From Heligmosomoides polygyrus polygyrus (taxonomy: Eukaryota; Nematoda; Chromadorea; Rhabditida; Heligmosomidae), in NCBI GenBank assembly GCA_947396885.1, contig OX377201.1, positions 70,468,983 to 70,532,982 on the forward strand: 64,000 nt of DNA. Reading direction: 5' to 3'. This document shows, piece by piece, positions 1 to 64,000 of the stretch (position 1 is its first letter; every line of letters begins with the position of its first letter). The notes under the pieces are model-generated. The model saw nothing but the letters and a program-made list of their open reading frames with translations, was not told the origin of the DNA and made no database searches. Position numbers and translations under genes: made by a program.

Positions 1-26
1 GGAAAAGAAACCAAAGAGCTCATCAC

Positions 27-293
27 CTCGTTAGGAACAACGGTCGCCTCTGAGTCGGAGCGCGAGCCGAACGAGGCCTGCTGCCGAAGCGTTTCGCTGT
101 CCGACAGTTCGTCGCCCTCTGTGCTGCCGATGTATATCGTCTTCGACAGGGTCTCCATGGTCCTCTCTCCGGATCCAGCGCCCAGTGGGACATTCACAGT
201 GGAGAGCTCGCGGTGAGAGCAGCGTCCTCCAAATGAGTGGTCATGTCTGACGAAGTGAGTTCCGAGGTCCTCGCTAATCACGTGGTGCGTCTT
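27..293 (-). CDS. Host gene, most 3' exon in view
   Basis: Open for 89 codons on the minus strand after a TTCTTTAG acceptor. It reads from KTHHVISEDLGTHF through SKTIYIGSTEGDELSDSE to EATVVPNE. A weak donor GTGATG follows at 26-25, but the frame also stays open to the window edge, so the true end is uncertain. The exon starts in phase 0, matching the phase-0 end of the exon at 3110-4039, which is why I join them. The protein is rich in Ser, Asp and Glu with no fold I recognise, and is probably disordered. The intron to the next exon upstream (294-3109) holds a decayed LINE on the opposite strand. Function unknown. Confidence 0.6.
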
Positions 294-689
294 CTAAAGA
301 ACTTTGATTGATTGCGAGCCACCTGCAGGAGCGGAAGAAAGAGGCACCCCTGCGAAAATAAACTGCTTAAATGCCCCTTTTGGCAGCGAAGTGTGAGGCG
401 CGATTTTTTATGCCGCTGAACAAGGATGTGTTCGTCTTCTAAAAGTGATCTTAACGACGTTTTTGTTTTACATGACGTCATATTCTTCTCTTCTCTCTGA
501 CGGTAGAGCAGAAGGAACTCAATTTGGATCAGAGCGCATGTCCTAAAGTGGATGGGAAAATTTTTAAGAGGTGTGTTATTGAGAAAATTCCAAAAATATT
601 AGTTTTTCTTTGAACTGTTACATCTGTTCTTGACGTTGCTTTTTAACGACGAAAAAGACTTTTCTGAAGAATTTGAGATGCTATTGTAT

Positions 690-2880
690 ACAGCTGCGAC
701 CAGGGGAAATGAGTGTGGAAACGTTGGCCATGAAATCCGTGGAAGTCGCCAACATCATGAAGTGCAGAAGGATACAAGTTCTGTGCCTGAACGGAACGCC
801 ATGGTAAGAGGTCAAGGCCAATTTAGAGAAAGGGTCAAGCTGCACTACAGTGGAAAGGACACGAAGAGGAATTGAGCTAGGATAGGGAGTCGCGGAGCCT
901 CTAAACAATTCCTATAGCTCTAACTATAGCTTATTCTTCGCGAAGTGGGCGTGCCTGAAGGAGACGTAAACTTGCGGATGAAGAAAGGCTGAAACCAACC
1001 ACATCCTGCTACGAAGGTCTGCCTTAAATGCCGTTGTGGATGTGAACGCCCTTCCTGAAGACCTGGGTTCACAGCGTAGGTCTCCGTAGTCAATCTCATC
1101 TAGCTCTGCCTAGCAGATCCAAGGTGAGGACGGAACCTAGATTCGCTAGTAGAAACTCTGGCGTCCAGAATACAACGAGCTACAAGGAAAGGTGCTCAAA
1201 GCAGGTCTCTCTGACTCAAATGGACTAGCGAAAGAGACCTGGAGGAGGGTGGCCGGGTTGGCCCTGCGATTGCCAAAGGAAATGCCTGGTGAAACGAAGG
1301 AACCAAGGCGGCATGGTTCTGGAATTTGGTGGAGCAGTCTGCACTGACGAGGAAGAAGGATGTTTACATGCTGTGGAGGAAGGCAGTATTACATCCCATA
1401 GCCAAAGAGGCTTAGAGAGAAAAAAGCAACCGCACCGAAGGAAATAACGAGGAAGTGGGTATCTTGTACGAGAAGGCGATTGGACCATAGGAAGAGTAGT
1501 TTGCCATCCAGATGGCTTAAGCAGCGCCGAAATTCGAGTAGTCAAGACTGTGAAGAGGGTTAATGGCAGGATGATACGAAAGCTAGCCCAGGTCAAAGGT
1601 GAGGTACTCAAGAAACTTCGAGAATAATCATCGAAAGGATTGATTACATCCTGAACGCAGGATGAGGTGCTCCAATTATGGGAAAGATGAAGATCATAAG
1701 GGCAGATGGCCCTGAAATATGAAATACGGGAATGCATGGTCCTTCGAGGTTACGGAGTGCAGTGGCTGGATCAGTCCCTCAACATGTTCACAGAACAGAG
1801 CAGGAGGCCTGATGACTGGAGGTACCGCGTCATCTCCGTTTTGAAGAAGATCAGGGACTTTCAAACACTCCATCTAGCGACAGATCAAGCTCTACTTGCA
1901 CACGGATGGTGCACGTTTGCAAACTACTCCTCAACTTGGCTCCGGAAGATGCTTCTGTCTTCCTAGGTGCAGTGGAATTTCTCGCTCGAGAGGTCATTAA
2001 CGGACGCAATGTTCGAAATGATGAAGAATACCACCAGAAGCAGTAACCTAACCCTCCTGAACCTTGAGGAAGTCTACGACAGGATACCCTCCCTAGAGCA
2101 CAGCTTAAGGGGGTTCTGTAACGTCGGAACACGGTCATAAAGAACATTTACGAAGGCTCGGGGGCGACATATTGATCTCGTATGGGATGGCGGAAAGAAA
2201 GAGTGGATGTCATAGTAGGGTTAGTCGGCTCTCAGTCCGTTCCCCTACCTGCTGATGCTCAAGAGCATAGTGAATCATCTACAGGAAGGCACACAAAGGA
2301 CCACTCCACGCCCTCGTAGACAAAAGGTGCAGCTGTGAAAGAAAGCCCTTGGAGACAGCGGTCTGTAGACGAACGTAAGGAAACCAAGCTTTTCAGCTCC
2401 GAGTGCTGCACTGGATCAATTCTGGACTGCCAAATAGAGTCCGTTGAGAAGGTGGAGGAGTTCCAACATTTTGAGTGCGACTTATACGAGAAACCATGCG
2501 TGTATTGGAAAGGGGACGGATATAATATGCCTGGCTCAATTGGGGGGAATACACTGGAATACGCTGCGATCCTAAATGCTCCAGAACGCTAATGCGCAAG
2601 CTCTTTCGAACAGTGATCAAGCCTGCCGTCCTCTGCGAAAGTGACAGCATGGTCTGGAGGACGCGCAGGAATGGCAACTACACGCCACTTCTGAAGTGAT
2701 GTCACATGGGGATATGGATGGATTCTGCGGGATAGGATCAGGAATCAAGAAAGTGATGAAGATAGCTGCGTACCAGCTGAAGATGAGGGTAGCAACGCCT
2801 GGTGATGCGCACACAATTCTCGAAAAATCGAATGGTCATCTAATTACGGTTGACGCTACAGTTCGAGGCAACCGGGAAGC
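690..2880 (+). mobile_element. Heavily decayed RTE-type LINE inside a host intron
   Basis: In shifting frames the plus strand shows the RTE order of domains: an AP-endonuclease start near 700-870 (a decayed NVGT..GRS, then IMKCRRIQVLCL, then LHYSGKDTKRN), a linker near 1320-1500 (QSALTRKKDVYMLWRKA), a reverse transcriptase motif near 2060 (LLNLEEVYDRIP, where intact relatives read LDLEKAFDRVP), the region preceding the active site near 2200, and a C-terminal VEKVEEFQHFE (relatives: FKYLG) near 2440. Many stops and frameshifts, no usable reading frame. It lies antisense to the host gene in the intron 294-3109. It belongs to a different RTE subfamily from the three younger copies in this window. 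Confidence 0.55.
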
Positions 2881-2889
2881 TGCTAACGT

Positions 2890-3109
2890 GTAGGAAAGGC
2901 TGCTCTAGTCTCAAGGAATATGTGTTGTGATTCTTTGTGCATAATTCACTATCATTTAGGTAGTTACACGAAGATGAGTTTTACCTCTTTCAAATGCTTC
3001 CTTCAGTTTTTCTTGAAACGATTTCGTTCTAATAAGATACGCCACAGAGAAGAAAAAACCAAATCGATTACCAAAAAGCAAACAAACGATTAATCAAAAG
3101 AGCACTCAC
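2890..3109. other. Intron tail, nothing recognised
   Basis: AT-rich intronic sequence between the LINE remnant and the donor of the large host exon. No element ends or reading frames seen. Confidence 0.4.
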
Positions 3110-4039
3110 GTCATTGTATGAATCGTCTGCGTAGGAGTGATCATACGCATCCGAATACGAGCTAATAGGTGTCTGAAGACGAGGCGATTCATTTCCAACC
3201 GAGAGTTGGTCGAGTGCGGAATGTTTCGACGAAGTCATGCTTCTGATGCTGCCTTCGGACTGCAGTCGAGGAGCGAAGGGCTGTACGTCTGCATCGCACA
3301 GCAAGGTCGTGGATCCTTCGGCGGAGGAACTCACAAAGTCCCTAACCAGATGGTGGTTACATTCAAACAAAGCTGAGTTCTGATACATCGCTGTCCCAAG
3401 GTCCAGTGAATGGAAAGGACGGTGGCGAATCTCCAGAAAGGGTTCAGAACCGGATTGATGTAGAGAATGATAAGTGTCTTCATGAACTAGATGTGAAGCT
3501 GAGCTGGATATGGTCGTGGAGAGTCGCGGAGAGTGAGGCAGCTGCTCTGGGAAGGTCGATGGTTTTTCCCACTCGCGAGCGGCGTCAGGAATATGTGCCC
3601 CGTTATGAATTTGAGAAGGATGAGCGATGCTGTTGACGGTTTTTGTCTCGAACGATCCGTGCAGCAGTTGCTGCTGCGGATGGTAAGGGTCATACCTCAC
3701 GCCGACCTCCTCGTCTGCATGGCTGCTCTTGTGAAACAGTTCGCTGTGGGACAGTGAGGGTGCTATAGGAGATGGCTCGCTGTTTCGCCTTCGCCACTCT
3801 GACAAATCGTAGGCGGAACGGCTAAGAGAGGACTTGAAGAACCGGCTGCCGTACTCCTCGATGTAGTCGTTGAGGAAGTGATAGGGGGTCTGATAGAGCA
3901 GATCTCTGTTGGGCTCCCTTCCAAAGAATCGGTCTGCGTCCGCGGCAGCCTTGAATGATAGGTCACGGATGCCGTCGAAGCCGTACAGGTGCTCTCCGAT
4001 TCTGAGCATGGCCCCTTTCTGCGCGACTGCATTCGACAT
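3110..4039 (-). CDS. Host gene, large central exon
   Basis: A 310-codon open exon bounded by TTTTCAG just above 4039 and a GTGAGTGCT donor at 3109-3101; both ends are phase 0. The start reads MSNAVAQKGAMLRIGEHLYG and continues with FDGIRDLSFKAAADADRFFG and PYHFLNDYIEEYGSRFF, a compact, conserved-looking stretch. The remainder is Ser/His/Pro-rich low-complexity sequence, probably disordered. The ATG at 4039 is not the gene start: the reading frame continues into two short upstream exons across 50-70 bp introns. Codon use is balanced with no stops or frameshifts, unlike the surrounding transposon debris, so the gene looks functional. I do not recognise the family. A cytoskeletal or scaffold protein is possible given the coiled-coil exon upstream, but that is inference. 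Confidence 0.75.
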
Positions 4040-4093
4040 CTGAAAACAAGAAGCAGCTGCAGACTAATTCGACAGTCCTTGCCTCAAACTCAC

Positions 4094-4247
4094 TTGCATT
4101 CTGACATCCTTCACGTGCTCCCAGTTCTTCTTTGTTGAAGGCAGTTTTCGCTTCAAGTGCTCGCACTCTTCCGCGTCTCTGGCTATCAGATCCCTGATGC
4201 TGCTCTCCTCTACTGTTTCAGTATATTCAATCTTCGATGTTACTCCG
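4094..4247 (-). CDS. Host gene, exon upstream of the large exon
   Basis: A 154-nt exon with a TTTCTAG acceptor and a GTGAGTTT donor. It reads GVTSKIEYTETVEESSIRD then LIARDAEECEHLKRKLPSTK and ends EHVKDVRMQ. The first base completes a split Asp codon (GA|C) with the exon at 4313-4383, and the last codon ends in phase 0 before MSNAVAQ. It is charged and helix-prone, in keeping with a coiled-coil segment. The 53-bp intron to the next exon is the usual size for nematodes. Confidence 0.7.
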
Positions 4248-4312
4248 CTAGAAATTAACCACAGTGAAGGTCAGCTGGAGTATGATACTCACCAGCTCGA
4301 TACCGAACTTAC

Positions 4313-4383
4313 TCGGTTCCATCTTCCAGTGACACTTTCGGCTCACTCCGATTCCGCTTTTCCATCGATGGCGGAGATGACTT
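4313..4383 (-). CDS. Host gene, short exon
   Basis: A 71-nt exon (TTATCTTGCAG acceptor, GTAAGT donor) reading KSSPPSMEKRNRSEPKVSLE then DGT plus two bases of an Asp codon. It enters in phase 0 and leaves in phase 2, which fits both neighbours. The donor is the consensus GTAAGT. The intron upstream of it would run to 15125, about 10.7 kb filled with mobile elements. Confidence 0.6.
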
Positions 4384-4642
4384 CTGCAAGATAACAACTT
4401 GATCTTCATTTATTTAAAAGTGGAATAACTAGTGTGGGAAGAACTAACCGAGCGGTGGTAACGCTGCTCCATGTAAATTCTCGTGAGCGACTTACTTCTC
4501 GGCACATCCGAAGGGTGAAACTAGAACAACACGCTGTAGCTGGTACACTGGATCGACACACGTGTTTTTCGCAGCACTATATTCAGAATGTGGAAAGAGA
4601 ACCCGAATCTAGGACGGCGGACAACACTTTCATCACTTAGAC

Positions 4643-4725
4643 GGGCGCGTCGTAGTGCAGTCAGAGAAGAGCCGGCTATCGCGTGCACCCAATTTGGAGT
4701 TCTTGAGCAAGTTTCCAGTTCAGGC
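4643..4725 (+). repeat. tRNA-derived SINE fragment
   Basis: GGGCGCGTCGTAGTGCAGTC at the start and the following GCGTGCACCC match the head of the SINE at 63742. The A-box-like TAGTGCAGTC is recognisable; the B box is decayed and the body is missing. Not a functional tRNA gene. Confidence 0.45.
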
Positions 4726-5490
4726 TAACCAAACTCAAAAACCAAAAAAGCAAAATAAATGAAACCGTTCACTATGAGAATCGACTCGAATTCAGTTAAT
4801 CTAACTCGATGAGGATCTTCAATGTGGAGGAATGTACAGCACGGTTTTTAGAGATCTTTAGAACCACAACTGTTTTTTTAATGAGATGCACATTTTTAGC
4901 CCATCGCCTAGATCAGCTCAAAGTACATTGGCTGATAAGTGTGTATGGGGATTATAAGATCTTCTTAGGATAGTTACATTCAAATTGATAAAAACTGCTT
5001 CGGAGGGAACTAGTGCTAATTGAGTTGATTAGTGTACTAGGAATAGGCAAGGCACGTCCAGTTTAAGTACGGCACTTTTTCCACCCTGTTTACTGGCAGT
5101 GAATGCCTTCGAGTTTTCTTGATTTCTCCCCACACTTTCCTTCGTTTCCACCACAGAGTTGGACATTTCTCTGCCGTTGCTGTGCCTCCTACCTTCTGCT
5201 AACACGCGATGAGTCATGAACTCAAACAAACGAAGCTGTCTGCGAAAGTGTAGATGTGGTTGTTCAAGTCATAAATCCTATTTGAACAAGGCCCTGCCTT
5301 TGAATTCAACTGCCGGCCATCTTCAGTTAGACCGGAAAGTGAAACATGTTTCGAGTTACAACATAACAGTCGAATACGACAGGGGTATGGCAGTGTAGAA
5401 GCGGCCCGACTCGAGTAAATGACGTTCGTGATCTCTCGCCAGAAAATGCAACCAGCTGGTGTACCTACGTCGTCGTGAACACATAGAAAG
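4726..5490. other. No gene recognised
   Basis: Intronic, AT-rich sequence of the host gene. I see short open frames only, with no domain, splice-consistent exon or terminal repeats. Confidence 0.4.
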
Positions 5491-5494
5491 CTTC

Positions 5495-5837
5495 CTTATG
5501 CTATAACAAATTTGGAGATGGGAAAGGCAGCTGGATCTAATGGTCTACCAACTAAGACACATAAGGTCTTCGTAGTCCATGAAGAACAATGTAACGAAGC
5601 TTGTTATCACACTCCAGGGTGGATGGTAAATTCCGAATGACTGGAAGGACAGTACTGTGGTTCCTGGAACGCTTCGAATGTTGCAAGTGCCGTATCCATA
5701 AAAAATTGGCAATCTCCTTTGTAAACAACCCCGACAAAAAAATTCAAAAAATCAAAAGCAACTCCGTGCGCCTCAAAAGAAACGGTAGTAGACACCATCA
5801 GATGTCTGAAATAAATAAATAAATAAATAAATAAAAA
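5495..5837 (+). mobile_element. Decayed RTE reverse transcriptase fragment with (AATA)n tail
   Basis: Plus-strand reading NLEMGKAAGSNGLPTKTHKV matches the motif written GKAAGPDGIPAE in intact RTE elements, but frameshifts and stops follow at once. The fragment ends in a simple AATA repeat (5808-5837), which could be the element's own microsatellite-like 3' tail or an independent repeat. Confidence 0.4.
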
Positions 5838-6624
5838 TAAGGCGTGGCGTCAGCAAGTTTTGGTCACGGAATCGACGTCATTTACACCGACTTTGAGAAA
5901 GCCTGTGATAAGGTTGCTCATGACAAACGTTTGGAGCAGTTGGCCGCTGTGGGTCCTCACCATAGAATAGTGAAGTGGCTCGAATCCTTTTTACGTCAGC
6001 GCGTGTTCAGGGTCAATTACAGGGGCCACTTGTCTTCTGCTAAAATTGCGAGTAGTATGTAGTGTCCCTCGGGGATCTGTTCCCTCGCCAGTTCTCTTCA
6101 ACATCTACACTAGGGAAATACCATCACTTAAAAATTTAATTGGGATATCTTGCAGGGCTTTTGCCGATGATCTGAAAAATTATAACAGTGCCACAAACCC
6201 CGGAGGGGTGGATAAATTGCCGGAAGCAATCTCGGCAGTGGCCAAGTGGGTCCATGTTTGGATTGGGATTTTCCGTTGGCGCAAAATAAAACTAAACTGT
6301 TTTATTTAGGTGAGAACAACAATAAAATGCCTTGTTTTATCAAACGCCTTCAATTATCGCAGGTTTTGGAAGTTAGGGATATCAGCTTCTTTATTACTGA
6401 AAACTTAGATTTCGATAAGCACCGTAATGAAGTTGTTGCGAAGGGCACTCCCAGGGTATGCAATCTTCTTAGGTGCTCGGCTACTAAGGACGAACATACC
6501 CTTCTCAAAGCTTACAAAATTTACGTCCGCCTTGCTGTCGAGTATGGCACTCCTGTTTTTAGTCCAAATAAAATCAAAAATAATAGCGTTTTGGAAAGGA
6601 TCTAGAACAGCTTCATTAGAAATC
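5838..6624 (+). mobile_element. CR1-type LINE reverse transcriptase, 5' piece
   Basis: In order on the plus strand: DVIYTDFEKACDKVAHDKRL (palm motif A), WLESFLRQRVFRVNYRG, VPRGSVPSPVLFNIYTREIP (motif B region), FADDLKNY with the catalytic Asp pair at 6160-6171, then ENLDFDKHRNEV and LLKAYKIYVRLAVEYGTPVF. These are the hallmarks of CR1/Jockey-group reverse transcriptases. The domain is spread over three frames and contains a stop in LERI*NSFIRNLLG, so it is inactive. The mariner at 6627-7821 interrupts it; the C-terminus resumes at 7824. Confidence 0.7.
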
Positions 6625-6626
6625 TA

Positions 6627-7821
6627 TTAGGTTGTAACGAAATAAATGGCACTGAACCACTGTAAATTTAAACAGTTAATATCTCGGCTTGTAGGCAAGT
6701 TTATTAATTGAAATAAAAACCTTCTGATTCTACACATCTTTGCCAATGCGACACAAGCTTTTTTATCCCAGTAGCATAAAAATCAGAAGCTCTGGAATTG
6801 ACGAAATCTTCGAAGGCACTTTCGGCATCCTGTTGGTATTTGAATATTTTCCCTACCAAGAAGTCGCCAAGATGCTTGAAGAAATGGTAGCCTGTTGGGG
6901 AGAGGTCGGGAGAAAACGGAGGATGTGGTAGAGTTTCAATGCTCAGCTCGTTCAATTTCTGCAACGTCATTCGTGCTACATGGGGGCGAGCATTGTCGTG
7001 CAGAAGGAGAACTCGCCTTTGATTTACCAAGGCCGGCCGGATATCCTTCAACCTTTTCATCATTTCTTCAATTTCAATGCAGTACTTCTCTGCCGTGATG
7101 GATTCACCGGGAGGGAGGAAGCTGTGGTGAATAATTCCCAGCGAACACCACTATACTGTCACCATTACTTCCTTTTGGTGCAATTCCGGCTTCGCGAAAA
7201 CCTTGGGGCTCTCATCGCTGTCCACCCACTGTGCCGATCGCCGCCTGTTGTCGTACATTATCCATTTCTCGTCACAGGTTACGATGCGATCAAGGAATGG
7301 GTCCGTTTCGTTCCGTAGAAGCAGTGCGGACGAGATCTCATATCGTCGGTTTCTTTGCTCCTCAGACAGCTCGTGAGGCACCCATCTTTCCAGCTTTTTG
7401 GTCTTTCCAATTTCCTTCAGATGCCGGGCAGCTGTGTTGTGACTGACGCCAAGAACCTTCGCTATCTCTCTGGTACCTTTGTGTGGATCCTCCTCTACCA
7501 CGTCTCTCAGCTTGTCCTCATCATGTCCTTGTGGAACATCCTTGACCGAATGCGGCGTTAATCTTCTCGTCCGCCTCCTTAGCTGTAGTGCCCAGCTTGA
7601 ATTCATACAAGTAAATGCCTCGGATTACCCTTTTGCCCATCTGCAAAAAAGTCAATAAAACTCTGAAGTTTTCTCACTTTTACATAGAAACTACTCACCG
7701 GTAGAGCAAAGTTTGCGCTTCCAAATGATATGCCACATGTTACGGTTTGTTCCTGATCAAACGCGTAAAGACGCGCCAAAAAATGGCGCGAGCCAGTGCC
7801 ACTTAATTCGTTACAACCTAA
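6627..7821 (-). mobile_element. Mariner element with intact terminal repeats
   Basis: A 1195-bp element flanked by the TA duplication at 6625-6626 and 7822-7823. The terminal inverted repeats start TTAGGTTGTAACGAA and agree at 27 of 29 positions when the flanking TA is included. It carries a minus-strand transposase pseudogene and is inserted inside the CR1-type LINE, whose reading resumes on the far side, so the mariner is the younger of the two. Confidence 0.85.
6704..7640 (-). pseudogene. Mariner transposase, inactivated
   Basis: The protein would bind the terminal repeats and cut and paste the element at TA. The N-terminus (MGKRVIRGIYLYEFKLGTTA, from 7640) is in one frame. A deletion and frame change near 7530 removes part of the helix-turn-helix region, and a second frame then runs KGTREIAKVLGVSHNTAARH, TCDEKWIMYDN (first catalytic Asp), VMVTV, a TAG at 7151-7153 where relatives have Trp, FLPPGESITAEKY, and LLHDNARPHVAR (second Asp). 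The third catalytic position of the D,D34D triad reads SPTGYHF instead of SPTDYHF: codon GGC at 6890-6892, one transition from GAC. Upstream of the ATG is a TTTTTTGCAG that could be a splice acceptor. Three independent lesions make it inactive. Confidence 0.85.
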
Positions 7822-7823
7822 TA

Positions 7824-8110
7824 TTATTCAGGTAAAGGCATATAAACTATCGTTCTATTCCGGCCCACATTGTGCGAAATTTGCAGCTAGGTCTGGAACC
7901 TCTGTCCACACGACGGAAGAAATTCGATCTTACTAGAAAGCGTTGCACTGTCTGCATAGTTCTTCTGAGTGGCGGTAGATTTTTCGTGACGTGTGATTCC
8001 ATAACGAGGGGTGCTGCTGTAAAGCTGCGGGTTCCTCGGGCCGAGAGCTCGGTCCGCTCCAGCTACGTTGTCTTCGGGCCGGCGCGAAATACACGAAGTT
8101 AAGTAAATGC
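7824..8110 (+). mobile_element. CR1-type LINE, 3' piece beyond the mariner
   Basis: Directly after the mariner's TA the plus strand reads IPAHIVRNLQLGLEPLSTRR then KKFDLTRKRCTVCIVLLSGG and SITRGAAVKLRVPRAESS, the usual C-terminal tail of CR1-type proteins (LGLE.L..RR...DL, then TRG...KL..P). It continues the element that stops at 6624. Confidence 0.65.
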
Positions 8111-8530
8111 TTTGCCCTATTTACAAGCTTTGCGGCTTTTAAAAGGATTTTAAAGAATCACCTCCGAATTTTTCCCAGGAACTCTCAGGTTCTAAATCTT
8201 TTTCTCCCTCTGCTTTCCGTAACCGTTTTTGGTAGTCCGTCTTCATCGTTTTGCGCAAATTTGTGTTCCTTATCTCTAAGGTTTCTATTTTTCACTTTTT
8301 GGTGATTTTTCCTTTGTTCTGTTCTTTAGCTAATTGATTGAACTGCTATAGATTTTCTTTGGTGCGATGGTGAGTGTGCTCACGCTGCATCGCTTTACAT
8401 GCTCCTGTACCGCATTTTTCTATGAAATTAAAATCCTACCAACACTTGACCGACGCATTTCTTTCACCTTGTGGACCAAGTCGCTGGACTGCAGTTATAT
8501 CCAACATTAATATGAGATCTCATAATATGT
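8111..8530. other. No gene recognised
   Basis: T-rich sequence between the CR1 tail and the truncated Penelope element; no domain or repeat ends seen. Confidence 0.4.
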
Positions 8531-9421
8531 GTGGGTCAGGAGCGAGGAACGTCGATTGATGTTCGAACTGGAAATCTTGCGCATTATCGGTATCGGAAGC
8601 CCAGTAACAAGAACATCATCGTGCACTTCCGTTCAGCGCATCCACGCTATACTAAAAGGACTACTGTTCGGAGCATGTTCCGTACTGCTGCATTGGTATC
8701 TTCCAACGGCGACTTGAAGTCCTTGTCAATGGCATTGGCATCCCACATTGCGTTATCAAATGGATATGTGGCGGAAAACATGCCCAGAAGAGGTCGTCGA
8801 CCACCAGCAGCATCAATACACTCTGCTCAAGAAGAACGTAACAAAGTTCCTTTCTCGGTGCATTTTATCACGGATGCACTAAGCACTCAAGTACGGGACT
8901 GTGTTCGCAGGGCGGAATTAGATAACCTTGTAAGGGTTATTGACATTCCCCCGGCTAACCTCAAGGCTCGACTTGTTAGGAACCGTCTCTATGATAACAC
9001 CTGCACAACGCCGTCCTGCATGGTCTGCCCATACGGTAAGGAAGGTGATTGCAGAGTGTTTGGTACGGTGTATCTCATTACCTGCACCGAATGCAGGGAA
9101 GAATACATCGGCGAGACGGGCAGACCTCTTTGGGTCAGGGTGAAAGAGCACGCTTATGGGTTGAATAAGTGCAAGGTCTCTACTCCATTGGGGGAGCACA
9201 GACTTCGAATCCATAATGGCACGACGATTGGGGTGGAGGTGACGATCTTAGCACGCGAATCCGATATTGCAGCGCGGAAGACCCTGGAGGCGTTGTGGAT
9301 AGCGTTCAAAAACCCCACAATTAACAGGAAAGAGGAGCGGGTGGCCGTTATTCAGGAGCTGACTCCATTTGCCCACCTCTGTGGGCTTCACCCAGGAGGG
9401 CGCCAATCAGAAAGTCGCTGA
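8531..9421 (+). CDS. Penelope-like element: RT thumb plus GIY-YIG endonuclease (5'-truncated)
   Basis: A single 296-codon open frame. Residues about 12-85 (YRYRKPSNKNIIVHFRSAHP onward) correspond to the thumb/C-terminal end of a Penelope reverse transcriptase; the palm with its catalytic Asp residues is missing. A Cys cluster follows (C158, C163, C166, C174), then a GIY-YIG nuclease domain: VYLITC at 180-185, EYIGETGRPL at 191-200, the conserved Arg203 and His207 (RVKEH), and Glu253 in TLEALWIAFKNPTINR. All expected catalytic residues are present and the frame is unbroken, so the nuclease half looks recently active. In intact elements the GIY-YIG domain nicks target DNA for reverse transcription. 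The start is where the frame opens; the real initiation codon was lost with the 5' truncation. Confidence 0.82.
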   Translation: MGQERGTSIDVRTGNLAHYRYRKPSNKNIIVHFRSAHPRYTKRTTVRSMFRTAALVSSNGDLKSLSMALASHIALSNGYVAENMPRRGRRPPAASIHSAQEERNKVPFSVHFITDALSTQVRDCVRRAELDNLVRVIDIPPANLKARLVRNRLYDNTCTTPSCMVCPYGKEGDCRVFGTVYLITCTECREEYIGETGRPLWVRVKEHAYGLNKCKVSTPLGEHRLRIHNGTTIGVEVTILARESDIAARKTLEALWIAFKNPTINRKEERVAVIQELTPFAHLCGLHPGGRQSESR

Positions 9422-9623
9422 GGATGGGACCCGAAGGGAGAGTCTCATCCACGTCTTTCTCCATCCGAGGGTGACTTAGCAGTCTCTCTGTTGTCTTATA
9501 AGGTCAGTCGGGTTGCCTTACTCCTCTTTTCGTCTCATCCCATCACTTGCTCTTGAAGCTCCTGTAACTTGAAATGATCCTTGGGCGGGTAATTTTTCCA
9601 ACTCCTTTTGTCTTCTCCAGGCT

Positions 9624-9650
9624 CTGAAGAAGGCGGTTACGCCGAAACGT
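9624..9650 (+). ncRNA. Hammerhead-ribozyme-like core downstream of the Penelope ORF
   Basis: CTGAAGA is followed by an inverted pair GGCG-GTTA-CGCC and then GAAAC, the order CUGANGA, stem II, GAAA of a hammerhead core. One extra A lies between CTGAAGA and the stem, so it is not a perfect match, and stems I and III are not obvious. Penelope-like elements are known to carry hammerhead motifs in their terminal repeats, which makes the position meaningful. Activity is unproven. Confidence 0.4.
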
Positions 9651-9669
9651 AAGCCGAATAAAGGGGTAT

Positions 9670-10306
9670 ACCTATCTTGGCTCAACAGCTTTACTTGCGC
9701 ATTCAGTTATTGTTTGAAGATGTTCGACTAGTCCGCAGAATTTGCAATTCGCACCACAATTTTCAGCAATCGTTGGTAGCTCATGAATTCAGAATTGACC
9801 AACACCGGAAATACTACAGGAGTTGCTTATGGTTGGGTCAGCCCTGTCAAAAGCCACGGTAAAACTGAAGTAGACTTTAAGGTAACGGGTGCAAAAAATA
9901 TATGCTTCTACCTCAGTTATTGGCGGACGAACAATCTTTCCAACGCAGCTGTGAGCAATACCATGCGTTGTACCAACAGTTACGCCATAACCATCGAGCA
10001 GTTTATAAGTTGCATTAAGATCAATGCAGACACAACCTCCGACTTAGGAGAAAGAAGCTCAATATTGCCCTAAGTCAACTGCGATTGCTGAACAAATACC
10101 ATCCCAGAAACCTTTGCCAGAAGGTTTGGCTTGTCATTCTAACGTATTTGGAGCCAGGCTATTTCCATCCTTGACCGCTTCCACGGGCAAGTAGGAGCAC
10201 TTGTGTAGTCGATCAGATTATTATTATAGAGTTGAATTATAGGCTTACTAATCTGTAGGCGAGCCACGGTCACATCTCTTTCTGCTAACGCTTTACTATG
10301 CATATG
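9670..10306. other. No gene recognised
   Basis: Unassigned intronic sequence between the Penelope 3' region and the second mariner. Short open frames only. Confidence 0.4.
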
Positions 10307-10308
10307 TA

Positions 10309-11204
10309 TTAGGGGGAGGGGGGCAAAAGTAATGAGACACCCCGTGCCGTGTCCACATATTTCGTGGCTGGAGTCTGGTTTCGTGCTTATCGTATTTGCA
10401 TGTTTGTGTGCTACTTATTGAAGCCCATCTGAGAAGTTACCACTTCCGCCCTTTCCAGAAGCATGCCAAAACCCCAGTCTGTCTCGTGCCGAAACCCCGG
10501 TCTGACGAGTCGACCTGTTTCGCGCAAATCTCGCCCAATTCCCAACCCTGAGCAGCCTCGGCTCAATAGTCACGCAAGATGAGAAGCACGTCTTCTACCT
10601 TAACCGTGCCAAGCAGCGAGTCTGGGTGACGCTTGGTAACCTGCTACCAACCTTCGTTCGGCGAGATGTTCACGGCGAGAAGCACCTTTGGAGCTTTTGG
10701 GTCTGCGCCCATGGATCGGTTTACCGGAAGCTGTTTCCCAAGAGCACTACGATGAACTTCAAGGCCATTGTGAACGAAATAGAAGAGATGGGCCGGCGAC
10801 TCGCTCTTATTCATTCGCAGCGCTTCAAGAAGGTCCTCCTCTTCGACAACGCCGCACCCCATCGGGAACAAGTAACCACGGATAAGCTTGGCCAGCTGGG
10901 CTACGTTCACATGCCTCAACCACCGTATTCGCCGAACATCTCTCCATGCGACTACCACCACTTCTTGGGCCTACGGGACTTCTTGGGGACACAAAACCCA
11001 AGGAGTCCTTGACAACCATATCGAGCAGTTGATCAACACCAGGCTCAAGCAGTTCTGTAAGGATGGGATCAGGAAGTTGACTGAGCGATGGCAGCAAGGT
11101 CATTGCCCTTAATGGCAAATACACTCCTCAGCATCGTTGAGTTATAATTGAGTTATAAAGAGATAAATATTTTTCAATTTGTCTCATTACTTTTGGCCCC
11201 CTAA
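10309..11204 (+). mobile_element. Second mariner element, internally deleted
   Basis: An 896-bp element with TA at 10307-10308 and 11205-11206. The right repeat reads, from its end, TTAGGGGGCCAAAAGTAATG; the left repeat is the same but its G run is longer and carries an inserted A (TTAGGGGGAGGGGGG). Internally there is a plus-strand transposase remnant. Shorter than a full mariner (about 1.2-1.3 kb), so it has lost internal sequence. Confidence 0.8.
10557..11112 (+). pseudogene. Mariner transposase fragment
   Basis: From 10557 the frame reads LGSIVTQDEKHVFYLNRAKQ (first catalytic Asp at 10578), then FKKVLLFDNAAPHREQV (second Asp) and PPYSPNISPCDYHHF (third Asp, spacing as in D,D34D). A frameshift near 11000 moves the C-terminus (GVLDNHIEQLINTRLKQF, DGIRKLTERW) to another frame. 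The DNA-binding N-terminal domain is absent. The catalytic triad survives but the protein cannot be made whole. Confidence 0.75.
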
Positions 11205-11565
11205 TATATTGAGGTATACAAGAGTAGCCCAATGGAAAATCATTGTCTAAGCAGAAGTGCTCTAGGGGCTCTCAGACAGCTCGAGGAAAACGGAGGAGAG
11301 ACGTAACAGTGACAAAAGGCTCCTGTGCTTACAGATGAACCAATGAACCAGAGTGGCGAGAAAGTGGAGGAGCTCCGATACCTCGGAGCTGTCTTATTCG
11401 GGAAAGGAAGCATGAATGTGGGAAAGCAGCCCTTTGTCAATCACCTTTTCCTGTTTTTTTCCTACCAGAATTGACTGCCCCGATACAATTCTAGTGCCTG
11501 TGCTATCATGGGCTATCACAAGATGTATAACGCAGACCTCAGCGTCTAGAAGGGAAGAACGTCAC

Positions 11566-11769
11566 GGTACTTATGAAGCAGAGGGCCCGTGGTGCCGTGG
11601 GGCTGCCGGGAAACATGTTAACGCGGCAACGGCAACGGAAACGCGGCAACCCACGGCACCCGAGGACGGGTGCTTCATAGGTACCGGCTCCGTGGTGCCG
11701 TGGGTTTGCCGCGTTAACATGTTTCCCGGCAACCCCACGGCACCACGGGCCCTTTGCTTCACAAGTACC
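11566..11769. mobile_element. Palindromic MITE with 8-bp target duplication
   Basis: A 204-bp foldback unit flanked by AACGTCAC at 11558-11565 and 11770-11777. The outer arms (about 60 bp, beginning GGTACTTATGAAGCA) pair with only a few mismatches. Inside, GCTTCATAGGTACC at 11672-11685 repeats the terminus in inverted form, and CCCACGGCACC pairs with GGTGCCGTGGG, so smaller hairpins are nested in the large one. An 8-bp duplication fits hAT- or Merlin-type transposases. It is GC-rich compared with its surroundings and has no coding capacity. Confidence 0.75.
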
Positions 11770-11779
11770 AACGTCACTT

Positions 11780-12635
11780 CCCCTCCCTAATCCGTAGTGT
11801 TCGTGGACAACAATAGATCTGCCACATGCTTTTAGGGAGTGTTGGGTAAAGGCCTAAGCCATAAGTTGCGTCATCATGCCATGGAAATGAAAACGCTCTG
11901 GTCGAAAATCTCCTGTGAGGGACCGGATTCATCAACGACTTACAGCAATTTGATAGAGAAAATACGGCCGAAATCCCTGATAGCGAGACCTATCAAGCGA
12001 TATGATGAAGCATTTCGCCGCGTTTACAAGGATTTCGACTGTATTCTCCGTTAAATTGCTGCAAGTCTTTGATGAACCCGGCCCAGTGCAAAACAAAAAT
12101 GTGAGGTGGTAAGAGGGACGGCACCGAGCGAAATAAAGTTATTGGACACCAAGTCGGACGTTGACAATTGCGTCTTATTTTCGTGCGGTAGTTTGCTGCT
12201 TTTTGTTTACTCATTTATTTATCGACGTCAAAAAGACGTGCTTAACATTTGGATGATAGAAAGAAAACATCAATAACCATAGTAGAAAAAAAATCCATAA
12301 GCTCATCAGATCATCACATTAGCGAGTTAGCAAACGGCAACGACATTAGTTGGCAGCGTAAAAGAAAAATGTGCAGGTTTACTTCAGTCTTTGATTCCTT
12401 CTCCTTTTTTGCTTTTCAGTGAATTTAGAATAAACGGCGCAGAGGAAAGGAAATTTGTAAATAAAATTTCAATAGCATAGTTCAAAGACCATTCGATTAA
12501 AGAGGAAAGCTGATAAAAAAACTGTGATTAATTTCGCATGTTTCCAAGACGCACCATAAGGAATGTTTAGGTTAAAGTAACTCCAAGCCATTTATTAGAA
12601 TGTACAAATAGGAGTACACTTTATCAACTCTCGAT
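11780..12635. other. No gene recognised
   Basis: AT-rich intronic DNA; short frames only. Confidence 0.4.
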
Positions 12636-12639
12636 ACAA

Positions 12640-12795
12640 TCGGCTAAGAAATAAAAATTTGTAAATGTAAATAAAATATAAATGTAAATGCAGGTTTTAA
12701 AATCATTTTCGACAAACTCTTTGATATAAAATCGGCTAAAAAATAAAAATTTGTAGACGCAAATAAAGGCACAAATGTAAACGTAGATACTAGAA
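12640..12795. repeat. AT-rich direct repeat, two copies
   Basis: ATCGGCTAAAAAATAAAAAT near 12732 repeats CAATCGGCTAAGAAATAAAA near 12637; about 55 bp are repeated with a 92-bp offset, including (T)GTAAATG-type motifs. Confidence 0.4.
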
Positions 12796-12799
12796 GCAC

Positions 12800-15120
12800 T
12801 TGTTCGAAATAAATATTATCGAGAAATTCATCGGTACTGGGCTGGTAAAAAGCAGTTTGTGATAAAGAAGAACTACTCACGGAGGGCCTGCTCAGCTGTG
12901 GAGGAGAGTAGAAGTTGTTACAAACCGAGAGGTAGTCTTAAACCCGCAAAGCTCACCAGAAAGTCAATTATAGGCTTCGTGTGTCTTTCTTCGCAGATCA
13001 AAAATGATTCTCCTTTCCGGCGTGGTCTTCGAGGAAACGCCAATTATAGTAGATGTCCTTGTTGTCCACTGCTTTGCGCTTCACATCTAGCAGTACCCCT
13101 TCGCAGCAAAAAGAGCTAAGCAGTGGCCGGAAAAACAGCGTCAAATATTTTGGAGGATTACTCAATATTACCGTTGTTCATGCGCCATATTTTGGAACCC
13201 GCTCAGCAAACTTTTCGAGCCCGTCGTGGTTCTGTGCAGCATATTCCCTGAAGATGCCATGTTATACACACGGTATTTTCTGCCTTTCCAACGGCAGCTT
13301 TGTTGTTGATTATCAAATCAAATTATCCAGAAGTTCTGGGTGGCCTTGATGTGCGGGATGATCTAATGCACTCAGGACCTGATGACACAGCTACGCTTGC
13401 ATTGTGGACGAGCTTAACGTTCAGAAATATTGCGAAGAGAGCACGCGACTTCTTAAGGTTTCTCTCGAAAGGATCGAAATCGCTGTGATCCTGCTCTTAA
13501 TTCAGTAGGAAGCCTCCACATTGGCACGAGGGGGCAAATGTGACGCGGACCTCAGTGAGACTGGGGGTCCTGCCTCTAGTCGCATTACGAGGGCGTGTCT
13601 CTGTGGAGCTGCACTTTACTACCGCCCAGTGAACGCATTCTGGAGGCGCCATCTCCTCGGAACACGTACACCGTGTGAACCGCTTCACTCAAGATGGCCC
13701 ATCGATTGACTGGCTGATAGAGGACCACGAGGAAAACGCAAACATTCCGACGGAGCCGCGATAAGGCAAAGGCAATCGTAAAGCGCGAACGAAGCGACGA
13801 CGCACGGAAATCTCAAGCAGTTCAGCTTGGCCAGCTGCATGAAGACCGCACGAAGAACAGTTTCCTGCTCACAAGCAATAAGTCAGCAAACAAACCCCAT
13901 TGAAGAACCGGGTTTTCCGAGCGACGGTGACCGCGTAGATGTATCTGCGCACGTAAAGCTCTTCCTCTGGGCGCAGATCTCTCTGAAATCAGGAGCACTA
14001 AGCATTTTGCTAGGAGACGAACATAAGGTTTGGCTACTTAAATACTCGAACTTTTCCCAGGAAACTACTAACACGTACGGGATTTAAATCTGTAAGCAAG
14101 CAAAGAAGCTCATAGCTCATAGTTATATCGGCGAAGGCGAATAATTTGACATTTGGTTCCAGTAACGTAGATCTTAGTGAAACCTTGCAATTGGTTTCAA
14201 ATGACCCGTAAACACTTTTGCTGTGTGCACTTCTACATCTTTCAAAGTGTTAAAAATACGAAATACGTAGGCGGAGCTACCAGATCATTAGATGCGGAAA
14301 CATGCTTCATATTTTGCATGGTAGTGCTCTAAACCATGTTTTTAAGAAATCATAGGCAGCTATTCAGCTTCTACTTTGAATGCAAAAAAATATTGGTTGT
14401 TAAGACGAAATCTTACAGAATTAGCACAACCGTTGTATAATTATGTTTATGTTTAAATTGGCCAGTTGGCTTCCGACAAATTTTACATATAAATTAGGTT
14501 TTTATTTTCGTGAAAGACGCATTTTTAGCGTATCATGTAAATACTCTCCCGTTTAAAAATAGCTTCAAGCAACAATAGGAAAAGCAAAAAAAAAACGACA
14601 ATAAAAAGGAAAACAGCAAAGCTAATCTTTCAATCTCTTCTAGAAATTTCGCTAGTCTTGCCAGTGATGTAGGCGGATCTTGTTATAAGTCTATTTTTTT
14701 GCAAAAGTTTGCAGCAAACCGTAAATGAAAAAATATAACACGGCTGCCATTCTCTTGTTCATATGTCTGTCTTTGCTCTAAAAAAGGAGACAATTCTGCT
14801 AAACTTCGGTTCCCTTCGAAGTAGTAGCCCACAGCTTTGTGTGTCTCCTATTATACGTAAATTATTCGCACCTGAACATGCTGCCCTTTCATTAGCAAAA
14901 TCTCACAAACATTAATGAAGTTACAACATGCATATGAAGAAATGTTTTTGAGCACTAGGCGTTTATTTCACTAACAATTAAAGTTGCCTGTGGCAGGAAA
15001 AACCTCTCGTAAATTTAGCTGAAATGCTGCGAATATTTAGGGGCGCACAGACAGCAACTTAAGGTTTTGAGGGGGGGTACTGGCGGCGAATAGTTTATTT
15101 TAAAAGGTAACTGGTTCCAC
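12800..15120. other. No gene recognised
   Basis: Long intronic stretch. Some plus-strand frames of 60-100 codons occur (for example 12859-13119 and 13827-14087), but they show no domain, signal peptide or consistent splice sites. Nothing assignable. Confidence 0.35.
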
Positions 15121-15124
15121 CAAC

Positions 15125-15220
15125 CTTTTCGTGGTCCCAGACTTGCTGCTGGATGGCAATGCAGTGCTTTTTCGCCTGAAGAATCGCCGTCTCGAGCTCC
15201 TCCTTTGTCTCCTCCATCCG
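15125..15220 (-). CDS. Probable coiled-coil exon of the same host gene
   Basis: Exactly 32 codons between a GTTTCTAG acceptor and a GTTGGT donor (GT but not consensus), phase 0 at both ends. It reads RMEETKEELETAILQAKK then HCIAIQQQVWDHEK, a heptad-like, charged helix typical of a coiled coil. Phase and strand fit a join to the exon at 4313-4383. No stop or frameshift. The join across a 10.7-kb intron is inference, and this could be an exon of another minus-strand gene. Confidence 0.45.
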
Positions 15221-15979
15221 CTAGAAACAACGTTTCGAGTAAGGCCTTCGCAGCCCGAAAGCTTAACATAGGGGCAGAAGTACTCGAAATTGCTCCATAC
15301 GGATTAAAACCCATGCAATCTAAATTGTTGAGACAAAGGCCTCTTTTATACCTGCTCCTACTAACTTGATAGGTTGAACGCTTCACACAACTGACAACGC
15401 TTACTACGGAGGTATTGCCTTAAAGAGAGAAAAAGATAGCTTCAATTTAGGAATCATATTTTTCAAAAGTGTGCAGTTTTTCAATCAATAAAAACCGCAG
15501 GTTTTATGGATTTTCTTCATAAACACAAACAGCGACATTTGCTATTAGAGCAGTTGGTCTCTCTTAAAAAAGACAACTGAGCAGGCATTAAAAAGTAATC
15601 TACTATTATGACAGGTTTCCGATGACTGAAGTGGAAGAAGCCGCTATCAAGGAGATGTAGCTGCCGCACACAACGTACTGATTTCGGACGTGACGGCAGC
15701 GACGCTCCGAGCGCTGCTTTCCTTATCAGTTGTTACTTCACTTTATCTTCTATTCTTCCCAGTCAAATGTCGCACCCTGTTTTCAACTGCTGGCACTGCA
15801 CTGTGCAGGTCCCACATGGGTGGGGAAGAACAGACCCAGAAGTCGTTAGTCCTACGACACAATATCCGGGATTCTCTCGTTTTTCACTCTCGAATAGCAA
15901 CATTTGGAAAGTGGATGGCACCTCTCACAATGTTCAAGCTAGATAGGCTGTTGTCGTCCCAGTGGTCTCCACAGTTTGA

Positions 15980-16175
15980 TTGAGCGGAATATTCGCTGTT
16001 GACACATCCTTCTGCCTCAAGTTGGGTATCCTATGTCTCGACATCTTCGATTCTACACAGGTGGCGGATCTGAGAGTAATTTTGCTCTACCGCTCACATA
16101 ACGTCGGTCCCTGCGAAGACGACGCTCTCGTAGATTCACTGATAAAACTATGCCTCTCAACCATTTGATAGACTG
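15980..16175 (+). mobile_element. CR1-type LINE endonuclease fragment
   Basis: Reads LGILCLDIFDSTQVADLRVI then LLYRSHNVGPCEDDALVDSL. CR1-type endonucleases have LCVDI....LRVILVYRPP...DDEALV at this position, so this is a short piece of the AP-endonuclease domain. Neither the catalytic Glu region upstream nor the Asp/His regions downstream can be recognised. Upstream frames (15690-15983) may belong to the same relic but are not convincing. Confidence 0.5.
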
Positions 16176-16529
16176 AGACAGCCTTGACGTGGACAATGTT
16201 CTATGCCATACAGTAGTGCCTGATAAAGTTCGTGTATTTTTTTAATATTGCGGCTTGGTCCAGCAAGTATAGAAACCAGGGAGAGTGACCCAATTCTTGT
16301 CGGCACATTTATGTTTTTACATAGAGGAAGAATAGCTAATAAAGGAAAAGAATAAGCAAGTAGTAGCTTCCAACTTTATTTCCACATGGAAATTGTGATT
16401 GTTACTGTTATATTGCGCCACAAGAGGTTGTTTGGTGAACTACACTAGTTCATTGAGCAGAGTCTAACATTCGACGTTCCGTAGGCTTCATAGGTCTAGG
16501 TCCACCGTTCAGGGCACATATTCACCTTG

Positions 16530-17260
16530 TGCTTGATGACGAGTAAATGCGAATTGCCGTTTCTCGTTTTTTTTTTTCTCAGTATGATGGGGCTAAGCCA
16601 TTGCGCATGCCACAATACGCTCACCATTACCGTTACGCGTCCCGTAATTGAAGCCACCAAGACAATTGCGACCCAATTGAAGGCTCTGGTGATGTCTTGT
16701 TACAGCACCTCTGATGTCTTTTCATCAAGTAGCTTCAAAACTCATCTTTGACTGCGGAGCAAAGAAGAGATGACAGACCTTCCTCAGCGGCGACATCTGT
16801 CTCCATCAATCAATTATAGATGCTCTCAACGCTTGCGATCGATTCACGAAAGCGTTTTAAAACGATCATGTCGGCACCGCAAGCGGTCTTGATATTTCCA
16901 CAGAGAAGAGTCTAAAAGCCTAGGCCATTGACCTGCTCTTGCAACAAGACGATGCGGTTTCTTGCATCGCACAGAACCCACTCTTTTACCACTCCATTGC
17001 CTTTGCTAACTCATAGGAGCGGCCCTACAGCATACCCACATTCAGGCTTGCTATGCTGGCCTTGTTTACGCTGCAAGATCTTGGACTGGCTTATCGTTAG
17101 TTCCCCTTAGTGCCGTCATTGCATCGGGAACCCTCGTTTACCGCTCTCACACGATTGCCGGACTTTGTGAGTGGACGTCGGCTTACGCACACGCCGTAGC
17201 ATTATCTCGCGCAACATGCAACGCCATCAGCCATATGATATGACGTGTGGATTGCCTTGT
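16530..17260 (-). mobile_element. Decayed RTE 5' region (endonuclease), antisense
   Basis: Base-level similarity, in the same order, to the 5' part of the RTE at 41951-45111 (compare 44500-45000): phrases such as GAGCGGCCC..CA.CATACCC, GCCGTCATTGCATCGGGAAC and CGCCGTAGCATTATCT recur. The reading frame is destroyed. Minus-strand orientation, endonuclease end toward higher coordinates. Confidence 0.5.
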
Positions 17261-18350
17261 CAATCTGATCCAACGAGCAAGAACGGAGGACTGAAAGCGT
17301 TGCTCTTCGTGTTGACCCTCATCTTGCAGACTTTTGCGAAACTCGTGCAGATTCAGCCCGTACTCTTCCAGTATGTTCCTCTGATCTGCAATGACTTTTC
17401 GGCCAGGTCGTGGTCCATTACATAGAAGAGGTCGATCGTAGTCTTCTGACTGCGGTCGCGTGACCCCACCATATATAATAGAGGAGGGTTTTTTGTCTCA
17501 ACGTGACCGTGGGAAACTTCGTAAACTCCGCGGGCTCGATGGTTTAATCACCCAAGTTTGAGGCAGGTTCTCGACTTCTCTCTCCGAAGGGAAGCGCAGG
17601 GAGATGAGCAATCGCCGCTGCCAAGGAGGACACGTGAGGTGTTGCGAAATAGGCCGGCGCCGCGGCTCTGCCCGCGCACGTGTTGGGTGGCTACTGCTTC
17701 GAACTGACCCCCTTGAAGGCTCCTGTCCTTGCTACCGGTCAATTAGTGCTTGCAATTAGGTGCTGCTACAGTTGTGTTACCGCAGGGTACAACTCTGCCG
17801 CCTGTGTGCATGGCCGAGGTCACTGCTCATTCCTGTTCTTGCTGCCTTCTCTGTGTTCGGGCATAACATTCTGATGTGTACGAGCTTCCGCCTTCACTTT
17901 TCTGAGAACAGCTCCTGCTGTGTTAATCCATACTGCCGCTCTTCGTTACTGCCTTTGCCACCGTTTCACTTTGTTTCTCTTCAAGAGCCTTTTAAGTTGA
18001 CGACAGTGTTGTGGTGAGAATCTGCGGCCCTATTCTAGTGCTCCTCGCTCTACACGTTAGAGTATGCCCCTTGGTAGGAAGGCACATGTATGCCCATTCA
18101 CAGCAGAAGTGAACTAACTTGGTTCACCATAGGGCTAGAACCCACCAGTGCTGCTGATAGTTTTGAATTTCATACAACACAAAACGACGGATTGGGCGTT
18201 CCTACATCGTGGGCCTCCCGCCCCAGCCTATTTGATCCCCACTGCTAGTTGTAGCACGTATATCCACTTGTGTGCTTCTTAAAGAGGCTGACAACCACTT
18301 AACACGATGAGCCCTGTCCACCCGAGCCGTTGTGCACCTGATTCTGTAGG
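17261..18350. other. No gene recognised
   Basis: Unassigned. Several hydrophobic plus-strand frames near 17680-18017 appear to be composition effects of T-rich DNA. Confidence 0.35.
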
Positions 18351-19010
18351 CTGCAAGTAAGATTCTCCCATTCTAAGTTGGTTGGATTGAGCCCATCAGT
18401 TTCTCCCGCCCACATAAACTTTCTACTTTCTACACCCTTCCAAGCTGTTGGATTTTTATTCGAGTGATAGCAGAGGTTGAACAACAAACACAACGGTGAA
18501 GAACATACATATCCCACCTTTGTGATTAAGTGGTTTTTACACTATCAGTCGATTAAAGGCTGCGGTGAACTTTTCGAGGGCATGATGCGATCTCGTCTTT
18601 TATTGCGCTATATGCTTGCTCATAGGCTGTAAGTAAGATTCTTCCATTCGAGCGCATGCAACAGTTTCTCCCGCCCACTCATGATTCCTATTTATCGCTT
18701 GGGCCCCCTTCAGACGTTGCGATATTTATTGATAGCGTAAGTTTAACAACAAATACAACAGTGAGAAACACACATATCCCCACTTTGGTGGATCAACTAG
18801 GTGGCATTTTTGGAGTGCATGGCGGGATCTCATCTTTTAATGCGCTATATGTTTGCTTCTTAGCTGCGGGCTGTAAGACTCTCCCATTCGAAGTTATTTC
18901 GGCTGAGCGATTTTTATTCGATTGATAGCAGAAGTTGAACAACAATTACAACAGTGAGGAGCACACATACCCCCACTTTGGTGGTTCAATTAAGAGGCAT
19001 TTACGCTATC
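18351..19010 (+). repeat. Three-copy diverged tandem repeat, about 245-275 bp per unit
   Basis: CTGCAAGTAAGATTCTCCCA at 18351 recurs at 18627 and 18871 in altered form. Each unit then contains TTTATT.GA..GATAGC, GTTGAACAACAA..ACAAC, GTGAGGA.CACACATACCCCC and ACTTTGGTGG. Copies differ by point changes and small indels. Confidence 0.65.
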
Positions 19011-19021
19011 AATCAAATAAC

Positions 19022-19215
19022 CAGTGGTGCCATCGGTTTTCTCTCAGACCTAACCGATCGGGATTGGAGTTGCCTGATTATGTTGGCCGACGGGAGCGTT
19101 CCACAGTAGATTGGGCGTTTTGATCAGGCAGACGATATCGATCGATATTATCGATCATTTGAGTGGTGCTATCGGTTTTCTCTCAAACCGAACCGACCAC
19201 GATTTCTATCTGACA
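19022..19215 (+). repeat. Direct repeat pair around ATCGGTTTTCTCTCA
   Basis: AGTGGTGCCATCGGTTTTCT at 19022 is repeated 140 bp later with one change, each time followed by a related ACCTAACCGA / ACCGAACCGA. Clusters of GATCGAT/ATCGATA lie between. No coding function seen. Confidence 0.45.
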
Positions 19216-19804
19216 CATTGGAGATAGGGAAATCAGAGACAGAAAATCTCACCATATATATAAAGGAGGAAGGCATAAGTCACTGTCTGTAGTGGTTCGT
19301 CAACAGCGGAAACCAAGTTCACGTCCCACCCCCAGTTTTCGACTCCACTAGACTCTCGGAATAATTCTTCCCGTACGTTCCCTCAAAATTAGTGGCTAAT
19401 GAAGTCACCTCCGGAATTCGCCACACCTATCGGCTCGAAGCACGACGACTGGACAGAAGTGTCAGACTTTCAACGTGCTTGACGCTACGGATGCTTCCTT
19501 GTCCAGCGTTGGTTGCCGGCGAAGCCGGCGACCGACGCTTGGTCATTGATATTGCCAGCATTCCATAGAAATTTCGGGCGCCGTACGCAGCTCAGCGCGA
19601 ATTAAAGCAAACTCAATAACCGTTCTTTCCGGGATAGCTCTAGAATTCGCCCCTCTCTCCACCTCTTATTCGAAAGACGAAGTGAATTCATGCGAGTACA
19701 CAACGCAGACATATATCGGTTAGTGACGCTTAGGTTTCGACACGTCAATACGATCTTCTCATAGGTGTCCACGGGCGAAGGGTTGGGACGATCCTGATGT
19801 GCGC
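19216..19804. other. No gene recognised
   Basis: Contains a GC-rich hairpin (19503-19535; arms GCGTTGGTTGCCGGC and GCCGGCGACCGACGC). Just after it (19805-19850) is a 45-bp RTE scrap reading VEFFNQVVAEKKVPN. Confidence 0.4.
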
Positions 19805-19875
19805 TTAGTGGAGTTCTTTAATCAAGTTGTAGCGGAGAAGAAAGTACCAAACAGTCTCAATATCTGGCACGGTAA

Positions 19876-20203
19876 GAGTGGTATTTGCAGTTCTACCTGA
19901 GGACTTAGAAAGTCGATAGGTGTTAGGATATAGACGAAAGTTTCCAGCTCCCTATAAGGCGTTATGGGACGGCAATTTAACGTGGGCCCGATTTCCACGA
20001 CGACTGTTTGGAATTGATTTAGCGGCAAAATGACGGACTTTTGTAGGCGGACTTGAACAGACCGACTAGGCATTCGTAAAAGCCACCTTTCCATGGCGAC
20101 AACGGGGTGATTGACTTCCAGTTAATCTTAGGTGTAGAGCGGAAACCGGAAATCCTGCGCCATGAGGTGGGGGAGTAAATAAGCGATGCGATAGCGGTCT
20201 TTG
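19876..20203 (-). pseudogene. BEL/Pao integrase C-terminal fragment
   Basis: Minus-strand frames read PWKGGFYECLVGLFKSAY, then QTVVVEIGPTLNCRPITPYR and FVYILTPIDFLSPQVELQI, which is the C-terminal end of a BEL/Pao integrase (family pattern PW.GGFYERLVG, LNSRPLT, L.P.DFL). The pieces lie in different frames. The preceding part of the same domain is at 23185-23337: the RTE at 20204-23184 was inserted between them, leaving GATAGCGGTCTTTG duplicated. Confidence 0.7.
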
Positions 20204-20485
20204 GTGGCGATGTCCGTTCCTCCACGTGGTGCCACTGGAAACTGTTCGCTTTTGCGAGCCGAGCTGAACACGGACACTCGAATGCAGGCGACAGGCCCTT
20301 GTGACAGGCCGGCCTACGAAGAGCCCATGTCACATCATATGGTTGATGGTGCTGAATGTTTCACGAGATAATGCTACGGCGTCCGCAGGAGCCGACGCGC
20401 ACTCGCAAAGCCCGGCGAGTGTGAAAAGTATGCGAGGGTCCCTGATGCGAGGACGGCATCGAGGGGAAACTGAGCTAGTCCAAAA

Positions 20486-21170
20486 GTGGCAACGCTGAAT
20501 GTGGGTACGTTGTTGGGCTGCTCCTTTGAGTTGGCAGAGGCACTGGAGCGAAGGAAGATTGACTTGTGTGCGGTGCAGGAGACGAGGTGGTCCTGTAGCA
20601 AGTCAAGGGACATAGGCCGAGGCTGCAAAGCCGTTCTGTGTGGCAGTTCCAGGACCACCAGCGGTGTTGGCATAATCGTTTCCGAACGGTTCCGAGACGC
20701 GATTGCAAGCGTGGAACGTTTCAATGACCAAGGATGAATTTTGGAGCCTGCTTGATGAGAAGGCAGCAGAAGTGCCGTCACAAGACGTAATCCTTGTCGC
20801 AGGTGACCTTAACGGACACGCTGCGAAAGACGGGTACAGCTGTCATGGTGGTCTCGGTTTTGGTTCACGTAACGCCGATGGTGAGCGTATCCTCGAGTAC
20901 GCGGAGTCGCACGACCTCACCATCGTGAACACCAGATTCCGAAAACGTGAATCCCACCTTATCTCTTTCTACTGCGGGAATTCTAAAACGCAGATAGACT
21001 TTGTCCTGGTGCGAAATCGTGACCAAGGGCTTGACACGGACGCGAAGGTCGTGCCGTATGAAACGGTCACCACACAACACCGCCCACTGATTTGCACTAT
21101 GAGGATCACATCACCGATGTTTAAGCAGGTCGAACAGAGCGTCCGTCAAGAGTCAAGTGGTGGCGACTGA
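20486..21170 (+). pseudogene. RTE copy 1, AP endonuclease domain
   Basis: Reads ATLNVGTLLGCSFELAEALE (motif Asn), CAVQETRWSCSKSRDIG (catalytic Glu), then, after a deletion of about 100 bp near 20725, TKDEFWSLLDEKAAEVP, VAGDLNGH (Asp-Asn pair), KTQIDFVLVR and QHRPL (His). The deletion removes the YAPQTG segment and changes frame. The domain would nick the target strand to prime reverse transcription. Confidence 0.8.
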
Positions 21171-21205
21171 AAGATAATGAAGCAGCTGTTACTTCGCGCA
21201 TTCGG

Positions 21206-23160
21206 TTGCCGACGGTCACGACCGTAGACCCGACATGGCAAATAGCCACCGACGCGATTCTCAATGCTGCGCGTTCCGAACTCGGCCCTACGAAACCGGG
21301 ACGGCGTAAGGTCGAAAAGCAGACATGGCTGTGGACTAACGAAGTTAAGGAAAAAGTTCGAGAGAAGAAGAGATTATACCACGCATTCCTCGGCGATAAG
21401 ACAGCCGACAAATGGCGTCTGTATCAGGAAGCCAAGAAAGCCGCTAAGAAGGCGGTAGCCGTTATAGGAGCCACTCATTACGATGATATCAACGGGAAGC
21501 TTGAGTCGCGCGATGGCGAGCGATTTCTTTATCGACTCGCGAAGGTCCGCCATCGCCAGACTGAGGATGTTGAGAAGTTCTTTGGCATCAACGATGAGAA
21601 TGGTCATCTACTCATGGACCGCAAGATGGTTATGAACCGATGGTGCACCTACTTCGAGGAAGTCTCGACAGTAGAGTTTGCTCATACGAGCATTCCATCT
21701 TCTCCTCCTGTATACGGTCCCGTTCAGAAAATCACCGTAGAGGAGGTAGAAGCGGCTTTGAAGAAGATGAAGTCGGGCAAGGCAACGGGCCCCGATGATT
21801 TGGTGGCCGACTTATGGAAGTCGAAATCCTGGTACCCAACGAAGTGGCTGGCGACGTTCTTCAACCAGGTTATTGCGGAGAGGAAAGTGCCCGAAATCTG
21901 GTAGAGAAGCACGACGATTCCAATTTGGAAAAAGAAGGGCAGTCCAGCAGACTGCGCAAACTACCGTCCAATCCGACTGCTTTCGCATAGCGTGAAGATC
22001 TTCGAGCGGATTGTCGACCGGCGCATTCGTGATGCCGTCCAGCTCTCTACCAACCAGTGCGGATTCGTAGCTGGTTGTGGCACAGTCGATGCCATACACG
22101 CCGTTCGTCTTCTGATAGAAAAACACCGCGAGAAACAGAAGCCGGTGCATCTTGCCTTCCTGGATTTGGAGAAGGCCTTTGATCGCGTTCCGCGTGAAGT
22201 GATATGGTATGCCTTACGGGAACATGGAGTCCCGACGAGCTCATAGAGTGGGTGCGAATTCTCTACTCTTGTCCAAAGAGTCGAGTTCAAGCTGCAGCTG
22301 GAACCTCGATGGAGTTCCCCATCTCTATCGGGGTACACCAGGGTTCTGCGCTTTCCCCACTTCTCTTTGTTGTCGTCATGGATGCCATCACACGAGATCT
22401 TCAGAAGCCCGTCCCTTGGACGTTGCTTTATGCCGATGACGTGATGCTCGCTAGCGAAGACAAGATTGAACTCCAGCGGCAGGTACAAGCTTGGTGCGAT
22501 CGCTTGGAGAGATTTTGACTCAAACTTAATGTCAAGAAGACCGAGTATATGACGACCGATGAAGACGAGTCCAGCTCCATTAAGGTAAATGGCATTGAGC
22601 TGCCACGTACTTCGGTATTCAAGTACTTGGGATCAGCAATCGCGTCCGATGGCGGTTTACTCGTTGAAGCCAACTCACGCGTGAGTGCAGCGTGGTCCAA
22701 ATGGCGCTCTCTGACGGGAGTGCTCTGCGACAAGAAGATACCAGAGCGTCTAAAGTCGAAGATCTACAGAGCAGTCGTCCGACCTGTAGCTATTTACGGA
22801 GCTGAGTGCTGGCCCGTTACCAAAGAAATTGAAATGCGCCTCAGCGTAATGGAAACGAAGATGCTGCGGTGGGCGGCCGGAGTTACGCGCTTGGATCGAG
22901 TACGCAGCGAATCCATACGGCAGAGGTTCGGTGTCACCCCGATATTTGAGATGCGCGAAGCTCGTCTGCGATGGTACGGCCACGTCCTTCGCGCAAAAGG
23001 TGACACTGCCCGAAAGTAGGAGGGCGACCAAAACAGCGGCGGCTTGATACGCTGCATCAGGACTTGAAGATGGCTGGGTTGCACCCTGATCAGGCATTTG
23101 ATCGGGAGAAACGGCGCCAACATTCCAGGAAGGCGGACCCTGCAACTAAGCGGGACAAAC
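21206..23160 (+). pseudogene. RTE copy 1, reverse transcriptase domain
   Basis: In order: KSGKATGPDDLVADLW, a TAG at 21902 in place of the Gln codon kept in copy 2, YRPIRLLSHSVKIFERIV, LAFLDLEKAFDRVPREVIWY, then a one-base deletion near 22235 that shifts frame, VHQGSALSPLLFVVVMD, LLYADDVMLAS (catalytic Asp pair), a TGA at 22516 for Gly, then VFKYLGSAIASDGGLLVEAN and MLRWAAGVTRLDRVRSE. Near 23015 a small deletion removes the IGLNLEVPGKRPRG segment seen in copy 2. All lesions are point-like, so the insertion is fairly young. Confidence 0.85.
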
Positions 23161-23184
23161 GCTGAAGAAAAAGAAGAAGAAGAA

Positions 23185-23337
23185 GATAGCGGTCTTTGCG
23201 CTACGAAACGTGATCGAGTTGTCGCTGTAAACGATACTTGGCGCACCCCTACGCGCTATGAACCGACGAAAGGCTAAGAGAAACTCCTTCGTGGTGAGAT
23301 TGAGTACGGCCTCGAGCTGAACTGCGCGTGTTGTCAT
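23185..23337 (-). pseudogene. BEL/Pao integrase core fragment
   Basis: Reads CMTTRAVQLEAVLNLTTKEF, LLAFRRFIARRGAPSIVYSD and NSITFRSAKTAI. TRA.HLE....T..FL.A..RF..RRG.P..I.SDN..TF.GA is the BEL/Pao integrase core; the Asp of IVYSDN is one of the catalytic acids. The frame runs straight into the TSD of RTE copy 1 and resumes at 20203 with ASLIYSPTSWRR. Confidence 0.75.
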
Positions 23338-23351
23338 GCACGTTATTATAG

Positions 23352-23464
23352 GAGTGGTATTTGCAGTTCTACCTGAGGACTTAGAAAGTCGATAGGTGTT
23401 AGGATATAGACGAAAGTTTCCAGCTCCCTATAAGGCGTTATGGGACGGCAATTTAACGTGGGCC
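23352..23464 (-). repeat. Exact duplicate of 19876-19988 (Pao integrase end)
   Basis: 113 bp from GAGTGGTATTTGCAG to AACGTGGGCC, identical base for base to 19876-19988 and in the same orientation, yet lying on the wrong side of the integrase core. It encodes the LNCRPITPYRELETFVYILT segment. Confidence 0.85.
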
Positions 23465-25141
23465 GCACGGCCAACACCACCTCTTTTTCTTTATAATTAC
23501 ACACCCTTACCCAATTATACTTCCTTACAGTTATTATTTTACACTATACTATTTACTTTCTTTTTTCCTTTATTTCTTAAAATGTTCGTTTTTTAAAAGC
23601 AGAAACGAGCTCATATATGCGCTCTCTTGGGAAACGACTCTTTCATTTTCGTGTTTTCATTATTTACCTTAACAATACATAGTCTATGCAACACTTAAAC
23701 ACACTTTTGTGCTTCCCTTTTGCCACTATTTTCCTATTTCTCCTCACTTTTGCTATTTCCTCTGCCTCTGCCTTCTTCTTGTATCCTTTCTATCCCCATC
23801 ACTTTTCTATCATTGTCATCACATGCACTTATATCCCATCTCCTCACATTTTATCGTGACTCTTCCTCGTAAGTCCTCATTTCTTCGTCTCGCGCGAATC
23901 ATCTCTCATCTCACTCTACATTTATTTCATTTTAGACACATTCCCGCAATGTCTTCTTCATGCCATCGTGCAGCTGCTGTTCTTGCTCCACCTCGGTCGA
24001 CCAACACCATCGCCTTCAGACTCCCCTTAGCGGAGACGATGGACGCTGCTCGCGCTGCCACCACACCCTTATCCACTCTACTTGTCATCATCAACATCAC
24101 TGCGGCTCTCATCATCATCAGCGCTTACCGCATCAGTCTGTCTCGCGGAATCCTCGGCACGCACATCGCGCATCATCGCCGCTTTCCCCACCACGCTGTC
24201 GCCGCCTTAGTCAGTGGGTGTCACCTCCACGGGAACGGAAGTCACGGTACGAGGCTTTTCTCAAGCCTCGTCAACGTGATCCGTGACACGTGGAGCCCTA
24301 TTTATTCTCATCCATTTTACCCTCTCCGCACCGGTCCTCCTCTTATTTTGGTCGCCCTCGCACATTTCCTAAAAAACTTCACACTTTTCTCCTCGCGCTT
24401 CTCGTTCTTCTCGTAAACCTCCCTCTGCTTCCTCTTCTCCTCTTCCTGCTCTTGTAGACACACCCACTCATTCTCGATCTCCTACTCTTCCTCCTCCTTC
24501 ATCTCAACCACCTCTCTTTGTATACCGTCCATCCACCTCCTCATCTGCGCTTGCATATCGCCGTCGCCTTAGGGCAAAACGCCGCCTTAACGCGTCTACC
24601 ACCATATCCTCTTCGCCAACGCACACGCACGCTCAACATCTACAGCCTCAACAGCCCCTTAGCGCGTCCACCTCACGGCAGTAGCAGTCATCCTCAGGCC
24701 TAACGCCTGAAGTCGTGCCTACGCTGTTTCCTGCACGTAGTCCGCTTATCAGGCGACCGGTGCCCATTGAGGCCGAGCCTGAGCTCTTCAACACAATTAG
24801 CAATTCGGACCGCTCGACAGCATGCCGTTGGCAGACCAGCTCCAATTTCTGAACATACGATCAGATCGTCACGCATTCTGTCATGGTCCTATAGTTACAT
24901 CTACAACCCGTCGGCACCACTTATTTGGGGCCCACCTCGGCAACAGCAGGCCAGCACGCAGACCACACCACCACGATCTGCACAGCCGCGCGAGCCTACC
25001 AGCCTCACATTAGGATGTGTATGCCGTCGCCGCCGTCGCTGCCGTCGCCACCGTCCCACTCCTGCCCTTAGAGCACCCATGCTTTTCGGATAACTCGGCT
25101 TGCAGGGAGGGAATCTGGTGGAACCCCACCAGCCGGCGTGA
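23465..25141 (+). other. C/T-rich unit leading to a gag-like ORF; no domain seen
   Basis: T- and C-rich with a long plus-strand open frame (23709-24416) that is hydrophobic and His-rich by composition. From about 24450 a Ser/Pro/Arg-rich reading appears in broken frames and may be the disordered N-terminal part of the zinc-knuckle protein at 25142. Confidence 0.35.
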
Positions 25142-25780
25142 GACGCGACCCCAAGCGGTTCCTCCAGCGCAAGCCCCAGCACGGCAGGCTTCCTTAGAGC
25201 CTTCTGCGCAGCAGCCTCACAGGCTACAAGCACCGCAGCTCTTCGCAAGGTCGGCGCAGCCCGCACCAACATCGCCCGCGCCATCGCCATCGCCACGACG
25301 GCCAGCCACACCATCCCGCCAGGCACGCGCAACCCAGCCGTACCGCCACCACCCGTTCGCCGGTCTATGTATGAACCAGCACACTTAGTCCAGTCCACGC
25401 TACCTCCGGTCTTAGAATGTTGGTTCTGTTATGAGAACCACTACTCGTCATCCTGCCGGAACGTACCGCGGATCAGCGATCGCATCTACGTCCACATGAG
25501 AAATGCGCGCTGTTTCCGGTGTGGCGGACACCACTTAGACCATGAGTGCGAGCAGCATGCAAAAAGGTGTCTTTTGTGCGGTCTGGACAATCACCACATC
25601 GCGTTTTGCCCTCACAACCGCCAGGCAGATCGAGACCTCAGCAATGAGTGCTGGCTTAGGCAAATGCGTAGGGCACGCAGCAAAGCGTTCATCGCTCGCC
25701 GCCTTAAGGAGGAGGACGAAGCATGGCTGAGCTACCATCTGTATAAACTGGAGCTCGAAGAAAGACACACTGAGGAATAA
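25142..25780 (+). CDS. Gag-like protein with three zinc knuckles (partial)
   Basis: About 212 codons open on the plus strand. An Ala/Pro/Ser-rich N-terminal half is followed by three knuckles: CWFCYENHYSSSC, CFRCGGHHLDHEC (both CX2CX3HX4C) and CLLCGLDNHHIAFC (CX2CX4HX4C), then a basic, helix-prone tail ending LYKLELEERHTEE. The first knuckle followed by RISDRIYVHMRNARCFRC resembles BEL/Pao gag proteins, which would bind the element's RNA. The upstream frame is broken by stops near 25093 and 25138, so this is a fragment. It points the opposite way to the LTR element next to it. A LINE ORF1 is the alternative. Confidence 0.55.
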   Translation, partial: DATPSGSSSASPSTAGFLRAFCAAASQATSTAALRKVGAARTNIARAIAIATTASHTIPPGTRNPAVPPPPVRRSMYEPAHLVQSTLPPVLECWFCYENHYSSSCRNVPRISDRIYVHMRNARCFRCGGHHLDHECEQHAKRCLLCGLDNHHIAFCPHNRQADRDLSNECWLRQMRRARSKAFIARRLKEEDEAWLSYHLYKLELEERHTEE

Positions 25781-25791
25781 AATGGTATATT

Positions 25792-26142
25792 TACTCTCTT
25801 CTCTATTTACTTCCTCTTCTTTATTTCTTTCCTTATATAGTTATAGGTACCAGTTTGTGGTAGTGGCGACACGAGTGGGATATATGTTTATGGCAGAGCA
25901 GTTCACATAAGGCACATGAAATCATGAGGGAAGGAGACGTCCAGTGGAAGGGTGCGGGCGAGGCTGGCAGGGAGACAGGTCGACCGGTCGTCAGGCGTCT
26001 TCGAGCTCGAATCCCCTTGTAGCTCCTTGCTCGTCCTCCGATCGTGCTCCGGCTCCTGTAGTCATCCGAGATCTTCATTAAGCTTGAGCCATGCCTTGCG
26101 TATCGATTGCACATTTGTCGGAGGATTTCCTAGGCTCTTACA
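25792..26142 (-). repeat. 3' LTR of the helicase-bearing retrotransposon
   Basis: About 351 bp. The TG start lies directly after the purine tract; the far end reads GAAGAGAGTA on the coding strand, so the terminal CA is TA. Near that end are CTATATAAGG (25831-25840) and AATAAA (25820-25825), plausible TATA and polyadenylation signals. The far boundary rests on the 5-bp ATATT duplication and is less certain than the near one. Confidence 0.6.
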
Positions 26143-26153
26143 CCTCCCCTATT
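26143..26153 (-). promoter_or_regulatory. Polypurine tract
   Basis: AATAGGGGAGG on the coding strand abuts the TG of the 3' LTR, the expected site of plus-strand DNA priming. Confidence 0.7.
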
Positions 26154-26292
26154 CACAAAACGTCCGTCCTCGGACGTTGGACGGGGGCATGGCGCAGCTG
26201 ATACGCAAGGCGGGGATAAGGTTCAAAAAAAGGGAAAGAATGAACTACTAATGTAAATGAATGGTGAAGTCTTACCACTAAGTCCGAGATTC

Positions 26293-29200
26293 TCACGACA
26301 GAATGTCCTCCAACGTTGACGTGCAGATGAACACTCGGTGTTCATGCGCCCAGTGGAGGACCCATGCCCAGTTCCTCAGGCCACGCAAAGCGGTGACGTT
26401 CCCGAGCACGATTTGGCCATGGCGACAGCGCGTCAGGGCGACGTTCATGCGCAACGGGTCGTCCAGGAAGTCGCTGGAGTCGGGATCCACGTCGGAGCGG
26501 GTCGTGAGGAGGATGACGATATCCACCTCTCGTCCTTGAACGGAATCGACAGTGTGGACTAACTCCTTGGCGCGCCGCGTAGTCCTGGAGAAGGCGAGCC
26601 TGCTCCTTGTAGAAAGTGATGATCGCCAGAAACGTCGGCGGGATTCCTTTCGCAAGGAGGGCCTGGACGATGTCGCGGCAGTATCGCGCTTCCGTCTCGT
26701 TTGAGTGGGAGCCTCCGAGTGACCTTGTCGATCTCCCCTCCACGTGACCAGTAGGAACGGCACCTTCTGGTTAGGTAGACGGAGGAGGTCCGTGAACATA
26801 CTGCGCTGCTGCTCCGTGGTACCGCTGATTAGCTGTCCTTGGTAGAACAGACTATTTGGCAGGTCGTTCAAGGCTGGATGGGCCCGGAATGTAGTAAGCA
26901 ACGGAGCAACGGGGACGTCCCTGGAGAGGAGGAGACTCATCGCTCCCCGGGCTCCATGGATGGCGGCGGTTGACGAGCGGTCGCATCTTATGTGGGGCGC
27001 GAGTTGGTGCAGGTCGCCAATCATTATCATCCGGGAACCATGACGTCATAGCGACAAACGCCGGCTCCGGTATCTGCGACGCTTCGTCGCAGATGAGGAC
27101 CTGCGTTTTCCCGAGGTATGTGTTGAAAAGTCCGGATGATCGCGTGGAGTTGAGAAGCGTCGCCGTTGTCATACACACAATCCGAGGAGGGCGCAGTCGG
27201 AACATGATGCCGACCGCTTTTTCGGTAGCGAGCGGGTTCTCTCGTTCCGCTATGACATATTTGTCGCGTTCGGCCTCGGAAAGCGTCAAGGTCCGCTCTG
27301 GATGGAAGATGGAAGTCTCGATGAGCTCACGTCCTCGGGCGTATTTTGTCAGCGCCTTGGCTTCGTAATCTCGTAGCTGACCCTGGTAGTCCCTAGCGAG
27401 ACGTCGAAGAATGGTGTGAAGGTCCACGGGCGTTACCGGCGTTCCTTCGCGTAGCGCCGAGTCAGCAACGAAGCGCAGGATAGGGAGGTGCTGGAAGTCA
27501 GACAGCGACAAGAGTGTTTCAGTAAATTGGGCAACAGCCGCATTTGTGGTTGCAGTGGCGACCACCAGATGTTCCTCATCCGCTTCGGCCAGCGTCGCTG
27601 CGATAAGTGCACCGACCACCGTTTTGCCGGTTCCGAAGGCCGCTATGGCCAGCACAGGGGTGTCGGAGGTCCCATCTGGATGGCACGTATTTGGTCGTCC
27701 CGCAGGGCCAGATCGCGATTACGGACTCGGACCGATAACACTGGCGGGGGAGGGGAAGGGCGGGTAGAAAGGAGGCGAGATGCGCCTCCGGGTCATAAAC
27801 CGCGTCCAGGATCTGGTTGGCTCGCCAAGGTGTGTGCACGTCTTCATCCAGACCAGCGAAGATTTGGTGCTCCGCGAGAAGGGTACTGGGTCCGCACCTG
27901 TAGGGAGGGTGGCCCGGCGGACGCATATGTCGACTTGGGTGCGGTCGTCCGGGCCTGTCTGACCGAACTCCTGGATGGCTCGGCGCAAGGGTTGGTGACA
28001 GTTGATCGTGGAATGGAGTTCCACGTCCGTGATCCTTCGCGCGAAGTCGAACGATGTTCGTGATATCGTCAAGCGTCCAACAACCTCCGAATCCACGATC
28101 CACACGTCAGTAGGGCGCTGGAGGTTCCATCCGGTTTCGAAAGTGATTCCTTCCAACTCGAATCGAAGGCGGATGGGGTGTGCGTGGGGACTGGTAACCG
28201 TAGCCATGACACGGTGAGTACTTTTGTCGTCGGCTGCGTAGGAGGTTGCCGCCAATGCTGCGCAGGCTGCGCTGAAAAGCTTGCCCATCCGCTTACGGGC
28301 CACCTTCTTGTTCCTAGGATAGTTGGAGAAACGCGCCGCCCGATCTCGAACCCATTCCTCGTCGGCTGGGGTAGGACGGAAGACGCGGAGGTGCAAGATC
28401 GCGGCGTCTGGTTAGGCTGGGAGGAACACTCGGATAGCGTTGGTGAGGAAGTACTGGGCAGCCTCTGAAGCTGGTAGTTGAGAGAAGCGCATGGCCGTGG
28501 AGACGTTGACCCTTGTTTCCGCGAGAAGAAGTTGGTTCTCCCGAGTTTCCGTGATATCGAATTCGCAGATCTTAGGCGCGATGGAGATGGCCTCGGGGCA
28601 GCCTTCCAGGGCGATGCGGAAGTTGTTTACGCGATCGTTTCTTGCGCCACGACGCGGTACCTCGAGGACCAGTCCAAGAACAATCTCGTTCGCTGAAGGC
28701 GGGGTTACCAGTATGAACTCATGCACTCGGAAGAAGTACGGGTGACGAATGTCCATCGCGGTAACGCGAGGAAGTCGAGCTCCTGCGAGCGTGGCCTCGG
28801 GGTTCTCGAGTGCGGCCCGAGTTGGTTTTATGGACTGGACCCAGACGAAATCCTTTACCGACATTTGGGAACGGTCAAAGCCGCGAGTTTGGGAGAGGGA
28901 GTTGACGGCGTATTGGTCCAACACGATACAATGGAGCTCCAGATGGTCCGGACCGGGGACCAGGAAATCCTTGGCTTCCAGAACGACGCCTTGGCCGTGA
29001 TTTTTGGAGACGACCTGATATAAGGCCGGTAGTGCACCGTTCCGCAAGGGAGGGCAACGCAGGGTAGGAGGGCGTCCTTCTGGCGACTGCGGAAGGTTGG
29101 GGTCGGTGCTGCGGAAGCGTCCTGCGTGCAGGGAAGCGATGATGTTGTCTGCCTGTCGTCTTAACGCCAGTGCGTCGCAGATGGACATCAGCTCCACTAT

Positions 29201-29482
29201 CGCTAGTGGTAGATTGGGAGAGGGAGTTCCGACGAAGTGACGAGGGAAGAGAGACCGCGCAAACTTGCCGCTGAAATATCCGGCGGGGCCAAGGTGACGA
29301 TAAACGAACGATGGGAGGTGGCTCGTGACCGAGGCCTCGGAAAGATTCGAGTAGATCGGCCGACGTGCCAGGTACTGTGCCCAGGGGTGGTATGGCACCC
29401 ATGCATTAGTGTAGTTGTCCGGAGTCGTCGGAGGCAGAGGGTGTCCTGCCATATGAGGCTTGGCTCCATCAAGATTAGGCAT
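26293..29482 (-). pseudogene. UPF1-like superfamily 1 helicase in the retrotransposon's third ORF
   Basis: Roughly 1060 codons from MPNLDGAKPHMAG (29482) to a stop at 26293. The N-terminal 356 residues (to a stop at 28412-28414) have no recognised fold; EFILVTPPSANEIVLGLVLE suggests a beta-rich domain. The helicase motifs then follow in order: a Q motif (LRDDQIRAIQMG near 27695), Walker A FGTGKT (about 27620-27634), Walker B ICDEASQIPEP (about 27085), motif III GDLHQLAP (about 27010), motif IV TFYKEQARLLQ (about 26615), motif V VDSVQGREVDIVILL (about 26550) and motif VI NVALTRCRHGQIVLGN (about 26445). DEAS, VDSVQGRE and NVALTR are UPF1/MOV10-group signatures (SF1B, RNA/DNA unwinding). At least four frameshifts and one stop interrupt it. 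It lies between integrase and the purine tract, where some elements carry env. Confidence 0.82.
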
Positions 29483-30629
29483 GGCCTCAGACTGACTTAA
29501 ACGCTCACGCTTCGGTGGAACAGCGGAGGCCGATGAGGAGGTCGACGATGCGGGAGTATGTAGTCGTCGTGGAGCGGAGAGGGAAGTTGGATTCCGTGAA
29601 GTGGAAGGAAGCGTGGACGGCTTCGATGTCGACGGTTGTGTTCCGAAATTTGAGCATCTGCCCGAGAAATGCTGGGTTCCGTGAGTGCTGGAGATTTAGG
29701 TGCCGGAGTTCTCTGCGCCCGAGTGGAGTCGGAAGGTTCTGCGATGTTAAGGCGCTCCAGCTGCGGAGGTGATGGAGGTATCGGCTGGTTCGTTGTTTGC
29801 TGTCGGAGGAAGAGAAGCTAAATTCGTAGAAAGTTAGAAGACTGGTTGTGTAAAGGTGGACATGTATTGTTAGAGCTGCTTACTATCTGTAGTCTGATGT
29901 GGTTCAATGTATTGGACATCAGCCCGGATGACGGTTGCAATAGGGACGGTAGTCGTCGAAGAGAGGTCGTCGACGGATGGAGCGTCGCGCTGTGGTTCCG
30001 TAGCTTGGGCAGCAGCTCGAGAGGTGACCGTATAGGTCGGAGTGACGTTCGTTGCTGGAAAGAGCAGAGATTGATGGGGGAGCAGATGAGGGTTAAGAAA
30101 AGGACGGTTAAGAGAGAAAAAAAAATACCTGGGAGGAGCGAGCGAACAGTATTTTGTGGTTCCAAGGTTTGGGCAGCAGCCCGGGGGTCCGAAGGGGTCG
30201 AGTCTAAAAGAAGTAACCGGTATACGTTGGTATGTGGAGAAAGAGGATCTACAAAGGTGTAGCCGTACCGATTTCCCTTAGTGGAGCCGAGCTCTCGTGA
30301 AGGGCCATCGACTGAGTGGAGCCGACCAGTGCCGTAGAAACGGGGAAGCTTGCTCCACTGGGTGGGGTTTCGGCCTCAGCCTCCGAGTCTGCAGGACTGC
30401 CCGTAGGCGGCGGCGAGGTTGTTGAAGGGCTCCGGCTCTGGCTCGCCTGCATGGAAGTGGAGGACGAGCTCGAGGTCTTCTCGGACGTGGAGCTCTGCAT
30501 GCTCTGCATGCTGGCTCGGCGTGCGGCACGTAGCGGCCGAGGTGGCGGTAGTGGGCGCGCAGCGTTATCCGGCTGGTCGCTCATAGTGAGTGCAGAACGA
30601 GAGTGAAGTTTTGAGCGTGATTTGATCAA
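29483..30629 (-). pseudogene. Ser/Pro-rich leader of the third ORF
   Basis: 30629-30249 encodes a low-complexity protein (MSDQPDNAARPLPPPRPLRA, then Ser/Thr-rich runs) ending in a stop. Further down, in the frame that leads into MPNLDGAKP, comes another Pro/Ser/Thr-rich run ending PPKRERLSQSEA. A CTCCCAG|GTATTT at about 30130 and a TTTCTACGAATTTAG at about 29820 could be splice sites joining the two parts, so the helicase protein may begin at 30584 rather than 29482. No domain recognised; probably disordered. Confidence 0.4.
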
Positions 30630-30792
30630 TCTGAAATGGTACGAGGTGAGTGACGGGGTGGAGGGGAAACGTAATTGTAGCGCGGCGAGACAGACGAAAG
30701 AAGAGGACGACGCGTAAAGAACGATCCGAGAAGAGTGTAGAGATGGAGGTGCGAGTAATGGGGGTATATGCTAGGTGAAGTTATAACGTCGC

Positions 30793-32625
30793 TCAACGAG
30801 CCCTGGAACGAGTGTTGTAAGTGTGTGTAGCAGTAGTAGTGGAATCCGTGAAGTTCGAGTCAGGTAGTGAATTTTGGCATCCATAGCCTCTTAGTTCCAC
30901 GGAAGTTGCTTCTATCGACGAAAGAGCTTGCTCTTCTTCTGCATGAAGCCAAGGAGACGTGAACACTGGATCAGATGGGGCGAAGCTTTTCTTCACCTGG
31001 TTCATGTGAACACGGCGTGGTTTCGCCTGTGGTGCCGTGATGCTGACTATAATGAGGTGAGGGTGATCGACTTTGATGACGCGATATTGTCCTAGCCATG
31101 GGTAACAGAGTTTCTGAGATAGTCCAGGTTTAGGAGTGAAATCCCGAAGGTACACCCGATCCCATACAGCAATGGATAACGGCGGGCGGGAAAACTTGTC
31201 ATACTGCCGTTTCATAGTGTCGATGCGGACCCGGTTGCGAGCTGCGGCGATATTCCAGGCCTCGTGCAGTGAATTGACGAGGGATTCCTTATAGAGGCCG
31301 TAGTCTACGTCCACTTGGAGGTGACGCTCGCGTTTATGTTGCAGTAGGAGGTCAATGTTTAGTATAGGGTCGCGCTCAAAAACCAAAAAGAACGGCGATT
31401 CGTTGGTGCTGCTATGGGTGGAGGTGTTGTACGCGAACGTGCAACTTGACAGGTACAGATCCCAATCACTTTGGTCTTCACGGATGTACGCGTGGAGCAT
31501 CTCTTGAAAAGTGGCAAAGACGCGCTCGCAGGGGCCATTACCTTCGTGGTGATATGGTGTTGTAAAGTAATGATTAATTCGAAGAAGTCGGCCTAGTTCT
31601 GTTAAGAGGTCCCCTTTTAGATACGAAGCGTTATCCGTCACTAGTTCGACCATTGCACCGAAGATGAGGACGCAGTGGGTCATAACGGCGTGGGCGACTG
31701 TAATGGCCGTACAATCTGGAAGGGGAACTGCTATCACGTACTTAGTGAAGTGGTCGATGAGGCAAAGAATATACTTGTTCATCCGAGACGATGGTCTGTA
31801 AGGTCCACTGAGGTCTAAGTGAACTCTGCTGAAAACCGCGTCAGTGAGCACCGGAAGAAGTTTCTCCCTGTTGGCTGGGTGAGGACGTTTGCGCTGACAG
31901 GGGTCGCACGACCGTACGAATTTAAACACGTCTTCCTTCATAGATGGCCAGAAGAAGCGGCGTGAAATTTTGGAGAGGGTAGTCCTCCAGTTAAAGTGGC
32001 CTCCAGCGGTGGGATTCGAATGGAGCTCGATGCACACAGGTTCCCGGAGCCGAGCGGGTAAGACTAAAACTTCTCGAGAGCGCGCGCCGGAGTGGGTAGC
32101 GGGTCGGAGGTAGTAAAGGCAGCTATTCTTTTTAATTATACATTTATCGAGAAGAGCGAGGTACGCTTCTTTGATATCTTCTAAGGGCGAGTTTGCGAAC
32201 GACCCGGTTTCTATAAATTGCATGAGCTGTGAGCACATTGGGTCCTGTTTCTGTTCCAAAAGGATGTCGTAGGGACGAATGAAGCGAGGAGAGTGGAGAG
32301 GAATTTGGTGGCTATGAGCTTGATGCTGCCTGGGTGTTTGAACTAGGCATCTCGGAAATTCTATGATATCGTCGTCTTCGGAATCGTCCGTCGTCGGGGT
32401 AGGTGGGGAAGTAATGCTACGACTGAGGTGATCGGCTAACACATTAGAAGAGCCTTTCATATATTCGATGGAGATATCGTAGCTTTGCAACTCCACAACC
32501 CAACGGGCTAGATTGTCGTGGGTTTTTCGATGCCTGAGAAGGAAAGTTAGAGGTTTGTGGTCGGAGAGGACCCGGGTGTGGTTGCCGTAAATGGTGGCGC
32601 GGAAGAATCGAAGGGCGCTTACCAT
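30793..32625 (-). CDS. Pol C-terminal half: RNase H end and integrase
   Basis: A 610-codon open frame. Residues 1-70 are the end of RNase H (LSDHKPLTFLL, then ISIEYMKGSSNVLADHLSR); the same frame is readable upstream to about 32700 (IGYFSKALTPSQQKW). The integrase follows: zinc-binding H202, H210, C240, C243, then the catalytic core with Asp271 (HLDLSGPY), Asp331 (LVTDNASYL) and Glu367 (EGNGPCERVF). The last two are separated by 35 residues, the classical DD35E spacing. A C-terminal domain (VYLRDFTPKPGLSQKL, then YPWLGQYRVIKVDHPH) completes it. The order RT-RNase H-integrase with GPY-type tail is that of Ty3/Gypsy. All catalytic residues are intact. Confidence 0.88.
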   Translation of the reverse strand: MVSALRFFRATIYGNHTRVLSDHKPLTFLLRHRKTHDNLARWVVELQSYDISIEYMKGSSNVLADHLSRSITSPPTPTTDDSEDDDIIEFPRCLVQTPRQHQAHSHQIPLHSPRFIRPYDILLEQKQDPMCSQLMQFIETGSFANSPLEDIKEAYLALLDKCIIKKNSCLYYLRPATHSGARSREVLVLPARLREPVCIELHSNPTAGGHFNWRTTLSKISRRFFWPSMKEDVFKFVRSCDPCQRKRPHPANREKLLPVLTDAVFSRVHLDLSGPYRPSSRMNKYILCLIDHFTKYVIAVPLPDCTAITVAHAVMTHCVLIFGAMVELVTDNASYLKGDLLTELGRLLRINHYFTTPYHHEGNGPCERVFATFQEMLHAYIREDQSDWDLYLSSCTFAYNTSTHSSTNESPFFLVFERDPILNIDLLLQHKRERHLQVDVDYGLYKESLVNSLHEAWNIAAARNRVRIDTMKRQYDKFSRPPLSIAVWDRVYLRDFTPKPGLSQKLCYPWLGQYRVIKVDHPHLIIVSITAPQAKPRRVHMNQVKKSFAPSDPVFTSPWLHAEEEQALSSIEATSVELRGYGCQNSLPDSNFTDSTTTATHTYNTRSRAR

Positions 32626-32699
32626 TGCGAATAATTCTATATGGGTGGGGCTCCATTTCTGTTGAGAGGGTGTTAGGGCCTTACTAAAGTAACCTATTG

Positions 32700-33810
32700 C
32701 CGAGGGGGACCCGATATGTCCTGTTGTTGGAGGAGGGCGACACCTACTGCAATTTTACTCCCATCGGTATATAGGATGAAGTCCTTGTCGAGGGGGAAGA
32801 CGAGGCAAGGGCGGGAGACAAGGATGGTTTTGAATTGCTCGAAAGCTTCTTACTGAGGGGCCTCCCATTGGAACGGGGTGTTCTCTTTGCACAGTGCGTA
32901 GAGGGGTGCGGCTATGGAGGCAAAATTCTTGACGAACTTGCGGGTGAAATTAGCCATACCCAGGAAGCTTTTGACAGACTTAGTAGTTGTAGGAGTGAGC
33001 ATATTTTGGATTGCCTTGATATTTCTTTCTGCTGGAGCATAGGTGGCGCCTGAGATTTCGTGTCCTAGAAAGGTGATTTTGGATTGAGCGATATTAACGA
33101 GTTCTTTCCTGATACCTTAATGTTGAAAAGGCGGAATCGCTCGAGAACTTTACGCAGAGAATTAACGTGAGAATCAAAATCCTTGTCGAAGACAATGATG
33201 TCGTCAAGGTAGGCCAGACAATTGTCGTCCAGGCCGGAGAGGATTCGTGACATGGCACGGCAGAAGTAAGTCCCAGCGTTGCGCAACCCAAATGGCAGAT
33301 AGACGAATTGGTAGACGCCGCGATGGGTGGCCCATCCGCACTTCGCTTGACTCTCTGGAGAGAGAAGGAGTTGCATGTATCCGGAGGCTAAATCGAAGGA
33401 GGTATAGAAACGGTTGCCGGATACACGCTCCAGGACGTCCCCAACACGCGGTAGCGGGTAACGATCTGGGATGGTGATGTCGTTGAGGGGACGAAAGTCG
33501 AGGCAAACCCTTAATGAACCTCCTTTTTCTTAACAAGAACGGTGTTATGTACCCAGGGCGTGTCACTTTCTACGATCCTTCCGGTTTGGAGAAGTTCGTT
33601 GATGTGGTCATCCAATTCTTTTTGGAGGCGCGCGGGTATCCGTGTAGGGCGGTAACGAGATGGTGGGACCTCAGTAGTTGTTTTAATAGTGATCACGGTG
33701 TGATCATACAACCCGAGATCATACGAAGAAGAGGAGATGCGGTCTTTAAATTCGGTGAAAAGGTCGTGTAGTATGCGACGCTGTTCGTCGGTAACGTCGG
33801 CCTTGTTCAA
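32700..33810 (-). pseudogene. Ty3/Gypsy reverse transcriptase and RNase H start, frameshifted
   Basis: Reads DDHINELLQTGRIVESDTPW and VHNTVLVKKKE, then, after a one-base loss at about 33533, LRVCLDFRPLNDITIPDRYP, FDLASGYMQLLLSPES, FGLRNAGTYFCRAMS and CLAYLDDIIVFDKDF (catalytic Asp pair) in a new frame. A second shift near 33110 leads to IAQSKITFLGHEISGATYAP and then the RNase H Asp region (LYTDGSKIAVGVALL near 32760). Further in-frame stops occur (for example near 32853). The motif set is clearly Ty3/Gypsy; the enzyme is not made from this copy. Confidence 0.85.
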
Positions 33811-33880
33811 GTTAAGTTGAAGCGGGGTGTTGGGTGACAGTGATGGTTCCTGGCGCAGAGTGTTGACTGATGGGGTCCTG

Positions 33881-34273
33881 CTAAAAGCAATCCGGGGGTT
33901 CTACAAGTATACCCGAAGGGAGATCGAGAACAGGTTCTGCTGTAGTCAAGTGCTGGTCTTTGTAGATGATATGTGGTGATTCGGTAGGGTTGCTGAGGTA
34001 CAGCCGAGCGGTAGGAGGCTGGAACACACCGGGTGCCACCAGGATGTTGTCGCCAGCTAAAAGCATGCCGTGGTTCATCCGGGTGACGTCCTCCCGAGTC
34101 GACGAGTCCGCTGCATAACAAGGGACGAAGCCTTCTGAACCGGGTTGTAGTACCACTGTTGTTGCAGCTCGTACGATGGAAGGAGAGCTAGATGACGGGG
34201 GATCAAATCGGTTGTGGTCCTTGGGGGTGGCGATTATGGGAACTGTTTCTTTGCCTAAGAGGAAGGCATGTTT
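33881..34273 (-). pseudogene. Pol linker upstream of reverse transcriptase (truncated)
   Basis: 131 codons open: KHAFLLGKETVPIIATPKDH, VLQPGSEGFVPCYAADSS, GVFQPPTARLYLSNPTESPH. This beta-rich stretch corresponds to the segment between protease and reverse transcriptase in Gypsy-type polyproteins. The protease motif (D-S/T-G) is absent. The upstream limit coincides with the end of the 33-bp LTR stub, so the missing part was removed by the deletion. Confidence 0.5.
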
Positions 34274-34306
34274 CACATTTGTCGGAGGATTTCCTAGGCT
34301 CTTACA
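34274..34306 (-). repeat. 5' LTR stub, 33 bp
   Basis: Identical over 33 bp to the first 33 bp of the 3' LTR; coding-strand start TGTAAGAGCC. It is followed immediately by pol sequence, which shows the rest of the 5' LTR, the primer-binding site, gag and protease are gone. ATATT (34307-34311) is the outer candidate duplication. Confidence 0.7.
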
Positions 34307-34311
34307 ATATT

Positions 34312-36289
34312 ATCACTATGTTTTTTTTATATAATCTCTATATACTATTTTTACATTTACACCTTTTATCATTTCACTATCTTTATTATGCAGTCAATAT
34401 ATCTTCATTTTCAATGCTTTATTTTCAACATAGTTCTCCCCAGCCTTTTCTTTCAGGTCTGGTGATGCCGTTCGTGCCGTGGGTTCGCTATGTCGTGCCG
34501 CTGCCTTCTTAGCGCGTGTCGAGCCGCTGTCGTCCTTAACACCTTCCGATCGAGTCGCCGATCTGCACATAGCTGTATATATATCGCCAACATCAACGTC
34601 ATCGCTAACACCCCGTTAACTCACCTCCACTTCACCGTCCATCGTAGATCGCCCGTAGTTCGTTCATAGTAGTCGTCCATCGTAGTTCGTCCATCGTTGC
34701 CTTCAACACCACTTCATTCACCGCCACTTACCCCACTTCACACCACTTCAACAATGCCTCATCCACAACGGTATATCTTAAGATCTCTAAATCATTTCAT
34801 TTAAGCCTTAACCCTGTTTTTGCTATGTTATGTTACGCTTTTTCGTAGTTAGTGTTATCATGTGTCTTAAGTCGTGGGCAAGTACATTGGCCCTATAACG
34901 TCTCGTCATACTCATCTGACCTTATTCCGCACCTGTTACACCCTGCGGCGCGCACACCCTGGCATCGCCCGCCACTCCGCCGCCTAAAGTCAACCAAGTA
35001 TTCTTCGATTCTTAACGTGTTTGTAACTCAGTAGGTAAGCACAGCAAAGCCACAGCTACCCAGTAGGTCTTCTTCGTCGTGGCTCCCAGTGTCGTAACTT
35101 CCGTACGGTTGTCGCGGGGATCAACGTGGTCAAACGTGTGAATCGACAAGTCGAGGCCTGCGCCATCGCGTCACCTGCCCAGGGAAGCTTCTGGAAGCAG
35201 GTAGAGACGCAGGAGGAGCATACCCCTGGGCGCTCTAACCGGTCCGCCAGTCAGTCGTTGGCTGGCCGCTCCTGGTCTTCAACGTTTGCCGCCGTCTCGT
35301 CATCGCCGGAGGGGCTTCACTCTATCCCGAGGTCATCGGAGTTGTCCAGCCTAGACCTTGTAAGTGCTGCCAACACCCTAGAAGTTTGTCGTCCGTCATG
35401 GTCAACTTTCCACCCTACGCCGTCTCGTCGGTGACCGACGTAACTCCGGTCCTCTGACCGGACTCGGTGTCTCCGTCTTGGCACACGCCACGGGAACCGG
35501 GCGGTCATGGCCGGCGGGTTGTTGGCTTTGCTAGTTAGATTTTCCCTTATCTTGTAGGTAATCTTAGTAGGTTTTGTATGTTGTAATGATAGTTGTTAGT
35601 CTCTCATAAACTTATATAATTAATAGCTCGCTTATCCAGTCAATAAGATCTGGCGACCTCGTGTCTGTTGGAAGTATTGAAGAGTGCGAGCCAGTTTAAA
35701 TCTAGGAGGACCGCCTGAGGTCGGGGCCCCGATCGAATGGGGTACCCCTGGGGCAAGCTTCGAGTGTTGTGCTCGTTGCAAGATGTATCACGGAAGAGTG
35801 TTGGATGGGGATCATGTCTTAACACGCGGCATAATGATCCGCATAAGGCCTATAGGCAGTTACATCGCGTGGTCTTACGGCGGGCACCCTACAGAGCATC
35901 GGATCCGGGAGGGCACCAAGCCGGGGCGTGGGTAGCGTTCCCCCTCTCCACCGATGTTTCGGGAGCCAAAGTTTGGTAGTAAAGGTCTGTGCATACTAGA
36001 ACGCTGCACACATTCAAACCCACCTGTTCGGAAAATGCTTTTTACGAAGATAATTTTAGAGAGAATGAAAGGGCTGTAGAAATCCCTTCTCTTCGAGACT
36101 GACAGTTTCGGATGAACTGGTTGCCAACTTACACTCTAGAATCCTAGGATAAGTTCTGCGAACGACTGATCCTGCGAAATACCGAAAATGGCTCAAAAGC
36201 GAGTTGATAAATTTCAAAGAGCTCAAAATTTGCGCTATTGTGTAGTACATTCTAATTGGAATGGTGGACAATCTTAAAATTTCACTCAC
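34312..36289. other. No gene recognised
   Basis: T-rich, then from about 34450 GC-richer DNA. Before the LTR element arrived it was contiguous with the gag-like unit ending at 25786. TATATAATTAATAG (about 35614) and TGGCGACCTCGTGTC (about 35651) look like a TATA box and a primer-binding site, so part of an LTR may lie here, but I found no second copy. Confidence 0.35.
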
Positions 36290-36341
36290 CTCAGCTTTTT
36301 CTTTCGCTTCAGTTTTGTGGTGATTTTTCCCGTTTTCGAGG
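36290..36341 (-). CDS. Tentative upstream exon (host gene?)
   Basis: A short minus-strand candidate exon ending in a consensus GAG|GTGAGTGAA donor in phase 0 and reading GLENGKNHHKTEAKEKAE. It begins after an ATATTCAAG that could serve as an acceptor. Its Lys/Glu-rich helix would join in phase with the coiled-coil exon at 15125-15220, implying a 21-kb intron holding the RTE, Pao and helicase-bearing LTR elements. Short and poorly constrained; only the donor and the composition support it. Confidence 0.22.
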
Positions 36342-36586
36342 CCTTGAATATTCACAGTGAGACAAGATAAAGTGGAGGGCCTTTCGTGGCATCTAGAGGG
36401 TATGCTCTGTTTGTGAAAGAAAGGTGGTGAAAAGATACAGCGACAATGTGAGGAATCATTTCTTCATGTTTTTGATTTAGGCGAAATCTATGGAATAAAG
36501 TGATTTTTGGGTGACTTTCCTACTCATGTTGGTTGCTCTAATCTCGAAAATATGTGCGCTCGCTGTCTTGTCCTTCTATGCTCTTA

Positions 36587-36937
36587 AGCGGCTTTCACAC
36601 TGCCGTTGCTGCTGTTGCGCAACCGATGCCGTAATGGTGAAGCATAGCGCGAAGACGTAGAGGAACAACAACAGCAACGAGGGGGGGGGCTTTCACACTA
36701 CTGTTGCCGCAACCCCGCATCAGCAATGCCGACATCGGTTGCGCAACGTTTGCGCGGCCTCAGCAACAAGGAATGATCGCCATCATTTCTTTTTGCTGAT
36801 CCTCGTCAACGGAGGCATATAACAGCTCTTATCTCATTATCTTATCCCAAGCGTTGCGGCTGCAGCAAGCATCGAACTCCACCCCTTTTTCTTTGCTCGT
36901 TGCTGCAACAGCAGCAACGGCAGTGTGAAAGCCGCTT
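36587..36937. mobile_element. PIF/Harbinger-like MITE
   Basis: 351 bp with terminal inverted repeats of about 30 bp (AGCGGCTTTCACACTGCCG onward) and the 3-bp duplication TTA at 36584-36586 and 36938-36940, as expected for PIF/Harbinger elements (TWA). A second, diverged copy of the terminus, GGCTTTCACACTACTGTTGC, lies inside at about 36688, so two units may be nested. Non-coding. Confidence 0.75.
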
Positions 36938-37900
36938 TAGCTTTCTTAGCTGATGTGGCACAGTAGAGTCGAGCTGTTCACTCATTTGCGCTCCGTCAGT
37001 GACGGCGAATGGTTGGTTCTCGGTTCGCTGCAGCATTCTTGCCTTTGCCTATTCTCGCTGTCAGTATCGTGCTTAACCGATTGATTCTTATTCTTATTAA
37101 ATTCAACTGCTCAAATATTCGGTTGACGTCGGCAATCACTGCTTAGACGTTTCGAACGGTGCTGCTCCCACAATTTCTGCATTTCTGTCTTCTGAATTCT
37201 GGTTCGAAAATTTTTTCACTGTGCTTGTCCTAATGGCTGGAGCTTAACGTTTTGTCTGGCATTTAGTCGCTACCCCACAGGTAATTCTTCTCAATGCCGC
37301 TTTTCAATCCTGTTCGTTGTCGTGTTTGGCGATCATTGTGCCTGATTATCGAGTATCGATTGCAGGCGTCTATGATTTCGATTGAAATGTCATCCTGTTC
37401 TCGGTCCGCGTTTCTTCCGTTTCCATCGTCTCAACGTTGCCTCCGCGTAGAGGCCCCCATGGAACCGAACCAATTTGCAGCGGTGGTCGTTACTGGACTG
37501 CAAATGTGCGTGATGGAACTCAAGAAGTGCTGCATCGAGCTCATGGAAGACACGAGCGGCTCAGGGATAAAAATTTGGTTTAAATGCAAAGAATAGAGTC
37601 TTTGTTATCAGCTAACCTGTCTTCTGTTCCTGTCACTTTGTGCGACAATAGCTCCTCCGTTCTCTAGCTGGTTAGTTCTTCTGCTATTGACACTGAAACC
37701 AACCGTTCTGCTGTGATAATCGAGAGTTCGATAGCATAGCTAGGCTAACTCCATTAATAAATTTCAGAATGACTTTTGTGTAGATCATTGCTTTTCTTTG
37801 TGGGCCCTCACAATCCAGAGTTGTCTCTTCAAAGATGTCTTGCTGCTTCTGGTTTCCAAAAGGAATGCATCATTCGTGCCCACTTTACGTCTCTGGTTCT
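36938..37900. other. No gene recognised
   Basis: Includes a 100-codon plus-strand frame (37294-37596) without recognised domain; I do not consider it a supported gene. Confidence 0.35.
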
Positions 37901-37904
37901 TCGC

Positions 37905-38035
37905 TGCTGAAAGAGCGCAGAACCCAGCTGCCGACTCTCCCTAGGCGACGAAAGCAGCTTCAGCGAGCAGCTTGGACCGCACACACCCTGGGGTCCCGTT
38001 CCTAGTCCGGTTTACGCTCGAAGTGCACAGGAACG
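37905..38035 (+). repeat. Diverged single unit of the 113-bp satellite
   Basis: GAGCGCAGAACCCAGC..CCGACTC, CGACGAAAGCAG, CAGCTTGGACCGCACACACC and GGGTCCCGTTCC follow in the same order as in the tandem array at 40753-41365, at clearly lower identity. Confidence 0.6.
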
Positions 38036-38337
38036 CCCGAAGAGCTCAGGAATAAAAAAGAAAGAGACAGGAAACGGTCTTACTTAGATCTAACCAGATT
38101 CTCTTGATGTATCATATATCATATCAAGCTGGCATATTGCCAGCGGAGCAAGTGGTTAGTTCTAATGGCTATCTCAGGAAACCAAACAATGCCTTATGCT
38201 ACAAACAATTGTTCTTCTCTTACTTTTGGCTCGGAGAAATCGATAATCTATTAAATGTTCTCCGAACTTGAGCTAGGGGACCGATTTGTCTTTCTGTCAG
38301 GTCCTTGCAAAAGAACTTTAGGAGAAAGCTCAGTCAT

Positions 38338-38410
38338 TGATGTTGTAAGATCCCAAACTCGTTCGGTCCAGCTGCACCGAGTGTGTTGTGTGAATGCACA
38401 CAAACACCGC
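38338..38410 (-). repeat. Inverted copy of the repeat at 41395-41475
   Basis: Read on the minus strand, GTGTGCATTCACACAACACA, then CGGTGCAGCTGGACCGA and later ATCAATGACT match the plus strand at 41395-41475 (GTGTGCATTCACCCAACACA, CGGTGCAGCTGGACCGA, GTCATTGAT). The two copies lie in opposite orientation about 3 kb apart. Confidence 0.6.
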
Positions 38411-39216
38411 ATTTGACGACTCCCCCCTAGAAATGCGTCTCAGCGGGAGGATTGCTAAGTGGTGTAAGGCAGAGCCGCTCCTTGGCCATACCGTCTTTTT
38501 GTCAAACCGTATAACCACTGAGTGGGAGACGACCTTCCCTCCCCCCTTACCCTGTTTAATGCCTGCAAAATCTCTTAGGATACCCTTCAGCTCTGATACT
38601 TCAATCCTAATTGCTTCGCTCATTCTTCATTCGGTTTTAAGTGCTTCACTTCTTTTTACTCCGGTCTGTGCAGCTCGTTAATGCAAATTCAGTTCATTAT
38701 ATACATATATGATTTCAGAAACACTCGACGAAACTAGCAGCGGATTAAGGATTTCTAAGGATGCCAGAAGATTCGACTGAAGACGAAGAGTTAGTTTTAT
38801 AGCATTTTTGGGCATTATGGTAGTTAGGGCGGGGGGGGGTCATCATAGCATGCGGCAGCGTGCAGTGATGGAGAGTAGCTACATACAGGGAATGTAAATG
38901 CAGTTTTATCCCTCCGTTTCGGCTACAGATCCGTGTTTTTATAGCTTCCGTTTTGGGCAGGGAAGGGAACTCCAGGATGTAGGCCATTCTAACACGGGCG
39001 CGTCACTCGAGCGACACTCTGGAGTCCTTTCCCCTGCCCAAATTGACGCGGAGGAGAGCAGAGAACAGAGCGATAGCATTGTTTATTTGTATACGTTATT
39101 ATCGGAGAGTCATGGCTTCTTTTTTTCGTGTTAGGGACACTTTTTGTAAGGGGACCTCCTAACTACCATAGCGCTCATTGTTGTTGCATTTGCATTTTTG
39201 TAGCATTTTTCTTCAG

Positions 39217-40522
39217 GAGTGGTTTCTGTGGAGAACAGTGCCCCGCGTGTAAAAAACCTTACCGGCGCAACTTAGCTCGCCACCTTACCAGGGTTCATGG
39301 ATACACAATATGATTGCTCAGTTCAAAGAAGAAAAACGGAAAGGATCGACAGGAGTTAGCGGCTAAAGCATGAATGCTCTGTTCGAATAGGAAATTCAAG
39401 AGTAGACTCCGTGATACACTGTCTTATCGAAATGCCACCAGCTTTGGAGCACGACCTTCATATAAGGGTTTGTTTCCAATCTACCTGCATAGTTAGTTGC
39501 TTCGTAATTACAGTGATTTCAGATGTGTCGTCGTCTGTCCTATGCTAGACTACGCCTCGCCGACCAACACAAGTCGCACGATGCCGGAATAAAAGCATTC
39601 AAGGATCGCGAAGAAAGGATAGAAGTGACAGAGGGAGGCTGGACAATACACTCTGGAGCAAACACTTATCATATAAAGGAAAGACGTTGTAGCTGTGACG
39701 CAGTGGTGAGCACTTTTATCAACAGTTATTAGTTCAGCTTTTGAATCTACATTTTTTTCAGCTGAACAATCACTGCTCTGGGAAGGATGCAATGCTTGCG
39801 CTTATGCGTTCTGTTGTACTTGCCCTGCCGACAGCAAGGCTGGAGTCTGTTGCTTGCACATTCATGCAGCACTGATTGTTCACCCTGAAGGTTTGCTGAA
39901 CTGGCTCCATTACATTTCTTTGTGACATATTGTTTGAATTCAGGCCGACGCTTCACTTTTCCGTTCACCGCAGAAACCAGCTCCGCCGAACTTCAATCAG
40001 AGGATCGAGCCAAGTCGGGTGTGAACGTCGATGATGAAAGCAAGGAAGTAAATGAGGATATGGTGCGGGCTGAAACGGATTCTAACGACCGCAATAAAAA
40101 CAATCTCCAACAAATCGAAATGGTGAGATGATCACAACTATTGGACTTCTTTCCCACAGTTCCTTTTATGGGCAATTTAGCTTTTGTCAAGGCTGACAGC
40201 GTATTTGATTCAAATCGCGAAGAACCCAGAAGCCGCCGAAATCCTGGAGCATGTCGTCAACAGTTTGAAACAGCTTTGTACGGATGTCGGGGCGATAACA
40301 AGACAACGTCCTGTGGCGAAGTTGGATCGCCGTTCAGAATTGAGTTCTGTCGGGCCAGTTAGAAGAGGAGCACCGATTCGTTTGCTCTCTGTAAGTGATA
40401 GCCACAAGTTGATAAGCTCTCCTTTGAGACACCGTAGTATTGGAGTACACTTATTTCAGAGGAAAAAAGTTCGACTGATGAAAAAAAGAAGAAGGAGCCG
40501 AGTAGAAAATTTTGAAGTTTGA
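39217..40522 (+). pseudogene. C2H2/SWIM zinc-finger gene remnant
   Basis: Plus-strand exon-like pieces with nematode-type splice sites. 39217-39313: after TTTCTTCAG, SGFCGEQCPACKKPYRRNLA then RHLTRVHGYTI and a stop (one C2H2 finger, CX2CX10HX4H). 39523-39715: WTIHSGANTYHIKERRCSCD, the start of a SWIM finger (CxC). 39762-39894: GCNACAYAFCCTCPADSK, then GVCCLHIHAALIVHPEG, its CxH end. 39944-40122: acidic, GRRFTFPFTAETSSAE onward. 40181-40390 and 40460-40522: LLSRLTAYLIQIAKNPEAAE and a Lys/Arg-rich end. A base seems lost in LNNHCSG/KD.. near 39783, which shifts frame inside the SWIM finger. SWIM fingers bind DNA or protein; the gene could be a host regulator or come from a Mutator-like element. 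Confidence 0.5.
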
Positions 40523-40524
40523 GT

Positions 40525-40665
40525 TATTTGCTCTTACGTGTGTTTTATGATTTGAAGAACTGGTTGTTGTTATTATGCTGTTGATTAGTTCGTTACGTGT
40601 ATTTTATGATATCAAGAAATGGTTGTTGCTGTTGTGCTAGTAACGATAAATAGTTACAGGCTACA
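40525..40665 (+). repeat. Local 75-bp direct duplication
   Basis: ACGTGTGTTTTATGATTTGA followed by GAA.TGGTTGTTG.T recurs 60-odd bases later as ACGTGTATTTTATGATATCA followed by the same motif. Confidence 0.45.
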
Positions 40666-40752
40666 AAGAACAAGTTACACTGCAACAAGTTACACCGGCA
40701 GGCCCTACACATTGTACACCTTCACATATAACTGGGACAAGACGGAAAAATC

Positions 40753-41365
40753 AGCTCGAAGAGCGCAGAACCCATTCGCGGACTCCTCCTGAGCGACGAA
40801 AGCAGTCTCCACACCGGCAGCTTGGATCGCACATACCCTGGAGTCCCTTCCCTAGCCTAGTCTGCGCTCGAAGAGCGCAGAACCCAGCCGCGGACTCCTC
40901 CTGATCGACGAAAGCAGTCTCCACACCGGCAGCTTGGATCGCACATACCCTGGAGTCCCTTCCCTAGCCTAGTTCTGCGCTCGAAGAGCGCAGCACTCAG
41001 CCGCGGACTCCTCCTGATCGACGAATGCAGTCTCCACACCGGCAGCTTGGATCGCACATACCCTGGAGTCCCTTCCCTAGCCTAGTCTGCGCTCGAAGAG
41101 CGCAGAACCCAGCCGCGGACTCCTCCTGATCGACGAAAGCAGTCTCCACACCGGCAGCTTGGATCGCACATACCCTGGAGTCCCTTCCCTAGCCTAGTTC
41201 TGCTCTCGAAGAGCGCAGCACTCAGCCGCGGACTCCTCCTGATCGACGAATGCAGTCTCCACACCGGCAGCTTGGATCGCACATACCCTGGAGTCCCTTC
41301 CCTAGCCTAGTTCTGCGCTCGAAGAGCGCAGAACCCAGCCGTGGACTCCTCCTGATCGAGGAATG
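40753..41365 (+). repeat. 113-bp satellite array with dimeric higher-order pattern
   Basis: Units start at 40753, 40865, 40979, 41091, 41204 and 41317 (spacing 112-114). Each junction carries the hairpin CTGCGCTCGAAGAGCGCAG or a close variant (8-bp stem, GAA loop). Units alternate between an AACCC..GACGAAAGC form and a CACTC..GACGAATGC form at 40865/40979 and 41091/41204, so a dimer of about 226 bp has been copied. The array also gives near-identical minus-strand open frames 225 bp apart; these are not genes. Confidence 0.85.
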
Positions 41366-41394
41366 CAATTGGTTTTGTTTTCTTCGATTTTTGG

Positions 41395-41475
41395 ACGACG
41401 CCGTCGAATTCAGTGTGTCGTGTGCATTCACCCAACACACGCGGTGCAGCTGGACCGAGCGCGCGGGACCGTAGT
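41395..41475 (+). repeat. Dispersed repeat next to the satellite
   Basis: Plus-strand partner of the inverted copy at 38338-38410; see that entry for shared motifs. Confidence 0.55.
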
Positions 41476-41689
41476 CATTGATGTATTCTGTGATGTCGGA
41501 TGACGTTAGTGTTGCTGCCGTAATGGAAATGTGGCTAAAGCCCAAAATAAAGAATGAATCTTTTCTTAGCGAGCTATGCTCATCGCATAACATTTTGGCT
41601 GTGGCATTAATACGAAAGCGGTGGCGGAGTTCCTACTAGAATTAAAAAAGACCGTTTCCGATTTTATTTATCTAAAAGCGTGCCACATG

Positions 41690-41936
41690 TCTGTGAAACT
41701 ATTACCTTCGATCTACGCTTCAACCACGGAAAGCGTCGGTTCATAGTTGTTTATAGGGCCCCTAGATGTGTTGCTATACACAACGAACAATTATACAAAT
41801 GAATTAGTAATATAATATATACAAATGAATATACAAATAATATAATATATAATATATACAAATGAATTAGTAACATAATTTCTTGTGACATTTCCTGCGT
41901 CCTTATGGGAGATTTTAAATTTCCGAACATACAGTG
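41690..41936 (+). mobile_element. CR1-type LINE endonuclease, 5' piece
   Basis: Reads CETITFDLRFNHGKRRFIVV then YRAPRCVAIHNEQ, and near 41903 CVLMGDFKFPNIQWATGP, i.e. the CR1 pattern (LR.I.VYR.P, then MGDFN.P.I.W; the Asp is catalytic). An AT microsatellite (about 41790-41880) interrupts it. RTE copy 2 is inserted at the end of GDFKFPNIQWATGP; the CR1 frame resumes at 45126. Confidence 0.65.
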
Positions 41937-41975
41937 GGCAACAGGTCCTCATCATCATCATCATCATCATCATTT

Positions 41976-42620
41976 TCAGTAGCGTTTGTCCCGCTTGGTG
42001 GCGGGGTTCACTCTTCTGGTGTGGTGACGCCATTTCTCCCGATCAAATGCTTGATCGGGATGCACACCAGCTATCTTTAAGTCTAAGTGCAACGTGTCTA
42101 GCCAACGTTGCTTCTTGCGTCCTCTGGGCCGTTTTCCAGGGACTTCAAGATTCAGGCCAATCTTACAGACAGTGTCGTCGTTAGCGCGAAGGACGTGGCC
42201 ATACCATCGTAGACGAGCTTCGCGCAACTTGTCGGCTATCGGGACGACACCGAACCTCTGTCGTATGGTGTCATTGCGAACGCGGTCCAATCGCGTTACT
42301 CCGGCCGTCCACCTTAGCATCTTCGTCTCCATTACACTGAGGCGGCTTTCAATTTCCTTCGTCAAGGGCCAGCACTCAGCACCGTACGTCGCTACTGGGC
42401 GGACGACAATTCTATAAACCTTCGACTTGAGGTACTCGGGTATTGTCTTGTCGCAGAGAACCCCAGTCAACGACCGCCATTTGGACCAGGCTGCACTTAC
42501 GCGCGCATTCACCTCCAACTTTAGGCTGCCATCGGGCGTAACTGTTGATCCGAGATACTTGAAAGATGTGACTCGTGAGAGCTCAGTACCATTGATCTTA
42601 ATGGATCCATGCTCATTCAC
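41976..42620 (-). pseudogene. RTE copy 2, C-terminal region
   Basis: 214 codons: SIKINGTELSRVTSFKYLGS, VSAAWSKWRSLTGVLCDKTI, MLRWTAGVTRLDRVRNDTIR, ARLRWYGHVLRANDDTVCKI and, near the end, HPDQAFDREKWRHHTRRVNP. This is the usual tail of RTE proteins. It continues the reverse transcriptase after the frameshift near 42615 and stops just before the microsatellite tail. Confidence 0.88.
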
Positions 42621-43728
42621 ATTCCGTCGTCAAGTATTCCGTCTTTTTGACGTTTAGCTTGAGTCCGAACAATGCTAAGCGATCGCACCACGCCTGTGCC
42701 TGTCGCTTGAGTTCGGCTTTGTCTTCACATGCAAGCATGACGTCATCGGCATACAGCAACGTCCAAGGAGCTGCCTTTTGGAGATCTCGTGTAATTGCAT
42801 CCATGACGACCACGAAGAGCAGTGGGGAAAGCGCAGACCCCTGGTGCACTCCGACAGAGATCGGGAACTCCATCGAGGTACCCGCTGGTGCTCGTACTCG
42901 GCTTATTGGGCACGAGTAGAGGATGCGCACCCACTCAATAAGCTCTTCAGGGACGCCGTGTCGTCGCAAAGCGTACCATATAACTTCTTGCGGGACGCGG
43001 TCGAAGGCCTTCTCCAAGTCCAGGAAGGCTAAATGCAACGGTTTCTGTTTTTCGCGGTGCTTCTCTAGCAGAAGACGAACGGCGTGTATGGCATCAACCG
43101 TCCCACAGCCGGCAACGAAACCACACTGATTATTGGAAAGCTGAACGACATCCCGAATACGTCTATCGACAATTTGCTCAAAGACTTTCATGGTGTGCGA
43201 AAGTAGGCGAATCGGACGGTAGCTAGCGCAGTCCGCAGGGCTGCCTTTCCTCTTCCAAATCGGGATAGTCGTGCTTTGCTGCCAACTCTCAGGCACTTTC
43301 TTCTCAGCAACAACGTGATTGAAAAACTCAGTCAGCCAGTCAGCAGGGCACCAGCCCTTCGAATTCCACAGGTCGGCTGGCAGGTCATCGGAACCAGTGG
43401 CTTTGCCTGACTTCATCTTCCTCAGGGCTGCTTCAGTTTCGCTCACTGTGATCTTCTGAACGGGACCGTATACAGGTGAAGCAAAAGGAACAGCAGGATG
43501 TTCAAATTCTACATTCGAGATTTCCTCGATGTAGTTGCGCCATCGCTTTACAGCCCTTTTACGATCCATCAGAAGATGGCCGTTCTCATCGTTAATACCA
43601 AAGAACTTTTCGATGTCTTCTGCTTGGCGACAGCGAGCTTTGGCGAGTCGGTAAAGATAGCGCTCACCATCGCGCGTTTCCAGTTTTTCGCTGACCTCAG
43701 CGTAGTATGCGGCTTTAGCAGCAGCCAC
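42613..43728 (-). pseudogene. RTE copy 2, reverse transcriptase domain
   Basis: 371 codons open: KFFGINDENGHLLMDRKRAV, KSGKATGSDDLPADLW, CASYRPIRLLSHTMKVFEQI, AFLDLEKAFDRVPQEVIWYA, VHQGSALSPLLFVVVMD, LLYADDVMLACED (catalytic Asp pair) and FGLKLNVKKTEYLTTECE, then a frameshift. Apart from that shift and the one between 43728 and 43965 the catalytic core is unbroken. Confidence 0.9.
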
Positions 43729-43964
43729 TGCCTTCTTTGCCGCTTTCCTCGCTTCTCGACAATTCCGTCAATTACAGACTGTTTTGTCACCGATAAATAC
43801 GTGATACAGCCGTTTCTTTTCCCTGACCTTTTCTCTGACATCGTCAGTCCACAGCTAAGCCTGCTTGTCGACCCAACGCCGTCCAGGCTTCGTTGCGCCG
43901 AGTTCGAGGCGTGCAGCCCGGGTTATCGCATCGGTAGCCTCTTTCCAGGTTTCGTCGACAGTTG

Positions 43965-45104
43965 TCACCGTCGGCAACCGAATGCGAGAGATAACAGCTG
44001 CTTCCTTTCCCTCAATCGCCACCATTTAATTCTAGCCGTCCCACACCGCTCGACACGTTTACACCTCGGAGGTGTGATCTTCAGCGAGCAGATCAGTGGA
44101 CGGTGTTGCGTGGCAACCGTCTCATACGGCACGGTCTTCGCGTCTGTGACAAGGCCTTGGTCGCGACGCCTAACAAGGACATAGTCAATCTGCGTTTTGG
44201 CGTTCCCGCTATAAAACGAGATGAGGTGGGAGTCACGCTTTCGAAATTTGGTATTCACGATGGAGAGGTCATGTGCGTCTGCATACTCAAGTATACGCTC
44301 ACCATCGGTGTTGCGTGACCCATAGCCAAAACCACCATGACAGCTGTAACCGTCTTTCGCTGCTCTGACGTGACCATTAGGGTCTCCTGCCACAACAACC
44401 ATATCTTCTGACGGCACTTCCGCTGTCTTCTCATCAAGCAGGGACCAGAACTCGTCCTTGGTTTGCTCGGAGCAACCTGTCTGCGGAGCATACGCGGAAA
44501 AGAAATGACACCGTCGCTCTTCTACGGCGACAACAATCTTCATCAAGCGGTCATCGAAACGTTCTACGCTTGCAATCGCGTCACGGAAACGCTCGGAAAC
44601 GATCATACCGACACCACTGGTGGTCCTGGGACTGCCGCACAGAACGGCCTTGAGGCCGCGGCCAATGTCCCTCGACTTACAGCAGGACCACCTCGTCTCC
44701 TGCACCGCACAGAAATCTATCTTTCTTCGCTCCAGTGCTTCAACCAACTCGCACGAGCGGCCCGTCAACGTACCCACATTCAACGTTGCTACGCGGGTCT
44801 TGCCTACGTTGCGGGACTTTCGGACTAGCTCAGTTGCCCCCCGATGCCGTCCTCGCATCAGGGACCCTCGCATACTTTCCACACTCGCCGGGCTTTGCGA
44901 GTGCGCGTCGGCTCCCGCGGACGCCGTAGCATTATCTTGAGACGTCCTCTCGAGCTCTGTAACGTCATCAACCATATGATGTGACACAGAATGTTCGTAG
45001 GCCGGCCTGTCACTAGGGCCTGTCGCCTGCATTCGATTGTCCGTGATTGGCTCGGCTTGCAAAAGCAAGTAGTTTCCAGTGGCACCACTTGGAGGAACGG
45101 ACAT
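43965..45104 (-). pseudogene. RTE copy 2, AP endonuclease domain
   Basis: About 380 codons. The first in-frame ATG (45128) lies in the flanking duplication and target DNA; the element's own first ATG is at 45104 (MSVPPSGATGNYLL). Endonuclease motifs: ATLNVGTLTGR (Asn), CAVQETRW (Glu), SAYAPQTG (Tyr), AGDPNGH (Asp; other copies have AGDLNGH, so Leu to Pro beside the catalytic Asp), KTQIDYVLVRRRDQG (Asp), ATQHRPL (His). The frame breaks after WWRLRERKQ, where relatives continue into the linker to reverse transcriptase. Confidence 0.85.
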
Positions 45105-45125
45105 CGCCACCGGCAACAGGTCCTC

Positions 45126-45310
45126 CATCGAGCCTTTCTACGTTCCATGCTTTTCTGGCGTTTTGTCCACCGCACTTTACATTGTATATCAAATCCATTA
45201 CTAGAGGGATAAATATGTAGATTTGTTACTTAGCAATGCGCTAGGATCTGTTTTTCGTCTCAAGTTGGTAGTAGTTTCATAGTGAGAAGTTCATTCTTTC
45301 GTTAGCCTAG
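45126..45310 (+). mobile_element. CR1-type LINE endonuclease, 3' piece
   Basis: After the second copy of the duplication the plus strand reads FLAFCPPHFTLYIKSITRG then YVDLLLSNALGSVFRL. CR1 endonucleases have FL.F......Q.V..PTRG.N.LDLLLSN in this place. It continues the piece ending at 41936. Confidence 0.6.
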
Positions 45311-45462
45311 TCTTGCGTCTGCAACGACTGCGAGTGGTCCGCTATTACCAACGTGATCGCTTGACTAAGTATTCCGAGACTCACTATTGCACTCCGAAAC
45401 TCCGATTCTACCGGCTTCCGCCTGTGCATATTTTCCTCGTTGTCTCTTGTGGCAAGTATACC

Positions 45463-45630
45463 TTTTCGAATATTCGAATGGCTTCGAATACCGGAAATTT
45501 TCGAGCATTTGAAATTGAATGTATTCGAAAAGCGTGATTTTTCTGAATATTCGAATTCCAGTACATTTTGAATTCTTTCGAAAAACACGATTTCCCGAAT
45601 ATTCGAATTCGAATGAAAAATCAGGCTGTA
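45463..45630. repeat. TTCGAA-rich dispersed repeat, copy 1
   Basis: Dense in palindromic TTCGAA/ATTCGAAT words (for example GAATATTCGAATTC and GATTTTTCTGAATATTCGAA). A related block is at 49927-50150. Confidence 0.5.
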
Positions 45631-46869
45631 TGGTAGACATGATAAACGATAGCCCAGAAGAAAAATGGAAGCAACATGTAGCGGATCCCTTCCTAGTTAA
45701 GCACGAGGTTCTTATTGGCAGGTCTGTAATAAACCCTCTTGCGCATCGTGAAAATGAGGTGGAGAACTTACACATAGTAGAATCAAAGGGTTTATGGAAG
45801 TGTCAAAAATTCTTGTTTGCTGGAACATGAATTTTTCTTCAAGGAGTACTTGTGTGTTGTAAAGTGACTCTCATGGGGAACAAACGAACGGTTTTCAAGA
45901 CCTTTGAAGGGGACGTCATCTGCTTTAGCCACTGTAAACTTGGAAGTCACTTCAAAACGGTCATTTCTGAAACAGGTGACTGACCGACTGTTCAAGAGCT
46001 TTCATGAAACAATGTTTTCGCCTAACGGCACCTAGTGAAGGACTGACGAGGTACGAAGTATTATATGTAAATCTGTAGCAAATCTGTCCTACTCATCTAA
46101 AAACGTGAAATACCACAATTTTGCGGCCACAAAATGCATTACAAGTAGCTAGAAATAGGTCAGCCATGAGGGCTGGTCTCATTTCTTCCTGGTGAGTAAG
46201 TAGTGGAAACAGATATTTCTCATTTGAGATGAACTTGTTAATGTACCTATTCTCCAGCCAACATGTTGATTAGACGATTAACTTAACAAAAATCGATTGT
46301 TAAATAACAGTCAATCGATCTACACCCGCTCCGTTTTGTGAAGTCTTGCATACGGTCGACATATCCACGCGACTCAAATTCCCAATGGCCAACTCAGAGT
46401 AAAAATCGATAAAGCCGATCGATGACAGCCGGTCAAAAAACCTCTATGCAGTATTCAGCGAGAAACAAACGCGATCAATCTAGACCCGAAAGTACTGGTA
46501 CTCTATGCACTGTGTCACTATAAAAGAAGAAAGAAAATAATAACGTCAGTACTAAATGGGCTGGTGCCCGCCTGTACACCGGCAAACTATCTTAAAACGG
46601 ATAAGTTGTATTAGCCAGACTCAGAAGTTCTTCCCTTGTGCAAAATCTCCGCTGACGCTTCAGCGGAGAGAGCACAGAAACCGTGTTTATGTGTGAGTGT
46701 TCCATGACCACGTGCAATCTCGCAGCGGGCACCAGCCCGCCGAGCACCATAACGTCTTTCTTTACCACATGGCTTGGACAAAAGTGTCCATATCACAGTT
46801 TCACGTTACTGTATGTTTGCAGGTGCATGGAAGCACAGCAGGAGATGTAATGTAGTGAGCACCCCAAAC
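45631..46869. other. No gene recognised
   Basis: Unassigned sequence with several GATCGAT/CGATCGAT words around 46300-46480. Confidence 0.35.
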
Positions 46870-47215
46870 AAAGACTACTGGTACGGGTCCCGCCCAGGCC
46901 AGGCAAGCCTTGCATTCCTTCGGGGTCCTGGTACTATATTCCCTTAAAGGCCTTGCTTATCGGTTGGCCAGCGCAAGTCAATATTTAGGCCAACTACGCA
47001 TTGAACTTACATCCACGACATCCGTAAACGTAGAATGCGTGCCGACTCTCAAAAACGACTGACTGACGCCATCGTTCACCGTATTATATGGCTTTTGTGG
47101 AACCGTGGTTGTTGTAGACACGAAAACCAAAAGCAGAGCATTCACCGAATATGGAGAAGCAGTAGAGCATGACGAGTAGCGTGATGAAGGCCACAAGGGC
47201 GCTCCATGAGGCACT
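46870..47215 (+). repeat. tRNA-derived SINE, diverged copy
   Basis: GCCCAGGCCAGGCAAGCCTT, CCTTCGGGGTC.TGGTAC, TTGGCCAGCGCAAGTCAATA, GCCAACTACGCATT and GTAGAATGCGT follow the same order as the body of the SINE at 63742-64000. The tRNA-like head is missing or very worn. Confidence 0.55.
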
Positions 47216-47882
47216 GTTCTGCACCAGGAGACTCAGGACGTGGCAAAAGAACGAAGCGCACTCTTATTCTTCCCCCACGCCCATCCTGTAGACATTTGAT
47301 GGCTTGTGGTTTCAGACTCCTAACTGCAGGGTGAAGGACAAGTAGCGTCCGTTTGAAACACCGTCCGAGTCATTATTTCCAGCTATGTTCCGCACTTAAG
47401 AATTGCTATTCTTTCTCGTCCGCTTTGCACAGCACTAAAAGTGGAAGACTTGGCACCTCCCAAACAAGAATTGACCTTTATCCTCTCTACTGCTGTCCTT
47501 CGTTCTTATGCTTATACGCTTGCAGCTAAAATAGCTTCCAAAACAGTCTAAGCGGAATGTAAAATTGGTCCTGATCAAACTAACCTCCATGTTTATACTC
47601 TAAAACGATCTGAAGAATCTCTCATACTCATACGCGTAAAGAAAGGCGCGTAAGAAGTAGGCATGACGTCATAAGGATGCGCTAAAAACTGTCGATCGTC
47701 GCTGTGTCAGAAACGACTGGCAAAAACAGGTGAAGCGTAAGATAGATACACAAAACACCAGAAAATATCCAGAGGTCTCCAGTGAGCGCCAGAATTCCGA
47801 TGACAGTGTGACCGATCGATCAGGCAATCGATATTGATAGAAATCTTCGATCTTTTTATCGGTGATATCGATTTCCTCTCAC

Positions 47883-49446
47883 AACAGAAGGGTCTGGAGC
47901 ATATGCATAGCATATGCTGAATGGGGAGAACGAGTCATATAGGAAGAATACCCACCCCTAAATTAGTATAAAAATGTGTTTCTTTTTGCCAAGCCGTTAA
48001 AACCAAGGAGGTTCTTGATGCTACAATGGAATTGGTGCCTCACGAGTTCAGGTTCTTGTACGCTCCCGAAGCCTCTGCCGGCATGCGACTTTGAGCACAG
48101 TGGATAGTGACGTTACTTCATACGACGGATGTCGGGAGTTCGATTCTTCTGCACTGCTGCACTTCTGCATTTCAACTGATTGGTTGAGATTTAAGGGGTT
48201 CTGACGTCTATATGATTTTCAGGCGTTTTTTGTGCATTCTTCCAGCTGCGGAGAGTAACTTTCTTGCGACTCGTTCATTGCTCACCGGTTTTTTAACCAA
48301 AAGGCAATGAGAAAGTTACTCATTATAATGGTATAGAAGTGTATGGAAGTTCAACATCAGTGATACACAGGCACAAGGCGTATGAAACCGAAGCACTGGT
48401 CTACAGCGCTTATAAAAGCTAGAGACTTCTCACAGTTTGCTCTTCATGGGCCAATGGCATCGGCTCCATAGTCGAAATCCATCTAGAGGTACCCTTTCCT
48501 CCGAAACAAGGGGTGTTATGTGCCCACTGCTTGCTTGCCTCTCCGCGTTCCAAATCGTCTTCTTGTTTTTCCACCACTTCCGTCTGTTCGTCTTCGTCAA
48601 CTTAGTTGACGTGCTTCGAGGTCCTTGAGTATGCTGGCCATCTGTTGGGCCAGCTTGATTTCTTCCCTCGAAGGTTCTTTGTCTAAAGGTGGGTCACAGG
48701 GTCACACTTCTGCGTGAGCAGGTGGATCACCACTCGAGCATCGGCGATATTGTTGGTGTTAAGTTTTAGAAAACCTTCAGCAGACCTCTGATTTCCAGGT
48801 AACAGGCAAAGGTGAGGGAAGGAGTGTATCGATGCCGTCCAGGTTAATTTGTGGAATTCACAGACGCTGTTTCATATTTTAACCACCTGTGACATCACAT
48901 TTGGCCCCTTTGAAAGTCCGTGCAGGATTTCCCCGATGTCATTGGTCCATGTAGGGAAACAAATCAGGAAACAAACCGTGAGGAACCCATTGCTATCCGT
49001 ATTGTGACCAGTCCTTCTGTTTCATGCACCTTGTGCCTGTTTATTACTGATGTTGAACATTATACACCATTATGTTGAATAGCTTTCGCGTTGCGTTTTG
49101 GTTAAAAACCGGTCAGTAACAAACAAGTCGCGAGAAAGTTATTCTCCGCAGCATACAGATGGAAAAATGCACAGAAAACGCCTGAAAATGGTATAGACGT
49201 CAGAATCCCCAAGTCTCAACCACTCAGTTGAAATGAAAAAGCGCAGCAGCGCAGAAGAATCTAATCCCTGACCTCTCTCGCATAAAGCAACATCAGTATT
49301 CACTGCGTTCCGCTCCGGACCCCCTACTCCTTGCGTCTAACGACTTGGCGAAAAAGAACACATTTTGTACTAATTGAGCGGGTGGGGATTCTCCCTATAT
49401 GACTCGCTCTCCCCGTTCAGACATACGCTTCAGACCCTTCCCTTGT
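47883..49446. mobile_element. 1.56-kb element with about 450-520-bp inverted arms
   Basis: Left arm about 47883-48410, right arm about 48995-49446. Reversed, the right arm reads AAGGGTCTGAAGCGTATG where the left has AAGGGTCTGGAGCATATG, and later motifs agree in order: GAGTCATATAGGGAGAAT, GATTCTTCTGC.CTGCTGC, TTCTGACGTCTATA, TTCAGGCGTTTT.TGTGCATT, GGTTTTTAACCAAAA, TTCAACATCAGT. The spacer (48411-48994) contains a minus-strand reading EEIKLAQQMASILKDLEAR without known domain. No target duplication found. Long arms resemble Mutator-like or foldback elements. Confidence 0.7.
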
Positions 49447-49926
49447 TAACCGGTCAGGGTGCGAGAACGTGATTATGACGGCCAACGGAAAGGTTTCACA
49501 GCAGGGGAAATCTTCGATCAGAAAATCACCATTGATCGATGTTTTTGATGTCTCAAACGTAGTGATTCAGAAAGTATGCTACAGATGTTGTACAACGCGC
49601 GCCTGGATTCAGAAGCCCTTCGACAGATGTAAATCAGGAGACGTGTCAGAGATCGATCAGACAATCATTTGATAGTATTTCTGTCGATGACGATTGGCGT
49701 CCTCGGTTCGGTCATTCACCACAGTAATTCAGCGTTGAAAAATGTATGCAGTTCAACATTGTGAGACGTTGATGACGTTTCGGGAAGTGACCAGAATCAG
49801 TGAGGCGCTCAGTATCCCGACACCAAGCCACTATTGCATCAGAGCTTTGATTCAGAGACAGAACTGTTTCGGAAATCCTAATTACCGGAAAAATCTAACA
49901 AGCCTCTTCAAAATACACAAATTCTC

Positions 49927-50150
49927 GATGGGTAATCGAATGGCACTTTTCGAACAATTTCGGCTTTCTGGGAAATTTTGGATATTCGAACAGTTTCGAT
50001 TACCAAAATTTTCGAGCGTTCGAAAAACGCGATTTTTCTGAACCTTCGAATCCGAATACAATCGAAATACGAGATTTTTAGAATATTCAAGATTGAATAT
50101 TCAAATTCGAATGAAAATCATTCGAATACATATTCGAATGGGTTATTTGA
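49927..50150. repeat. TTCGAA-rich dispersed repeat, copy 2
   Basis: Related to 45463-45630: GCGATTTTTCTGAA, TTCGAGCGTTCGAAAAACGC and runs of ATTCGAAT. Longer than copy 1. Confidence 0.5.
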
Positions 50151-50539
50151 GCATAAGTATAGTGGCAAGGGCCACTTCTTTTAGTTGTTTTACGCCGCCA
50201 CCAGTACGGATGCACTCGTCTCTCGTTGAGAGAAGAATCAAACGATTTTTGTTCTACAATCAGAGATGGAGCTATCGACTGCTGTTCTTTCACCTCTTCC
50301 AGCACTACATGTTAGCCAAGGCGTGCTTGATACCGACAGTGGAAGCTCCACGTCACCATGCCTTGGAACATTGCGTATGAACACCGAAATACCCACTTTC
50401 ATGAAATTCCTGATCCTCTATTTAAAGTCCCTCACGTGGGGAAAGAGGTATCGGGCTAAGGACAGGTACAATAGGAAATTACACCACTGGCGTTGTTTGA
50501 TCGAACTCAACATCCACACCTCGTGGGATCGATCAGCAC

Positions 50540-52025
50540 CAGGGATGTGCGGAATTTCCGTTTCCGTGTTCTTTATTCCGGTTTCCGGTCAATTTGAGCT
50601 CTTCCGTTCCGTTCCGTGCTCCGCCTTTTTTGGGCCGGAAGGCGGAAACGGAAATGGGCACTTTTTCACACTAGTTTTCTATTTAACACAATCAGTTTAT
50701 CAATTAAAAAAGTACTCCTTTGTATAATTGTGGGAGGAATACTGTTTGGCAACCCTAATATTCTTGCTATTAGTATTAGTATTAATATTCTTAAAATTGG
50801 TTAGACTGCCAAAAAAAGGCACTTAAAAATGTCAGCGGCTGGGTGCAAGGCAGAACTAATGGTTCACAAAGGCTATGTATGCATTGTACGCTAAGATGCA
50901 CTCAACATTTGAAGGATCATAAAAATCTTGATCCAAGCAGTAGTTACAAAAAGCTACAAAAACTTTGCAAGCATTTAGCGCAGTATCATGAAGCAAAGGA
51001 TTCAGTGAAGGTTGTGGCATGTGGTTTTCTGCTCCAAGATTACATCAGTGTTCCTGATCAAAGGTGCAAAATTTTAAAATTTTCTTTAGGTGTGATATTC
51101 ATCCATATGGAGTTATGCGATTTATTTTTTAATGAAACATCACAAATATCTAAAATAGATAACTACCATGAGCTGTTTTTTGACTATGGTGACTTATTGA
51201 ATTCTAACACAAAACTATTGCTTCGAGAACCATCTAGGAACTGTCCAACTGTGTCACCTTGGGCGTAGGGTTTCTAGGCTGACACAGACTGAATACTCCT
51301 GTGTAAGTGTGGACCCACCATTACTAATCAGTCATTCCATAATCATCTTAGATCCCAGAATGAATTCTGATTGTGAGTACTGGTTTTGGTGATTGCAATG
51401 TAACTGCTAATGTTGAGTACACAGGTATCTGTGCAGTCACCAAATCGTCCATGATGTCACAGGTTTCGAAAAGTGTTGAGAGGAATCTCTTTCCTGGTCG
51501 GAAAATGACCCTGGTGGCTACTACAGTTTTAGACTTCAACCGAGTCAGTTTTTTCAAATGCGGGTCGTAAGCAACCTCAAGTGGTTAAGTCGGTTAAGTC
51601 TACCGTTCAAAAAATAGCAGCATCAAAAACGTCAGTGAAAAACTCGTCGCAGAAACTAGATATGGAAAGGTTGCATGCTGAAATAGTGAGAAATAGTGAA
51701 ATAAGTCTCTGAATTTGTTTTCGTTTACTGCTTAGCCATAGCTAAAAGGTTATCAAAACAATATTACGAATTCTTGCTTCGTTATGTTATGTTATAATGA
51801 GGATGAGCATTAAACTGTGGAAGATTCTGCTGCTCGCGAAGTTCTGGGCAAGAAAAAGTGCAATAGAAGCCGCCTCTGACGCCGTTTCAGATGCACTTTT
51901 GAAAAATGGCGAACATGTGTCATTTCCGTTTCCGCGTTTCGTATTCCGGTTTCCGGCTATTTTTGAGCGTCTCCGTTCCGTCTTTCGTCTTCCGGTTTTT
52001 CCAGAAAAATTTCCGCACATTCCTG
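50540..52025. mobile_element. hAT element, no intact transposase
   Basis: 1486 bp flanked by ATCAGCAC at 50532-50539 and 52026-52033. The ends are CAGGGATGTGCGGAA and, inverted, CAGGAATGTGCGGAA (14 of 15). Both the 8-bp duplication and the CAGGG start are hAT features. Just inside, the block TTTCCGTTTCCG..TTCTTTATTCCGGTTTCCGG (50553 onward) recurs as a direct copy near 51921. The interior has a 141-codon plus-strand frame (50843-51268) with Cys/His near its start but no identifiable transposase core. Confidence 0.85.
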
Positions 52026-52329
52026 ATCAGCACTCACCCGTACATCGAGATGAACCTGCCGCTGATATCAGGATGAAGCCAGTAAAGTTGATGAACTTCA
52101 TATAAATGATTCATGACATTTTCATTAAGCCTCAAGTGCCATACGGCACACCTCGGCCTCTGCGCAGCGGAACAACCTAAAATGGCGCAGAGACTCTCGG
52201 ATCGAGTCATTGCACGATGTATGCTAGCACGGTGCCTGTACAACCATATGGCAACACAGCGTTACTGTTACTCGGTCCACCAAAGTTCGAGATGCAGCAT
52301 GGGTCTCTGGAAAACTCCCATTTCATCAA

Positions 52330-52807
52330 CGCTTGATCGTATTCCTCAAACAGTTCACAGAAAATGTGCTAACTCACTTTCCAAACCGCTTTCCATGCTT
52401 TTGGATGCTCCCCTAATGTGCGGAGAAGTTCCATCACTGTGGAAATAGGTCATTGTTACAGGTGTCCCTAAAGGTCAAGTTAGCTATTCTCCATTCTACA
52501 TTCTCCATCTCCATCTCTCTGTCTTTCGCACTATCAGTATCACCCTTATACCTGTAAAAGTGCTTGAAAAAATAATTGTGGATAAACTAGCTCCTTTCTT
52601 GCACAGAAATCATTCAATTCCTCAGGAACAACACGTCTTCACTGCAAGGATATCAACTATCACTCGACTGACTGACTGCCTCTTTGATTAGAATGTCGCG
52701 TTAAACGATGATCAGCCTATTAACGCTGTCTACTTTGATCTACCAAACGCATCTGATAAAGTCAAACTGCTTTGTAAAATTTGGCAACTCAATATCAGAA
52801 GAAGTAC
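52330..52807 (+). mobile_element. CR1-type LINE reverse transcriptase N-terminal fragment
   Basis: Broken frames read NSLSKPLSMLLDAPLMCGEV then PSLWK (CR1: LS.PL..IFN.S...G.VP..WK), VIVTGVPKG, LEKIIVDKLAPFLHRNHSIP, EQHVFTARISTITRLTDCL and NAVYFDLPNASDKVKLLCKI (motif A, normally DFSKAFD). RTE copy 3 begins immediately after, at 52808. No continuation of the CR1 frame is visible past 55938. Confidence 0.6.
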
Positions 52808-53131
52808 GGTGGCGATTTCCGTTCCTCCACGTGGTGCCACTGGAAACTGCCCGCTCTGCGAGCTAAGCCGAACACGGACACTCGATTGCAAGAGACAGGC
52901 CCTTGTGACAGGCCGGCCTACGAACACCCATGTCACATCACATGGTTCATGACATTGCAAGTTTTTCGAGATAGTGCTACGGCGTCCGCGGAAGCCGACG
53001 CACACTCGCAGAGCCCGGCGAGTGTGAGAAGTGTGCGAAGGTCCCTGATGCGAGGACGGCATCGTGGGGCAACTGTGCTAGTCCGAAAGTCCCGTAACGT
53101 AAGCAGGACCCGCTGACAGGCAACGCTGAAT

Positions 53132-53930
53132 GTGGGTACGTTGACGGGCCGCTCGTGCGAGTTGGTTGAAGCACTGGAGCGTAGAAGAGTTGATTTCTGT
53201 GCGGTGCAGGAGACGAGGTGGTCCTGCCGCAAGTCAAGGGACATAGGACGTGGCTTCAAGGCCGTTCTATGTGGAAGTCCCAAGACACCAATGGAGTTGG
53301 AGTCATCGTCTAAGAACGATTTCGTGACTCGATTGTAAGCGTTGAACGCTTTGACGATCGATTGATGAAGATCGTTGTCGCCGCTAAGGAGTGACTTTAT
53401 CACTTCTTCTCTGCGTATGCTCCGCAGACCGGCTGCTCCGATCAAGCCAAGGATGAGTTTTGGAACCTACTTGATGAGAAGACAGCAGAGGTACCGTCGA
53501 AAGATGTCATCATAGTCGCTGGTGACCTTAATGGGCACGTAGGTGCTACGAAAGACGGGTACAGCTGTCATGGTGGTTTCGGATACGGTTCTCGTAACAC
53601 CGCTGGTGAGCGTATTCTTGAGTATGCGGAATCGCATAGCCTCACTATTGTGAACACCGTTTTACGAAAACGTGACTCGCACATTGTCTCATACTACAGT
53701 GGGAGTACAAGACTCAGATAGATTTTGTCCTTGTGAGAGATCGCGGGCGGAGTCTTCTCACAGACGCGAAGATCGTGCCGTATGAGACGGTCGCCCCACA
53801 GCACCGACCGCTGATCTGCACTTTGAAGATCGCCCCTCCGAGGCTGAAGCAGGTCGAGCGATGCGGTGCAAAGTGGTGGCGAATGAGAGAGAAGGAAGCA
53901 CCTGTGATTTCTCGCGTGCGGTTACCGACA
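53132..53930 (+). pseudogene. RTE copy 3, AP endonuclease domain
   Basis: Catalytic motifs Asn (NVGTLTG), Glu (QETRW), Asp/Asn (GDLNGH) and His (QHRPL) are all recognisable but lie in different frames. Near 53300 the frame of KTPMELESSSKNDFVTRL shows a short deletion, and a TGA interrupts at about 53387. Confidence 0.75.
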
Positions 53931-55850
53931 GTCACGACTGTCGACGAAATTTGGAATAAGGCGGCCGACGCGATTCGTCAAGCTGCACATTCGGATCTCG
54001 GCATTACGAAGCCTGGGCGACGGAAGGTCGACAAGCAGGCCTGGCTGTGGACAGATGACGTGAAAGCAAAAGTGCGAGAGAAGAAGTCGCTCTATCACGT
54101 GTTTCTCGGCGAAAAGACAGCCGATAACTGGCGGAAGTACCAGGAAGCGAAGAAGGCTGCAAAGAAGGCCGTGGCTGTTGCAAAAGCCACTCATTATGGA
54201 GATCAACGAGAAGCTCGAGTCGCGCGATGGGGAGCGGTATCTATACCGACTTGCCAAGAGTCGCCATCGGCAGACCAAGGACATTGAAAAGTTTTTTGGC
54301 ATCAATGATGAGAGCGGCCATCTTCTGACAGACCGCAAAAAGGCTCTGAAGCGATGGCGTGATTACTTCTTTATCCCTTCTGTGGTTTCTGTTCACGGTT
54401 CCGTTCACAAGATCACCATGGAGGAGACAGAAGCGGCTCTGAGGAAGATGAGGCTAGGCAAAGCGACTGGGCCCGACGACGTGGCAGCTGATCTGTGGAA
54501 GTCAAAGCTGTGGTACCCTGCTGAGTGGTTGGCGAAGTTCTTTAACCAGGTTGTGGTGGAGAAGAAGGTGCCTGAGTGTTGGCGCCAAAGCACGACGATT
54601 CCGATTTCGGAGAAGAAGGGCAGTCCTGCAGATTGCTCCAATTACCGTCCGATTCGCTTGCTTTCGCACAGCATGAAGATCTTTGAACGAGTTGTCGATG
54701 GACGAATTCGGGACATCGTCCAGCTTTCCAGCAATCAGTGCGGTTTCGTAGCTGGCTGTGGCACCATTGATGCCACACATACCGCCCGCCTCCTGATAGA
54801 GAAGCATCGCGAGAAACAGAAGCCGGTGCATATCGCCTTCCTCGACTGGGAGAAGGCCTTTGACCGCGTACCGCGTGAAGTGATATGGTACGCCTTGCGA
54901 CATCATGGAGTTCCTGAAGAGCTCATAGAGTGGGTGCGAATTCTCTACTATAGTCCAAAGAGTCGAGTTCAAGCTGCAGCTGGAACCTCGATGGAGTTTC
55001 CCATCTCTGTCGGGGTACACCAGGGTTCTGCGCTTTCCGCACTCCTCTTTTTGTCGTGAAGGACGCCATTACACGGGATCTTCAGAAGCCAGTCCCCTGG
55101 ACTTTGCTTTATGCTGATGACGTAATGCTCGCTAGCGAAGATAAAGATGAACTCGAGCGAGAGGTGCAAGCTTGGTGTGATCGCTTGGAGCGGTTTGGAC
55201 TCAGATGGAAGACCGAGTATCTAACGACGGACGTTAATGAGTCCAGCTCCATCAAGGTTAACGGCATCGAGCTTCCACGCACTTCGGTTTTTAAGTACTT
55301 GGGATCAGCAATCGCGTCCGATGGCGGTTTACTCGTTGAAGCCAACTCACGCGTGAGTGCAGCTTGCTCCAAGTGGCGCTCATTGACTGGCGTGCTCTGC
55401 GATAGGAAGATACCAGAGCACCTAAGTCGAAGATCTACAGAGCAGTCGTCCGGCCGGTAGCAGTGTACGGCGCTGAGTGTTGGTCTGTGACTAAGGAAGT
55501 TGAAATGCGCCTCAGCGTCATGGAGACGAAGATGCTTCGCTGGACGGCTGGAGTCACGCGCATGGACTGCATCCGAAACGATGCCATTTGGCAGAGGTTC
55601 GGTGTCGCGCCGATAGGTGACAAGATGCGCGAAGCTCTACGGCCATGTTCTGCGTGGAAAGGAAGACAGCGTCTGCAAGATAGGCCTTAACTTCGAGGTA
55701 ATTGGAAAGCGGCCTAGAGGGCGTCCGAAGAAGCGCTGGTCCGTTACATATGGACTTGAAAGTTGCTTGTGTCCACCTTGATCGAGCGCTGGATCGTGAA
55801 AGGTGGCGTCATGACACGAGAATAGCGGAACCCGCTACGAAGCGGGACAG
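53930..55850 (+). pseudogene. RTE copy 3, reverse transcriptase and C-terminus
   Basis: Linker KADAIRQ..LGITKPGRRKVD, then TGPDDVAADLW, the AFLDWEKAFDRVP motif (Trp where the other two copies have Leu), YADDVML with both catalytic Asp, FKYLGSAIASDGGLLVEANS, and MLRWTAGVTRMDCIRND. Frameshifts near 54190, 55057, 55425 and 55640. The segment around FKYLGSAIASDGG is almost identical to copy 1, showing the two are close relatives. Confidence 0.82.
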
Positions 55851-55938
55851 ACGCTGAAGAAGAAGAAGAAGAAGAAGAAGAAGAAGAAGAAGAAGAAGAA
55901 GAAGAAGAAGAAGAAGAAGAAGAAGAAGAAGAAGAAGA

Positions 55939-58900
55939 TGTGGAGCCCTGCGTTCATGAACAGTTCGGAAACAGCGAATGGCATCTTGTAAGGGCTGGGC
56001 ATCTGCTCTTGCAGCTCGTTCCGCTTTAGCTGCTACGAGATCTTTCCAGGATATTGGAGAAGAGACGTTTGGCCGTCTAATTCCCAAGTTTTAATCTCGA
56101 TGAAATTCGATGCCTGGCCAGTTCTGGAGAGTAAGGCGTGCACTTTCCAAGACAACTGCGTGGACTCCCTGAAGGGGGGTCTGCTAGAAGTCTAGAAGGA
56201 GATTAGTACCGACACACCATTACGGACTTCTTGAAACATTAGGGGGCCGGTAAAAAGTGGAAAGGAGAGCACTTTCAGCAGCCATTGTAGTTCTTGCGTT
56301 CTAATTATTTTGGTTCATAATCTGGAAAACTATTTTGGTTTGTAATAAACGCTGGTTTGCAGATCGCCCCAAATATCACGGCATGAACTGATTTGCCACC
56401 CTGTATTGCTCCACAAGCTAAACTTCTGGTGCCTCTTCTGCAAGGAAAGATGCTGCATCGGATGCGACTAGTAAAAAGTTTACTTTCAGAACGAAGTGTG
56501 AGTTCTTTCTTCGAAACTCGAATTTTACGATTAGAATTGTTTTTTTTTCATAGACCTCCTAATCAAGGACGTAGAAGATGTGCCAAATTCTATCAACATC
56601 CGCTTCGCTTCGTTTCTCCCCGGTGTTATAGGCAGCACCAATAACAGCGACTTCGATTGTGACAATAACAATTCTTGTGACTGAAAAGCTTTAGGATTAT
56701 GACGGCTCCCGGTCGCACGCCTCCGCTTATGAACATGCTTCTGTAGACGACCTCTCTCTTTTGCCCAATGGTTCTGCGTTCCCTTAACCGTAGCACGCTC
56801 ACGTCATGCGTGATCGATTTATAACTTCGTTGTGAGGCGAAGAGAAGGTGGTACAGTCGTCGTCCGTTGGTCGTCATTTCCGCTTTGCTCCTCGGAAGGT
56901 CGTACGACGCTTTCGAGAGAGACGCTAAAGGACTACGGAGATATGGAATTCTGAACTCCTCTCCCATGTTCCCAACGACTTTTTTGTAGGGTGGTGAGAC
57001 TTTGGTAGTGAATCCGTTGCAGAACCATAACGCACTGGATTCCGAGGAATTTTAAAACGTCATCGGCACGCTCACCAATGCTTTGGCTGGACTTCTTGAT
57101 TAAAGCTCATCCGTGAAGTAGCACAGTTTTAGGTCCATCGAGTGAGGAAGATCCTCTAAACCACAACGGCGCGCGACAGAGACAGACGGGACGTTGCCGG
57201 AGGTCTTCCGGCATTCGATAATATACGGGACGGTCGTTGTCAAACGGATAAAGCCATGCTTAATCATAAGCATGGTATACCTTAGCGATGGAGTAGGCTA
57301 GAAGGCGAATCTTGTCGGTTCACATCGACGGCTTGTGCTTTTTGTTCCATTGATTGCTGCCACACTGACCTTGAGCCGTTCACTTGGCGTTTGGTTTCTT
57401 ACGACAGCGGCTTACCTCACTCCGTAGTGAAAAACTGTTCGATGTTGATCTTGAAAATATCACTTTCAGGTGTCACTGCTTCGGAGATTCGCCGAGTGCT
57501 TACGCCACCGAGGAAACCCCGTCCGTCATGTGTAGCATGTGCCTATCAGCTGTTCTGCATTCGACCCCACCGACTAATGCTTGATCAACGGATTATTTTT
57601 CTTGTCGCCGATGCCGGCGGACTCACTCTGCCTGGCGGCTACCCCTCTCTTTTCGCTGTTTGTTATCTTCGCAGACTGCCACAATAGCGAGTTTGTGAGT
57701 TAGAGGAGCTTCTGAAAACATGGACTGCTGCCTCATCCCAAAACTTCCTGCAACCAGTGATGTCCTCGTGGGACGTAAATTATTGCTCTAACAGCTGTCT
57801 GAGCCTGTTAAACTGGAAGAGTGAAGGGCCTTCACGTTAGAGCTTATGGTTAGTTCTTTAGAGTCACATCTGATTCTCAGCAGTGCGCACATGAAGTTAA
57901 GGCAATTTCTCCGATGCTGCCGACACAAGGTCGGTCTTTATCAGGCGAACCCTTCAAATGTTTGAGATCAGAAAAGCGAAAAATAAAGTGTGAAAACGCT
58001 AATTCTCGCGTTGCCGGCAACTTCACACCTAGATTTTGTCCACTCATCAATCGGAGTGCCATGCTAAGTAGGCGACCTATGAGTCTTTGCAGTATATTGA
58101 GGAGAAACGCAAGGGTGATCGCGAAGCTTACAAAAGCTCAGACGATATTTTTCGGTCGAAATTTTGAAGCGTTAAAGAAATGGTCCTTCGAGACACATAA
58201 AAGCTGAAAACTGCTATATCACGTGCTTCACAAAAAGAAGCGAGATTGTCTATGAAATCTTGCCCCACAAGCTGCATAGGCCACTTTGTTTTTCCGTTCA
58301 CCTGCTTCATTGTTTGCTGGAGTTTTCTAAACTTCTATCATTCATATAGAGTGTTGTCCACAATGTTCTTTTAAATGTGAAATGCCGGGTTTATTCATCA
58401 ATTTAAGAAACACTCCTCGATGAGCGAAACCTCGAGAGCTTTGAAAAATCGCATTCCAAATATCTCAATGTCTGCAGTCAGTAATGTCTAGATACATCCT
58501 ACATATGGTTCAGGGCCCACCGCGTTTTTTGTTGCTGAAAAATTTCGGATCTATCATAAAGGGGGTAATTCACTGTGCCTGACTGACAACGGTGGCATAA
58601 TTAAATGCAAACTGGTTTGAAGATAAAACACTCTGAACCAGTCTGCGAGAGGACCATTTTTTTTTGTATTTTGGCTGTCGCCGTAGGCCACAACTGTCTC
58701 TGCTTCCCTCAATTTTCCTCCCAACGGCTGGGATAGATCCAATCAAGTGATGTGTACATAGCAGAAAGCACCTCCTGTTCTCCCGTTTCGCGGTGTAAGT
58801 CGTCAACTTTCACACCAAACAAGAAAGGTGAACGCGCAGAGATCTAGGAAAAGATGACTGGGTGAGGACAGACAAAACCTTCGTTCCTACTACTAGAGGC

Positions 58901-59634
58901 TCTGAGTACTTAGAAACCAAAAGACGGAGGTTTGCTTGTAGTCCTACTACCGTCCCAGAAGCAGATGTCGCTGCCAGACCACTTTCACCGTTGTTCAATT
59001 TTCCGTGGGAGTAGTCGGGGAACTTTCACTATATTCACATACATCGCATCGCGCTCGATGAGTGCAAGCACCGAGAATAGAACACCCCGACAGCCTTTTT
59101 TCTTCTTAGAACTTTCTTGCTTTCATTACAGCAAAGAACTGCTTTCACTATGTAGAATCGTATAGCGGGATATGGCAAGGCTAAAAAAAAGTTCGGAATT
59201 GATCCTTTAAAGCCAGTTCACCCTCTACCGCATGGACGCGACGCATTCTCACCGAGAAGCACCCGTTCTCTACGAAGCGAGAAACACGTCGTGCAAGTCC
59301 TAATCCGAAGTGCTCAATCTACAGGAGCTTGAATAAAATCCATCAGCGTTGGTCGACCGATCGATACCGTTAACTGTCTCGTCCGATTCTTGTAGTCCTT
59401 CAATGAGACTTCGAATAATGTAAACAAGGGTTCTGAGACCAAGCACTGAAGTTGTAGTTATATTATTCGTTGTAATACAAGTTTGTTGTAGTGTATTAAA
59501 TTGTTATTGTTGTAAAATTAAAAATTTATCTAGTCAAAGTATGAGCAATTAAGCTCGCCTTTATACCGAAAAAAATATTTAAGATATTCCATGTGCTACT
59601 GTCCTTGAATCTTGGCATGTCTTAGAACAGTATG
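55939..59634. other. No gene assigned
   Basis: Two minus-strand open stretches look less random than the rest: 55939-56087 (SPISWKDLVAAKAERAARAD) and 56626-57000 (EEFRIPYLRSPLASLSKASY, ending VYRSMFISGG before a possible donor). No family recognised, splice sites uncertain. The remainder is featureless to my eye. Confidence 0.3.
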
Positions 59635-59834
59635 NNNNNNNNNNNNNNNNNNNNNNNNNNNNNNNNNNNNNNNNNNNNNNNNNNNNNNNNNNNNNNNNNN
59701 NNNNNNNNNNNNNNNNNNNNNNNNNNNNNNNNNNNNNNNNNNNNNNNNNNNNNNNNNNNNNNNNNNNNNNNNNNNNNNNNNNNNNNNNNNNNNNNNNNNN
59801 NNNNNNNNNNNNNNNNNNNNNNNNNNNNNNNNNN
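59635..59834. other. Assembly gap, exactly 200 N
   Basis: A run of 200 unknown bases; any frame drawn through it is meaningless. Confidence 0.99.
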
Positions 59835-60635
59835 GAGCTCTTGAATATTTGGTTGGTTTTCCAAAGTGTTTTACACAACCCATTCTATCAGCAGCACCAA
59901 CGCAAGACATCGCCGTTATTAAACTGCTAATTTAATATCGATAGTTCTTTGTTTAATATTTCTAGCTAATGGATAGTTGTTACATTTTCAAAAGTATTAT
60001 TACTCGACAACACACGCGACTAGAAGAAGACGATGGATGCCAACGATTTTCAGCAACCCCGAAATGGAGCAGTGACAGGCGGCAGCAATCGTGAATGGAT
60101 ACGTATAGATATGCAGCTGATCCGCCACTTGGCCAGCTAGGTGTTCCGAAGTCGTCTTCCATTTCTTCTTCCACCATCCGTTGAAAGTGGGCTGCTGAAT
60201 AACCATTTATCAAGCGTTTCTTTCTGAATAGCTTCCTACATGAGCTATGTACATGCTGCGACAAGAATACACATTCAAGCCACTTCTCATTACTGGAGGT
60301 TGTTAGGGATATGAATAGAGTGTAACGAAACGACAAACTCATCATTGCAAGGCACTGCAATTTAAGCAGCTGCAATACTCAGGCCATAGTGGATGCCTGC
60401 ACAACGGTTCGATCGCAAGAGCCGGTTTCATATTTATTTATTTATTCAAAACGTGAATATGATTCACTCATAGAAATGCAACGCAAACAACGAACAAGAG
60501 CAAAACAGTTATAGTTATAGATATAGTGATGTAGATATAGCTATTGCTTCCAAAACACACCGCCTCCCGTGACGAGAAATTGAAAATATCGATTTTTGAA
60601 AACAAGAATGGGATGTGGAAAACGTGGATGCAATG
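59835..60635. other. No gene assigned
   Basis: A minus-strand stretch near 60100-60230 reads KKRLINGYSAAHFQRMVEEE then MEDDFGTPSWPSGGSAAY and could be an exon, but a second frame is also open there and no neighbours support it. Confidence 0.3.
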
Positions 60636-61003
60636 CCTTTTTGGGCAGGGTCTAAGTACAGATCGTAACGCACGATAAGGGCACCTCTGAAGAACTGCTT
60701 TTTGGCGTCTGTAAAATCGACTGGTTCACCACACACCTACATCGTCGCCGCTCGTATTGAGCGACTAGACCAACTACTTGTCCTGTTTCCCATCCTTTTT
60801 CGAAACTAAGCAAACGAGTTCAGGACAGTAACATAACTTCATACATCTGTAGAAGGTAAAATAATGATCTATTCCTCTCTTAATAACAATCGTGGTATCT
60901 CCTTTCCTATAGTGGGCATGGTCATGCGTTTGTTTCGTTTTACAAACTAAAGAGATGCCCTTACCGTGCGTCACGATCTGTACTTAGACCCTGCCCAAAA
61001 AGG
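60636..61003. mobile_element. MITE-like inverted repeat, 368 bp
   Basis: The first 48 bp, CCTTTTTGGGCAGGGTCTAA onward through ACAGATCGTAACGCACG, return inverted at the right end with two or three mismatches. The interior has no coding signal. I see no convincing target duplication, so the class is open. Confidence 0.6.
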
Positions 61004-61570
61004 GTTCCATAATTAGTGCTAGAGCTTTCACCAAGGTTCTCCGACTTCTCCATTAGGAAGCGAAAACGTTCTTAGCATATTAACGGGCCGTGGAGATGAA
61101 GCAGTTCACAACATAGCCTTTTTACAACATGAATTTCTGAGCAACGAAAATTTTCAGATCTGGCTGTCTTGCAGATAGATTTCAGCACCATTTTGACGTA
61201 GAATCAGGAGTCCACGTCTTTTTTGTGGTATCACCGTCACTTACCTTATCCTTCAGATCAGCATCGAATCCATATCTATCATGCTTCTTATGAACAGCTT
61301 CTACAGTGTCTTATAGTATGGTGTCAAACAGGACAGCTACCTTGAAACGTCTTAAAACGTAGAGCCGAGACCTCGGTGCAATACTGCCAAGCACAGAAGA
61401 AACTTTCCATGCTGCAGTTTTAAGTACACGCGCGCTGGCGATTAATCTTCTTACCATTGGTTGTTTGGCATACTCACTCCTTTGTGAGACGCAATGCAAC
61501 TTAGGAGAGCTATGGTACTGATCTACGTAGCTCAAACGTCTTTTAATTACACATGGTGTTCATTATTTCA

Positions 61571-61615
61571 TCCACTAGCGTCAGTTGCCAGCTTGGCCGG
61601 CGCCTGACGCTAGTG
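61571..61615. repeat. Perfect-arm palindrome
   Basis: CCACTAGCGTCAG pairs exactly with CTGACGCTAGTGG across a 19-bp spacer. It could form a cruciform or a stem-loop. Confidence 0.7.
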
Positions 61616-62276
61616 GATGCGGACCACGCCAAGCTTGTCGGCTTCGGATGCTTTAAGCCACGAGGTGGGATGAATTTCGGAAAAGACGACTTAGGACAGA
61701 GATACTATCGTCATATTTATATAGGACTAAGAAAGCTGGTCAATACACTGCTGAAAATTTGAGACCCAGGACGTGGTTGAACAAATAGCTGAAGCAAGCG
61801 CAGCCCCAACTTTGCTGGTCCGTCCAAGTCCACTGCTGAAAATCGGAGGACCTATGCAGACAGAAAACCATATTATCCGGGTGCGACAAATAAGTCTGGT
61901 CCAGATTTCCCCATGATGGCTGACTGCCTGATCGAAACTCTTTCTGCTGTGAAGTCCTTCCCTCAGCCATCGCATTTACGCAATACCCACCCTGATCGAT
62001 TAAGTCGGAGAGGAAACCGGTAGGACCGTTGAAGCCACGCTTGGATTGCACTTACCAACTCGAAGAGAAGTTGCCGAATTCTTCGAAGTTTCTATACACC
62101 TCGCGTGAAGAAAGTGTAGGTTTAATGAGGTCGCGTGCGCAAGGCTTCCTGCATTCAGAAATAATGTTGAATTCTCGTCAAAGTCACAGTAAAACGAGTG
62201 ATCAGGTACTTTAGCCCACTTCACCAACATGATCCCTTATAGGAGAGCTTAACTATCGTATAGCCAGCCTAGCCCT
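61616..62276. other. No gene recognised
   Basis: Unassigned; several short open frames on both strands, none with domain or splice support. Confidence 0.35.
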
Positions 62277-62299
62277 CCCCCCCCCCCCCCCCCCCCCCC
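62277..62299. repeat. Poly-C tract, 23 bases, followed by C-rich DNA
   Basis: A homopolymer followed by ACCCCGCCCCCCTCC. Length in such tracts is unreliable in draft assemblies. Confidence 0.8.
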
Positions 62300-63741
62300 A
62301 CCCCGCCCCCCTCCACGAGACCGCTTGAGCGCTGGAGAATTCAGAATTTCAGAAAATCTATTAGGCACTTGTACGTGCTTTACACTAATTTTATTTTTTT
62401 TATTTTTATTTTATTTTACCACCCGTAGTGTTCCTTCTCCAAATTGGTCTCTGTTCAGATTAGGCGCGAAGGAAATTTTGTGTAACTCACAATCAGGCAA
62501 AAACTGAGTTCAGCAGCAAGCCCCATGCCTAGATCCGAGGCCGTCTCCTTTTTAACAATCCGATGTACCTATGTGGCATCGAACATGAATCGAGTTTCTC
62601 GTTGAGGATGCGAAGTATGAGGCTGTGATCAAGTAACTGCTCTATCACCTAAGAGGTTTTGCGTGAAGCGTTTGCCTTCTACTACCAAAGTCATACTCTC
62701 CCTCCCAGCACTCATGGTCTTCAAATTCCACGCTGATCAAGTCATCAGTTGCTGTCACATCATGAGCGGCTACTGCTGTCGGCTGGCCAGCGAGCATTAC
62801 ACCATTTCGCTTCCTCTTCGCTTGACTTAACCTTGATGACCAACCGCTGTGCAACTTTCCGTCTTCACGCCTTGACTAAGACCCTTCTCCGTTACTGCTT
62901 GTTCGCATGGCTCTTATTGTACTATGTTGCTGTTATCACCAGTGCTCACTTTATTCATTACTATTGTTTGATTTATCATGGTTAGTTGAATCCGCGCACT
63001 AATAGACTGCTAGTCATTCTATTTCTGTGTTAGGTGACACTCAGAATTAGCTCGCTGAACGTTCACCATTGCTTGTTCTCCGGCCTTCTGCTCTTCAAAA
63101 TTAATGGACCAGTGCTAGATGGAAAGAATTCTCGTTTTGTCTTGATGACTGCTCAAATTGCTAGCTGGTGTACTGCGCGATGGCCCTAAGATGGCAACCT
63201 TTGCAATCTGCAAATTCACCAAATTCGATTTTCTTTGGGTGGACAAAGCGTTCACTCTAACGGAATCGGCGAGCAGAAGTAACAAGTCGGTAACGCTGCA
63301 TTAGCAGATTCAATACTCAGTCAGAGAATCTGTCGCTATCCAGTCCGTAGGCTCGATTAAGCCTCTGAGCATGCTCAACATCTTGATCGCCATTATCGAT
63401 CTTTGCCAAAAACTGGCGATGTTGCCAAGTTAACGATATTGATTGGGTGACCATTATTGATAGATTTTTCACGATGATGTGGGTGTTGAGTGTTTGAAGA
63501 TTACCGTGAATAATAAAACATATAAGATGTACGAAGAATAGAGCACGGTGCCGTTCAATCTCTTTTGGGACACGCCACGTGTTCTACTTCCACGGGATAT
63601 CGTAGAGGCAATTTGAACGTGTATGCTCCGTATGCAATGACCGCGGTGGTCAGCGGATGGACAAGTCAGTGTTTTCATTGTTATTTATATTATTTATTTT
63701 GATTAATTAATTTTATTTATTCTTTATATTGTCTATTTTAT
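62300..63741. other. No gene recognised
   Basis: AT-rich DNA without recognisable genes or element ends; a T-rich low-complexity stretch directly precedes the SINE. Confidence 0.35.
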
Positions 63742-64000
63742 GGGCGCGTGTAGCGCAGTCGGAGGAGGCACCACTGCCGCGTGCACCCGATACCAGGTTC
63801 CTGGTTCGGATTTCCCGCCCAGGCCAACCAAGCCTTCCATCCCTCCGGGGTCGGTGAATTGGTACCAGACTTGTCTGGGAAGGATAGAGCGCTGACTTGT
63901 TCATCAGCTGGCCACCGCAAGTTATTGTATGGCCAGACACGCATTCATGTCGCCACCACAACATCCCGTATAAGTAGAATGCGCTGGCGCATCCCAGAAG
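63742..64000 (+). repeat. tRNA-derived SINE, cut by the window edge
   Basis: The head GGGCGCGTGTAGCGCAGTCG has an A-box (TAGCGCAGTCGG). About 45 bp later GGTTCGGATTTC is a B-box (consensus GGTTCGANTCC). Together these form an RNA polymerase III promoter, and the head resembles a tRNA. The body (GGCCAACCAAGCCTTCCATC, GGCCAGACACGCATTCATG, GTAGAATGCGCTGGCGC) is shared with the copies at 46870 and, for the head, 4643. Confidence 0.72.

What the first reader, a model, noticed from the sequence alone, without database searches (positions are those of the whole stretch)
25792..34306. LTR retrotransposon that has acquired a UPF1-like superfamily 1 helicase
Seen: Ty3/Gypsy reverse transcriptase (YLDD), RNase H and DD35E integrase, then downstream on the same strand a reading frame with helicase motifs Q, I (FGTGKT), II (DEAS), III (GDLHQLAP), IV, V (VDSVQGRE) and VI (NVALTR), then a polypurine tract and an LTR start. 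The helicase is therefore inside the element. Known: Metaviridae normally encode gag and pol, sometimes env in this third position; UPF1/MOV10-type helicases are host RNA-surveillance and antiviral factors. I know of no described Ty3/Gypsy element with such a helicase. Inference: a host-derived helicase was captured, perhaps to remodel its RNA or evade RNA silencing.
Basis: partly seen in the sequence, partly recalled or inferred. Interest (0 to 1): 0.9.

Follow-up and report, generated by a model that had tools for sequence, protein, structure and literature searches.

The report
Nematode retrotransposon lineage carrying RNA helicase
A decayed Ty3/Gypsy-type jumping gene in what looks like a gut-worm (Heligmosomoides) genome carries, between its integrase and its end repeat, a third gene for a UPF1-like RNA helicase, and gene models from six other related worm species show the same pairing, so it seems to be a standing part of this lineage rather than an accident at one locus.

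Summary
On the minus strand lie RT, RNase H and a DD(59)35E integrase, then a broken third frame of about 4 kb (ORF3): Ser/Pro-rich start, a domain without Pfam match, and a UPF1-like SF1 helicase; then a polypurine tract and a 3' LTR. The same 33 bp of LTR start sit at 34306 and 26142, so pol and helicase share one element. This copy lacks most of its 5' LTR and gag.

The pairing recurs. Of 99 proteins found, 9 gene models from 6 other strongylid species join gag or pol, always upstream, to ORF3 or helicase: 6 of 73 hits of an integrase search, 2 of 23 of a helicase search, and P0097 of an ORF3 search.

Retrotransposons with captured ORFs (rotifers) or viral SF1 helicases (insects) are in print; a UPF1-like helicase as ORF3 of nematode Ty3/Gypsy elements appeared in none of eight answered paper searches. 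I rate it a new variant of a known kind. Function is inferred: handling of the element's genomic RNA, by analogy with Cer1 CERV. The window's genome could not be searched.

The parts
25787..25791 (.). possible 3' target-site duplicate AATAT
   Evidence: weak, AT-rich 5-mer
25792..26142 (-). 3' LTR (start certain, end inferred from the AATAT repeat)
   Evidence: LTR start at 26142 repeated at 34306; AATAAA at 25825-25820 seen by eye
26143..26153 (-). polypurine tract AATAGGGGAGG
26293..27030 (-). ORF3, helicase RecA2 part with motifs III, V, VI (broken by frame changes)
   Evidence: Pfam AAA_12 1.3e-23; UPF1 9.5e-21 in PDB; 86-97% identical in three pieces to H. polygyrus P0005
26852..27655 (-). 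ORF3, helicase RecA1 part with motifs I (FGTGKT) and II (DEAS)
   Evidence: Pfam AAA_11 1.3e-4, below cut-off; tblastn with P0019, P0004
27719..28396 (-). ORF3, middle domain
   Evidence: tblastn with P0098 (54%, 29518-27884) and P0099 (44%, 29488-27596)
28412..29482 (-). ORF3, amino-terminal domain without Pfam match; an OB-like barrel is only a hint
30249..30629 (-). Ser/Pro-rich probable start of ORF3 (first ATG 30584)
   Evidence: relatives P0098, P0099 also begin with low-complexity stretches (by eye)
30631..30636 (-). TTTCAG, possible splice or trans-splice acceptor before ORF3
   Evidence: four acceptor-like words in 2.9 kb, so no more than a hint
30793..32625 (-). end of RNase H and integrase, DD(59)35E
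   Evidence: 64% to Oesophagostomum P0024
33065..33810 (-). reverse transcriptase pieces (YLDD), broken
   Evidence: RVT_1 3.4e-11 for 33376-33065; tblastn with P0025 79-87%
33881..34276 (-). pol linker before RT
   Evidence: tblastn with P0063, 30% over 34174-33929
34274..34306 (-). remnant of the 5' LTR (first 33 bp)
   Evidence: identical to 26142-26110
34307..34311 (.). possible 5' target-site duplicate AATAT
   Evidence: weak

Best explanation
This is a decayed copy of a Ty3/Gypsy lineage of strongylid nematodes whose layout I infer to be LTR-gag-pol-ORF3-LTR, ORF3 being a protein with a low-complexity start, a new domain (perhaps with an RNA-binding barrel) and a UPF1-like SF1 helicase. 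Shown here: the helicase lies inside the element, and the pairing recurs in gene models of other species. Inferred: ORF3 is made from a separate (spliced or trans-spliced) message, as in C. elegans Cer1, and acts on the element's own full-length RNA, using ATP-driven movement along RNA to strip or remodel proteins so that the unspliced genomic RNA leaves the nucleus and survives nonsense-mediated decay and RNAi on its way to the gag particle. My confidence is about 0.93 for the anatomy and recurrence, and about 0.35 for this function; the single figure below is between the two.
For: Same 33-bp LTR start on both sides of pol plus helicase, and a polypurine tract right after ORF3. Nine gene models in six species join gag or pol to ORF3 or helicase, in that order in 9 of 9 (window positions): P0029 and P0069 Oesophagostomum dentatum, P0043 and P0091 Cylicocyclus nassatus, P0061 Ostertagia ostertagi, P0090 Ancylostoma ceylanicum, P0016 and P0097 Haemonchus contortus, P0022 Ancylostoma duodenale. 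P0099 of Nippostrongylus brasiliensis joins the ORF3 domain to a P-loop, and its tag Q1695_006008 is two from pol model P0049, Q1695_006010, on a contig of the same length. In the integrase tree ORF3-linked rows fall on both sides of the first split of the 40-row clade. Helicase motifs among 20 of the 23 helicase hits plus one window piece (P0015, P0016, P0022 left out): motif I in 2 of 2 rows covering it, DEAS 9 of 9, GDxxQL 8 of 11, VDxxQGRE 19 of 19, NVA(L/I/M)(T/S)R 15 of 18. UPF1 is the best solved relative. [quoted passage not shown] three gene models here (P0016, P0022, P0097) fuse gag to ORF3 or helicase.
Against: No expression, splicing or activity data. Gene models may be artefacts of prediction; P0022 sits on a 1,554-bp contig, so it cannot be a message spliced across a whole pol. 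P0043's ORF3 match is only 36 residues; P0090 is divergent (28-31%) and on a long, half-filled branch. 66 of 99 proteins show pol only and 21 helicase only; I take most for fragments, so they neither support nor refute. Gag was assigned on weak Pfam matches (P0022 only, below cut-offs) and on likeness to P0056, which has a CCHC knuckle and an integrase part. Homology of ORF3 to CERV was not tested. The copy itself is dead.
Confidence: 0.55

Rival explanations
1. ORF3 is an anti-silencing protein: it unwinds double-stranded RNA or competes with host helicases of the small-RNA pathway (ERI-6/7, MOV10, ZNFX-1 type; names recalled) so that the element escapes RNAi.
For: Insect retrotransposon helicases of viral origin were reported to suppress RNA silencing weakly in a plant system (PMC6338049, passages). 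In H. bakeri the exported Argonaute exWAGO preferentially binds small RNAs derived from retrotransposons (PMC12852730, passages), so such elements are under small-RNA control.
Against: No sequence feature points to it; UPF1, not ZNFX1, is the closest solved helicase; MOV10 and ERI-6/7 could not be compared.
Confidence: 0.22
2. The helicase helps inside the particle: it melts RNA structure during packaging or reverse transcription.
For: Enzymatic ORF3s in rotifer LTR elements include relatives of exonucleases acting on RNA and single-stranded DNA (PMC5408684, passages).
Against: Other Ty3/Gypsy elements manage without (recalled); nothing ties ORF3 to particles.
Confidence: 0.18
3. The helicase is an unrelated host gene or another transposon that happened to lie next to, or jump into, this element.
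For: The window holds other transposon pieces (by eye), and this copy is heavily decayed.
Against: LTR start on both outer sides and polypurine tract after the helicase; the same pairing and order in nine gene models of six species, eight of them found with integrase-only or helicase-only queries.
Confidence: 0.04
4. The helicase came from an RNA virus, as in insect LINEs, not from a host UPF1-like gene.
For: Such captures are in print (PMC5563155 and PMC4686597, passages). Pfam Viral_helicase1 matches: 18.3 bits in the window piece (cut-off 21), and 22.5 and 22.6 bits, just above the cut-off, in relatives P0016 and P0022.
Against: AAA_12 scores far higher in the same proteins (84, 115.6 and 82.7 bits). 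Cellular UPF1, SEN1 and DNA2 score 152-99 bits in PDB against 23 for the coronavirus helicases. PDB, as far as I recall, holds few invertebrate virus helicases, so this is not decisive.
Confidence: 0.1
5. Some ORF3 helicases have been kept as host genes, and selection on the worm, not on the element, explains the conserved motifs.
For: 21 of the 23 hits of the helicase search match the helicase only; several are annotated as genes of their own.
Against: They range from 146 to 421 aa, shorter than ORF3, and several species have more than one; no synteny was tested.
Confidence: 0.08

Closest known systems
Cer1 of C. elegans and its CERV protein (PMC10309623; passages seen)
   Same: [quoted passage not shown] the CERV message joins gag-frame exons to that ORF, and three gene models here fuse gag to ORF3 or helicase.
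   Different: CERV is 517 aa; the main text does not contain the word helicase and reports no obvious homology outside nematodes. Sequence relation to ORF3 not tested.
Bdelloid rotifer LTR retrotransposons with captured ORF3s (PMC5408684; passages seen)
   Same: Extra enzymatic ORF in the env position, family-specific, said to be expressed from spliced messages.
   Different: GDSL esterase, DEDDy exonuclease, envelope or membrane types; the word helicase occurs once and none of the 12 passages shown (of 25 places) describes a helicase ORF3.
Insect retrotransposons with SF1 helicase domains (PMC4686597, PMC5563155, PMC6338049; passages seen)
   Same: Superfamily 1 helicase carried by retrotransposons, including two Ty1/Copia fusions (Aedes aegypti, Leptopilina boulardi).
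   Different: Virga-like viral helicases, in LINE ORF1 or ORF2 or fused to Copia domains; here a UPF1-like helicase in its own ORF of a Ty3/Gypsy lineage.
UPF1 / NAM7
   Same: Closest solved helicase core by sequence (152 and 138 bits) and first by Foldseek (9.5e-6).
   Different: No obvious Cys/His domain in P0098 or P0099; the amino-terminal half has no Pfam match. VIA does not rank UPF1 first.

Membership tests
Ty3/Gypsy (Metaviridae) | pol order RT - RNase H - integrase with DD35E and H2C2 | tested here: met
Ty3/Gypsy (Metaviridae) | LTRs at both ends | tested here: inconclusive
   3' LTR start and 33 bp of the 5' LTR only; 3' LTR end not proven
Ty3/Gypsy (Metaviridae) | gag and aspartic protease in this copy | tested here: not met
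   gag parts of P0016, P0022, P0056, P0097 and residues 1-280 of P0069 do not match the window; explained by the 5' deletion, so I file the lineage, and this copy as a defective derivative
Ty3/Gypsy (Metaviridae) | gag in the family | tested here: met
   P0056 joins a gag-like part to integrase and has a CCHC Pfam match; P0016, P0022, P0097 share that gag-like part. Pfam support is weak: P0022 PNMA 1.4e-4, Retrotrans_gag 0.018, both below cut-off
UPF1-like SF1 helicase core | motifs I, II, III, V, VI and AAA_12 | tested here: met
UPF1-like SF1 helicase core | AAA_11 above Pfam's cut-off | tested here: inconclusive
   window piece 22.3 bits against 27; relative P0019 38 bits
UPF1 proper | amino-terminal Cys/His-rich zinc domain | tested here: not met
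   two relatives looked at: 0 C-x-x-C/H words in the ORF3 domain of P0099, 1 in P0098; no Pfam match in that domain
UPF1-like SF1B | 5'-3' ATP-dependent unwinding | not testable with these tools
   needs purified protein
Retrotransposons with captured ORF3 | non-envelope enzymatic ORF between pol and 3' LTR, shared across a lineage | tested here: met
   position in the window; sharing rests on gene models, not on genomic DNA of relatives:
CERV-type RNA export protein | message splicing gag to ORF3 | tested here: inconclusive
   three gag-ORF3/helicase gene models; one cannot be spliced across pol (1,554-bp contig)
CERV-type RNA export protein | sequence similarity to CERV | not tested
   CERV sequence not fetched
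Insect viral-SF1 helicase elements | helicase nearest to RNA-virus helicases | tested here: inconclusive
   PDB ranks cellular UPF1 first; Pfam AAA_12 far above Viral_helicase1, though two relatives pass the cut-off of the latter; no invertebrate virus helicases compared

The most novel reading that the evidence does not exclude
A whole Ty3/Gypsy lineage of strongylid nematodes has filled the envelope position with its own UPF1-family RNA helicase, made partly as a gag-ORF3 product, which escorts the element's genomic RNA through nuclear export and past nonsense-mediated decay and RNAi: a helicase-based counterpart of retroviral export factors, and a host RNA-surveillance activity turned to the use of its target.
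Probability: 0.3. Interest if true: 0.9.

Novelty: new variant of a known kind. Interest (0 to 1): 0.72.

Why it matters
UPF1-like helicases are core factors of RNA surveillance and, in related forms, of transposon silencing (recalled). An LTR retrotransposon lineage that carries its own would turn that machinery to the element's use, and would give a testable system for how retroelements with long, multi-gene RNAs avoid decay. It also concerns parasites in which retrotransposon-derived small RNAs are loaded on a secreted Argonaute (PMC12852730, passages). A practical point: one recent strongylid repeat library removed models with hits to non-transposon proteins (PMC13195028, methods passage); elements with an AAA_12 helicase could be lost by such a filter (my inference).
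Full report
WHAT IS IN THE WINDOW. All parts lie on the minus strand, so the element reads from 34306 down to about 25792. From upstream to downstream: 33 bp of LTR start; a pol linker; RT pieces with YLDD; the RNase H end and integrase in one 610-aa ORF (32625-30793; D-59-D-35-E); a Ser/Pro-rich stretch (30629-30249); a 356-aa ORF without Pfam match (29482-28412); a further piece (28396-27719); helicase RecA1 (27655-26852) and RecA2 (27030-26293); the tract AATAGGGGAGG; and an LTR starting TGTAAGAGCC at 26142. The 33 bp at 34306 and 26142 are identical and a 20-base word from them occurs at no third place; BLAST extends the pair to 36 bp at 97%. Thus the outer borders of pol and of the helicase are the two ends of one element. 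The 3' end of the LTR is less sure: AATAT at 25791-25787 matches the bases before 34306 but is short and AT-rich, and the LTR would end in TA.

STATE OF THE COPY. It is dead. After 33 bp of the 5' LTR the sequence jumps into pol: the gag parts of relatives and the first 280 residues of P0069 match nothing in the window (tblastn at 1e-2). RT, RNase H and ORF3 are broken by stops and frame changes.

THE PAIRING IS RECURRENT. I searched 5.8 billion proteins three times: with the RecA2 piece (23 hits), with the integrase ORF (73 hits) and with the ORF3 part of P0029 (4 hits, one of them P0029 itself). All 99 proteins were then mapped to gag, pol, ORF3 domain and helicase. Nine models hold a gag or pol part upstream and an ORF3 or helicase part downstream: six of the 73 integrase hits (P0029, P0043, P0061, P0069, P0090, P0091), two of the 23 helicase hits (P0016, P0022), and P0097 of the ORF3 search. 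They come from six species: Oesophagostomum dentatum (2), Cylicocyclus nassatus (2), Haemonchus contortus (2), Ostertagia ostertagi, Ancylostoma ceylanicum and A. duodenale. The clearest is P0029: RNase H and integrase over residues 1-507, then the ORF3 domain over 549-748. P0099 and pol model P0049 of N. brasiliensis have tags Q1695_006008 and Q1695_006010 and contigs of the same length. Limits: the models are automatic predictions; P0043 matches ORF3 over 36 residues only; P0022 lies on a 1,554-bp contig and is probably a deletion derivative or a misassembly; 66 proteins show only pol and 21 only helicase, which says little if, as I think, most are fragments; P0056 joins gag and pol only, P0098 is ORF3 domain only and P0099 ORF3 plus P-loop only. 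I could not see the genomic DNA of any of these.

AGE. In an integrase tree of 66 rows the window falls in a 40-row clade (100/100) that is nematode wherever a source is named. Rows known to be ORF3-linked that were long enough for the tree (P0029, P0043, P0090, and P0049 by its tag) fall in the window's 11-row group (P0029, P0049), in a neighbouring 17-row group (P0043; the fork joining the groups is weak, 80/84), and, for P0090, in the 4-row group that splits first (100/99). If P0090 is real, the pairing is older than that split. P0090 has a long branch and is 46% filled; the bootstrap had not fully settled. P0061, P0069 and P0091 were too short for the tree.

WHICH HELICASE. A profile of eight relatives ranks human UPF1 (152 bits) and yeast UPF1 (138) above SEN1 (103), DNA2 (99), senataxin (96), SMUBP-2 (76), ZNFX1 (75), Aquarius-type chains (34 or less) and coronavirus nsp13 (23) among solved structures. 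Foldseek agrees (UPF1 9.5e-6); VIA does not, on a poor model. The UPF1 zinc domain is not apparent in the two relatives checked. I call it UPF1-like, not UPF1. MOV10 and ERI-6/7 were not compared. Catalytic words among 20 of the 23 helicase hits and one window piece: motif I 2 of 2 rows that cover it, DEAS 9 of 9, GDxxQL 8 of 11, VDxxQGRE 19 of 19, NVA(L/I/M)(T/S)R 15 of 18. This suggests selection for activity while the elements were live (inference; no rate test was run).

HOW IT MAY WORK (inference). In C. [quoted passage not shown] CERV is needed to export unspliced genomic RNA (PMC10309623, passages). ORF3 sits in the same place, and three gene models here fuse gag to ORF3 or helicase. 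A protein that holds the genomic RNA and has a helicase that walks on RNA could clear host proteins from it, aid export, and shield it from decay set off by the long stretch after the pol stop codon. Anti-silencing and particle functions remain open. A TTTCAG word lies 46 bases before the first ATG of ORF3, but such words are common.

NOVELTY. LTR retrotransposons with captured enzymatic ORF3s are known from rotifers (PMC5408684). Viral SF1 helicases are known in insect LINEs and two Copia fusions (PMC5563155, PMC4686597, PMC6338049). Eight answered literature searches listed nothing on a UPF1-like helicase ORF in nematode Ty3/Gypsy elements. The kind is known; the enzyme, the host group and its apparent spread across a lineage look new.

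Noticed in passing
window 25017-25780 (+): Reading frames with CCHC-type Cys/His words, perhaps the end of a gag of another (Pao/BEL-like) element, whose stop codon ends 11 bases short of the inferred end of the 3' LTR; no Pfam match.
   Followed up: partly
window 20703-23019 (+), 41976-45128 (-), 53733-55059 (+): Three RTE-like LINE copies by eye (endonuclease, RT and carboxy-terminal pieces).
   Followed up: no
window 7151-7606 (-): Mariner-like transposase piece by eye.
   Followed up: no
window 8531-9421 (+): Frame resembling the GIY-YIG end of a Penelope-like element by eye.
   Followed up: no
found protein P0098 (H. polygyrus): Part of the middle ORF3 domain appears twice in tandem, by assembly, annotation or real duplication.
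   Followed up: no
PMC13195028, methods passage: A strongylid repeat library was cleaned of models matching non-transposon proteins; this could remove helicase-bearing elements from such catalogues (inference).
   Followed up: no
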